From contig NC_092575.1 in the NCBI RefSeq assembly GCF_037975245.1, forward strand, positions 11,705,001 to 11,769,000: 64,000 bases of DNA, given 5' to 3'. Under the pieces are notes generated by a model, which was not told the DNA's origin, ran no database searches, and worked only from the letters and a program-made list of their open reading frames with translations. This DNA comes from Apostichopus japonicus. Its lineage: Eukaryota; Echinodermata; Holothuroidea; Aspidochirotida; Stichopodidae. The number at the start of each line of letters is the position of its first letter. The first letter of the stretch is position 1. The position numbers and the translations under genes are program-made. This document shows positions 1 to 64,000 of the stretch, one piece after another.

Positions 1-588
1 TTAAACCTTGGTGTTTGAGAAAACCATGACTTTTGTTTCGTTATCATTTCGGTTGACACACGTATATATTATTGCAATGTTTTTTTTTTTTACATTTTAT
101 CGGTTAAATGAAAAAGAAATTATACGTCAACGTTTGCTTCAATCGAATTTTTTAAGCAACAACGCAATATGTTTTACAATTATTAGATGAGCCGTTTACA
201 TTTCAGTAAAGGATTAGTTTGGACCGGTGCAAGACATGACTGGCTATTAAGTAATTAAGAAGTTTGTGAATGCATACCTCTTTCAGTTGCTCTGTTTTAT
301 TACATTTTATATTGCAGGTTTACTAAAGAAGGGACAAACTGATGTTGTTTTAATACAGAGAATACTAATTGCTAAATAAAAATAAAACAAAACTGTTAGC
401 AAACTGCTTATCCACTAAAGAGCCTGTGTAAATGACAAGCTTGTCATATAGCCTCTGAAGAAGACCCTGCTAGGATCGAAACGTCAGGCCAACTTTCTAT
501 TACACATGCTAATTCTATCAAAAATAATCTATTTTGATGAGAAATACTATACTCTATTTTATCTTAATTCCGAACACAACTGTTTTAG
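1..588. other. 5' flank or intron of the Ig-receptor gene
   Basis: I find no convincing coding exon here. The stretch is AT-rich and contains the hammerhead-like motif at 451-490. An ATG at 537 is in frame with the first Ig exon and would give a short hydrophobic start (MRNTILYFILI). However, a good 3' splice site (acaactgttttag) ends at 588, and all later exons of this gene use phase-1 junctions. A separate signal-peptide exon upstream, possibly outside the window, is therefore more likely. Confidence 0.5.
451..490 (+). ncRNA. hammerhead-ribozyme-like motif, copy 1 (retroelement remnant)
   Basis: Read 5' to 3', the motif has gcct, then CTGAAGA, then a small hairpin (gaccc / ggatc), then GAAAC, GTC and aggc. 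The outer gcct/aggc pair as helix I. CTGANGA and GAAA are the two conserved core strands of hammerhead ribozymes, and GTC is a classic cleavage triplet. With GAAACGTC, helix III would be only 2 bp with no loop, as in the minimal, dimer-acting hammerheads known from Penelope-like retroelements and retrozymes. One extra A lies between the core and helix II, so activity is doubtful. A related copy is at 15684-15726. Confidence 0.5.
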
Positions 589-744
589 GTACTAAAAGTG
601 TTTTGACAGACTGTACAAGCCACCAAAATGCACGAATCGGCAGTAGTTGGAAAATTGACTGCAGGCTACAAGGAGATTGGAGCGAAGTTAAATATTACCA
701 CGATAACCCAGTCGAAGGAAATTTACTAATTATGTCTAATCAAG
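589..744 (+). CDS. Ig receptor exon 1 (first half of Ig domain 1)
   Basis: Acceptor tgttttag precedes 589 and donor gtaagc follows 744. The exon encodes the B-strand Cys (KIDCRL) and runs to NLLIMSNQ. It is 156 nt with phase 1 at both ends. Confidence 0.75.
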
Positions 745-3700
745 GTAAGCCTTCAACATGTGGAAGAGTGAGTTATTTCCACGAGTATTAACCATTAATA
801 CACAATTCAATATAGTTATACATTATTCGATACATTTTTACTATTTCAATTCAGCTTTCTTTTTTTTTGCATGATTGCGTTATGATGACGGTGATAGTTT
901 ATAATGACTAACAGGACTTCATTAACTCTTAAAAAGTGTTTAACTTGACAATGTATATTTTTCAAAGAATAATTGATATCCCTTTTTATGAAAGTATAGG
1001 TAAAGTTAGAGGTAAAGGGAAAGGGAAAGGCGTGGGTTGACACAAGTGAGAACAATCAAGAGACAAAATGAAGCAATTTAATGATTGAAATATATAAAAC
1101 TAGGCAGGCAGATTGAATTTGTCTAATGAATAACGTGATTTACGTGGTTTGCCTTACACACAATATATCACAGTTCTTGTACGTCAACACAGCGAGACCA
1201 ATTGTTCAACCCGTGATCGAACAATACTGCTTACCTATACTCTTTTTAAAGGAAGGAAACGGCTGTTTACATATAGTGAGTAACCGCATCAGAACATCCG
1301 TGAAAAACATATTGCAAGGAAGTAATAATCCAAATGTAAACAATCAGTAACATTCCCTGCCCATATCCATATTATAGGTTTGTTCAGATATAATAAAAAG
1401 TTTGTGATTGCCAATATAAATATAAATAAATATTATATAAAGTATAATGTTTACATACATTATAGGAACTTGATATGACTTTTATATGGATTCCCTTCAT
1501 AAACTCCACATCAAATTTGAGATAATTCGAATATGGGCTGGATATAAAATCCATATAAAACTATTACATAATATAAGTTTCATAAGGTTAACAAAGTAGA
1601 ACCCTTATATAATTATATCAGACTTTATATAGCTTTTTCCGGATTCTATATATAATGTCCACATGAAACATTTATGAATTTGCTTTATATGGTTCATATA
1701 CAAATATCATGTTCAGTTTAAGGTTATATAAAATTCCCGATGCAACAGCAATATGTAGAAAATATAAGCTTTAAATGTAGTAAACCTTAGCAAGTTGTGC
1801 AGTACATGGGTCTGGTTTACAGTACTGTACATTACGATACCGAGATATATAACTGGATGCGTTGGAAATGCAGTAACTCTCCTAAATGTACACACCGTGG
1901 CTGTAGGCCTACTAATGTTACTGCTAGTAAGTAGTGCAGTGGGCCGTGGGCTAAGCTAATTCGTGAATACCGCACAATGCTACACTCTGTTGTAATATGT
2001 TTGTGACATGCTTTAACTAGTCAATAAACAAGCATAAGAGCAAAGAATTACTTATTCATTTGAGGGTTGTGGGTTGTTTTGAAACTATGAGTCTTTTTGT
2101 TTTAAATTTTGACAGGAAAGGCTAGATATGACATTATGAGTATGAAATGTTCTGACTGGAGAATCTTTTAACTTCTTTGACATTTTGGCTTGCTTTTTTA
2201 TGTCAGATATTATACGTCATCTCAATTCTACTCCACTTTCAAGATAACGAGCATAGATTTGGATTTGGGCGCGACATCAGTACGCTGGATATTGATGAAG
2301 ATGGCGCCATGGTTATCAACAATGTTACAACTGATCATATATCTTTGTATACGTTGATATACACCGACAGAGACGGACATGATTATCAACATGAATTTAT
2401 AATTATAGGTAATGCTAGTACCATTCATTTAAAGAGAACATTATTATAGAAACAATTTACCTAATATCGAGAAAGAAAAATGTTGATCTTGTTATTACTT
2501 CACGGTTAGGTACAGCAGCAAAGCATCATAAATGACGTTAAAAAATATATAAACTGAGAAAATGCAAACACGAATTTGCTTATACTGATTTACACGTAAA
2601 AACAAATTCCTTGAGCTATGTGATGAAAATTTGTATGATTGCAGAAGAATGTACCTTTGGAAATAAAAGAGCATTAAATGTGATTTTACTGACTCAAACC
2701 AATCAGGTTACAGCTTCCTCGTCGTTTTTACTTTTTTCACAGATTGTCCTGACATTACTGTTTACGCCCATCATGGATCCGACGCACTCATAAATTGTTA
2801 CTTCCCTCAGTCGCAAAGGGTTTTTTGGTACGATTCAACTTCACGTAATGCTCGACCAATCGCAAGTCTTGAAGGAGGCCGGAAGGCGGGGTCAGGAGTC
2901 TCTGCTGGGAAATACGATATTACCAATACCGGTGGTCTGCTGACAAGGAATACTACTTTCAGCGACGAAAAAACATACCGTGTTATAGTTATTGTATCCA
3001 ACATACATACATTAACAACAGATCAGGAAGTCGTTATTTATGGTAAGTCAGTGTTGTATATTAAGTTATGAGAATAACCCTAGCTGTAAACCGCGATTAT
3101 TTTGACCTGCCATAGAAATTCGGTCCTGAGATAATACCTACCAAACTCAGTAACATTTATGTACCATGTTATCCAGTTTTCTAAGAAAAAAATAGGTAAA
3201 TAGGCCTGAGTTGGAATGTATAAGTTATAGTTTCTAATGTGTTGTTTGTAGCAGGATCTTCTTCAACGACAAACGGAAATGAACACAGTTTCAATACGCA
3301 TTCGAATAAGATTCTGCCATGATCGACACTTCAGGTACCCTTACTTGTTTACGTAATCTGGTTTTCTAAGGGTTTCGTTTATTCTACAGCAAGCGTCGAA
3401 ACAGCGGTATTTTCAGTAGATGTTTGCGAGGGAAGAAACTTCTGTTTGGTGCAGCTGCAAGATCCGACATTTTTCATGTGTCGGGAAACAAATACAGGAC
3501 CTCATACGTTACTGAGCTGGACAAGGAACACATCAAACGGTACACGATTAGTTAATACTTCTAAGTCCTTTGATGGAAACATGTACGAGGCTTTCGTATC
3601 AACGAATGTAAATCTTAACTCGACAGACCGACTATATGTTTACATCTGTAACTCTATAATAGATATTCCAGCTAAGCCATTAAGACAAATAGTTGTAATG

Positions 3701-5965
3701 GTCGAAGATGAGAGTAAGGACTACATCACTACTCTGTTGAAACCGACATATTATAGGGCATATGATGACGTCAGGTTAGTCTGCACCAATGAGAATCCTT
3801 TGTTCATATTATGGAAAAGAAACCACGAAACTATTGGATACTACCACGAAGGCAAATCGGATGTATTGAAACCTGGCTACGAGCTTGGTAAGGATGGATC
3901 GTTGCTCATTACCAAATTCTCATATACACATGAAGGTGAATATGTTTGTATCTACAACAATGGTAAAGTCGAGGACGTAAAGCAACATAATATCAAGACC
4001 GTTGGTGAGTGCCTTTATTTTTGCAAATCTCTTAATTTATTGTATAATATACCCTTCTTGCGTTCTACTGACTATAAACAATACCGTTTGTTCCATTTTT
4101 CTTTTTCATATTGTTTTCCGAACATGTTCCTGGTTTTAACTTACTTTCATGGTGCATTTATCAGACGGGCCCAATATGAGGTACAACGTCATAACTAAAC
4201 GTTAATTGATCTGCTACATTAAGGTCTCAAAGTCACAGATAAATACTATTCATCAAAAAGCCTTGCTTCACATTAACTAGTTAGTGCAGTGTCATAGTAT
4301 TGCTAAAGCTAACTATATCATGACTAACAACCTCAAGATATAGAGGTATATTGTCTTTCTAATGAACAAACCTTTATCTTTATCATGCTAATCAATCGGT
4401 AGGTAGAACGCTTGGAATATATATTGCAATCTTCGTCGTATCCGTAGTAATAATAAAAAATAACAATCTGAAAATGAAAAACAAGTTAAGAACTATACCG
4501 TTTATAATTTTCTCTTCTTATGTCTTTATTCATTAGTTACACCAATCAATCCTACACCTTCTATCGTTGGGTGCTCAGAGCCATTGGATTGCACATTTAA
4601 TGTTACAAGCAGTGGATATCTGACATGTTTAATAGAGGGCGTTCTTCCAATCGTGTATCCGAAATGGATCCACGATGAATATATTTCTTCCAGAATTACA
4701 TTCAGTCGACCACAGCTAATAGTGAGAAATATTGGGTCTTTGTTTAACATATACTTGACTACTTACTACGAAATAACGACTGACCAGGTTTATGAAAGTG
4801 AGACAGACGAAGACTGGCAGACTTATGACGTCACAGCGTCCTGCTCTGTGAACTACGAGATTCTTGGGCAACACAAGACAGACGTTACGCTGCATCTCCA
4901 GAAACGTACTTCAGGTGACTTCATACAATGCATAGGCTTCATGAGGAGATAAACTGTTACTGTATGATGATGATAAAGGAGCTGTCAATTGAAATTAGAC
5001 CACCCCATTGGAGCTTGTTGAAACATTCTTTTTCTGGGTAGTGATCTTCAAGTAAAAATATATAGAAGGGAGAAGACTCATTTTTCAGCAGTTGGTTTTA
5101 AGTGTGGGGCGAAGGTGGGGGAGGGGGATATTTAAATGACATTTAAAGGAGAAGCCAATTCCCCAACCCATGCAGACTGATGTGATAAATATGCCTGTGA
5201 TGAATAACCCACATCACATAAATAAATCGTCCGTTTTAAATTATCGCACTGTAAACATATCGAGCTTCATAAATGACATAAAGATTATCCAAAACTAAAC
5301 GTAAAAGACCCCTCGTAGCACCCCCTTTTGGTTCCGAAATGACCGAATTTAATTATTTCAGAAAATCTAATACCATGTCTTAAGATACGGACAGTTACAT
5401 ATGGAGAGCAACATGGTATATTACCACAACCGTGACGTTAGGATTTTCTTTGCATTCAGAATAGTTACAGGCGACTCAAGGAAGTTGAAACTCACAAATC
5501 ATGCGTAGGATGTAAGTTTATGCGGATTAGCATTTTTCCAGCTTATGTTTAATTTTCAGCTACTAAGTGTGTATCAATCGTATTCGTCATATATTATATC
5601 TATCTTTTCGATTTGTTTCTTGCAGCTGTAACAGAGGATAGGATAAGAAAGAGGTTTGGAGGTAAGTTTAAACATGCTGATAATTTTGCTATATTTCATA
5701 TATTAACATGGTAAGTATAATTAGCACACTACATTTGATGCTATATTAGTGTTAACATGCGTTTCTCGTTTTTATTACAGTACATAATAACTGGCTGTGT
5801 GTCATCCTAGTCAGTGTAATGGCTGTCATTATGATTATTGTTTTTGGCTATTCAAAATGGCGAAATGGCAAAGCAGGAAATTGGACCTGTGTCGACAAGA
5901 ATACATCTGATGCCGAGAATACTTATAAGAACAACGGTGAAGACAACCCAGCCTTGACAATTTGA
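589..5965 (+). CDS. Immunoglobulin-superfamily type I membrane receptor (5 Ig-like domains), N-terminus incomplete
   Basis: Joining 589..744, 2244..2408, 2743..3042, 3390..4004, 4537..4914, 5626..5661 and 5781..5965 gives 610 codons plus stop. Every junction is phase 1, as is typical for Ig-family genes. Domain 1 is split over exons 1-2, domain 2 is exon 3, domains 3 and 4 share exon 4, and domain 5 is exon 5. A short charged linker exon follows. The last exon encodes a transmembrane segment (WLCVILVSVMAVIMIIVFGY) and a ~35-residue tail with no clear ITIM or ITAM. Domains 4 and 5 keep both Ig cysteines and the core Trp. Domains 1 and 2 keep the first Cys but have Leu or Val where the second is expected. 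N-glycosylation sequons are common (NVT, NTS, NST). The signal peptide is not identified. Ligand and specific family are unknown; a cell-adhesion or immune-type receptor role is inference from architecture. Confidence 0.85.
745..2243. other. Intron 1 of the Ig receptor; AT-rich stretch
   Basis: No coding signal is seen. Bases ~1381-1720 are strongly AT-rich with many tata/atataa words. Small open frames here have no recognisable domain. Confidence 0.5.
2244..2408 (+). CDS. Ig receptor exon 2 (second half of Ig domain 1)
   Basis: The acceptor ctccactttcaag ends at 2243. It was chosen over the AG at 2206 because only this one keeps the frame from exon 1. It encodes RFGFGRDIST and the late-strand motif TTDHISLYTLIY, where the usual YxC cysteine is Leu. 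The donor gtaatg follows 2408. Confidence 0.75.
2743..3042 (+). CDS. Ig receptor exon 3 (Ig domain 2)
   Basis: Acceptor cttttttcacag precedes 2743 and donor gtaagt follows 3042; it is 300 nt, phase 1-1. It has the Cys-Trp pair of an Ig core (INCYFP and VFWYDS), but SDEKTYRVIV has Val in place of the second canonical Cys. Confidence 0.8.
3390..4004 (+). CDS. Ig receptor exon 4 (Ig domains 3 and 4)
   Basis: The acceptor attctacag ends at 3389 and the donor gtgagt follows 4004; the exon is 615 nt, phase 1-1. Domain 3 has FFMCRE, LLSWTR and LYVYICNS. Domain 4 is the most typical: VRLVCT, FILWKRN, GSLLITKF and HEGEYVCIY. The open frame runs on into the intron to 4198, but that part looks non-coding. 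Confidence 0.88.
4537..4914 (+). CDS. Ig receptor exon 5 (Ig domain 5, constant-like)
   Basis: Acceptor tctttattcattag ends at 4536 and the donor gtgact follows 4914; 378 nt, phase 1-1. Motifs GYLTCLIEG, YPKWIHDE and YDVTASCSVNYE resemble an Ig C-type fold with both cysteines and the Trp. Confidence 0.83.
5626..5661 (+). CDS. Ig receptor exon 6 (juxtamembrane linker)
   Basis: A 36-nt exon between tttcttgcag and gtaagt encodes AVTEDRIRKRFG. It is phase 1-1, so it could be skipped without breaking the frame. RKR just outside the membrane is a possible basic cleavage site (inference). Confidence 0.75.
5781..5965 (+). CDS. Ig receptor exon 7 (transmembrane segment and cytoplasmic tail)
   Basis: The acceptor tttttattacag ends at 5780. 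A hydrophobic stretch of about 20 residues starts at NNWLCVILV. It is followed by basic KWRNGK (stop-transfer) and a hydrophilic tail ending NPALTI, with TGA at 5963-5965. Confidence 0.88.
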
Positions 5966-6160
5966 AAGGAGCTATACAATGTGATTGAATAATTACTGGG
6001 TTCAATTTTTAGTAGTTTATCATATTATACATCGACACAATGACTAACCACATTTATATTCGGTTAATAAGTAACAAGCCTATAATATTAGCAAGCACTT
6101 CTGTATAGAAATTTTGACTTTAGATAAGAATCAAATTTTCGAGTGCTTTGGAGTGACTTC

Positions 6161-6166
6161 AATAAA
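6161..6166 (+). terminator. Poly(A) signal AATAAA of the Ig receptor gene
   Basis: AATAAA lies 196 bases after the stop codon, in the expected place for the 3' end of this gene. Confidence 0.7.
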
Positions 6167-6189
6167 ATATCTATATTTGTATTACTAGT

Positions 6190-7350
6190 TTGTAGTTTAT
6201 TTGGAGTTTGGGTGGAGGGGGGGGGGGGCGGGGTTGTGCAAGGGTTCATTCGAATTTCCAAATTATATCTTTCGTTTTTCGCAAAATAGGGATAAATGGA
6301 CTCTTAATGTGAGAATTCCACAGCCTGAGATTTAAGAGAAAGAGAACTATATAAAACGGTAAGGGTCCATTTGTCATTTTTTATAACTTATCTCTTGTGA
6401 TAATATACGAATGAAATACTTTATCATTGAATTGTTTTCCACTAAATGCAGTTAGTAAGAAGAACTGTTTGTGGTACCTTTTGATGAAAGTCAACATATT
6501 TTGTAATTATAACCATGTAATTGTTTAAATCTTGTAAAATATGTCATGTAATAACTTAAGTTTATATATGTTATGGTATCTGCTCAACATAAACGGGTTA
6601 TGAAATCAATAACCGGACGTGTAGGTTAAATATTCGAAGATAAACTTGTTCATTTGCCTTGGTCGTTATTTCCATTCCTTTTTAATTAGGAGAGTGTGTA
6701 ATTGGGACTTATCTAGCGACATACTTTACATTGTATTAAATTTTGTACTTTACATTCCACTGCCGACGAGCATCCCAACGAGACCGAAAGTTATAATATA
6801 TTTTCTAACAAAGTACTCTTTATTTGTCAATATGAGTCATATCTTATTTCTCTGCTTTTGTCTAATAATATTTATTTAAATATTTTTATTTTGTCCGTGA
6901 CTTCTACGTAACGACAGTCCAGTTGTGTCGGTTCGTGATCAGTCGTTATAGCGCCATCACCAAATCTTGGGTATAAGCCAATAAAGCAAAGTTGCATGTC
7001 TTTGGTGACTGCAACTAGTGGATGGCCTCGTATTAGACAAAGCAGCTAGGTTGTCGAATGCAAAGAACGCAATTGTTTTATCCCCGACTGTTTGTCATGG
7101 ACACCTTGCTTGTACGATGGCAAGTTGTGCCATTGGACAGCGATGAAAGGATCACCTCTCTGTCATCCCTCTACCGCCTCCTAACGTTACATTGCTTTTA
7201 TTCAATGATATTTCCAACCGGAATTTTTCCAACCCTCGTTCACGCCCGCCCCCCCCCCCCCCTCCCAAACTCCCTCCTTACGAAAATTTACCAACACACG
7301 AAATGAAAGTTTTCAAATGAAACATAGAGAATAGGTGAGTATTCTTTCTA
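6190..7350. other. Intergenic region between convergent genes
   Basis: It separates the Ig receptor (+) from the avidin-like gene (-). It has poly(G) and poly(C) runs (about 6217-6229 and 7250-7262). Short open frames such as 6646-6879 match nothing I know. Confidence 0.5.
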
Positions 7351-7368
7351 TTTATTTATTAATTTATT
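7351..7368 (-). terminator. Poly(A) signal cluster of the avidin-like gene
   Basis: The + strand repeats tttatt here, giving overlapping AATAAA signals on the - strand about 460 bases past the avidin stop codon. Confidence 0.5.
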
Positions 7369-7670
7369 TTTTGTCCATCGATTTGGTCGTTTCACATCAG
7401 ACTTACATGTATACAGGGTGCACTTTGGCAATGAAAAGTATGTTATGTAAATACATAAGACAGTAGCGTTAGGTATTCCGTTAGCAGCGTATATAGTGAA
7501 CTAAACCAAGCGCATTCTATTAATAAGTTACAATACAAAATACTCCAGCACTCCACCAACCGCATCCCTTCCCAGACTAGGTATTAGTGATGTGCGCCAT
7601 ACGAGCGACAAAAGGCTCTTCCCTCTTCTCGCCCAGAATGAGAAATTCTCGATAATGAAATAATTATGTA

Positions 7671-7858
7671 CATAACTAGCAGGGTGAGTTACAAGAATTC
7701 CGTGATTGATCTAAAGTAACGTAACTAGCAGGGTGTGTTACAGGGATTCCGTGATTAACCCTGAAGTAACGTAACTAGCAAGGTGTGTTACAGGGATTCA
7801 GTGATTGACCTCAAGTAACCTAACTAGCAGGGTGTGTTACAGGGATTCCGTGGTTGAG
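7671..7858. repeat. ~50-bp minisatellite, 3.8 copies, overlapping the end of the avidin CDS
   Basis: Units begin at about 7671, 7721, 7771 and 7820 and contain taactagcagggtgtgttac followed by gattccgtgattga. The rightmost unit supplies the avidin stop codon and its last ~10 codons. Confidence 0.9.
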
Positions 7859-7923
7859 TTTGTTCGCATTCACCATCTTCTAAAGGAAGTTGTCTGAATC
7901 GAGTAAAACAATCCTGACCGATC
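7824..7923 (-). CDS. Avidin-like exon C (last barrel strand, tail and stop)
   Basis: The acceptor ttattattttcag precedes 7923. The split codon makes Arg, then IGQDCFTRFRQLP, followed by a Cys-rich hydrophilic tail ending NPCNTPC and TAG at 7824-7826. The tail is encoded within the minisatellite. Confidence 0.82.
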
Positions 7924-10900
7924 CTGAAAATAATAATGAAAGAGAAGATTTAAGTCAGTGATAGAAGACAAACGTGCAAGGTGTGGGGGGGGGGGGGTGG
8001 GGAGAGGAGGAGGGAGGCAGAAAAGAAAGTAGAGGTCATAATTTACATGCACAATGGAATGTAATTCTGCATTAGTCGAAGACACATCCATGTTACTGGT
8101 AACTTGATGTCCTGAAGGAAACTTTTTAAAGATCCTCTGTTCGCTTGCAATTGCTTTCGCATTCGGTACTGATATCTCCATATATCATAGTATTGTAGCA
8201 GAGAAGGGCCACACCATACAATTTGGGCGGGGTCTTTATCCCCTTCCCCAGAAAAAAAACAAAGGGTAGCTCAGCCCAAACCTCAACCACCCCACCCCCC
8301 CCCACCCCAGCACACACACCGGCAGACGGAATATTATCAAATGTACAGTACAAATGTATACAACATACGTGTGCGGCACAAACTAAACAGTTGTAAAGCT
8401 TCAACATTGATTCAAAAGTTGCAACATATAGCACCGTTTTTCATCCTAGGCACCCTCCCCTTGGAACCCATCCCATATACGATATATCACCTACAACCCC
8501 CCACCCCCGTTCACGGACGTTTTCTCTCGCAATAAGGTTAGCATTATCCAGTTAGCATTATAGGATTCATTTTAGGTACATAAAAATACAAATTTGGATG
8601 GTCGTCTTCGTTTTTCTGATTGCTACTGGAAATATTTATACTGAATAGAAGAAATTTATGGGGGGGGGGGGTCTCTGTGGAGGTTTAAACTGACTTGACA
8701 AAAAATATACTGAGGATAAACGTATCAATAGATTTGATGCACATGCCAGCTGTATGTGTTCTTTTAAGACAGATTTGATAAATATTACATTATTATATTA
8801 ACATAGAGTTAGTAAGTTGACGGAGTTCATAATCTTATTTGAAGTTTTAAGGAAGGTAGCAAATCGTGAAACTAATAACGAATTAACAAGCATATCAGAT
8901 ATTGTGATTGAACGCTTTACTTGTTTTACTCAGTTGTATTTCTAATCGTCTAACGTTCAATTCCGTTAATTGTCAAACATTTTCTTTTTATAAAATGTCT
9001 GACAATTAACGGAATTGGACGTGGTGGTACTATTCAGAAAAGTCACTATAGAAAGAACCTGGCCACGAAAAACCAAACAACAAAACGACTGATCCGCTCT
9101 CAACCCCAGTCCTCTTGCATCGAGACTGTGACTCTTTGATCATCGTAAGGTGTGTATAACCATTCCCCCAGAAAGGGAACAGATACTACACATGATCTTA
9201 GCCAAAAGGCTGAGAAGCGTTTGTTATGACACTAAGGCAGGCTCTACGCTAGCAGACTTAAGAAGAAAAACGAACCGACTTAAGGAAAGTTTAAAACGTT
9301 GTTTCGCACTGGAGGCCAGTTTGGATTTTAGTGACTCGTTTACTAGTTGGAGGTACTTTCAATTCTTCCTTGCATGTCTGTAGTTATCTATCAGAATTAT
9401 GTTTTATTTCCGTTATCGTCTGATCTTTGATCTCATATTTTAAAGTATACGTGTTATCGTCAGGTCGTTTTAGATATAATTGGAATGTTGGAGTGTTGAT
9501 GTTGACTTTGAGAAATAAGGTACATTCTCTGGTAATTTTTTGTAACAATCTGTCTAGATTTAAGCATTACTTCCGTAGAGCTTTGAATGGGTTTGTTCCG
9601 ACTATATTTCAAACTATTTCTGAAATGCAACCTATAAGCTTAATGGATTGTCACCTAACTAGTGTAACCACCCGACATACTTAACTGATTGTTTATAAGC
9701 ATACTTAAAGGAAGAGATGGCAAATTATGTTTAGACTATCGAAATGGTTTGGTTCAGTTCTTACAGATCATTCGTGTTTAAAGAGAGATACCCCCCTCTG
9801 TTCGCTTTGCAAAATTATGATCCACACCACAATTCTATGCAATTATCACAAGTATGCATTATGACGTATCATAGCAGCGTTTTGTGACATGCACCTCGTA
9901 AAGTCGTCTTACGAGAGCAAGGTGAAGACACATTTCCCACAGAAACGAGTCTGAAGAGCTACTGTAGATCAGGGAATCCAAATTGATAATAACGATTGCC
10001 AGATAGAAAAACACAAATTGGTTGGAGCAAAGTGCCAGAGCTAACCAGAATCTCAGAATACCTAGAATGGACAATGTTTCGTTTCGTTTTTTTTTCAATT
10101 ACATACACATAGGCGTACGAGGCGGGGCGCAGGGGGCAGACTGCCCCCCCCCCCAAAAAAAAAATTCCAGAGGACAAGAAATTCGGGCAAAAGTCCTGAA
10201 AAAATTCGGGCAGCCTAAGAGGAGAAAAATATATATATATATAAATATGCAGTAGCTTGCCCGAATCTTTTTCATATTTTTTGCCTGACAATTCCGTGGA
10301 GAGTGTTCTGTGTTATTTGTTTTGTGACATTAATATTAATATAGGCCTAATGATTTTCTTTATTTAGCATCATGATGCCCGAATATTTCCGTGTAACACC
10401 ACCGTAAGCGCAGCTCGTCTGGGCTACCACGCTTTTTGCACTATCGCCCAAAATTATTAACAGGGAACGCCGCTCACAATCGTGGTGACATGCATGCATG
10501 GAGATTAGCAGTCTCTTTGAAGTGAAAAAACCGCAGTAAACATTTTTTCTAACTAGTCAACTGTATACCTGGACATCCCCGACATGAGTGTATACAAGAA
10601 ACATTTTCTTTTTCATGGATGGTGGGGGGGGGCCTACAAGCCTAAAAGTACAGGTTTATCATATTCTTTGTTATTTTTTATACTTTTTTGTGAGACAAAT
10701 TGCAGTGTCACCCGACACAGCGACATTTTCCCGCCTACAATATATGTTTTTTTTCTGGAGGTAGCTGAGTACTGTGTTAAAATAATAAATACCGTAACTA
10801 AATAGGAGCTTAAAAACTATACTGTCCTATTTTTCCCCTTCAAAGTGATTTTACCATTTTTCTTCTTCTAATTTACCAAATTTTGGGGGAAGTGTAAATT

Positions 10901-12770
10901 TCTAAACGTGAGATTATAAAATAAAGAATGTTTAGATGCAACTTGCAAGGCCTCAGAAGTACCATTTCCGGCAATCTGAGAGGCATATTTTGCCAAAAAA
11001 ATTCTTGTACGCTACGCGCCAACCAATGGTGGCGCTCCGCTTAGATAGTGTCACGGGAACTTTCGGACACAAAAGTTTCTGCCCCCCAAACCGAAATGGT
11101 CCCGTACGCCTATGTACATACATACACCCACACATACACGCACACACACACATACACAATTATAATACAAAAATTATCAATGTGCAGCCGGCGGGCTGTT
11201 CAAGCCTAAGCCTATAAGGGCCCGCACATTCCAAACATTATGGACCGATTTTTGTCATTGTTCTTTATCAGTCTGCATTGAAATCCTTCGAGGGCCTGAT
11301 GAAACCCGGCTTTATTCTTACCGTGTTGATAGTGGGCTTTCAAGACACGATGTTGTCACAGTTTTCATTATCCATGATGTGAATATGACAGGAACGTCCT
11401 GGCATATCTTGTATTCACCATTCCATGTCACTACAGTGGAATTGAACCAGGAGCCAACGAATCCGATAGTGCTATTAGTTCCATCTGTAGCAACAAAACC
11501 AACCAATGGAACGCCTGGAACTAAGATAATAAAGTATAGAAATGTATTTGGCCATTATTGGAATTCTAAAAAAGGTAAAAACGTTGGATATCTATGTCTC
11601 TGAAAGAACAGAACGAAAAAGAAATATGTATATATATTTTACAGTGAATGAGGGACTTGCTAAAATCTCTCTTGATCAGGAGTGTATCTATAGGAGTGTT
11701 AGCTCTGTGGTAAACGCCGGTGCATGCCTTTCAATCATAAGGTTCCGAGTTCGAGTCACTCCAAGATTAATGTTTGTCGTCCAGTTACAGGGTTCTTGAC
11801 AATTGACAATTCATAATCATGGACGTTAAATATGAATCTAAGAGACTGACAACGGTCAGCTTGCAGCTTTGATAAGCCACTGATGGCTTCTTTGCGAGTT
11901 CTTGCTTGCAGGAGGATCTAAAATACATATATACATACATAAAACTTCCTAGTGCTAGTAGGGCCAAAAGTGTGTCGTACATTCTGTACTACACCATGGC
12001 GGCTCCTTGGTTGCTATTCTGAAGCATCAGCACATATATAGTTACATAATGTAATCAGCATTATTACATTCATATCTAACAGTCTCCTATACATACATCT
12101 TACTAGTAGCAATATCAAGTTAAAAAGGGAGACAACACAGAATAAACCCTTTGGGCATGGGGTAAGTAAGGGGTCAAGGGGACCGGGGAAATATGGGATA
12201 ACAATAAAGGTATTCTCACTTTCATAATATACTGAACGGATATTGAAGACTTAAAAAAAGAGGTCCGAGTGACATAATTATCACCTGGGATCCGAAAGGG
12301 CTTTCGATTCACCTGGGAAACATAAAGTATACATTGAGAAACACACTGAAGCCGCGAGACATCCCCTAAGGATGCTGACTTTGAGAGTGGATATAAAAAA
12401 TGAAGGATATTTCTTTTTAGGAATCTACAAATCTAGAAAGTATACACGTTCAAGATTACATGCTAGCTCTACCAACCCTTTCCATATCTTTCTGGGTGGG
12501 GTGGAAGGGGTGAGGTCCAACCACCACCATCTCTTTTCTCAGATCAATGAAGGATGGTTCGATCTCGAGACCACTGTTTGATTTATGCATACCCGGGTAC
12601 ATGTATAGAGAGTGTTAAAATACACGTTCGTGGTTACTTACTAGCTCCACTACCGGTACGGACCAAAGCTGTATAGTACTGGCCTTGTAGTGATCCCGTA
12701 GAAGTTGACGTCACTTCCATGTAAGAACCTAATTGGTTGTGCCATGTTCCATTGTAGTTCACCGTCTCTG
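7824..12770 (-). CDS. Avidin/streptavidin-family protein, N-terminus incomplete
   Basis: Joining 12770..12642, 11520..11322 and 7923..7824 gives 141 codons plus stop with matching phases. The first exon starts the barrel with YNGTWHNQLGSYMEV, keeping the avidin Trp10, Asn12 and Ser16 equivalents, then GQYYTA (Tyr33, Thr35). The middle exon has GFVGSW, TWNGEY (like streptavidin TTWSGQY) and FTSWIM (Trp108). The last has RIGQDCFTRF, like the family's closing VGxDxFT with the Asp128 equivalent. So most biotin-contact positions are present. The intersubunit Trp (streptavidin Trp120) falls at a Pro, which suggests weaker binding or a different oligomer (inference). No EGF repeats adjoin it, unlike sea-urchin fibropellins. 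Signal peptide and start are unresolved; an upstream exon may be 14861-14901. Confidence 0.88.
8956..9019. repeat. 27-bp near-perfect inverted repeat (hairpin)
   Basis: Arms 8956-8982 and 8993-9019 pair with about two mismatches around a 10-nt loop. The shared arm core is attccgttaattgtc. It lies within avidin intron 2 next to the U2 fragment. Confidence 0.85.
9177..9219 (-). pseudogene. U2 snRNA 5'-end fragment
   Basis: On the - strand the 43 bases match the 5' end of U2 snRNA with about two changes. They include the CTTTTGGCTAAGATC hairpin region and the branch-point-recognition sequence GTAGTA. Sequence after CTGTTC no longer resembles U2 (no Sm site region or 3' stem-loops), so this is a truncated retro-pseudogene. 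Confidence 0.85.
10111..11111. mobile_element. Probable hAT-type non-autonomous element
   Basis: The ends aggcgtacg and cgtacgcct are inverted. Flanks atacacat and atgtacat match at 6 of 8 positions, compatible with an old 8-bp target duplication. The right part (~10932-11050) carries the family core also seen at 16422-16540, 17175-17290, 18728-18930 and 19508-19600. Confidence 0.5.
11322..11520 (-). CDS. Avidin-like exon B (central barrel strands)
   Basis: The acceptor tttattatcttag precedes 11520, and the donor gtaaga follows 11322 after a split Arg codon. It encodes VPLVGFVATDG, GFVGSWFN, TWNGEYKI and FTSWIMK; 199 nt. Confidence 0.88.
11693..11940 (+). mobile_element. tRNA-derived SINE, copy 1
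   Basis: The head has an A-box-like gttagctctgtggtaa and a B-box-like gagttcgagtcac, followed by a ~170-bp body and an (atac)n-like tail. The same unit recurs at 47144-47400 in the same orientation. Confidence 0.8.
12642..12770 (-). CDS. Avidin-like exon A (strands 1-3 of the barrel)
   Basis: On the - strand, acceptor tttcatgtag precedes 12770; a second AG three bases on (gtagcag) is equally in frame. The donor gtaagt follows 12642. It encodes NGTWHNQLGSYMEV and GQYYTALVRTG. Confidence 0.88.
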
Positions 12771-12983
12771 CTACATGAAATAATTGACAAAAAGAGAAAT
12801 AAAACTGTACAGATCTAAATGAATCCTGCGTATTATTCTAAAGCGATTTTCAGAATCATTTGATCATTTGGGGGATTCTCGGGGATAAGGAACCCATACT
12901 TGTTGAAAGAAACAAATAACTACGCCCAGAAGAAAACAAACTGTTTCAATATGGTGGGTTAGCTGCGACCTCTATGACGCCTC

Positions 12984-13035
12984 AGTGGCGTAACTAGAGG
13001 GGGCCAGGGGCAAGCCCCCCCCCCACACTCCCTTC
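12984..13035. mobile_element. Fragment of a hAT-type terminal region
   Basis: It begins cagtggcgtaactag and runs into poly(C), like the left end of the 16965 element. No matching right end was found nearby. Confidence 0.3.
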
Positions 13036-14860
13036 ACAGAATCAGAAAGATATATTAAGCTATGATGATCCTGGACTCAATAGAGGGCGTCATAATAGAA
13101 AGATGCCAATAGGTCATTATTAGCGAAGATACCCTTCTACAGAAATTATCCGAGGTTTTATTAAATTTTGTCGAAATACGTCACTTAAATAAAGATGCGT
13201 TAATTGTTAGCACATTGTAAGAACAACATGCATAGAAATATATTCCAAAATGAGTAAACTTTGCCAGTTCAAAGTCTTAATAGTGTCATAACTGAACCCA
13301 TCGTATTTTTCATTGTTACTATATATGGGAACGGAATATATATATATGTTTGTGTGAAAAGCAAATTGACAAACCTGAGGATAGGCTTGAAAGGCACAGA
13401 CCGCACAATGTTATAATAATCTGGAAAAAGTGAGAAGAAACCAGAGAGATTGTGTAAACTTAAACATTATATATTGTAAAAAACCATGTACTATCAACGC
13501 ACACCCAGTTCCAATGTGTGCAAGTATTACTCTTTGCAATGTCCTTCTTCCTATTCAGAGATTCATGATTTCGAAAGAATCGCTCATATGCCTTGAGCAA
13601 AAACCCTCTCCAATTTAAATTCCATAGTTTAAGAGCTATAACCTTGTGTATATTCTCTGCTATGGAAGGACAATTCTAAGAAGGGTGATAAAAGCTACAG
13701 TATATAACGTACGAAGATATACCAAAAGAGTGAGGAAGGGGTTGGGGAAGAATCCCGGTGGGGCCTGGAGAAGTTTAGATATCGGATTCGACGGTGGCCC
13801 ATATGATACATTTTAACTTAAACTTTTTAGCTTAACATTTTGAACGTTTTATCTCAACATTTCTATATACTTCTATGAAAATGTTGACTTGTTTGTTGAA
13901 ATGACGGCCTCATAAATTCGAATTCAAATTCCGGCTACTTATTCAACATTTTCTAAGCTCTTAAACAGGGTATATTTAGAAATCTAATGAACTATCACTA
14001 GTCAGAGTGATCTAGGCCTAGATACCAGTTCATTTTACGACCCCTACTCTACCTACCCCCCCCCCCCGGCCCCCGAAACGCCGCCCCTCTCCTTCCATCG
14101 ACTTTTCAAGAAAAATGTGAACCAAAGCAGTCAGTTGTAATCACTTAGAAGGAAGTTAAGCGGGCAATGTCTCTCTTAAGGCGATCAGGGATGCAAGTTA
14201 GATGAAAACGATACCGTATCGAACGGGCAAGATTCCATTTTGGAGTGAGGTTTACGCTGAGAGTAATACCGTTTTTATTTTAGTGCTGTAAGCCCACACT
14301 ATAACTACCGTATTAAGCAACTTGGGACTTTACAAAAGCTTAATTGTCTTAGGAAGTTTGTTGCATATCTGTCTCACATTACATAATCTAGCTACGACAC
14401 AAATTCACTATCGAATTGTGCAGTGAAAATGAAGATGGCGTGAGTTAGCTATTCTCGGTATGAAAAACAAGTGGTTATGGTAACAACTTGCCCTGAATGA
14501 AACCATACATGTGTATGATAAGGTGGACATAAATATATACTATAGACTTTAATTATCCCTTTCTCTCTATCAGCAATAAATACGTAGAATTGTTTCTAAA
14601 CACATACTCACCAAGATTGTTCTTGTCTCCATGGTATCTCACAATGTATAAATATAGAAGCACAAATGGACTCTCGACGTGTCGTTCATATATTTTACAA
14701 ATATTTTGCTTTACATAAACTCTAGGGTATACTGTGTCCTACGGAAGCCGAGGAGTTTAAAGATTTGTGAAGAGGTACTGTAGCTTATCGTGTAGCATAA
14801 TGCAACTGTAAAGATCAACTCAAAATTATAGGTTGTGCGGAATGGAAATCCGCTTCATAC

Positions 14861-14901
14861 CTTTTAACTGCTGTGAACCCTCAATAGTATTCGCCTCGTT
14901 C
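14861..14901 (-). CDS. Candidate upstream exon of the avidin-like gene
   Basis: A 41-nt stretch flanked by tcatgtag and gtatga encodes NEANTIEGSQQLK, and its phase fits the next exon. This would be a plausible mature N-terminus. No signal-peptide exon was found upstream, so it remains a guess. Confidence 0.3.
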
Positions 14902-15683
14902 CTACATGACAAAATAAAAATTCTTAATATTCAAAAATATATTTTTTTAAATGTTACGTTTAAAAATGAGAAATATTCAAGTTACACTCAAAGGATTTCC
15001 AAATGAGGTCCTTCCATAAAGCAAAGAACATTATCGGCGACATAATCAACTTGAAGCGGGCTAGAGAGGTGCCCGGTCTGCACCTCCTAAAATAATTTGG
15101 AAATGATAGGGCCTATATGTCAAGTGAAGCGTTGGAATTAACATTAGGCTGCATTCTCCATAAGATGCGACAGCTTAGTAAAAAGTGCCTCGCCCGTCCC
15201 CGCTCCTCCCACACCCCTACCTCACCCCATCCCACTGCTCTGAACTATATTTGTTGGCCCTGTTGGGCTGTTCTCCTATCAATTCTATAACTTGAGACAA
15301 GGTGAGGGCGGGGGGGGGGGGGGCGGTTGGGTTGAAGTGTCGAACGAATGTGTGTATGTATTGACGTTTGTCTGCACACGATTAACCGGTATATGAGTGT
15401 ACATGGTTATGAAGCATTAGTCATGGATAATGAAACCAAGAGCGACTGCCGATCAGTATTAAGCATGCTTAGTGGGTCACGTGTCAATCTGACGATTAAA
15501 CTGTACGTGGGTCGAGTCACTTTACTAATGAAGACCAACTCGCTGCTTCCATTAAAATAAATATATACCTTATATTTACAATTCGAATTTTTTGGAGAGA
15601 CGAATCGATTTCACTTGAAGTTTCATAGGAATTAAAAATTCTTCAGTCCTTTGAAAGCTTCTGTAACAAACTTGATATAATTG

Positions 15684-15726
15684 AGCCTCTGGAGAAGATC
15701 CTGCTATAGGATTGAGACGTCAGGCC
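15684..15726 (+). ncRNA. Hammerhead-ribozyme-like motif, copy 2 (decayed)
   Basis: It has the same layout as 451-490 with conserved gcct/aggc outer arms and cgtc. The core has changed to CTGGAGA and GAGA, which should abolish catalysis. The sequence after it (caggccaactta) also matches copy 1, so both derive from one element. Confidence 0.5.
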
Positions 15727-16099
15727 AACTTACTTTTACACTTTGATATCAATAAATAAACTTTAAACGGAAACGTTTCCTTAGTTGGATAGTTAAAATG
15801 AAAAAGGCGCGTTATACTTCCGAAGCTAGAATAATTCCTTGCGTTTAATTCCGCTTGACCCTTCTTTCTGATGTCATTGTTGGTGCTACATGAGTCAAAT
15901 TGCTTCCGAGTATCCTCAGGAACTCTATCCGTTTAGCGTCATTTGGCATTTTGGCAAGTAGTTCATTTCCAATTTGACATTAAAAAGCTACAGTGAAGGG
16001 TAATTAATATAACAGAAATTGCATGTCCCTAGAAAAACAAATAAAACTATTTAAAAAACAGAAGAAAGTAAAAAACTTGCATGATACCGTGGCTCTGAA

Positions 16100-16185
16100 G
16101 TACGTTTTCTAGATTTCGAAGCATTTCGACTTTTTCGTTTCGAGATTTCGGTGTTTCGGAGATTTCGAAATTTGGATTCCAGATT
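16100..16185 (-). repeat. Degenerate gaaacgaaaaagtcg repeat, inverted copy
   Basis: Its reverse complement shares the words cgaaacgaaaaagtcgaaat with the larger array at 17436-17715, in opposite orientation. Confidence 0.6.
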
Positions 16186-16328
16186 TTCACTTATCACGCG
16201 TACCACGGTATACTGCTGACTGATGAGGTACAGGCGTTATGGTGGAAGATAAAACGTGAGGCACGCAGGATAACATCTACAGCATAAGGTCTCCGAACGG
16301 CAACGGAGAGATGTCGGACAACCAGACA

Positions 16329-16610
16329 CAGGCGCGTAGCCAAGGGGGGCGAAGGGGGCGACCGCCCCCAAGCATTTTTTACGTTTTTATGATATCGCTA
16401 ATAATTTCAAACTAGAAAGTGCTTAGATGCAACTTGCAAGGCCTGGGAAGTGCCATTTCCAGCGATCTGGTAGGCATTTTCGGCCAAAATTATCTTGTAC
16501 GCTTCGCGACAAATATGGTGGCGCTACGCTTAGATAGTTTCAAATGCCGAATCTACGGCTCTCATAATTTGCCTACAGGTTCACCCCTCCCTTGGCAAAT
16601 TCCGCGCCTG
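16329..16610. mobile_element. hAT-type MITE (282 bp)
   Basis: The ends caggcgcg and cgcgcctg are inverted. It is flanked by accagaca (16321-16328) and accaggca (16611-16618), a 7-of-8 target duplication. It has no coding capacity and contains the family core from ~16422. Confidence 0.8.
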
Positions 16611-16964
16611 ACCAGGCACAGATGAAGAGAAGGATAAAACAATTTCGTGAAAACAAGAAAGGACATTGCTGTCCATGTACATTGCACATTTCATATCGAC
16701 TAGTTCACTCTATAGTCATTTCAACACGTATTCGTTCAAGCAGCTTGTAAGATTGCAGCTTTGGCTGGGTTGCATGGCTAAGATTACCTCAAGATGAACT
16801 AGTCCGGTTTCAACTATCGTGCTTAGAGTTTGCACAGCATGACTGCAGTATTATAAATTGAAAAAGGATTCGGTTTCGGGGGGGGGTTATTAAAGAAAAA
16901 ACGGAAAAGGTTATTTTTAAACCAAAAGGGGAAACTTTTGAGGTTAATCATATAACTGGGGACA

Positions 16965-17351
16965 CAGTGGCGGAGCGTCCATACAGTCAGGGCGGATACC
17001 CCCCCCCCCCCACCTGACGGACTCAAATGAACTGCTGGCGCCCTTTCCAGCTTTTTACCACTTTTTACTTATTCGCGATTATTAACTTTTTCATTGCGCC
17101 CCATCTACTTATTGACATTTGTCACATTTTGTTGGTGTAATCTGGCGATGACACCTATTTATTCTTCGTTTATATGCAAATTAGCCAGGCCCGGAAAAGG
17201 GTCATTTCCGGCGATCTAGGGAGTATCTTTACTCAAATAATTTATGTGCCCCACGCGCCAACCTGTGGTGGAGCTCCGCTTAGATAGCGTCGAAAGCGCC
17301 CCTACGGACCATTCTCGCCCCTCCTGACCAATACCCCTAGCTCCGCCACTG
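16965..17351. mobile_element. hAT-type MITE (387 bp) with perfect 8-bp target duplication
   Basis: The ends cagtggcggagc and gctccgccactg are perfect 12-bp inverted repeats. It is flanked by TGGGGACA on both sides (16957-16964 and 17352-17359). Eight-base duplications are the mark of hAT insertion. Confidence 0.9.
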
Positions 17352-17435
17352 TGGGGACACATTCCCCCTGTGTCATCTACCCCGGTTCAGCGCAAAGGAA
17401 CGTTAACGCCTGCTACAGTCACATAGCTTCCAAAT

Positions 17436-17715
17436 CTTGAAAAAAGTCGAAACATCGAAACGAAAAGTTGAAATTTCAAAATGAAAAAGTCGAGATCGCG
17501 AAACGAAGAAGTTGGGAAATATCGAGACATCGAAATTCCGAAACGAAACAGTCAAAACATCGAAGATTTTAAACGAAAAAGTCGAGACATTAAAATGTCG
17601 AATCGGAACACCGAAACGAAAAGTTGCTAAACAAGACGTGTCGAACATCGAAACGAAAATGTCAAAACATCGAGACATCGAAGCGGAAAAGTTGAAAACT
17701 CGAAACGTCCATTTA
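17436..17715 (+). repeat. Degenerate ~25-30-bp tandem array (cgaaacgaaaaagtcgaga-type)
   Basis: Words such as gaaaaagtcg, cgaaacga and acatcgaa recur irregularly. Open frames on both strands here come from the repeat. Confidence 0.75.
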
Positions 17716-17897
17716 GGGCCACGGTTAAAGCTATAAAGCTATTAAGCTATAAATAGAACGATGTATTTTATGAACGGACACAAGGTCAGGACTATTAAAG
17801 AAAACATACAAAATGAATTGAGGTATGTTGTAGACCGCTAATAACCCGGTTGACAGGTCATGTTGTATTTCTTTCATTTTCCGAGGGGCTCGAGGAA

Positions 17898-17942
17898 GGA
17901 GGGTTCATCTAGGGGTGTCCATCACCCCTAGATGAACCCTCC
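17898..17942. repeat. Perfect 20-bp palindrome with 5-nt loop
   Basis: Arms 17898-17917 (ggagggttcatctaggggtg) and 17923-17942 are exact reverse complements around tccat. Function unknown. Confidence 0.95.
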
Positions 17943-18215
17943 TCCATCACAAGAGGCTCGTCAAACAGTCTACAAACATAAGCACACGCAAAATATGTGT
18001 GCATCAGGCCTAGACAAATACGGTCGCCAACTCGCCAATGGCGAGTAGAGTTTTGCGACTGGCGAGAAAAAATGCATTACGCTCGACATTTTGGCGAGTG
18101 GGTCATTCGCTCACTGACTTTATACGATAGGCTTACTATTAACTTATGAACCAATCAAGAAAGGCCTATTGCCTAATGTTACACATCACGGTAGTATTAT
18201 CAAGTGAACGGTTAC

Positions 18216-19642
18216 CAGGCGCGTATCCAGGGGGGAGCGTTGGGGCGTGCGCCCCCGGGTAAAAAAAAGAGGAGAGAAAAAAAAGGGGGAAAAGAGGGGG
18301 AAAAAAGAGGAGGAGGAGAGCAAGGAAGGGAAAAGAAAAAGAAGAAAGAGAGAAAAAGGAGAAAAGGAGGGAGTAAAAGAAAAACACCAAGACACTTGGA
18401 AGAGAAGGAGAAACAGTGACATCATTACAGCGCTGATCCCTATTATATACACAGGGTAGCCAAGGATTTCGGAAGGGGCGTGCGCCTCACCCTACCCCTA
18501 ACATCGTCAACTCCATTTTGGACGTTTCCATTTTGTCCTCACTCAATAATGTAAATGTATATATATATATGGTCTATCATAACGCGGGTGTGTGTATATG
18601 AAACCTGCTATGAAACCAACTGTGGCTCGAACATGACGCATTTTGGAAAGGGGCGACTTCCCCCACCCCCCCCCCCCCTTGAGCATATTTTTTTATGATA
18701 TCGTTAGTAATTTCAAAATAAAAAATGCTTAGATGCAACTTACAAGGCAGGGGAAGTGTCATTTCCAGCGATCTGGGAGGTATTTTCGGTCAAAATTTGC
18801 TTGTACGCTTCGCGCCAACAAATGATCCTGGGTAGTGCCATTTCCAGCGATCTGGGAGGCATTTTCGGCCAAAAATGTTCTTGTACGCTTCGAGCCAACA
18901 CATGGTGGCGCTACGCTTAGATAGTTTGCCAACAGGCTTTGCCCTCACTTGGCAAACTCCTCGCTACGCGCCTGCTCGAATTTGTAAAGCAAACAGCATA
19001 TATCACCTTATATCAATGAGCATGAAAATGGTGTTCCAAGATGAACAGCCTCAAAACTGTCTATGTGTGAAGTCATGGGCTTAGGAGCCCAATTTGATTT
19101 GGGGCTGTAACGACTTGCCCGAAAAAAAATAACCAAAAGTTTTCGCGCGCTCCGGCCCACGCGCGTTCAACATGTTAATGTCAATATCATATAAGCCAGC
19201 ATCGATTATTACATCGTATGCCATCGTGTACCTTACGATCCGTGAAAGTTGCGCAGTATACCGCGGGATGCTAATGTAAACAACGAAATATCTTATGTAG
19301 ATGGGGAAAACCTTGAAAAGTGGGGCTGACAGGTATTGTGGGCCGCGACGTAGAATCACCTACACAAGCAATGATCCACAGGACATGCGATGAGGTCGAA
19401 CATGATTTGTGACTGGTGACAATCTTAAAAAAAGGTTATGGATAAAAATAAACTATTGGGAAATACTTGGTTCTCGGGCAAAAGTGTACATCTGGTTGGT
19501 CATTTTTACTGCCTGAGAAGTGCCATTTCCGGTGATCTAGGGGCTTTCAAAACCAGAAAATTTTCTTGTACGCTGCGTGCCAACCGCTTAGATAGTACCG
19601 TAATTGGCGCCCCCGGGTCAGAAAATCCTGGATACGCCCCTG
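18216..19642. mobile_element. Nested composite of hAT-family fragments
   Basis: Inverted ends aggcgcgtatccagg (left) and cctggatacgcccct (right) are nearly identical. No clean 8-bp duplication is seen, so the bounds are provisional. It includes a purine-rich tract (~18250-18420), two partial core copies at 18728-18930 and a third at 19508-19600. Confidence 0.45.
18640..18974. mobile_element. Right-end fragment of the 16329-type MITE with internal duplication
   Basis: The core word cagcgatctgggaggcattttcgg occurs here in two adjacent variants (~18766 and ~18847). The end reads gctacgcgcctg, like the end of the 16329-16610 element. Confidence 0.6.
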
Positions 19643-20658
19643 GTTACAAGTAGGTGAAGAACTAGAACTAGAAGAACTCATCAGATGAACTAATTTGCCA
19701 ATCCCCCCCATCCGTATCTTCAAACGATTCAACTTCATTCGACATCATCATTTATTCATTTTCCCAAAGATAAGTAAGCAAGCAGTATTCGCGGGAACCT
19801 TAGCAGAAACAGAATGTGAGCACACACACACAAAACGCGTATTTTCAGAAAGTTTTTCAAGTTTCACAATGTAACTGCTGTCTGAGCTTTGTGGTTTATT
19901 CCTTCATCAGCAACAGTATTTATTGCAGTGAACTTGAAGGAAGTCCAAATCGCAGTTTTGTTCAACCACCAATGTCAACGGGAGATAACTGTGTGAAATC
20001 GCTTACTATTTTATACGTACATTATGTACGGATATTTTTCAGGCGCGGTGACTATTTACAAAGTGTAGTGATACGAACTGAACTTTCAAGGGAACAAACG
20101 TAAAATAATAATTTTGCCGAAATAACATTACATATCTCAAAATGAACAACAGGAAGTTTATTGGATTAATTTTTAGTCCAAAAAAAATTATAATTTTCGA
20201 GACCTGACCTATTAAAGCTGTAAGTCCGACTCAGTAATCGATCGATAATAATAATAATTATTGTAAGTGCCAAGCGTTATCTTAACTTGTTAACGATACT
20301 AACACATTTATACACTGATACAGTAGTCTGATGTCATGTCAAGTGAAAGTTACAGATTGTCAGCCATGCCATTGCTTAGCTTACAATGTTTCACCGTTTT
20401 ATATTTTCACATATATCATGTTTTAAACAGTTTTGACGAACCACAATTTAAATAGATCGTTTTTGCTGTAAACAACTAACAGTAACACTATATACGGCCA
20501 TATCCTAAGTTAGGCCATACTACCTAGGCTTATATCACACACAAACTTAGCGGGGGGAAATGGGGAGTAAATTTAACGTTTTGGCGAGTAGAAGTTTAGA
20601 GTCGGTCGCCAGTTGGCGAGTAGTTTAAAAAAAAAAAATGTCGAGGCCTGTTGTGCAT

Positions 20659-22255
20659 ATAGGCTATGAAGGATTAATTAGATCGACCGACAGACAGAGA
20701 CAATGTTACCGGCTATTATCGTATGGTTCAAGAGTAATAATAGCTATACTCTTATTACTTGTATAACCCCATGGTTTATGCAGGTATGTAACAATTATGT
20801 TATACTGGTGTATCTCCCTGTGTCTATACTAAGTATATGTATAGTGTGTTCTTCGGAGGGATTGTGTTTGTTTTTAGACCACTCTGGTCGCCATAACATG
20901 TCTCTGTTGTGAAAAGTACACCTACTCTTTCGAAAAAGCGGGTAAAATCAAATTCAGTTTCAAAGTCGAATGCACAATGCATATATATATATGAAGACCT
21001 ACAAATGATCTGGCTTTATTTGCCGTACAACGCAAAGCGCCCTCACTTTTTCAAGCCTTCATGCTTAAACACACGGCGATACACTGTGTCAGTATTCTTC
21101 CTGGTTCAATTTCTATGGTTATACCCTGCATTATCGGACTTGTGTTGTATGAGCCTATACATAGACGTCTACACGTAATGACGTAATAAAAGCAGAATCA
21201 TGGAGGCTGGGGGGGAGGTGAAACTTACGGGTAGTTAGATAATTTGGTTTAGCGTTTGGTACATATGCAGGGCACTAATAATTTAAATCTACGTATAACT
21301 TGACGCATTAAAAACTAAGAGTTTGGCAAACTAGCATCGTACCCGCATGGTTGCTTGCCAATGGTGGCGGTGCCGTGGTGGGCGGGCGGTGATGTTGTGC
21401 GTGTGTGTGCGTTAAAGATCGACGCATGTGCGCTAGGCTAGTCTGTGCGTACATGTCTCCGTATTAAACTTATTCCATTACTTATTCCATTTACAACTTA
21501 CATTTTGGAGTGTAAAAACCTTTTAAACAATTGACGTAATCAATATGCTTAAAGTTGTTTTGTTTCTTTCACCAGGCGAGTATATTTGAACATGTTCGAA
21601 TCTGGTTTATTATGATGGCGCGTGTCATGTGCACATAGCATGTTGTTGTCAAGATGTGCTCGTTGAGAGTGACGTCTGGTAACGAGGTACTGTGGATTAT
21701 GACTGACTCCTCTTTAAAGTGGTCAACATCAATTAAGTACTAGATAGCTCTATCAGTTGGTAGAGAGCATGAATTGTGTCCTCGAGGTAAACGGTTCGAA
21801 GTCCATTTTGTTTGCTCTTATCCATCTTTTACATCATTTTTTTTTTTTTTTAATTTCCCAGTCTAGTTTTCCGTTGTCCGTTGACTTATATATACTTCCA
21901 CATTTATTCGTCAGTGGACCAACGCGAATACAAATGCAAAGATTGTTTTGAATAGTGTGCTTGTGGTCAGGTTCTATAGTAGTATTACGTAATCAATGAG
22001 GTATGATTGTTTTACTTGAACACACAATTTCTGAGATGAATTTCAAGATGTTCGACTTTTGCATGGTTTGAAATGAAACTTGACCAGTGTGACATTCTTT
22101 GTGTCTTAGTATCAACTGGTACCGCCGAAGTTGCAAAATCAACTAAAGAAAGCGGATTTTGAAGCTTTACTTTGTGTTCCGACATGTGAGACGTCTTCAT
22201 TTAAAACACAGACGCAGGAGTTTTATATTAAAAGGATTTGGTATAATCACCATCT
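20659..22255. other. Intergenic, no gene recognised
   Basis: Only short open frames of no known family are present. A tRNA-like SINE head occurs at 21741-21808. Confidence 0.45.
21741..21808 (+). mobile_element. tRNA-like SINE head or tRNA pseudogene
   Basis: A-box-like tagctctatcagttggtaga and B-box-like ggttcgaagtcc are spaced as in a tRNA, but the acceptor and anticodon stems do not fold well. Confidence 0.5.
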
Positions 22256-22685
22256 GTCTCTCTTCTTCGGTCCCTTCCGGTCCTCCTCCATTTCCCTCTC
22301 CGATTAGCCTCTAAACCCCTCTTTTCCCCTTCCCCCTGTCCCTCTCCCCTACCCCATCACCTCTTTCCCTCTATTAGCAAACATTTACAGCCCTTCTGTC
22401 ACTTGATGTCCCATCTGCTCCGCTCCCTCCCCCACTTTGACCCCATGTCCAATTACACTATTCACTCTCCCCCAACGCTCTCCCCCTTCAGTCTAGTTAT
22501 ATTCTCCCGTCTCCCCTACGCTCTCCCCCTCCTGTCCAATTTCATTGTCCCTTCTTCACTCTCTACCTCCGTCTTTCCCCTTAACTCTCCCATTTCTTGC
22601 TCCTCATGTTTTCCCTCCACTATCCCACTTCCGCCCACTATCCCACTTCCACCCTCCCTCCCCATCTTCCCTCTCTCCCTACAGA
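22256..22685. repeat. Pyrimidine-rich tract (~430 bp, ctccc-type)
   Basis: The + strand is nearly all C and T with recurring ctccc and ctctcccc words. The open frame at 22403-22792 is an artefact of this composition. Confidence 0.8.
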
Positions 22686-22852
22686 GCAAAAAGGAAATGA
22701 AAAAAATAAGAGATGACAATAATTTAATAACTTACTTTCATTGTTATCAATTTGAACATTACTCTACATGTCATATTCCAAAGTGTGTATAATATGTATA
22801 AATCATCTGTCCATCAAGAAAGGAAATATATACAAAATATTTGACACAATTC

Positions 22853-22918
22853 TTTCTTTCCGCGACTGACTTTTTGACAGCGTCAAAAAAAGAAAGAAAG
22901 AAAGAAAGAAAGAAAGGA
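22853..22918. repeat. (ctttt)/(aaag)n microsatellite with inverted flank
   Basis: A short ttctttcttt run, then tttttgac-agc-gtcaaaaa, then (aaag)n. The halves can fold into one long imperfect hairpin. Confidence 0.7.
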
Positions 22919-24649
22919 AAACACAAGAAGTGAGGCTAAAGATACCATTATCACCCTTCCCTTGCCATGGACAGCTGCTGCTGCCTATAATCTGCTGTCT
23001 ATTGTCTACTGCCTAGTCCACTCCCAACCCAACCCTTCACCCCCCCCCCCTAATCCCCAACTCACAAACACAAAGAAAACCCTCAAGTGGCAAGCACACA
23101 TTACACAAAGGAACGTAAATGACCACTGATTTAAAACTTATACACTTACTCTGTGTTTAAAGGTTGGAGGATAAAACAATGTATATACAATCAGGAGGTT
23201 ACCTGTATCTGCGAAATATTTAGTTATGAAACAAAACTTTACCAGATGATTTTTAGGTTTTTGAGTTGGTAAATACAGCTCATGTATGAGAAGAAAAATA
23301 ACAATGAGTCTGATAAACAAGGTCACCCTTTGTTCTAACACTAAATATTACAACTTTTTCTTGTCTGAGGAAAAAAACAAACATGCCATAATACCGTTTT
23401 CCAAATACTGTTCTGATGTTTATTAGATCTTATATTTTCATTTCTTCTGTATCTTTAAAATCTGTGGCAACCAAGTTTGATGTCCCGGTAGGTATTTATT
23501 ACCAGATCTCATGTGGTGGTTCCTTCAGAGTACAATGCTAGCATAACTCATCGGGTACAAACAATTTCTGTCAAATGCACAGTACAATTCTCAATACACA
23601 AGTAGCTATTAAATCTGCAATCAAAACACTAGCTATGCTTCTCCTGCAGATATCCCCCCTCACCCCTTCCCCCCCTCACCCCCCCCCCCGGAAAAAAATA
23701 GTTTCCTGCAAGGCTGTAAAAGATTACTCTTGTCTTATTTGTTTTGAAATGTCAACTGATGAGAATGGTAATTTTCTGGATGGAGAAAACGGGGAAGAAT
23801 TCCTTGTAGTGCACAACAACTAGTGCAAGATCAAAGAGTGTCTTCGGCCCAAACACCCATCGAGCCTTTTCAGGGAACAACTTACTCTCTCATAATGCCA
23901 ACTAATTGCAATTATTTTAGCCCAAAAATCGGAATTTAACCACATAAGAATTGCCAAAACATAATAACAAAAATGTTAAAACCCATGTCTCCTAGAAGCT
24001 GTTTACAAACTTTTAATAGCAAAGATCATAAGGGAGCCAGCCTTTATTTTTTTTTTTTGACTTTGTAAGTTGTTATATGAGTTAGCAGAGTGATAACAGT
24101 TCCTGACGAAACCATCTCAACAAAATACTTGACCCATGGGGTGGTCACCGAGACATGACCTCAAAATGGAGCAGAATACATTGACCACTCATGGAGATGG
24201 TATGGGCTGCTAGTAATCAATGATGATTAACTCTTGTGGTAGGGGGGGAAGGGGATTCCCCTGCAGCTAACATATTTGATGATACTAATTATTACTTATA
24301 CAATGCACACAATAAATAAGCTAACTTGCCATACAGGTAATATGAAACTGGATGAGATCCTATTAACTGTAATGATTTATTTTACTAAAGTCAATACTCG
24401 CACAAGTCTACCTCTGTTTTATAAGGACGCCCCCCCCCCTCAAAGAAAGAGGACAATACACTGAAATGCTTAAGGCCAGACCACTGGCTACCCCACTTAA
24501 CCCCCTCACTTCCCCTGGCGTCCAAACTTGCTTCATAGAACCCATGTTGTATTTTATCCATTACTGTTAGGCTTTAGATTCTCACTAACTCACTTGATAA
24601 ATAATAATCATAATTAGCTGAAGTTTAAGTCTTGTTCAAGGCCTAGGCC

Positions 24650-24992
24650 ACCTCACATGGTTTGACAACATTTAACCCCTGGGCATTGGCAACTTATCCC
24701 AAACACCAAAGTGCGCACATTTCAAACAATCCCATTTGGACAATCCCAATTTGGGGTACCACAAGGCACCACATCCACATCTCCTGAGGGACTTCCCATT
24801 GGGTGTAGCCACAAACCAGCACATGCAACAATATTTAGAAGTTACCTCACAGGTCCCTATTTATACACCTGGGTGAAGAGACGCCATGGAAATTAAGGTC
24901 CTTGTCTAAAGACACAACATACTGATTTGGTTAGAAGTTGAACCTGAAAACCTTAGATTGCAAGTCCATACTTGACCACCACACTGTCATAG
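24650..24992 (-). mobile_element. tRNA-derived SINE, degenerate, minus strand
   Basis: On the - strand it starts with gtggtggtcaagtatggac (A-box-like) and a decayed B-box (ggttcaacttc). A body containing acaaggaccttaatt and cacccaggtgtataaa follows. Confidence 0.65.
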
Positions 24993-27640
24993 ATTATTAC
25001 AATAATGTAAAACTGTCTATCCTCAGAAACATAATTACTGTAGGAGGGTATCTCCTCACAACTGGGCTGCATTTTCTCATATAAAAAACCTAACTGTAAT
25101 GTGGTAGGTATCTCCCATGTTTAGGCTGGAATTCTCATACACTTAATGTGGTAGGCAATCTCCAATCACCCAGCTGTATAACCATAACATAAAGTCTTGT
25201 GTTTTATGCTATCTCTTTGCTCTCTCAAAATACTCCTCCATTCTATAAATAAATCTATTGTTATTATGATGGATTTTCTCCAATGCTTTTCTTTCTACTT
25301 TTCCAAACACAGAAAAACTATTCTAAATGTTATAGAAACTTTGTCTCACTGAACTCACAGGGACTTCCTGCCAGTGAGGGTACCCCTTGGGATTCTCATT
25401 ATCTATAAAATTCATTCAGTTACTTACTACCCATAGTTATCCCACTATGACAGCTTTCAACCACAAACCAGCCTCCTTTCAGGAAAATATGAAAGTACTA
25501 CAACTTAATTCAATTTTTTTTTTATTTTGGTAAAAATTGATCATTAAATACAAAATGCAGAAATCGTTTTGATGATGGCATAATTTAATCATTGATCAAT
25601 CAATAGATGACTTAATTAATCAATCAATATATCAAGCCTTTCTTCAACATTGCTGACAGTGATTTCAGTGTTTTGTTTTAAAAAAAAGCAAATAATTGAG
25701 TTTTCGACCTGACCTTCATTCCAGACTATGATTGTGAGGATAGGTAAGAGTGATACAGTATTACAAACAGCAGAAACATTTGTTCTTTATTTCTTACAAG
25801 TGGACCAATAATACTGGCTACAGACAGAAATGTTCTCTACCAATCAACCCGTATGAAAGATGTCCACGACATTCTTTTCATATTCCACAAACTGAGAAAC
25901 AGAAATGTCAGAAATAACAACCCTAAGACCTGTACTTATGGTTTCACCTACCAAAGATAAAGGATGAGTTTCATTGAAAAAAAAAAGTAGTGCATTTCTT
26001 CCCCTCTCATCATTCAACTTCTCACTCCCCTAGCCAGGGGGATATTCTATTTGAAACACACACCCCACCCAACCCCCCCCCATCACCACACAGGAAGATT
26101 AGTAAGACATCTCCAGTTGATAGACTAGATAAACATATGGCAATAATGAGTTCTATTCAGGATCTATGTGTAATAATGTAGGTTAAGACCAAATACATGT
26201 CTTTAGGTTTTCAGACCTAACTAAGGGTTACAAAATAATATTTACTATTCCCCACCCCATCTTGCATCCTCCCACCCCCCACCACCCCTTCTGGCCCATT
26301 TTATTTTTTATTTTATCTTTGGTGGAGATTTCTTCCATGTCAGTACAGTAATGCACCTACATATAAAGACTGTAGTCGAGGGAAGGGCGGAAAATTAAAA
26401 TTAAACACAAGTAACAGTTTTTATGACCAACTTTCCATTTTATACAGTTGCCCTTTTCCCTAAACACAGACCATAATAAGCAAGTTCCACAAACAATGAC
26501 TTTCAAAATATGATTTGGAATTTTCTTGAAACACTGCCATCATCAAATATGTCGTTTATCGCACATTTTTATTCTTCTCAATCTTTTGTTCCGTTGCAAC
26601 GTTCTGTATGGGTGGGTGTAGATCCCAGTTACCTGGTAGACAAAAGTCTCCATTATTGTAATTAAAAATTTCAAAACATTTATCCTCTTGGATTCATACC
26701 ATAATTCCCCCGCTGTGATAAAATATTTCTAAAATCTCTTCAGACAAGGTGATTAAAGCGTTGGGAGCATTTCTTCTCTCATTTTTCTTTTCATTTTCTT
26801 ACACGTTTAGTGGTCCCATCAATATCCTTACTTAGACAACAACAAATATTCTAAACCATTTGTTTTTTTCATTATTGTTCTCTAAATTGCATACTATTGC
26901 CACTTGGAATATTCTCACCTGAAACCTTAACGAACAATTAGACAACATTTTCCTCTTTCATAACATCTTTTTCTTCCTTTGTTTTCTCTCATCTTATTTG
27001 AGGTTGATAAAAAATATTATCCTACCAGTTTCTCCTATTTCTTTCTAAAAACCTGAGACTAAGCAAGTTCACAGCTTTCCCCTTGTTGTATCATTTGTTT
27101 TCACATGGTTCCTATACTCTTAGTGTATATTCTGTTTTAAAAAGTCGTCTTCATTTTCACGGAAAAGTACCCATCAGAAAGTGGGGGGGAAAAAAACGAA
27201 AAGTAAAAAACATACTAAAAAAGGACTAGTTTGTATAATATTTCTTTTTACAAAAATTTTTTTTGTTTTGTTTTGTACAGACCTACTATTTCATGGCTTT
27301 TTTTTCTTTTATAGACAGGTAACAAATATAAACAAATAATTTTCCTACTTTCCATTCATTGTCATCAAAAAGTCATAAGAAATGTACATAGTATTTTTTT
27401 TTTTTTCCGTTTCTCTATCTCTCTATCTCTTTCTCCATAAAAAGCAAAGAAAAGAAGAAGGAAAAAAAAAATGAACTCTTGAAGGTAATACATGATATAC
27501 TCTGTGCTTTCTCTCTCTGATTTTAAAGTATTTATAAATATTTATATCTATTGATGCAGAAAAAAAAAAGGTTATGGTAGTAGCCCAAGGAAGCAGCTTG
27601 TGACCTCTGACCCCTCAGAGACGGGCAGCGACCTCTGACC
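24993..27640 (-). other. MED13 3' UTR and downstream region
   Basis: It follows the MED13 stop. It is AT-rich and T-rich on the + strand with no coding signal. Several - strand AATAAA signals occur (+ strand tttatt near 25523, 25787 and 26303), so the transcript end cannot be fixed from sequence alone. A poly(C) run lies at ~26070. Confidence 0.5.
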
Positions 27641-27773
27641 TCAGAGAAGGGCAGCGGCTGTGTTGTATAACTGCATGAGGACCACCATGTGGATTGGAAG
27701 GCAGGATCGGCGGTCACCAGTGGCTGGATCTACCGTCAACCATGACAGACCGTTGTATGTTTCCAAAACATAT
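27641..27773 (-). CDS. MED13: MED13 terminal exon
   Basis: The acceptor cgtccctttcctcag precedes 27773. It encodes [19 protein letters not shown], then [17 protein letters not shown] and a stop at 27641-27643, the exact family C-terminus. Confidence 0.97.
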
Positions 27774-30049
27774 CTGAGGAAAGGGACGGAAATGGAAACA
27801 CACGGTTGACAAAAAGTTTCACGCCTTGCTTTACTGGGGGAGACCAAAAACCCCCAAGCATCGTCATTGGTCTATGTGGTAGAGAATACTGTCATAAACA
27901 ACTGCACCAAACAGCTAAGAAAACTCTCATTCTATTCGGGAGGTATCACAGATTTTCAATGTTCCTTCACACACACACACTCACAAGACTGAAGACTTGA
28001 TCAAGTATAAATATGACATCAACGAGGTCACAGGTGCTTTACTGTTTTCCTTTTCTTTTTATTTACAGTATTACAATGACTATATTTGGTGAGGGAGATG
28101 GGGTTTGCAAATGCTGAATATGAAATGATTAGGCTATCTACATGACCTAATAAATGGCATTGGTTTCGGTGTAAAGACAGTTGACATTCCACATCCAAAA
28201 AAAAAACGAGGCAAACTTTATCAAACAAAAGGGAAATGGGAATGCCATGTCTGGGATCAAACAAAGTCTCATAAACTAAGTTACAATGTACAGATAAAGA
28301 TATACAGATATGGAAAAGATGGGCAAATCATCCATATTAAAACCTACACAATTCACCTTTTATGGCTCATGAAGAAGCCGGCACGACCACCATTAATGTA
28401 ACTTTCGGGGGAGGAGGGGGTGTGGGTTGTGTGGGTGGGGCAAAGATCTGATGTAATAATAATAATAGTAGTAACAACAACGATAACAATAATGTTTTGG
28501 CTGTACACGACCATACATATTGCATATTGATGTATTCTTCACTAGAATTTTTTTGGTTACATTGTCTGCTGATGAGGGAGGGAAAGGGAGGGAGGGAGAA
28601 GAGCTCCCCTTGATTTTATTCTGCAGGTGCCAAAGCCAACACTCCTCCCCCCAGAAATATACTTGGTGTACCCCCGCTAAGGAAAGGTGTCAACATTTTA
28701 CCCAATTGTTTTGACCTCAATTGACAATCCCACATTTGTTCAAAGTGATAAGATCACCTTTTATGTGATTGTTTTTCCCGTCACGCTTCTTCTATGAGCT
28801 GATACCCTATATACTTGTTCTATCCTATTAGATAAACCCCTCACTACCATTACACCACCCAGTCAAAAGTAACAAAAGCCTAATATCTGACTACAATGAT
28901 TAACCCCTAGTATACCGACCCCCCCCCCACTTCCCCAGTCACATTATAAAATGTCTACTTATGCACTCATCCACCCCCCCCCTCCCCTAACAACACTAGC
29001 TCCACTCATTCACACACCTCAGTCACACACACGCCCACACGATAGAATTTTTCTAACTTACCTTAGCACATCCGTGGTTTTGTTAGAATCCAGCGAGTGG
29101 GTGTGAGGCTTTTGATAAATATCATCTGAAGTCTGTTGCACAGCGCCATTATTAACATGCAAGGCAGCCTGTTAGGATAGAAAAAAAAATAGCTGATATA
29201 TTATGCAAGCAAATCAAACAACCAAAAAAGTTACACGGAAACCAGAAGGAAAAAAATTCACAACAGAATTTTTTCTTTCTTTCTTTCTTTCTTTTGCCCC
29301 TTGGCCTTGAACAGGATTTAGATCTGGATTGTTACAATTTAAAATCTGTCACAAAACTCTGCACAAATTGTTTTTTAGAGTTGCTGGAGATTGGAAGTTA
29401 CATATAGACTGCATTTCACTGAAATATTATGGACAGCGTGTACAAAATCCTGTTCCGTAGGAAACTGACTGGAAAATGATATCCTCTCCAAAAATTTGCT
29501 TGACAATTGCTTTCCTAAAATGCCACATGTCTGTGAAAAAAAGTCAGAGGCTTCTTTACCTTGAGGAAGACGGGACAGTTTGTTTCAGCCTCCGGACAGG
29601 ACGACCAAAACCACTTGGGGAGGTTGCCTGCCTTAGCTGTTGAGACAAAGTAGCCGAGGGCTAAGGGCTGTTGGAGAACGTTCTCTGCATCTACGGGGAG
29701 GACGTTCTCTGGCAAACCACTGGAATTCTGTGAGAAAGGAACAAAGAAGAGGCATTTGCTAAGTTAGAATATACCACAAACCAAACAACTAATAATACTG
29801 AAGGAATGTCTATATTTTTGTACTTTTAGCTCAGCAGTTTATATTTTTTATTGATTTGCTTCTAGCTTCACTCTCGACTGTTATTATTATTATAATTACA
29901 AGTCAGCTGTTCTGAAGGGTACTTGCAGGGTCTATAAAACACTGCTTAAATCTACTATATATAGCATAGATGAAAGTTGAGTACAAATTATGGTTGTAGT
30001 CACTTAGTACAGTTGTACTATATTATTTTTCTAAAAGTCTTTAAAGGTT

Positions 30050-30080
<31 letters not shown>

Positions 30081-33000
30081 GTCTCTTTATTCAAATATAC
30101 CATAGCTTTAAAACAAACTATCTACAGTGTATTTTTTCCTTGGTAGGACTCCAGAAGGGAGATGTGAACCGTACCTTAATATGTGCCTTAAATCTACTGT
30201 AGCATTGATGTTACTTGAGTACAAGTTATGGGTGTAGTCACTTCGTACAGTTGTACTAAAACGTCTAAACATCTTAACCTTTTTTTTAAATAAATAAAGT
30301 CTCTTTATTCAAATTTACCATAGCTTTAAAAAAATCCATCTGCAGTGTATTTTTTTCCTTGGAAGGACTCAAGAAGGGGAGATGTGACCACTTACCTTGA
30401 TACCACTATCAATACCGATACTGTTCATAGCAGGCAACAAGCTGGGCGACCCCTGTGGATGGTCCAACTGAGTCGGCGACCTGACGTCGTCCATAATGGG
30501 GTTTTCGAACAGGCTTCGAACAATGTCAGAGTCGTTGAACAAGTCGTCCCCCAAGGGAACGTTGTCCACGGGGTTGGGGAAGGTCAGATCCATGATGGGT
30601 TCCGACTGATAGGTAGCACTGGCGTCTTGTTTAGTAGCACTGGTGGGGAAGACCATGATGTGGGTGCAGGTGGCGTCGTCGGGGGTGTGCAACTGGCAGC
30701 TGGGCTGGTCCCGCTGGCTGCTCTTACTGCACTTGTCTGCAGCTACCGAGTCTGTGGGAGAAGGGGAGACGATGAGGGTGGAGAGGGTGGAGGGTCCTGG
30801 GGGTAATTTGGGAGCATCATGGGAGGGACCTGTGCACTTGCAAAAACTTTAGCAACTCTCTCCCTTTATTGGTTGTTGTCATTTTTAGGTTGCTTCTAAG
30901 TGAATTATTGCATTATTAGTGCATTATTTGATTATAGACTCTAATCATGAGCGGGAGAGCGTGGTGGCCAATTGGCTAAGACTTGTGAGCCAAGGATTGC
31001 TGGTTCGATTCTTGCCTAGTTCATTACGTTGTTTCCTTGGGCAAGATGCTTTATCTCAATTGCGCCTCTCCACCACCCAGGGGTTAAATGGGTACCTGTG
31101 AGGTAACTTGTCATTGGGCGCAGTATATACCTGCAGCCAACTGGATGGATTGTCTCTGGGACAGGTTTATCATTGACTAGGGGTAATATAACATCTTTAA
31201 AGCGCTTTGCAACCTTGGTATAAAGCGCTATATAAATCCAACATTAATATTATTATTTATTATTATGAACAATCTTATGGTCATGAAGCTCAATGTAACA
31301 TTTCCTATCTCAATGCGCTCTTCTTCTGTAAGTTAACAATTCTTTGATACTTGGATAAGGGTGGCAATTTGTTCTATTATCTGTCTTAAATGATGACTTC
31401 AGGCAGAATTATTTTGGTTTTGACATGCCATAATACATGACTGTAACATTTCCATACCAGTTTCAAGATATTCACATTTACAATATGCCAAAACTAAGGA
31501 ATGCTCCTTTAAGGCTTATTTCAGGATGACCTCGTCTCCTCAGAGCAGACCTAAAGGTCAACGGTAATCCATTTTATCATAAAGTCAAAACGACAGCTGG
31601 TCATTTTAGTTTCATTTAATCAACAGAGCACCCTTAGATGACAGTCAATACCACTTGACCTTCCTTATTCAATTTTCAATGAAATGTAAACATGTGATTT
31701 GATAAACCTATAAAGGTTTTGTGCTAGGAACTGACTTAAATGGTCCTGTCACTCTTTGACCTGAACTTCAGCTGATTAAAGGCTCACTTCTCAACCATAA
31801 AAAAATGGGTAACAGTAACACAGCATGGAATGCCAGCAGTGTTTTAAAATATTCTACAAACATATCAAAATTTGAATTTCGTGCTGCTAGTCATTCTTGA
31901 CAGAAAACAAATACAACCAGGACAGGTTGTCAAGGTGACCAACAACGATGTTTCTACCGCACACACAACACTGTCACGACCGATCCTGATTATTCACTGC
32001 TCTCCGATAACTGAGCCGCTTCTGATATTCTAGACGAAGAGACTATCGGGAAACAAACTAACAATCTTGCATAAAGGCCCAACTTACCAGCCATAATCCT
32101 GAGACCTGTCTCTGGTTCCAGGGACACCAGGCATGCACTCAGGATGCAGGGGTACTCGCTGCTCCCTGGGACGCTGCACATGCCACACAATTCTTTCAAT
32201 TTCAGACTCTGCATCGTCAACGATCGACGGCTCAACAAGGCACTCCAATCTAAAACAGAAAGAAAACGATGATTTCCATTTCACTCAGCAGCCTAGACTA
32301 GATGCAAACATAATACAATTTAGCCAAGGCTAAATACAACCGTGTATAGGCTGGATACAGCAAAGAAAGAACTTAGTCTAGGCTACATACAACCAACAAA
32401 CAACATAGTCTAGGCTAGATACAACTAACATACAGCTTAGTCTAGGCTAGATACAACTAACATACAACTTAGTCTAGGCTTGATACAACAAAGTAAAAAC
32501 TAAGACTAGGCTAGATATGTCAACAAACAATATAGAACTAACTCTAGGCTAGATACAACAAACATACAACTTAGTCTAGGCTACATACAACCAACATACA
32601 ACTTAGTCTAGGCTAGATACAACAAAGTAAAAACTAAGACTAGGCTAGATATGTCAACAAACATACAACTTAGTCTAGGCTAGATACAACTAACATACAA
32701 CTTAGTCTAGGCTTGATACAACAAATTAAAAACTAAGACTAGGCTAGATATGTCAACAAACATAGAACTAACTCTAGGCTAGATACAACAAACATACAAC
32801 TTAGTCTAGGCTAGATACAACAAACATACAACTTAGTCTAGGCTAGATACAACAAAGTAAAAACTAAGACTAGGCTAGATATGTCAACAAACATAGAACT
32901 AACTCTAGGCTAGATACAACAAACATACAACTTAGTCTAGGCTAGATACAACAAAGTAAAAACTAAGACTAGGCTAGATATGTCAACAAACATAGAACTA

Positions 33001-36000
33001 ACTCTAGGCTAGATACAACAAACATACAACTTAGTCTAGGCTAGATACAACAAACATACAACTTAGTCTACGCTAGATACAACAAAGTAAAAACTAAGAC
33101 TAGGCTAGATATGTCAACAAACATAGAACTAACTCTAGGCTAGATACAACCAACATACAACTTAGTCTAGGCTACATACAACCAACATACAACTTAGTCT
33201 AGGCTAGATACAACAAAGTAAAAACTAAGACTAGGCTAGATATGTCAACAAACATAGAACTAACTCTAGGCTAGATACAACCAACATACAACTTAGTCTA
33301 GGCTAGATACAACAAACATACAACTTAGTCTAGGCTAGATACAACAAAGTAAAAACTAAGACTAGGCTAGATATGTCAACAAACATAGAACTAACTCTAG
33401 GCTAGATACAACAAACATACAACTTAGTCTACGCTAGATACAACAAAGTAAAAACTAAGACTAGGCTAGATATGTCAACAAACATAGAACTAACTCTAGG
33501 CTAGATACAACCAACATACAACTTAGTCTAGGCTAGATACAACAAACATACAACTTAGTCTAGGCTAGATACAACAAAGTAAAAACTAAGACTAGGCTAG
33601 ATATGTCAACAAACATAGAACTAACTCTAGGCTAGATACAACAAACATACAACTTAGTCTACGCTAGATACAACAAAGTAAAAACTAAGACTAGGCTAGA
33701 TATGTCAACAAACATAGAACTAACTCTAGGCTAGATACAACCAACATACAACTTAGTCTAGGCTAGATACAACAAACATACAACTTAGTCTAGGCTAGAT
33801 ACAACAAACATACAACTTAGTCTAGGCTAGATACAACGAAGTAAAAACTAAGACTAGGCTAGATATGTCAACAAACATAGAACTAACTCTAGGCTAGATA
33901 CAACAAACATACAACTTAGTCTAGGCTAGATACAACAAAGTAAAAACTAAGACTAGGCTAGATATGTCAACAAACAATACAGAACTAACTCTAGGCTAGA
34001 TACAACAAACATACAACTTAGCTTATATATGCAACAATAACATAACATAGTAGCCTGGGCTTAGGGAAGGCTCGCAAATTTAACCGGCGATGATCGAAGG
34101 CCCAACCGTTGCTATCCAGTGTAATGAGCACAGCAACCAGCTGGTAATGAGTCATGCTTGAACGCACACATTTCCTGCCTTCCAAGACTTGGTGGACAGT
34201 TGTATGCACTTGACTATGAGACCACAAATTAAGCCTCTTATGCACAAAAGAAGACCAGACAATGAACTGGTCACTTTGGTCCAGGATGTACACAAAAGGG
34301 TTATAGAATTTTCTCTGCAGGTTGGAGAATTGTTTATCAATAAAGCTACTACATATAGGCTACTGTAACTGCATTGAGTTACTACACAGTTGTGTGTACT
34401 TTGCTGACGGTTTGTGCTCGTAACATGAATTTTACGTGGCGCTTTCATCGCTATTTTTTATTTTGTGTTTTGCAATTGAACTAACGAAGACACTCCGTTT
34501 GGTTTTGAATCCCTTAATACACAAAAACCTACATCATCAATGCTCTAGACAATCTCTCAAACCTGTGGGGACTTTTCTTTCGTTCGTACTGTAAACAGTT
34601 TATTGAAATGACAGTAAATATATAGCCTAACCATTAAAACTCTCGTACGTATCTATATAGCAGAATCACCTCCACGTGAGTCATGCAGTCAGACAGTAGG
34701 CTAAGACATGTGCGTGATCTTACTTTCACGTTGCACAGCTGCTTTCGGGTTGTAAAAAACCTGAACAGTTCGCGACTTGTGCAAGAAAAATTGTTATTGC
34801 ATGGCGCTTTACGAAATGGAATGGCTAATAAAGAAACCGAATAATTCTTATTCATAGTAGACTTACTTGGCTTTAGTTGTAACGAAGTCACGAATGATAT
34901 AATTTTAATTTAGTTTGAGAAATTACGTTTGTTCAGATCGTTTAGCATAAAGCATAAATTCGGTTTAGACTACAACGGTATGACTAGTTGTAATTGTACT
35001 ATACACTGAACCAATGTTTGAAAACTTGCGTTTGAAGCCTTCATGAATGGGTAATCTGACTTTTTGTATCACATTGCGTGACATTTATTTCTTGGCAACT
35101 TGCCAACGTTACTTGAGATAGTAGTATTTCATCAGAGCCAGGCAAAAATAACAGTCTGCTGTTAGAGACAAGTTAGAGTAGCTATATTATGTGATAAAAT
35201 GAAAAGAGATTTAACCTGTCTTACAATCTTTAAAAAGTTTAACTTACAAAACTGACGATATTATGAAGCAAACTACGTTCAGCAAAGCCCCGTTTCTAGA
35301 CTGCCTAACAATAAACAGCGTGCTTTATACGTACATCAGTTTACAAGTTAACTGCAGTGTTTACCCCTACTTAAATATCACGGTAGGCTACTGTACATGT
35401 GCTGCGGATTTTCCCAGGTACCTTGCCAAACAATCCCCGTCTAACACCTGTTTGTCAACATTTTTGGCACGTTTCCAAAAAAAATTTCATGGAGTAAACT
35501 ATTTTGACTCCACTCTAGAATTAATTAGGTCAGTCAGTAAAGGATCGGTAAAGTTATGCGAAATATTATCTTAGACGTTCAAGAAAATTTATATCCCCGT
35601 AACAAAGTAAAACCATGGATGTATATAAAACACACCTCAAGCTAACCGACTCATCCGCATGAACAAAACAATCTGTTCCCCATGATACACGAGGCACAGT
35701 CTATACCATACATACATAGCACGATGTCAAGGCCCCAATAGCTACAGTATGGCCATCTTTATCAAAGTAAACCTTGCAATCCCATGTTTTAGGCCACTTG
35801 GCATGATTAACTAAATGCTCAATATTTTTTCCATGTCCTTGTAGAAAACGTCAACTTCGCAAAATACAAAAAGTTGTGTTTTTGTTGTTACGTGAGATCC
35901 GTAACCGACGAAGTGGTTAGGCTATGTACTATACTCTTAACTATGGTAGGATAATTATTTTTCCTTTTTTGTGTGGAAATTCTAGAAAATACTTTCTTTT

Positions 36001-39000
36001 TCCCCCACTTAACAGCAGATGTGGTCGTATGGTTTATTCATAAATGGGTGTACTAGAGCCTTGTTTACATGACATTTGTTGCATTTAGCACGATATGCCA
36101 GTTTCGCGTGAATTTTTCGAAAGTATTTTGCTCGATCTTTCGTAAAATTTGAAAGGTGTACCAACTTACTGTTCGTACACAATTGGTAATTTCTCTATGC
36201 TCAATATTGTTTCCATGTCCTTGTAGAAAACGTCAACTTCGCAAAATACAATTAGTTGTGTTTTTGTTGTTACGTGAGATCCGTAACCGACGAAGTGGTT
36301 AGGCTATGTACTATAATCTTAACTATGGTAGGATAATTATTTTTTCTCTTTTTTGTGGAAATTCTAGAAAATACTTTCTTTTTCCCTCGCTTAACAGCAG
36401 ATGTGGTCGTATGGTTTATTCATAAATGGGTGTACTAGAGCCTTGTTTACATGACATTTGTTGCATTTAGCATGTTATGCCAGTTTCGCGTGAATTTTTC
36501 GAAAGTATTTTGCTCAATCTTTCGTAAAATTTGAAAGGTGTACCAACTTACTGTTCCAGTAGAGAAAAGAGAGATGGATCAGTGTTAGTGAATGAAAATA
36601 CTTTGTACAGGAAAAGAAGTCTGAAAGTATTTTGAAACATTCGATACGAAAATAGTTCATGAAGATTTCAACTCGTTCTTGAAATAAATCTCCTTCTACT
36701 GTAGTCAGAGTGCCATTGTTACGTAAAAACCACAGACCAGGAAAAGGCAAGTACCGCTTTTGATTACAAACAAACAAATCACGGAGTTACCGTGGGTGTG
36801 TGCACTCAAGCGTGAGCGATATGCAGGCTGCATAATGAGCAGTGGTGTGCTGCTGGCTGGGCCTTCGATCATCGCCGGTTAAATTTGCGAGCCTTCCCTT
36901 ACATAAACACTTTTGTACAGAATGAACCTCAGCTGAGCCTAATTTAAAACATCTCAAAACATTTCTAATTCCACGATCTGATATTGTTTTTACATTCTGG
37001 TGATAAGGCTTGCCAGCAGCTCAATCCTCTCCATGCCAGGTACAGAGAAAATACTTGTACCTTGTATTTTACCATGTCTTCAAACACAACCAGTTACCCT
37101 TAAGTTGATACATTAATGCCTTAAAAGGCTCAGCTGGTCATTTGGTGGCTTTATTTCTTAGAATTAGATTAAAAAGAGTCTTCAGTTGCTTTAAGAGTTG
37201 ATACAAAAAAATTCCAAGCATTGATTTGGAAGTTACATTGTGTTTTCTCCCTGGCACTAAGTTTTTAAACTAGAAGACTTTGATAAATACACTTGCACCG
37301 ACACTTACCTCTTACTTCACCCTGTCCCAACCTGCCAAAGCGACCAATCACGAGCCTCCATGGTAACGCAGACTTTGATATGACTCCTAGCAAGAATTCC
37401 CAGAGCTTCAGCAGGGCTCTGTTGTTGACTGAAACCTTCTTTCTCCTTTTACTGAAAAGAGAAAAAAGAAGAAAGAAATAACATAAGGATAGAAATTGCA
37501 ACAATCTGAGATTTCCTTTCATCATGGTACTTCTCCCCCCCCCCCCCCCCTGAATATCAAACAGTATCGATATCATCATCATCATCAGCAACAACACATG
37601 CATGCGCTTTTGAAAAATGACAAATACTTTTTAAAGTAAACATTTCAAGTAGGAGAGGTACAAGTCTTCTTTTTTTTTAGCATGTCCATCATGGCACCCT
37701 GTGTGGGCTTCCGAAGAGGCATGATTATAACCATTTCATAACAATAACAATAACAGCCTACAGGTTATGCATATCTTCGACAACCGGTTCCTCTCACCTG
37801 TTTGGTATGTCGATGTTAATGATGGCAGTCTCGTTGAGTTCGCCCTTGTTGTCTGTGCAGGCTGTGAGGAGAAATCTTTGGTCGTGCGACAAGCAGTAGG
37901 TACAGAAGAGCTCCCCGCAGGCCTCCCTCAGGTCACCAAAGGACTCGCCGAGCTCCGTCTGTTTGTCCTTCAGCGGGGCCAAGATGTACGGCGGTGAGTA
38001 AACTTGGTTTGGATGGATGCTTCGGCTCTGAATCACAGGAAAGTAACCACACAAATTAAATTGGTATTATATTACACAACATTATGAAGACATTATATTG
38101 AAATTGGCCCCTCCTTTTATTGAACTGTGCCACCAATTTCCCTCAAAGACACTTTCAATGCCGAGAAAAGGGTTACCGATGGGGGACTAGGGCCCTGGGT
38201 CAATTAAGAGACCCTGGAGTTATAGGAGGATATTACTGGGTCAGGATAGTTTATTTTTTTACCCTAACATAGGCCACTGTGACATAAGGGAAAGTGTGCA
38301 TTATTGGGGGGGGGTCAGCGACATACCGTCCCCGGAGAGGGGGGGCGGAGGCCTTTTGCAATCTTATAAACTATATGACATAAAACTTTTGATTGACAAA
38401 TTCCCAGCGACTACTCGTTCACTGATCGACAATGAGGTACGCACCGATATGATAGTAGCACCGAAGAGAAGCGTACCATATCGGGACACAGATATTTGGT
38501 AATTACAGGATTGAAAGTACAGCTCACTCGCTCGCTCACATGAGACCATCACCTATGCGCGTACGGACAGGTACAAGGCCCAAAATCTACTGACTTGTTA
38601 TGTACCTGTCAAAATTTCTCTGCCTTTCTGCTTTGTATTAATATTTACACACAGACTCATGGAAGGCCAATCAAAGGTTGATTGTAACCTCATGTAAGGT
38701 ACGGAAAGGTCTTTCCTAGGACATGGGTAATATGACTCACCTCTTTTGCTTTGATGACCTTATCCAGTTCGGCAGCGGGGCCGAACCCGGTCAGGCTCCT
38801 CCCTGGGAGGGAAGGGTTCACCGTCTGGTGACACTGAGAGAATACTGAGAAGGCAAGAGACTTGAGTTGACTGAGTTGCCGTTGACCTGTGCCGCTATTG
38901 GCCACCTGGAGCACTTGGTGAAGAGGAATAATCTGGGAAAGAAAAAGAAAGAAAATGAAAAATGGAGAAAAATGTTCAAAAAAAAAAAAATTGTCCCACA

Positions 39001-42000
39001 CATAGAAAGTAACTGATGACAAATTTGATTCTAAAACATTATGAAGGGCAGACAGTCATTGTCAGACATATCAATATTCCTGAAAACAGTTAATTGCAAT
39101 GTTTTTGGCAGTACTTTTTTTTTAAACATTTTGAAAGTTTGTTTCTCCCCCCCCCCCCAATCGATCGAAACAGAACTTGATTAAGGTACTGAATTGGTAT
39201 GGAAATTGAGTATAAAACAAAAAATGCCCATCGAGGGCCCTTGATGTACTCCCCACCCCCCAAATGCCCATAAAGGGCCCTTGATGTTTCTACCCCCCCC
39301 CCAAATGCAGTTTTGTTTCATGTCAGATTTGTAGCATGAGTACACCCCCATGAGTACAAGAAGAATTTCCCTCGTTATGAGTACCAGTACAAGGCTCCAA
39401 AGTACAAATATCACTACTAAAATTTTGCAGTAGAATGTATGTTAGATTCCAAAATGCCTTGTGGAAGAGTACAGATCCATCAGGCCGGGTACAGGTACAG
39501 GGAAAGGTGGTAGACTATGTGTGTTCCATGTACCACGTACCACACCGTAGTAGCTTGATGCCTACAAGGTTAGTACCAAAGATGGCACTGGTCTGGATCT
39601 TTATCTTTCTGTTCTAATTGGCTATTGGATGCTGTATTCACATTCAGAACCAATAGGAGACGTGCATTCACATGTCTGCAAACTTCTCGGCGGTGATTTA
39701 GGTTCCCCCTTTTTCTCTCTTGAAGCGAGGAAACTGAGAATTGATTTCTTGATTTAGGAGACATGCAAGATGCTCGGTTGTGACACGAAACGTTCAAACA
39801 AATATGGAAGACAAGATGAAAACTCTTACCTGGAAGGCAATGTTTTTGACTAGATTCTCTGGGAGACACTCCACTATTTCTGCAAAGCACCTTAGGAGTC
39901 CTAAAGTGGTGATGCCAGCATAGTCTGGATGTTCATCCTCCTTACAGGTAAAGGGGTCCACCACATAGATGACCACCCCTGGGGGTTGGACAAAGTCTGC
40001 GTGGGCTGCAATTTCGGGGGAACTATCATCCTTAGATTCTGTTTTGGTGGAATCTGGGAGAACAAACATTGGAGGAAAAAAGAACATGAAACATCAAAAA
40101 AAAAATACTAATTAATCATAGAATGAAAATAGTCCTAAGATACCACAAACAGTTGTAACTTACGAGATGGAATCAAATGTTACTAAGTCACATGCAATTA
40201 CTGCACAGCGTTATGTTATGTACCGAACAAGTTCAAAATGATTCACAGAGAAATGATGCTAAAACTTTGCCCATTCACATATTCTTAGCTCCGGTGATGT
40301 GAGGAAAATCTTATGTATGAGAATCAGAGAGTCGACTTATGGAAGGTGATAGAATAAAAGGAAGTACCGGCTATACCCTGACTGATGTCCATTGACATAT
40401 ATGTATATATATTTATATATACCTAAGAAAACAAGACAGGGTGCATGGCTCGCTCGTGATTCCAAACATGCTGATTAATTTCTTATGAGAAGGGGTGCAT
40501 GGCTCGCCCGTACTTTTAACCATACTGATTAAATTCTTATGAGAAGGGGTGCATGGCTTACCCGTGCTTTCAACCATACTGATTAAACTCTTACCAGACA
40601 GGGTGCATGGCTTACCCGTGCTTTCAACCATACTGATTAAACTCTTACCAGACAGGGTGCATGGCTCGCATGTGCTTTCAACCGTACTGATTAAACTCTT
40701 ACCAGACAGGGTGCATGGCTCGCATGTGCTTTCAACCGTACTGATTAAACTCTTACCAGACAGGGTGCATGGCTCGCATGTGCTTTCAAAAATACTGATT
40801 AAACTCTTACCAGACAGGGTGCATGGCTCGCATGTGCTTTCAAAAATACTGATTAAACTCTTACCAGACAGGGTGCATGGCTCGCATGTGCTTTCAACCA
40901 TACTGAATCAACTCTTACCAGACAGGGTGCATGGCTTGCCCATGCTTTCAACCATACTGATTAATCTCTTACCAGATGGGAGGGTGCATGGCTCGCCCAT
41001 GCTTTTAACCATAATGAATAAATTCTCACCAGACAGGTTGCATGGCTCACCCATGTTTTCAACCAAACTAATTTAATTCTTACCAGACGTGGTGACGCCT
41101 TTCGAGGTAGGTGCTGCCATGGCTCCCTTGGCAGCAAATTCAGCGCTACCGTTGGGTACACCTCCGGCGGGATAGCCTGTCATGGCTGATGTGCTGACAG
41201 GTACCGTGCTGTGTGCGGCATAGGCCCTATCCATTTTGGCTGGTTGGCTGGTAAACATCGATGCATCTGGGGGGTCTTTCATAAGGTACGGAGCTGCGAG
41301 AAGATAAACAATCACTTATACTTAAGTACTCTGCACGCTTCGAAAACTGCTCGACTTTTGATTTCATTGTACAACCAAATCCTAACTAATGGCTAACTTT
41401 CAGTCCTCTCCATAGGGACAATGTTTCTATACGCACACTGAAAGTATTTCTCTCCACGGAAAAATGCGGCAGGGAACAAAAAACAGAATAATTTTTTAGT
41501 TTTCACAGTGTATGTAGCTCTTTTTTGAGGTTTACAGACTTGTTTTCCACAAAATACCCTGAAAATAATACAATTATGTGTATAACACAGCTATGCATCT
41601 TTGCATTTGGATCCTTTCCAACGGTTCAAACTGGGGGTCTGTGATGCTTTTAAGGGGTTGCCAAACTGTTTTAGAGGGTTGCCAAACATTCGTTGCATAA
41701 AAAAATGCAGATATTTGTAGCCCAAAAAATAACAAATATCTTGAGAATAAATCACTTCTTTCAAAAGTTACAAAATATAACAGCATTTTGGAAGTAGGAA
41801 CCCTTAATCTGATAAAAGAAAATCAAATGTGAGGGCCCCCCCCCATAGAATCCCTTTCCCAGGCCACAACATACCAGCCACTGGAGGGTCTCCGAGATGG
41901 TCAAGGTGAAAATTAGGGTCAACAATAAATAAAAAACTTAAAACATTTGACTACCAGGACTCTTTTTAAGTTCACAAAACCAAGACATGTATTCCATCTG

Positions 42001-45000
42001 GATAGACCAGGAGTGAACAGTAAATCTTTAGTAACTCACCGACATATGCTTTGCAGACTTGGGCAAATACTTTGATCTTGGCCGCCTCGGGTAGTTCGTT
42101 GATGTCGCTGAACCAGCTGTCCACCTGCTCGCTTTCGACTTTGCTTGCGTATTTCTGACCAATCCTGAGGATACCATTCCTCATGGATTTCGCCATCGGC
42201 ACATGTCGACCTAAATTGCAACTCTGTCGGCCAAAGAAGGTGAGAGTATGAATGATACAATGCACATAGAAGATGAGATCAACCATGCTTATCAAGATAA
42301 GGTTCTAACAGTACTTTGTAATACTGTACGTTATTTATTCATTTTGGGGTGGGGAGGGGGGTGTGGGTGGGGGGTGGGGATGGGATACTATTCATGATTC
42401 ACACACTAATTATTCTATGATCTCTCCCTTGCGCCCTTTACTTATTTCTAACATATCAAGGTTGTATGTTCACAACTATGGCTCTGACATGAAATGAAAA
42501 ACACTAATATTGTTCAACAAAGAAGTAAATATTTGCCAAATTTCTCTTTCATCAAATCAGCCGTACCTTATTCAAAGATCAAGATTGAATGAAGTTAGGG
42601 TACCCCCCCTCCATTCTTCCCAATTCTTCACCAGCTGCTTGTTTAAGCCTCGTTATGCATATTATTCTATTACCTAACATGCCCAAAGCGATGCTCATTT
42701 GAACAACAAACTGCTATTGCCACTTTATAATAAACAATCACAACATGTAGCTGACTGTACAGTTATGAAATGGAAACAGAAGAGTCGCGCCATCTTCTTC
42801 GCCTTTTCAGTAATATATATAAGACACAGAAAATAGAGACAGAACAGACCAAAACGTTTACATCTGGATTTTTCTCTCACTCAATCTATGCAAAATGGGC
42901 CAAAATGTTGGCAAACACATACATCATCATCGTGTTATTATTTTAATACACATCAGTAGCCCCCTAACCCCCCCCCCTTCCAAAACTGTTCATACTGTAT
43001 CATTCATTAACATGGTTCACCAAGCCACCTTTTTGTACCACTATTAATCACATTTATCGGGGACAATTCTCAAAGCATTTCTTACCTCGTACACAGAAGT
43101 GAGTTCCTTGAAAAATGTCTTGGCACGTTTGCAAATGAACTCCTGATCTGGCACCAAGGCAATGTAAGCGATATCTCTGGACGATGAAAATGGCTCCAAT
43201 AGAAGTTTCTCCTGCGAAATGTGACAACGAGAGCAAAAATTGGCAATCTATACTTACAACTTTTACTCTTGACTTGTTCTTGGTTCTTGCTTTGTTTTGG
43301 AGATGTCAAATTCGGGTGACTTTGCCAAAAAGAACACCGTATAAAACAAACTACCATGTCAGTTGAAGGAAATGCATATTCTGTGGTAACTAATGTATAG
43401 CTTCCAAGATTTTACTTTGCGATGGTGACAATAAAAATCAAAAAGTTGCAATTTGATAAAACTCGCTTTGCACTTGATGCATCTTGAACATGACAAAACT
43501 TTCATTTTACTCAGGAGTGAGTTTCAAAAAACCCAAAAAAAGGGGGGGGGGGGGAGTATGGCATATTTGCAAATAACGTCCAACATACCAACAATATAAG
43601 TTCAATCCCCCACATACTGTGTATGAAAACTGCTTCACATAGAAAACATGATACACGATGACAACTTGAAGAAATCTTTCTAATATCAGTCTTGTGAATA
43701 TATAGTTTGTAACTATGTTTTTCAAAACCCATGCTTCAAATTCTTACCCCTGAAAATCTTTACACATTTAACCTTTAGTGGAGAAGTAGCTTGCTAACAG
43801 CATTTCATTTTTCTTTCTGATATTTTTTTTTATATCTTTTGCGAGCGTGCCAGGAGTACTACTACTACTCACCCAATAAAGTACTGCATATGGAGACGAT
43901 GACATCCAGTCCTTCTCGTAACCAACCAGGAGAGGAGGAACGGGGAGAGGTTCTGGAGACTCGGAGGCATCTATCAAAGGTAATTATCGACGGGAGACTT
44001 ATCATACACCATTACTAGAATGTATTTTGTTCAAGCTATCATTTTATTCTGCCTTCTTTATCGTCTCGTCTTTGTGTGTGTTTCGTATTTTCACTGTTAA
44101 CATTTCAATACATAAATCTTACTTGGACAAAGGGAGAGAGAGAGAGATGTGCAAATAAGTCCTTAAATGGTACCCCACACCTCCTCATCCCACCCAACCC
44201 CCCTCCAATACTATCTTCAGTTGAAAAGTAAAACAACTGCCCAGATACCTATGTGGTTTAAACTGTCAGCTCAAGAAAGTTGCTGTCTAAACACATTTAA
44301 GTGATAACATAACGGAGAGAGACTCACCCTGTATGGCAATGTTGAAGAATACCTGCCAGGTGAGAGGGCCCTGTACTGCATAGGGTCGTTCCCATAACCT
44401 TTTGGTTCGTTTTTTCTGTATTGCATCATGAAGCAGGGGTTGCAACGAACGTAACACCTGCACGATGTCTTGAGATGAAAGGGGTATCCTCACATAACCT
44501 GTCGATGAAAAATTTCAAGTATAGAGCGGCTCTTAGGTAATGTTATAACGGAGAACAACTTCAAGATGGTTAATACCAATGGCTAGAGAAGAAAATGTTG
44601 AGGTATTTGTAGTCGCATATCAGAGAACTATACAAGCATCTGACCAAAACTTGAATGTAACATGATCATGACCAAAAAGTTAGTAGATTTTAACATCCAA
44701 CTAATTCATCAGCTATCAAATAGAAATGTGACACCGACATACATTTTACACCATTTGTTTACATCATTTCAAATCACATTCAATCTCAAAAACACTCCAG
44801 TAATCCCACCGAAGAATGTCACACACATAAAAAAGATAAAGGAAAACACTATCCTTGTCAAATCTGATTCCCCAAAATATCATCCACAGAAGTATAGACA
44901 AACGAACAAAATGCCAAGTCAAGACAAGTCTAAAAGAAAAAGAAAAAGATGAGCCAATTTTTCCCAATCCTTAGAGCAAATATTTGTAAAAGTAAGTTAA

Positions 45001-48000
45001 CAGTAAGAATGTTGTTGATGTCCCTCACCAGGGTTGTATGCCCACGTATGAAGACATCTATGTCTGAGGTACTGTGGATCCCAGGCTCCTCGGCCCGCTG
45101 ATTCTGACAAATGCCGCCCGTCATCGATAGCCGAGACGCAAGCGTCGCAGGCATCTGATGAAGAAGATGTTTTGATGGGAGGAGAAAAAAAAGTCCACTA
45201 ATACATCCTGAATTTATCCTAACTGAAGATCATCTGGATTATCCCAATGATACATCTAATCCTGATCGGATGGTACTACAGATTTTACGATGCTATCAGT
45301 GCTAGATATGATGGCAAGACAACTACATTTGAGCGGGACACTTAATGCAGCGAAGGGTCAATATGAAACCCTTCAATGGACTGTCATCAAACACATTGAA
45401 CTGTCCATTACAAATAGCAAACTTAAAGTTCAATATGGGGGGAACTTGATCACCCTTGATTTGTTTCTTTTGTCATGTTAAGTTGACTTCCCTATCTCTG
45501 ACCTGTCCTGAGGATGGTTTCTTTTATTGTACTTGATGATTCCCAAAGGAATATTGCACATATCAGAAGAGACTTTTAATCTCAGCTGCCTTTATTTTTG
45601 GAAAATCAGTATATTTGGTTTCTGACGTTATGACTTGCAAGGATATTGTCTTAACAACACACCGTCAGGATTAAAACACCTAAGTTTTGGAATACCAAAG
45701 GAATAAACATTTCCAAGACCAGGCAAAAACAAGTTGAGCAATCTCAGATGAATAAGACTTGGGCAAAGCAAATGTCCATTAATCAAACTAAGAGGACTTA
45801 ACACTGGTCATTTTATGACCTTCCCACCCTAGTGATGACCACATTATAGTATATTCACTGACTGCTGAGGAACCCATTCATCAACTTTAATCCGTCCCAG
45901 TTAGTGAAATTGATTTTATCCTACAAAACCAAAGCAAGAGAGAATAAAAAAAAGAGGACTTCTGTAGTGTAAAGAGAGCAAAGGGCTTACCAATTCCAAA
46001 ACCCTAAACCAAAAGACTACGTAAAACACACAGAGAAAACAATGACTCCCTGAGGTACGAGCTTACCGAGGTACTCCAGATTGCTGCGCGCTATCTGCCC
46101 GTACTGGTACTCCGTTCTCTCTCGTATCACAGAGAGCAGGCTCTGAAGGGATGAATACGGGCTATGACACTGGTCTTGGATGAGCTTCAACACTATTTTG
46201 GAAGTTCTGTGTAGCTCTTCGACGCCGTCCTTAACAAAACTCTGCAGACGAGGTAATAGTTGCTTCTGATTAAAAATTTCCGTTAGATAGGGATTGTCCC
46301 TGTGATAGGCCCACAGGGGGGCGTCTGTCCTTTGTCCTGTGATTTCAGACTCGTCCTCGGAGAAGAGGCCGCTGCCCACGGCGTAGCGCCTGTTCATGAC
46401 AGCACTGAATCCACAATTGCACTGAGTGAAATAAACCCCCACGTCCGCCAGATCCGAGCCCTTGATATCCATGTTGCAGGCGCAGATCACCGCGCTGTCA
46501 AAGTTACAATCTTTGAAGATGTTCAGCTGGGAGTCGGAAAGCGCTAGAACCGTGTAGAGGCTGTGAGACTCCGGGCAGATGGCCGCCGAGGACGGCTGCT
46601 CTATGGAGTTGAGGTTCCTGAAGGAGGAGGCCTCCGAAGCTGCTGGGGACGGGTCCGGGTTGGCGGCACTCCTGGGCTCCTGACTGCCGGGGTACATGGC
46701 GGGAGATGCCATGATCCCTGCCGATGGGGTTAGTCCAGACGGTTGGTTGGATGCTGGTAGGTCCATCTCCACACTGGGCACCATAGGTATTGTCCTACGG
46801 GTAAGAGAACACATGACGTGTTTAGTCTACGACAACACTGTATATAACGATGGAAAAGATTAAGCAATTAAGCGACATCAAAACGGCTTTTAATTAACTC
46901 TTTATTTAAGTAGATTGCTATTGCATCTATCATCACTGCCAATTAAATCTTGGAAATGAAGCCAGAAGAACAGAGAGGTAAAAACTTACGATTCCTTTAT
47001 TAATGGGATGAGCTCTGGCTTTGGTGATAACGGTAGCTGAGGAAGGGAAAGGACGAGTTAGTTGTAGTTGTGAGAAGTCAAATACGGTACAATCGATACA
47101 ATGCTGCATTGTATCAGCTAGCATAATATGACGTGGATAATAAGGAGTGTTAGTTCAATGGTTAATGCCAGTGCCTTTCAATCATAAGCCAGTCCCCAGT
47201 TTGAGTCACTCCAAGATTAATGTATGACGTCCAATTACAGAGCTGTTGAAAATTGACAATTCATAGTCATGGACTTTAAATATGAATCTAAGAGACTCAA
47301 TTCGGTCAGCTTGCGGCTTTGATAAGCCAATGAGGCTTCTTCGCGAGTTCCTGATCTAAAAGAGAGATCTAAAATACATACATACATAAAATACATACAT
47401 ATGCTTCAAATTCACCTGACTGTGTAGTAGACAAAACATATAAATAGATTTAAAAAACATTCTGATACAATACGAACCCTCCCCCCCCCCCCCTAAAAAA
47501 AAATGGAGTACTTGTGATAAGCTTACCTGCCATGAAGGTTTATAAATACAGTACTCTGGAACCTTCAGAGGGGGACATCTACTGCTGGGAAGAGATTTCA
47601 AGGGAGCATACATCGTAGCACCAACTATCTTCTCCACTGCAGGAACTTTATACACGTATGTCCAATCCTGCAAAGACGAAAGGGGAACAAACAAAAAAAT
47701 GAAAAGATTAAGTATGAATGGAATTAACATAGTTGTTGCTTTACACTCCCTGGTATGATCTGGATTGCGAATAGCCTGTTAGGGTCATATGTAAACACTG
47801 GCTAATGAAGACAATTGTATTCTAGCAAAAAGAGGTTAGCGGTTATAGTACATAACATGGTGCTTCTACAACATCATCGTGAAACATACCCATCAAATCT
47901 GCACTTTGATTTAAAACAGAATGATCTAAGAAAAAAAATGAAGTAAAGGCTCGAAGATGACTCAGTTGGCAATATAACTGATCGTTTGCATAGTCAAGAT

Positions 48001-51000
48001 TCAAAGTCTTGGGAAATTAGGAATTATCGGTAAATAGTACATAAAGGAGACACAAACCCAACTATCATTCTTAGATATGATGTAATAGAGGTAACTGTTA
48101 TGAACAATTTCAACAATCAGATAAAGAGAAACCTTATCCCATTTGGGAGACATCTAAGTTTGAAATCAGCAAGCCACATCATTTTGCCTTATCTGTATCC
48201 ATGAATTATTATCATCATTTTTTGGGGAATCAGGATAGGTATTGCCAATTTGCTGAATCTAGTTTTGCTGTATTTTGACTGTTGTGGTTGTTAACATGAC
48301 CTTGTGTTGGCACTGGTTTCAGAGTCGACACTGTTAACATTCTACCGTGAAACTATAAAATGAGAATCGAACAGAAGGTCAAATGTTTCGGTTCCTAGTG
48401 GCTCATGTACATCTCAGACTTAAAACTCTTAAACTAGGATATCTTCCGACGGACAGAGCAACAAGTTTTTTTTTAGTTGTTTTTTTTTTCATACCAAAAG
48501 TGGTTCTGGCCTTGGACTACAGAGACTTTCTTCTATTTCAATTTCAAACTGCTCATTCATTGGACCACTGGTCATGTCCCTCGTCTGGTTACTGCCGTAA
48601 CTGGTCAAATTACTGGACAGCTCTGGACATGGGTGGTTGACCGGAGAGAAGTGAGTCTGCTCTTCGGAGGGAGGTGTAGGGTACATTCTACCCAGATCTC
48701 CACCTGTAAGAGGACCTGAGTAAGATGATAAAGGAAAGGTGGTCTACAGCTCAACTCAGGAGAAAAAAAATTAGTGAACAATTAATACTCATTTGCAAAC
48801 AAGCAAACAAACAAACAAACAAAATAAATAAATAAGTCAAGCAGCATGAGAGCTCAACTAGGGTTTAAGTCGTTCACAGATCACCTACGAGACCGATAAA
48901 ATGTAAAAGATATCTTGCGTCACAAGAGGGGAAAAGTGTCACAGGGAACAGTAGGTGGTAGTACGATTTCTAAGCACATTTCACACAATCTTTACTACAT
49001 TAGCTGGTTTGTGAGGACTGTGGAAAGTTCCTTAAATCTACTTTAAAATATACCACCAGCTGGTTTGTATCAGTATTGCTGTATGAGAATTTCTAACACT
49101 TATCTCAATTCCTACCTACAGTAGGCAAAGAAAGTCAGGATTGTTATATTTTGCAAGGAAAGGTTTGCAGGCCTAGACAATGTGTTTCTCGTTTGTTTGT
49201 TTGTTTTGTCTGAAAAGTGACACCATGTTTGTGGGACTAAAACATCTACTGTGAAGTCCATATAGGGAAACTACCAATTTGTTGTTTTGTTGTTTACTCT
49301 TTTCGTGGCCTGTGAAGTCATGTTATGCAAACAACCAGCTGAAATTGAAGAAGCCAACGTTGTGACACTCACAGATTTTACTTTCCGACAGATTCTCCAC
49401 CACCTAGGGTTCATGCACCGTGAGATTAATGGAGTTAACTACGACGTCAGCTTCGCGTCCTGACTCTCTTACATATAATAAACTTTAAATCAGGCTAGGC
49501 TACGAACATCATCTGTGGGAGCTGTACACCCATAGTGTAGATACTTGCATATGAAAAATGACAGATTTCCTCAAGATTTTGCCACAGATGTTATGATTTA
49601 TTATGTGACAATATGTTAGAGTGATTTAGTGCTCACATTTTCCTTTTCAGTGTTTTAGAAATCTTTTTGTAACACAGCACCTGAAGATGTACTTTTTATT
49701 GAGTACATGAAAAAGGTTGCTACATAGATCTGTTGTATTCCTGTAGCTTTTTCTCATCTTCTCACATAATTCAGACAATTACACTCTCTGTACACAGTTT
49801 CCTTTCAAGCACTGTGTTATGACAAGCAAAATGAGTCTTAACACAACAAGCTGCAATGATTAACCAATGTAGGAAAGATAGCATTCTAACAATTAAAACT
49901 TTACCTTCTCATCAAAAAAAAGGTTAAAAAACATCCAAAGACAGAAAGTAGAAACAAAACATCACAATTTCTCAGGTAGAGTGAAACTTGTTGAACTGAG
50001 CATAACAAGCTAAATTTTAATCATTATGCAAATGAGAGACAGATGTTGAACAAAAGCTTAGAAACTAAAAGTAGTAGAATCAATTGTGCTGATTCATTAA
50101 AATAAAAACAGAAATCCAGTTGGCTTTTTGATTCATTGCCATACAATGTGCTCAATTTCATAATGGCTATCTGACTGATGTAGAGCAAGTGGGGTATTTT
50201 TTTTTCCCCAGAATTAAGGGATAACCAGGAAAGATCAGAGATTTCCAGCTTTTACTTGTAGCTCTCTCTTGTGGGCATCAACCATTTCATTCACTGGTAA
50301 GAAAGGATTTTACAGTATAGAATTTTTCTTCCACAATGTTTCAACATCCAGAAAGGACAGTCTTCTTACATGAAATATAGACACATTGATGTGGCATCAT
50401 TTGAGATAACCTGCTGACCCTCAGAGAGTGAAAACTGATAAGAGCGGTCTGCACACACCTTTAAAGCTAGACTACCAACTCTCTGAAGCAGATTTCATTT
50501 CCTCCCTGATTGTATGTTTGTTGAAGACCTATAGCACCCCTTCACAAAACTATACTGAATTTGACCAAACTATGTTCACCCTAAAGAAAATCATAGCATC
50601 AGAGAATTCACAGATTAATTTTAGGTTTAATTTTGGAGTTATCCTGCATAAAAGGTTTCAGACTTAGACCTGTTGACATTATGTGACCTTTGAACCTCTA
50701 CGAATTTCAATAGGGTTCTTGCACTCACCAAGCTGGATGTATATACTATGTACGATGTTCAAGAAAGATGTACTCCTTGAGGTAACATAACTACAAGGTT
50801 TTCAGACTTTTGACTTAAATGATGTTCATCTCTTTCTTGCACTTCTCAATTGTCCTCTGATCTCTCAACCTCTTATGACCTTTGGTCGACACAATCACGG
50901 TACTCACCCCAAATATAAATGATTTGGATTCTTTCTTCGTTCTTTCTCTCTTTCTTTTTTCTTGTCTCTAAATATTTTATCTGTACCTATTATATATTAA

Positions 51001-54000
51001 GTCTTGCATTGTGTAACTCTTACCTCAGACATTGCAATTTGGGACTAAGTCAAGAATCTACTGACTTACCCAATTCCTTAGCCTTACCTGTTAACAAGTG
51101 CACTCAGACCAGTAAACTGTTCAGAAATTTCTCATAAATCTACATCCTGTGACAAGATTTTGCTGTTATTAAAGACGGTACCCAACGCTCTAAACCCTCC
51201 CGTCCAACCCTCCCGTCCAACCCTCGCCTTCCCCCTCCCTTCCCCCCTCCCCTCCCCCACCTTTCAGATTAGTGTAAAACAAGACTAACCTGACATGGAG
51301 CTACTACTTATTGAACTCCCAAATAACGTCCTCGTGGAAAGATTCTCCTCTGAGTTTGGACCGCAAGGGAAATCAGAAGAGACGTTCGTAAGAGGAACCT
51401 GTAAATCAAAAGAGAGTCAATTCCACGTTCAGTTACCATCACGAGATGGTCTTCAATATAGCAGAAATACCCACGTAACAATTTAACCCCATCATTACCT
51501 TTGACATATATATGGAAATATCCATATAATATTTTAAACCCCGTAATTCCCTTAGAAGCAGCTTGTTGAGTTGATATTTGCTTTAGCCTTCCATGCTAAC
51601 ATTGATACTGGATACTTTCCACACAATGTACTTGACGACGGGGCTTCACAATCATGACTTCAAAAATAAAACTTGACAGAGGGCGCTGTCAGGACCTATC
51701 AAGTCATGCGAAAACACCTGACAAGTTTCAATCTATGAGGCCAGATCATAACGGTACCGTGTGCTGATAGCTGGCAGTAACTACAATTTGATTTGTAATT
51801 ATTTGTAGAATAAATCTTTCAATACTTATATTCGAAGTATAAATCTTTCGAAACTTATTTTCAAAGCTTCAAGTCCAACTGATTGTTTTCAAACACCTTT
51901 CGCTTGCGTTTTCTAAAGCTTTTTTTTTCCCATTTGGCCGACCCGCACAATTGTCACCTTGAACCAGTCAATTACGCAGAGTATCTGTCCATGTCCAAGT
52001 TAATCCGGCGTAATTGCATGTTTGTGAGCAAGTTCACGCGACGGTTGTGTAACTTTGATTCAGAGATCTGTGAATACTAGAGATCATGCCCACTACAACG
52101 TATATGATGACACCCCTCTGTAGAAATGCCGGAGAGACCCACCCCATTAGTCGTCGTACCAGGTAACCTCCACTTCATAGACTTAAGTGCAAGTCCAAAA
52201 GGTACTTCAACTTAACTGTCCATCATAAACAAAAATTTTAAACATTTTTTGTCATAATTATTTGATACAAAACTTCATCAAGCTAATGAATGGTATCGCT
52301 ACGGAAATTTTAGCATAATCAAACTGAATCCAAAAACCCAACAAAATGAGTGCAACGATTCTAAAAGACATGATAACTTAAGCTTCTCTCTTTTTTCGTT
52401 AATTTCAAGTAAAAACATGACAATATGTACAGCAGGAATGATAACAATTAACAAAATCTCTGAAAAAATTTCAAGGAAAGCACAGACCTATGTGTGGATA
52501 AGTAAGGATATAAGTAAGATATACCATAAGTGAGACCTCCTAATATGTTAATGACTTCAAAAGTCCAACCCACCCATAGAAAGAAACTTTCAATTCTAAC
52601 AACCTTACAGACGCTTCCACTCAAGAAAGCATAAATTTTAATGTTAAAATCTTGTTTCCTTGGCAAACTTTCTTGAGTTTTATAGTCCATTTGAAAATTC
52701 ATTATTCCTGGTACTATTTTGGCTACAAGTTAAGTAACACACAATTGTAGGTTCTGTAACTTTTCTTGGACGAGTACGCTGCCACACAGTCGTGAGAAAT
52801 TTCAAAACGACGTGAATTTGTTTATCGTAAAAGATATTTTGCAGGCTTACCCTATCGTCGTCTTCGTCAGAGGATTCAAAGAGGGACTCAAAATCATTGA
52901 GGGTGATCTGCAGGTCCTTCTCTGTGGTGAGACTGGATGACTCTGGGCGAGGCAAAAGAGGGACGCCTGAAACGAAAGCAACGATAATCCAGTCACTGAC
53001 CGTCTCCAGACATGAACACATCAACATTCTTGCCATCTTCCACTTCTTCTTCTGATCAATACTGATCCTTGATGTTATTATCAAAATCACATTTAGCATT
53101 ACCTAATTTGATACTGAGTTTAAATCATTGAAATTAAAATTTCCAGATCAAGACACAAGATCATATGCACTAAAGGAGTACACACCAGACTTGCAGTGTG
53201 AGTACAACGTCCCAGAGTAAGAGTACAAGTACAAAGCCCGAGTATGAGTACATGAAATTTGCCTTCTCAGAGTACCTGTACACGAAATTTACTTTCTCAG
53301 AGTACCAGTACACTAAATTTACTTTCTCAGAGTACCAGTACATGAAATCTGCTTTCTCAGAGTACCAGTACACAAAATTTACTTTCTCAGAGTACCAGTA
53401 CACGAAATTTACTTTCTCAGAGTACCAGTAAATGAAATCTGCTTTCTCAGAGTACCAGTACATGAAATCTGCTTTCTCAGAGTACCAGTACACTAAATTT
53501 ACTTTCTCAGAGTACCAGTACACGAAATTTACTTTCTCAGAGTACCAGTACATGAAATCTGCTTTCTCAGAGTACCAGTACACTAAATTTACTTTCTCAG
53601 AGTACCAGTACACGAAATTTACTTTCTCAGAGTACCAGTACATGAAATCTGCTTTCTCAGAGTTACAGTATATGAAATCTGCTTTCTCAGAGTACCAGTA
53701 CACTAAATTTACTTTCTCAGAGTACCAGTACACAAAATTTACTTTCTCAGAGTACCAGTACATGAAATCTGCTTTCTCAGAGTACCAGTACACGAAATCT
53801 GTTTTCTCAGAGTACCAGTACACTAAATTTACTTTCTCAGAGTACCAGTACACTAAATTTACTTTCTCATAGTACCAGTACACAAAATTTACTTCCTCAG
53901 AGTACAAGTACACGAAATTTGCTTTCTCAGAGTACCAGTACATGAAATCTGCTTTCTCAGAGTACCAGTACACTAAATTTACTTTCTCAGAGTACCAGTA

Positions 54001-57000
54001 CACGAAATTTACTTTCTCAGAGTACCAGTACATGAAATCTGCTTTCTCAGAGTACCAGTACACTAAATTTACTTTCTCAGAGTACCAGTACACGAAATTT
54101 ACTTTCTCAGAGTACCAGTACATGAAATCTGCTTTCTCAGAGTTACAGTATATGAAATCTGCTTTCTCAGAGTACCAGTACACTAAATTTACTTTCTCAG
54201 AGTACCAGTACACAAAATTTACTTTCTCAGAGTACCAGTACATGAAATCTGCTTTCTCAGAGTACCAGTACACGAAATCTGTTTTCTCAGAGTACCAGTA
54301 CACTAAATTTACTTTCTCAGAGTACCAGTACACTAAATTTACTTTCTCATAGTACCAGTACACAAAATTTACTTCCTCAGAGTACAAGTACACGAAATTT
54401 GCTTTCTCAGAGTACCAGTACATGAAATTTGCTTTCTCAGAGTACAGTACAAGTATACGAAATTTGCTTTCTCAGAGTACAAAAAATGTGCTTTCTCAGA
54501 GTACCAGTACATGAAATTTGCTTTCTCAGAGTACAGTACAAGTACACGAAATTTGCTTTCTCAGAGTTCGAGTACACAAAGTTTGCTTTCTCAGAGTACC
54601 AGTACGCGAAATAAAACCTCTATGATAATATCCACTGAGAAGATACAGATTGAACTGACGTGTAAGTAAACTTAATAGATAACAGCTGATTTGGTACAAG
54701 CTGTCAATTTTTTTCCATTTTTTTCCCTTCTTTTTATCAAATCTTTTCCCATTTTAAAATATTCTGATCTTTGCTAGTAAACCTAATTCTCTTATAGTCC
54801 CCATCGAACACCAATCTTCTATGCTACCAAATGCTCTTTAAGTTGTACCCAATACCTATTGAAGAGCATCTTGAGACTATAGGATTGGGTCGAGAGTATA
54901 ATCGAAAAACGTGATTAGAACTGTTAAAGTATTGTTCGTATTTCGGTATAAATATTGATCATCTTCTTTTCAAATTTGTCATTATAACACACACACACAG
55001 AAATCACTCTCCAGGCTAGTAATAATAATAAGATCAGTGTAACTTTTTGGAGTTATACCCAACAAGAAAATGGAATAAACCAAAACATATGTGTAATTTG
55101 TAATCCAAAAGCCCTTGCGGGTTTCTCCCACATTTTCGGTCACTTAAGCGTCGTAAAAAGTAACTGCTGAATATTATGATTATTATATGTGAATGTGAAG
55201 AAATATACGGAGGCCATGTAAACTATGGCAAAGCATGAAAACAAATTCTGCAACTTTGGTCAAGAATAACACTAATCGAGAAAGCCTTGCCAAACACAAA
55301 AATGTTGATATATTTTGTCTAAAAATCCCCTGGATTAGTCAAATATCTATGCATCTGTATTGAAGCCCACATAGAACTCCACATTTGCTAGGTCTAATAG
55401 AGAGTCGTGCCAGCACATTTATAAATATTATATGTCTGGCCAGCGCATTTACGAACAGACTTCATACGTGTAAAATTTAATGATCTCTCTCGCGACACCA
55501 ACATCTGCCGCATCATAGAGTGATTCAAAAACAATGCAAGATAAAAACAGAATAAAATAGAAGAGAAAAGGTACGACTATCCAGCAAGAAGCTATTATCC
55601 GTCTAACGTTAACGGACGGACCAACGTCTGATTGCAGTGTGGATTACGTCTCGGTTACCGATTTCGAGAGCTAAGGGGATTCTCGGGTTCCATTAAGACT
55701 TCAACCTACAGCGATAAGAGCGGTCTAAGTGGAGATGTAACCAGTTTGAATTTCAAACAACAATTCTAAACTGAGGTGAAAGCATATCGCAAGCACAAAG
55801 ACCTCCCTAATGGAATAGAACTGACGAGAGCGTGTAGTACGGAGGACATGAGTGACAATCTACCTACAGCATCTAGTGTTTCATCGGATAGAATCATCAA
55901 ATTTTGCAGCCAGTAGTACAGGCTCTCACCCACTGCTAAGTGGTTGCCCATGGCATGGCTTCTTATGAGAACAATACCGCTCCATCCACAGGTCTTTTTT
56001 TATAAAGATAACAACTTGATAAGTCAAATGACTGTAAAGCAGTTGAGTTTATCAAAGGACTAAAAGAAAATGCCTCGCCAAGGCCTACCATCCAAACATT
56101 TATGTAACTGAACGAAAGACCAAGCATCTGCTCTTTTTAATTCTTACTGAATTAATAATATCCAAACTAAAAACAAGGTTCTTAACGGCCAATCGTATCA
56201 AGCAAACTCCCTACAATCCCCCCCCCCCTTCCCTTCCCTTCTCGTATGGTGTAAAAGAAGCAGGGGACAATTCTGTCATCTTTAAAAAGTCTTCATGTAC
56301 TCATATGGGGTTACCTAAATGATTCCTTCCAACCCCCCTCTCCCCCCAGGCTTCACTACCCTGTACTTTAACAAAATAACTCTTATTTACTCCTTGAAGT
56401 AAACACTTTGTTGGGGCTTTTTATTTCTTTTACAATGACAGAAGATGGGTACAACTTCCTCACAATTATGACATTTCCATGTCAGGTCACCTTGATAGCA
56501 AAACCTTGCAGTGCTGGTTGTCAATTTCAAACAAGTTAACAGTAACTTTATGAAGCTTTCTGAATCCATTTTGATAATATATTTCAATATTGTCTATCCC
56601 ATAACAATCCCATAATCCCATAACAGTGTAGGCCACTAGCATGACCAGTCATCTTATATTTCCCAACAGTCTCAAATATTTCAAAACATTTTAAAGTTTT
56701 CAATATTTGGAATTTATGATACTTCCAACATGTAGAAAAGATTTTAAACTTTGAAATATTTCAAAAAAATAAGTACAAGTTAACAATACTTAAAAAAACT
56801 TGCTTTGAAAAGGAACATTTACTGCGATGCAAAGTCCAGGAATGAAAAACTCAGGACAGAATCAAAATCTTTAACTACTCATTAACTCTCAATTGTTAAA
56901 AACATTCTCTAATGTCAACACCACAGTGCCTTTAAATGCAATCTTGTTAAAGTCAGTAGGTTTGGAAATATTGCTGACCAAAGTCAAAACTCTTCTTTAC

Positions 57001-60000
57001 ACATAACCAAGTGACTTTGTGTGCAACTCACCGAAATCGCCCATTTTAAACGGCTCATTTGGGTAGGAAACATTCATGGGCGTCATGGCCTCTTGTCTGG
57101 CCTTTTCCCCTTCAGCTTTCCTCTGAGCTTCTTCCTCCTGGAAGGGAGAATATGAAGAAAGGTAAATGATATTAAATCCACACTGTAATCAACTAATCTC
57201 AACAAAATGACAAGTATAACAAATGCACGTATAGGAATGTAATAATAGGACGAGACTGTCAGTTACGAAACAGATTTATCTCAAGTTGCTAAAAAAGATT
57301 TACTAGCAGTTAAAATGATCATGGTTGTCAAAACGTCTCAATTTTTTATATATCCGAGCATATTGATTCATTGGTTGTACCTTGCCAACTGGACTTATCT
57401 ATAGTAATCAAAAACTCACTCACTGGAGGTAACAGTAACTGGAAACTCACAAAACAAATGCAGACCTTGCAGATTGGATTTATCAATAGTAATCACAAAC
57501 TCACTACTGGAGTTAACAGTAACTGCAAACTCACTAAACTAAATGTAAACCTTGCCCACTGGACTTTTTGATAGTAACAGCAGACTCGCTGACTACTCGC
57601 TGACTACTCAAGAGCTACTGCAAAACGCACTACCAGTATCTAGCATCGGGTTATCAGAACCTTAATAATTATCAAACATGTTTGAAGTCATCTTATTTGT
57701 GGAGGGGAGGGGAGTAGGGGAGCAGGGTAGGTGTTATCTTACCTGTTTCTTTCCTTTTTTAATACTGTTTCTTCTTTGTTGCAGACCTCTCTGCTTCCCC
57801 TTGCCATCTTTGCCCTTGCTCCTGGTGGAACTAGATCCACCCTCCTGCATAAGGAAAGAACCAAAGAGAAACAACAGTTAGCAGAGTCAGAAATACCATT
57901 GAAAACCCCACCCCCCCCCATCCCAATCCCCTTTTTCTAGGATGTTTTTACAGAGGCACCCTTCAGGATTAATCAAATTCAACACTTACTTTCAAGGGAC
58001 TGGAAACCTGCCATTGTACATTGTGAGGTATTCGTCACACATTTCAAGGAGCGGTGGTGGGGGAGGAGAGGTTTAAACAGCAGTATGATCAGTCTTAAAC
58101 ACACTTATTATGTCACTTCATTACCACCATATCATCTCAACAGACAAACAGCTCTCTACTAAACCAAAGAGAGATCAGACGGCCCCAATTTCAGATACTT
58201 ACAGTAGGCGACGTGTCCATAAACTCGTAAGGGTCAAAATCTGGTGTTTTGACCCTCTGGAGGGTATCCACATCATTTTGAAGGCTGAACACGTTACTGT
58301 CCAAGCAACTCCTGGTCCGCCTCTCTTGACGGAGTCTCTTATGAGGCTGGGAGAACCTCCTGAAAGAAACAGGACGCGAGAGGGATCAATTACCGACGCA
58401 GAAGTTAAGAAAGCAAAGATTTAAAATACAGAAAGTTCCAGAGTAATGCAAAATATGAAAACTTGGTAACCACATGCAAGGATGAATCCTGCTAGAGGTT
58501 AGCCCGGTTGTCTTTATGTATTGTTGAAGACATATTGTAATTGAGCCCCTTCACAATACCTTTAAGTTGACCCCTTTCAATTTCAATATGGTTCTTGTAC
58601 TCCAGCAAGCAGGATCTACATGCCAAGTATGAAGTTCAACAAACGTGTACTTTTTGACTTAATCCTGTGTTTACAGACAGGTTTTTCAGACATTGACCTA
58701 TGTTGACCTCAAATGACCTTTGAACTTAACAGAAAAGAATAGGCTTCTTATCCTCAATAGGAAGGATCCACATACCAAGTTACTGTGTTTCCCGGCAGGT
58801 GTCACATACATACACACACACACACCGTTACCATCGCATAGATTCCTATTGCCTCCAGCAAGGAATTTGATAAAAATTGGAGCCATGTGCGTGGTTGCTA
58901 GGTGATGAAATATTTAGAGCTTATCAAGTCATCAGTCTTGTCTGGTTTGAAGAAACATTAAATCTATGAAGTGAGATGTTTCTTAGCTGTTTGGGAACAT
59001 CTTTCCTGATAGTTATCTCTATCACACAGACTACTAATAACGATGGCTGGGTCTGTGTCTCCTTCGAAGCAGTATTCCAAAGAGACTTGGCATATTTTAA
59101 AGGTGAGTATCTTAAACATTGGAATAGCAATAGAAACATTCATTCCTTACATAGCATTCACTTTTTCTTTGTTGTATCAGGACTAAAATGTTGCCTCTTT
59201 ACACATACCCTCCACAGTCAATGACACAATGATCCTAGTTTGTTTTACCTTTGACATCGTCAACAAACAAAACTATCATCCCATTTTAATGAACCATCCA
59301 AACGGTATAACTATGTGCTCATCTTTCACAAACCCTGGTCATTACAAGGTATATATATATACAACTAATAGTTATAATTGAGATTTTCATATCCTTCAAA
59401 TACTTCAAAAAGGGTTATGGTGGGATCAAGGTATATCATCCTGCATTCGGACACAAGACTATCATGTGTTACCGAGGAAAAGGCTTTCCATGCAGCCAAC
59501 TTTATAAATATTGAGATTAACTTTATCAAACTATATCACATATCAATATGTCACCAAGTCTAAATTTGAGCCTCTACAGGGCTCTTCTACTTACTCCCCA
59601 CTGTTGTCGTGCTCGTACAGATTCTCCAGGTTGCCATCCTGGAGGTCCTCCTGGCTGTGGGGCATGGACGGTAGCCTTGGTCGTTTGCTATTTCCATCCC
59701 CTTCGACTGAAGGAAGCTCAAAGCAGCTCCAAACATCCTCCTCCTCCTCCTCCTTAGGCACACTCAGTTCGCCTACCAAAGGCTGTTTAGGGCTAGGATC
59801 TGACTTGGCAAGGTCTATTATCCCGTTCAGTTCAGCTCTGAAGGAAGCTATGCTCCCGATACCCCCCAACGAGTCCGAGGAACTCCTAGGGGGAGGGTTG
59901 GGACTGAGGGTTGGCATTGGTTGGTCCATTGGATTTCCCAATATTCCATTTGGAGGTGGATTTAACGGTGACGGTGCATTAGACGGCGGCGATTCGTTCG

Positions 60001-62987
60001 CCTGAGGCGGCTCCGCGGAGCCTGGAGTTCTCTGCATGGGGCTTGGCTGGGGGAACCTCGTCAGGGTCCCGCTGCCCCCTTTCATGTCCTGTAGGACACC
60101 GTTCATACTTGTGCTCACCCCTGGGGTACCAGGGGTGGCCACGGACGCAGACACTGGAATCCTCTCGTTAGAAATATCTGCATTATCGTACATACAGTAG
60201 TCTTCCATCATTGAAGTTCTTATGTGAAAAGGAATTGTAGATTTGGAGTTCTTGACAGTTTTCTCCGTCCGGTTATCGGCTTTGTGTTTGCTGCTTGGAC
60301 CGAGTGAGTTTGAGCCAAGACCCGAGCTCATATGACTGTTGCCAGGTCCTGGTGGTGTTTTTCCAAATGGAACCGATTGCTTAGATTTCAGAAACTTTTG
60401 CCTGTGAAAGGAACCGTAAAATCATTCTAAATAACTACAATTAACATGAGGAGAACCCCCCCCCCCCTCCCCATTGGAATGGAAAGACCAACTGATTGCA
60501 ATTACACTGGAGGATGTGAAAACATTACATTGAGAGATAAAGAGAGCTAACACAGTGACTCCCCCCCCCCCCAAGACCCCTCTATAACAAAGAAGGAAAG
60601 CAACAACATCTAAGTTTGTTTGTTACCAATTAAGTCTTTCATATTACCCTCTTTTGTTTTTGTACAAATATAGTACAGGTTCATATACATGATCTCAATT
60701 TCAAATTGTAGGAACAAAGCACACATGACATCATCCTCTGTCTTTGTATGTTTTTCTTTTCTTACCTTGAAGCATGTGTAAGCTAGCTACTCATCTGTCT
60801 AGAACTAACATACATGTTTAATATTCAGAGCCAGACCAGACATGAAGGTTAAATGACTTATCTAAATCAATGGGAAGTCATCCATTGATGATGGCATTTC
60901 TACTGCACTGGAATATCCTCTTGAATTATATTGGAGTGGAAACGTTGAGGGGGGAACATGAGAGGGTAATCAGTATCCATTAAGGTATCAATTATATATA
61001 ACTACATATCCGGAAGCTAACCACAAAATACCAACTTACACTTGATGCAGAATTTCTATGGCAGGTCAGGAAACGGTTTGCCAAAATAATCCTATCACAT
61101 GAGCTCCCAGCCCCCCCCCCCAGAACCCCTGGCCCCACTTCCAACACTATTAAAAAAGGTATTCTGAAGAAATTCATCACAAAGTTTGCACCTCTTTTGA
61201 TGGGTATTATCTGACAAGAACTGTCCACCTGACAGGCATTACTAAATCCCCTTTATGATACATAGGGATCATTTAAATTGGCAGTTCACAAATTTCACAA
61301 CTGAGTTTACTATAACATTAACTATGTCAAAAAAATCATAAATAAATAAATAAAAGCTTATTTTCAAATTCGATGTGACTTATGACTAAACAATGGTTTC
61401 CTGATGTACCACCTACAGAGTGCCTCTCAATCAAAATGGAATTTGCAGTAAAATCTACATTGAACATAACATGAAGCTTCTGGGGGGGGGGGGGTCTCTA
61501 CCAATTTACAGATCTGACATGCTTCACTTCCAAGGTCACCGCACTTACTGGATACAACCGTTATCCTACTGGTTCAGTTTGAAAATATGAATTTTAGAAA
61601 CAGAAGGGGGGGGGCTATAAAGAAACTTCTCATTTAATATCATTTTTCTTTTTAGATAAAGCCACCCAAGGCCATACATATGTGTGTGTGGGAATATGGG
61701 AGAGAATACACGATGATAAAGATTTCCATTCTATCCACATAACATATTTCAACAAATGAGACAACAGCCCATGTCCCTAGCCCAGATACTAGTTCTTTCT
61801 CACACTAATGTATTATTTTATAATACTTTTTATCCTACTGTTATTTCCACCACACACTACCTGTGAAAATAGCTACATCTCATTTCAAAGACATACCAAA
61901 ACAATGGTATGACTAGATACACATAAAGCATTCATGACAAAGACAGTCGAACAGTCCTCTGGCCATGAACATTAACCTACCTATGGCATTTACAATCAGC
62001 TTTCACTGTTGGATCACTGAAACTCCACATAGGGGGAGCTTGGTTCGATTCTTTCGCCTCTGATGATCCTGCAGATGGCCCTGCGCCTTCCTCGTGGTTG
62101 ACCGGCTTGTGAATATCCGTTGTCTCACTGCTGAATTGGAAGCAGACAATGAAGGTAAATCAAACTGGGTTCAAAAAGGAAATTAAATCACGATGACCCC
62201 TGGACCGATTCAATCGAAAGAATGCACAGGCTACAAACAATAAATAAGACGGGAATGTTACCCCCCCCCCCACAATCGGGATGAAACGACGACCATTTTC
62301 AAACGTGAACTTATGCAATCATTAATACATATGTTGAGGAGTATGCTTGATACATTTGTAAGGCAACTATTCAACATGACTCAAGGGCCGCAACTGAAAA
62401 AACTTGGTCTGTAAAAGTCACTCTTAAGATTGCACGATAAACGGCTCATTTTAAAGACGACTGTCAATTAAATGTTTGACACATTTGAGAAGGGCATGCT
62501 TAAATTAGAGGTAACCACTTGCAGCTTCGACTGCAACTTCCTTTAGGTTTAGGCTAACCTTGGCCCACAAGACGACAAACAAACGGTTTAATTCCACCAA
62601 AAACTAATGAGACGAGGGTAACTTAATGTTATGTTAAAATATCTGTAAAAAAGGCAAAAGGATATTGCATTTTAAAAATTTGTATAAATCAATATCAAAA
62701 TTAGTGCAAGAGAAATCATTTTTTTTTTCTTTTTTTTTACCCAGGAGTGTCAGGTGCTGTCGACTTTGAAGCATTCGTCCTGAAGATGGGAGATTTATCT
62801 GTTTCTGCTAGCCACTCCTTCCAAACTTTTTGGGTAAGTTGATGGGTAAAACTCCCACCATCCATATCACCAGCAGTCCCAACACATGCATCCACCATCG
62901 TTCGCTGGGGATAATGAGTTGACGACTCCCCGATGGGGTAGACAGCGTCTTGTGGTGAGCTGGGTGCTGAACATACTGAGGTATTGC
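27641..62987 (-). CDS. MED13: Mediator complex subunit 13 (27 exons, N-terminus beyond the window)
   Basis: MED13 links the CDK8/cyclin C/MED12 kinase module to core Mediator in the nucleus and controls its contact with RNA polymerase II. The 27 exons listed separately join in phase into 1848 codons plus stop. Human MED13 is about 2170 residues, so roughly the N-terminal 350-400 residues lie past position 64000. Conserved landmarks run in family order: [154 protein letters not shown]-type [17 protein letters not shown], and [14 protein letters not shown] at the C-terminus. The middle contains the Argonaute/PIWI-like (MID-PIWI) fold and the end is the Med13_C region. MED13L is the vertebrate paralogue; an invertebrate gene corresponds to both. 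Confidence 0.98.
29062..29168 (-). CDS. MED13: MED13 exon z
   Basis: Acceptor tttctatcctaacag, donor gtaagt; 107 nt. It encodes [15 protein letters not shown] and [15 protein letters not shown], aligning with human SHPLDSNQTSDVLR. Confidence 0.95.
29560..29727 (-). CDS. MED13: MED13 exon y
   Basis: Acceptor cctttctcacag, donor gtaaag; 168 nt, phase 0-0. It encodes [17 protein letters not shown] and [10 protein letters not shown], nearly invariant in MED13. Confidence 0.97.
29942..30395. repeat. ~240-bp tandem duplication including the exon x 5' splice site
   Basis: Two units, about 29942-30184 and 30185-30396, share cttaaatctact, tagtca, tctctttattcaaat, taccatagctttaaa and gatgtg words. 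The copy ends in gtaccttaatatg where the real exon has cttaccttgatac, leaving a decoy donor near 30170. Confidence 0.8.
30396..30751 (-). CDS. MED13: MED13 exon x
   Basis: Acceptor ccccttctcccacag, donor gtaagt; 356 nt. It encodes [17 protein letters not shown] and [18 protein letters not shown]. Its donor region is duplicated downstream (see 29942-30395). Confidence 0.96.
30950..31262 (+). mobile_element. tRNA-derived SINE with tataaagcgctatataaa tail
   Basis: The tRNA-like head (gtggtggccaattggctaag and ggttcgattcttgcc) leads into a body with ccttgggcaagatgctttat. The end aaagcgctatataaatcc is widespread in invertebrate SINEs, followed by an (att)n run. Lies in a MED13 intron, antisense to the gene. 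Confidence 0.85.
32088..32249 (-). CDS. MED13: MED13 exon w
   Basis: Acceptor ttctttctgttttag, donor gtaagt; 162 nt. It encodes [20 protein letters not shown] and [17 protein letters not shown]. Confidence 0.97.
32322..34024. repeat. ~1.7-kb minisatellite with mixed 32- and 35-bp units
   Basis: Three unit types start ctaggctagata: 32 bp with caacaaacatacaactta, 32 bp with caacaaagtaaaaactaaga, and 35 bp with tgtcaacaaacatagaac. They recur in the same order, giving a higher-order pattern. It ends about 40 bp before the Harbinger-type element. Confidence 0.95.
34064..36898. mobile_element. PIF/Harbinger-type DNA transposon (2835 bp), non-autonomous
   Basis: The terminal inverted repeats 34064-34104 and 36858-36898 are 41 bp and match perfectly (outer end gggaaggctcgc). 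Each end is flanked by TTA (34061-34063, 36899-36901), the 3-bp duplication typical of PIF/Harbinger. No transposase or Myb-like frame was recognised. Open frames at 34152-34448, 35263-35574 and 36514-36777 are unassigned. Confidence 0.85.
35815..36556. repeat. 382-bp tandem duplication inside the Harbinger-type element
   Basis: Unit 1 starts at 35815 and unit 2 at 36197, both opening atgctcaatat and ending gaaaggtgtaccaacttact. They are nearly identical, so the duplication is recent. Confidence 0.95.
37309..37451 (-). CDS. MED13: MED13 exon v
   Basis: Acceptor ttttctcttttcag, donor gtaagt; 143 nt. It encodes [20 protein letters not shown] and [17 protein letters not shown]. Confidence 0.97.
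37798..38027 (-). CDS. MED13: MED13 exon u
   Basis: Acceptor tcctgtgattcag, donor gtgaga; 230 nt. It encodes [29 protein letters not shown] and AIINIDIPN. Confidence 0.98.
38741..38932 (-). CDS. MED13: MED13 exon t
   Basis: Acceptor ttttctttcccag, donor gtgagt; 192 nt, phase 0-0. It encodes [22 protein letters not shown] and [12 protein letters not shown]. Confidence 0.97.
39219..39306. repeat. Short tandem duplication (agggcccttgatgt units)
   Basis: Two ~50-bp units carry aaatgccca, agggcccttgatgt and a poly(C) run. Confidence 0.8.
39830..40053 (-). CDS. MED13: MED13 exon s
   Basis: Acceptor tttgttctcccag, donor gtaaga; 224 nt. It encodes VVIYVVDPF and [19 protein letters not shown]. Confidence 0.97.
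40426..41095. repeat. 54-bp minisatellite (~12 units) carrying copies of the exon r splice donor
   Basis: Each unit reads roughly gggtgcatggctcgc, atgctttcaacca, tactgattaaactcttacc, agaca. On the MED13 strand this gives TCTG-gtaaga, the same as the end of exon r and its donor. About nine units keep a GT donor. As 54 is a multiple of 3, frames stay open on both strands, which is an artefact. Confidence 0.95.
41084..41293 (-). CDS. MED13: MED13 exon r (low-complexity linker)
   Basis: Acceptor atcttctcgcag, donor gtaaga; 210 nt. It encodes [14 protein letters not shown], then an Ala/Ser/Thr-rich stretch ending VTTS. Its donor site is the seed of the adjacent 54-bp array. Confidence 0.93.
42040..42223 (-). 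CDS. MED13: MED13 exon q
   Basis: Acceptor tttggccgacag, donor gtgagt; 184 nt. It encodes [22 protein letters not shown] and [10 protein letters not shown]. Confidence 0.95.
43086..43211 (-). CDS. MED13: MED13 exon p
   Basis: Acceptor cacatttcgcag, donor gtaaga; 126 nt, phase 0-0. It encodes [19 protein letters not shown] and [10 protein letters not shown]. Confidence 0.96.
43873..43970 (-). CDS. MED13: MED13 exon o
   Basis: Acceptor acctttgatag, donor gtgagt; 98 nt. It encodes [19 protein letters not shown] and SPYAVLYW. Confidence 0.96.
44328..44498 (-). CDS. MED13: MED13 exon n
   Basis: Acceptor catcgacag, donor gtgagt; 171 nt. It encodes [17 protein letters not shown] and VQGPLTWQ, highly conserved in the family. 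Confidence 0.96.
45029..45154 (-). CDS. MED13: MED13 exon m
   Basis: Acceptor ttcttcatcag, donor gtgagg; 126 nt. It encodes [12 protein letters not shown] and [10 protein letters not shown], aligning with human CNDCYLALEHGR and CLHPWSKR. Confidence 0.94.
46067..46794 (-). CDS. MED13: MED13 exon l (start of the MID-PIWI-like region)
   Basis: Acceptor ctcttacccgtag, donor gtaagc; 728 nt. It encodes [35 protein letters not shown] and [10 protein letters not shown]. Confidence 0.97.
46990..47036 (-). CDS. MED13: MED13 exon k (47-nt microexon)
   Basis: Acceptor ttcccttcctcag, donor gtaagt. It encodes [15 protein letters not shown], aligning with human ELLSSGPSMPFIKE. Skipping it would shift the frame. 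Confidence 0.92.
47144..47400 (+). mobile_element. tRNA-derived SINE, copy 2
   Basis: Matches 11693-11940 along its length: tcaatcataa, agtcactccaagattaatg, aattgacaattcat, atgaatctaagagact and tttgataagcca, then an (atac)n tail. Confidence 0.85.
47527..47667 (-). CDS. MED13: MED13 exon j
   Basis: Acceptor tttgcag, donor gtaagc; 141 nt, phase 0-0. It encodes [21 protein letters not shown] and EYCIYKPSW. Confidence 0.96.
48495..48703 (-). CDS. MED13: MED13 exon i
   Basis: Acceptor cctcttacag, donor gtatga (weak); 209 nt. It encodes [14 protein letters not shown] and [14 protein letters not shown], both close to the human protein. Confidence 0.95.
48704..51289. other. MED13 intron without recognised genes
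   Basis: Ordinary AT-rich intron with a dispersed repeat at 50665-50895. No ORF of interest. Confidence 0.5.
50665..50895 (+). repeat. Dispersed repeat with tgaccttt words, copy 1
   Basis: Shares tgacctttgaac, aatttcaatagggttcttg and aagatgtactccttgag-type words in the same order as 58555-58760. Confidence 0.6.
51290..51398 (-). CDS. MED13: MED13 exon h
   Basis: Acceptor gatttacag, donor gttagt; 109 nt. It encodes [13 protein letters not shown] and [10 protein letters not shown]. Weakly conserved, but the phases fit both neighbours. Confidence 0.8.
52851..52966 (-). CDS. MED13: MED13 exon g (acidic)
   Basis: Acceptor gctttcgtttcag, donor gtaagc; 116 nt. It encodes [16 protein letters not shown], aligning with human YTDLDNLFNSDEDE. 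Confidence 0.93.
53205..54610. repeat. 30-bp minisatellite (~46 units) with 480-bp higher-order duplication
   Basis: The unit is agtaccagtacacgaaattt plus actttctcag. The variants ttacagtatatg (53662, 54142) and tcatagtacc (53867, 54347) recur exactly 480 bp apart, so a 16-unit block was duplicated. Both strands are open for long stretches (417 codons of YWYSEK-type on -), because 30 is divisible by 3. Confidence 0.97.
54611..57031. other. MED13 intron, nothing recognised
   Basis: AT-rich intron sequence with a poly(C) run at ~56220. The - strand frame at 55766-55951 matches no known family. Confidence 0.5.
57032..57137 (-). CDS. MED13: MED13 exon f
   Basis: Acceptor ttctcccttccag, donor gtgagt; 106 nt. 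It encodes [16 protein letters not shown], a probable helix, and [16 protein letters not shown]. Confidence 0.88.
57379..57575. repeat. ~86-bp tandem repeat, ~2.3 copies
   Basis: accttgc recurs at 57379, 57465 and 57550, with atagtaatca, aaactcact and aacagtaact between. Confidence 0.85.
57743..57844 (-). CDS. MED13: MED13 exon e (basic, Lys-rich)
   Basis: Acceptor ttccttatgcag, donor gtaaga; 102 nt, phase 0-0. It encodes [15 protein letters not shown] and SIKKGKKQ, a basic patch that could aid nuclear import. Confidence 0.88.
58203..58359 (-). CDS. MED13: MED13 exon d
   Basis: Acceptor tttctttcag, donor gtaagt; 157 nt. It encodes [13 protein letters not shown] and [14 protein letters not shown], aligning with human PKIDPYAFVEGD. 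Confidence 0.92.
58555..58760 (+). repeat. Dispersed repeat with tgaccttt words, copy 2
   Basis: Contains tcaatttcaatatggttcttg, gtatgaagttcaac and caaatgacctttgaac in the same order as copy 1 at 50665. Confidence 0.6.
59595..60401 (-). CDS. MED13: MED13 exon c (large Pro/Ser-rich exon)
   Basis: Acceptor ctttcacag, donor gtaagt; 807 nt. It starts QKFLKSKQS, has KSTIPFHIR and EDYCMYDN, then a long low-complexity Pro/Ser region and an acidic EEEEEDVW. Confidence 0.93.
61981..62130 (-). CDS. MED13: MED13 exon b
   Basis: The acceptor is a tandem cagcag, so the exon can begin at 62130 or 62127, both in frame. The donor is gtaggt. It encodes [16 protein letters not shown], aligning with human SWDFVEATQRTNCSCL. 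Confidence 0.88.
62741..62987 (-). CDS. MED13: MED13 exon a (disordered linker)
   Basis: Acceptor ccttccatcag, donor gtaaaa; 247 nt. It encodes [13 protein letters not shown], at the place of the vertebrate TPPTSPEE phosphodegron, and VWKEWLAE, aligning with human RVWQECNM. Confidence 0.88.
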
Positions 62988-64000
62988 CTGATGGAAGGAG
63001 CACAGAAGAACAAAAATAAAAACTTGATAAAATCAATAATATGATTTAAGCATGTTAGTAAGTATAACCCTTCTTTTGAACCATTACAATGACATTCTGC
63101 TACTACTATGGCAGAAATAGAATGTCTAGTATTCACACTTGCTAATGTACATAACTTCTCGTTTAACTTCTAACAGTTAACATTCCATCTGATGCTGTCC
63201 ATGCCCTTGCGATTGCCATATTAGGTTGCTCTTCTATAGTAGTCTTCACTAATGTTATCAAATCTTCTCAAGTCAGGGAACATCCCTCTAATCATCAGAA
63301 AGTTAATCCCCAAATTGCAGCCAGAGTTAACAAGGGTCATCAATCGCAGATGTTGGGCCTCCTCAATAAATCAGTCTCATTTTACATTCAAGTCATTGTC
63401 CCTTTGGTAGGCAGCAAAATGAATTTTGTAAGGTTTTCCAAACTAAAAATTACGGTGATTTCTAGTTCATAAGAGGTGTTTTCTGTAAGTTTTATGGATC
63501 AATATATATATACAGTATATCTGATGGGGGAAATCGGAATAATTCATAACAGTTGAGAATCATGGCAAATATTGATATGTACAGATAGCATATGCAGAAG
63601 GAAAACAAAATCTTCCATGAGCTACTGTGATACAGTTAGCATAAAGGACTATTATGATCTCTTCATCCCTGTAAAAAGCACAACAAATGACTTGTGCCTT
63701 TTCTTATATTGATAAACAATTCTCTATCAAGCAATGTTACAAAACCAAGAAAACCCTGGAATATTCTATAAAATTCAAGAGGATAGCTGAGACAGTCAAA
63801 ATTAGTGTTATGTCGTCGTCATTGCTATAACTTCATGCTGAATTCCACATACGGTGTGTAACCTGTCAAGTACAACCAGAGGAAGAGTCAACTGAAATAC
63901 TCATGGGTGCATTCAACTACTTTGATCCCCTCTCAAACAGTTTTGCCCTTTAATTGCTTTAACAAGATCCAACAGTAACCCTACACATCCTCAACTATGG
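62988..64000. other. MED13 intron at the window edge
   Basis: No MED13-like exon was found here. The next upstream exon should lie beyond 64000. Confidence 0.5.

Follow-up and report, generated by a model that had tools for sequence, protein, structure and literature searches.

A predicted stand-alone avidin gene of Apostichopus japonicus with a proline at the lid tryptophan position

Exons and family membership of the avidin domain

The window, by which we mean the whole 64,000-nucleotide stretch of Apostichopus japonicus DNA that was analysed, raises the question of whether an echinoderm carries an avidin that stands alone rather than inside a fibropellin, and whether such a protein could bind biotin. 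An initial annotation had proposed three short exons with matching phases that together spell out an avidin barrel, and we found all three, with the motifs quoted for them, on the minus strand with GT-AG splice ends. Exon A (12642..12770, 129 nt) encodes strands 1-3 (ETVNYNGTWHNQLGSYMEV...TGSGA) and ends in a phase 1 donor, exon B (11322..11520, 199 nt) encodes strands 4-7 (PGVPLVGF...FTSWIMKT...STR) and ends in a phase 2 donor, and exon C (7824..7923, 100 nt with the stop) encodes strand 8 (IGQDCFTRF) and a cysteine-rich tail. The introns between A and B (phase 1) and between B and C (phase 2) are both GT-AG with compatible phases, and the three exons join into 141 residues. The TAG stop codon at 7826-7824, the end of exon C, was checked on the DNA; 3' of it on the same strand, the first two AATAAA polyadenylation-like hexamers (motif only) lie at 7368-7363 and 7360-7355.

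Membership of the avidin family was borne out by a Pfam search, in which the joined 141 residues scored 77.2 bits (E 1.7e-21) with the Avidin profile (PF01382) against a cut-off of 24, protein residues 5-116 aligning with profile positions 2-116 of 116. Exons A and B each exceed this cut-off singly (33.2 and 29.2 bits); exon C by itself gave no Pfam Avidin match. Exon C being short and lying 3.4 kb from exon B, we tested it separately with a four-sequence avidin profile built without the avidin of the window, taking the 429 AG acceptors downstream of exon B whose use would extend the protein by at least 5 residues and leaving out shorter ones. Acceptor 7923 came top of the 429 with 68.5 bits, followed by 62.8 bits for the second and compared with 56.2 bits for exons A and B only, and its acceptor score of 6.3 is the highest among the 12 candidates listed. 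The placement of exon C is well beyond chance. Matches in the PDB were tamavidin 2 (49.1 bits), zebavidin (48.9 bits) and single-domain streptavidins (about 43-47 bits), with engineered two-copy chains scoring higher, and the sequence is predicted to form an eight-strand avidin barrel. A six-frame scan of the window detected no second avidin copy; exon C itself reached only 6.0 bits there, so a lone short or diverged exon may escape detection by such a scan.

The splice sites of the avidin exons vary in strength. Exon A starts at a tandem TAGCAG acceptor whose two positions both score low (1.4 and 3.2), making either Ala-Glu or Glu possible at the junction, and its donor scores 7.5. The donor of exon B scores 8.9. 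Its acceptor at 11520 scores 2.1 versus 6.1 for another in-frame acceptor at 11514, which lies six bases inside the exon and whose use would cut two residues from the loop after strand 3.

The 5' end, the mature protein and the neighbourhood of the gene

The three joined avidin exons contain no start codon. The initial annotation, correct about these exons, had missed the 5' end of the gene, where we place one or two more coding exons, at 13420-13375 and probably at 14632-14612. A search upstream of exon A for a signal peptide contained in one exon with a phase 1 end listed 16 candidates, none convincing. A two-exon search within 6 kb returned 27 models of the 5' end, 15 of which use the acceptor at 13420. 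The exon behind this acceptor (13375..13420, minus strand, 46 nt, phase 0 to 1) encodes a hydrophobic signal-peptide core (IIITLCGLCLSSLSS plus the first base of an Ala codon); the acceptor scores 7.5, above all other acceptors in the avidin gene, and the donor (GTTTGT) is weak at 5.0. The first coding exon is probably the one at 14612..14632 (minus strand, 21 nt, ATG, METRTIL, ending in phase 0), which has the best of the three donors of the 5' model (8.5) and a frame that is open into 13420-13375. Together the two exons read METRTILIIITLCGLCLSSLSSA, followed by ETVNYNGTW.

Neither 300 shuffles of this 6-kb stretch nor 102 other 6-kb tiles yielded a model as good on each of the four scores, a result that is indicative only because the strict thresholds are the model's own values, set after the fact; loosely defined signal models occurred in 18 of the 300 shuffles and 6 of the 102 tiles. 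On a simple in-house signal score, distinct from SignalP, the model starting at ATG 14632 obtains 4.58 and ranks 6th of 27. A rival ATG at 14098 with the same second exon obtains 4.88 with weaker donors (6.9 or 3.5), another at 15877, whose donor is poor (1.6), obtains 4.63, and two models with an ATG at 16689 that lack exon 13420-13375 obtain 4.80. Since these rival ATGs outscore ATG 14632, the first exon is the least certain part of the gene model. The five-exon model runs for 495 joined nt before the final stop without a stop or frameshift, has canonical GT-AG ends and predicts a precursor of 164 residues; the gene is intact and split. The gene structure is seen on the DNA, as are the family membership and the residue changes described below; splicing in vivo is what we infer.

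Secretion had been proposed without a signal peptide to point to. The upstream exons supply a good candidate for one, and the avidin is probably secreted. Cleavage would fall near Ala23/Glu24, and a cut after Ala23 leaves a predicted mature chain of 141 residues, about 15.4 kDa and pI 4.75, with three N-glycosylation sequons and six cysteines, three of which (C151, C160, C164) are in the tail. The C-terminal ten residues (QPRNPCNTPC) and the stop codon fall within the first 49-bp unit of a tandem repeat that TRF places at 7673..7857 (7823-7855 is 97% identical to 7724-7756), and C160 and C164 therefore derive from the minisatellite. The loop before strand 8 is altered to CLESPL and contains a cysteine. 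A C105-C124 disulfide bracing the lid was considered and dropped, as by the strand boundaries of avidins the two cysteines lie in loops at opposite barrel ends.

The absence of EGF repeats, part of the original description of the gene, was upheld: no EGF repeat matched at E up to 1 in the three minus-strand frames of 1-7900, 7900-15400 and 12771-27770, and minus-strand frames over 1-27770 gave no CUB match. The only Pfam domains over cut-off in minus-strand frames of 1-27770 are Avidin and the tail of MED13 (Med13_C); in those of 7900-15400, exon A scored 27.7 bits with Avidin, and DUF7689 scored 14.7 bits, under its cut-off of 22.6. With no EGF, CUB or other domain on the minus strand of 1-27770, the gene is that of a stand-alone avidin and not of a fibropellin. 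The MED13 gene lies upstream on the same strand and ends near 27677, with Med13_C and MID_MedPIWI matches in exons over 27677-39055. The introns, the split signal peptide and the MED13 neighbour argue for an animal gene and against bacterial contamination.

Other features of the window were recorded alongside. A plus-strand gene with immunoglobulin-like exons at about 2667-4949, all of whose domain scores are below Pfam cut-offs, is convergent with the avidin gene; these exons and the MED13 gene say that the DNA is animal. An open frame at 60421-59594 (minus strand) resembles the N-terminal half of MED13 by eye, with no MED13 match from Pfam, and the presumed MED13 span is 27677-60421 on the minus strand. 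Long minisatellites lie within this span at 32347-34021, 40434-41088 and 53240-54612, and the long open frames of a 30-bp minisatellite (45.6 copies) and a 54-bp one (12.1 copies) are repeats, not genes. The intron before exon C holds a U2 snRNA-like piece at 9145-9221 (minus strand; Rfam RF00004, 50.9 bits, gathering score 46). A good match is limited to roughly the first 45 nt of U2, with most of the remainder missing, and the piece looks like a U2-derived pseudogene or retroelement head. Directly downstream of it, a nearly perfect hairpin at 8953-9022 (31-nt arms, 94% complementary, 8-nt spacer) has weak miRNA-family matches, all under gathering scores, and may be either a miniature transposable element or a hairpin RNA. 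At 10918-11053, 16409-16542, 17168-17291, 18715-18925 and 19511-19585 we noted a dispersed repeat, about 75-135 bp long, whose copies are 76-85% identical to the one in the avidin intron and are probably one mobile element family.

The biotin pocket and the possible functions of the protein

We compared pocket residues, in streptavidin numbering, in an alignment of 20 avidin domains comprising the window avidin, zebavidin, chicken avidin, tamavidin 2 and 16 loci, seven of them from Streptomyces. The window avidin has the same residue as streptavidin at W21, N23, L25, S27, Y43, W79, W92, W108 and D128, and at the S45 position it has Thr, as do chicken avidin and zebavidin. The positions that we take, from the streptavidin literature, to be biotin contacts are the ureido-ring contacts N23, S27, Y43, S/T45 and D128 together with W79, W92 and W108, and all are present. 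The changes relative to streptavidin are V47 to Leu, G48 to Val, S88 to Thr, T90 to Val, L110 to Met and W120 to Pro, the alignment being uncertain in the loop after strand 3. Position T90 is also Val in one other domain (L016) and is Ser in zebavidin. Three of the four pocket tryptophans are thus kept. The fourth is supplied by the neighbouring subunit in avidin and streptavidin, and this lid tryptophan (W120, chicken W110) is absent from the window avidin, which has Pro where 19 of the 19 other domains, a set biased to streptavidin-like bacteria, have Trp. T90, S88, L110 and W120 contact biotin's sulfur, its tail and its outer face, and the four substitutions may abolish biotin binding. For T77/S76, the position is borne out by the publication on zebavidin (PMC3811995).

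The biotin binding put forward by the initial annotation therefore meets a ring pocket that appears mostly intact and, against it, an altered lid Trp and T90. The combined replacement of W110 by Lys and W70 by Arg is reported to practically abolish binding by chicken avidin (PMC8033661). The same source describes rhizavidin and hoefavidin as tight or high-affinity binders that need no contribution from the neighbour (PMC8033661), so loss of the lid alone does not exclude binding. Judged from the sequence, measurable biotin binding with an affinity below that of chicken avidin has even odds or a little better.

We think it probable that the gene encodes a secreted stand-alone avidin that would bind biotin with reduced affinity and act in innate defence or in the storage of biotin. 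The chain, probably with glycans and disulfide bonds, would fold into an avidin barrel of eight strands, and its nearly normal polar ureido-ring pocket (N, S, Y, T, D) would bind biotin's ring. With Pro in place of the neighbouring-subunit Trp, affinity is expected to be well below that of chicken avidin and perhaps zebavidin-like. Zebavidin, whose biotin binding is described as far weaker than that of avidin (PMC3811995), provides a precedent for a weak animal avidin. In the extracellular space the protein would either sequester biotin or biotinylated material, acting as an antimicrobial or an opsonin, or keep it in store. Secretion, binding, affinity and a defence role are what we infer for this protein. 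The defence role, also suggested at the outset, enters by analogy with lancelet avidins (PMC8033661) and is weakened by the report that zebrafish without avidin show unchanged development and unchanged resistance to one bacterium (PMC13425791). Nothing in our analysis supports the lectin-like activity that had been offered along with it.

The changed pocket can be read in other ways. A barrel that binds no biotin could serve as an oligomerisation or matrix module, the function reported for the avidin-like domain of sea urchin fibropellins, here lacking the EGF repeats and possibly with disulfides through its tail, which we regard as possible, well short of an even chance. It would account for the lid Trp to Pro and T90 to Val changes and for the six cysteines of the mature chain, three of them in the tail, and it matches the description of the fibropellin avidin domain as binding no biotin (PMC8033661); yet the fibropellin changes are W70R and W110K, whereas the window avidin retains W70 (streptavidin W79) along with an intact ureido pocket, and EGF and CUB matches are lacking in minus-strand frames 1-27770. 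We also entertain, as rather unlikely, that something new closes or fills the lid-less site, the CLESPL loop or the minisatellite-born two-cysteine tail taking the part of a lid, of a clamp between chains or of a built-in ligand. C-terminal residues of bradavidin are said to serve as a built-in ligand (PMC5398887). If a closure of this kind exists, the protein would bind biotin reversibly or have switched to another ligand, and would in this differ from chicken avidin, streptavidin and fibropellin.

A switch of the barrel to another small ligand, with the altered lid and loop residues forming a new pocket, would fit the clustering of T90V, S88T, L110M and W120P while the ring end is conserved; it is improbable, given that the kept ureido-contact set is hard to account for without biotin or a close analogue. 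More improbable still is a decaying pseudogene or non-expressed allele, for which the termination of exon C within a minisatellite and the weak exon A acceptors might speak, but against which stand the uninterrupted 495 joined nt and the canonical GT-AG ends.

Comparison with known avidins

Zebavidin and chicken avidin are likewise stand-alone animal avidins and are 30% and 29% identical to the window avidin over 113 columns, but both keep the lid Trp where the window avidin has Pro. The zebavidin gene is described as having four exons of 87, 211, 120 and 42 bp (PMC3811995), whereas five are predicted here, with strands 1-3 on a 129-nt exon, in a comparison made by published exon lengths. The sequence comparison with zebavidin and chicken avidin extends to near strand 8, where the PDB stretches stop. 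Tamavidin 2 is 33% identical to the window avidin, and streptavidin and the avidins of bacterial and archaeal contigs are 25-39% identical over 16 loci. The nearest sequences compared are bacterial, from an Alteromonadaceae contig (39% over 114 columns) and Flavivirga (36%). These bacterial and archaeal-contig avidins are unbroken open frames with a Trp lid in 16 of 16, in contrast to the split gene and Pro lid of the window avidin. Viral contigs gave 26 pattern matches and no relatives. In a tree of the 20 avidin domains, 13 of the 17 inner branches are open and the window avidin, with its long branch (2.79), joins no well-supported group, so that the tree gives no ground for claiming either shared descent with the avidins of vertebrates or a transfer of the gene from bacteria.

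The lancelet avidins Bjavd1 and Bjavd2 of Branchiostoma japonicum, reported to be induced by bacterial stress and to act as opsonins (PMC8033661), come like the window avidin from a non-vertebrate animal. An avidin-like gene is reported to mark a cell type in the cnidarian Hydractinia (PMC11876637). With the lancelet avidins and the Hydractinia avidin-like gene in print, a stand-alone avidin from an animal other than a vertebrate has precedents. The protein named strongavidin is an avidin from sea urchin. Sea urchin is also named as an avidin source in PMC8033661, which may refer to the fibropellins. Among the open-licence papers listed in literature searches, no title or abstract opening names a stand-alone echinoderm avidin.

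The avidin-like domain of sea urchin fibropellin is also an avidin barrel in an invertebrate extracellular protein. Fibropellins are described with up to 21 EGF repeats (PMC10336842), and no EGF repeat matched in the minus-strand frames of 1-27770. Of the pocket changes given for fibropellin, W70R and W110K (PMC8033661), the former is absent from the window avidin, and the W110 equivalent is Pro, not Lys. The locus thus offers a well-defined stand-alone avidin with a predicted complete coding structure for a family that is patchy across animals, and its natural lid replacement would make a test case for the dependence of biotin affinity on the neighbouring-subunit tryptophan. As far as sequence can tell, it is distinct from the avidins compared in its lid residue, its cysteine tail and its predicted exon layout.
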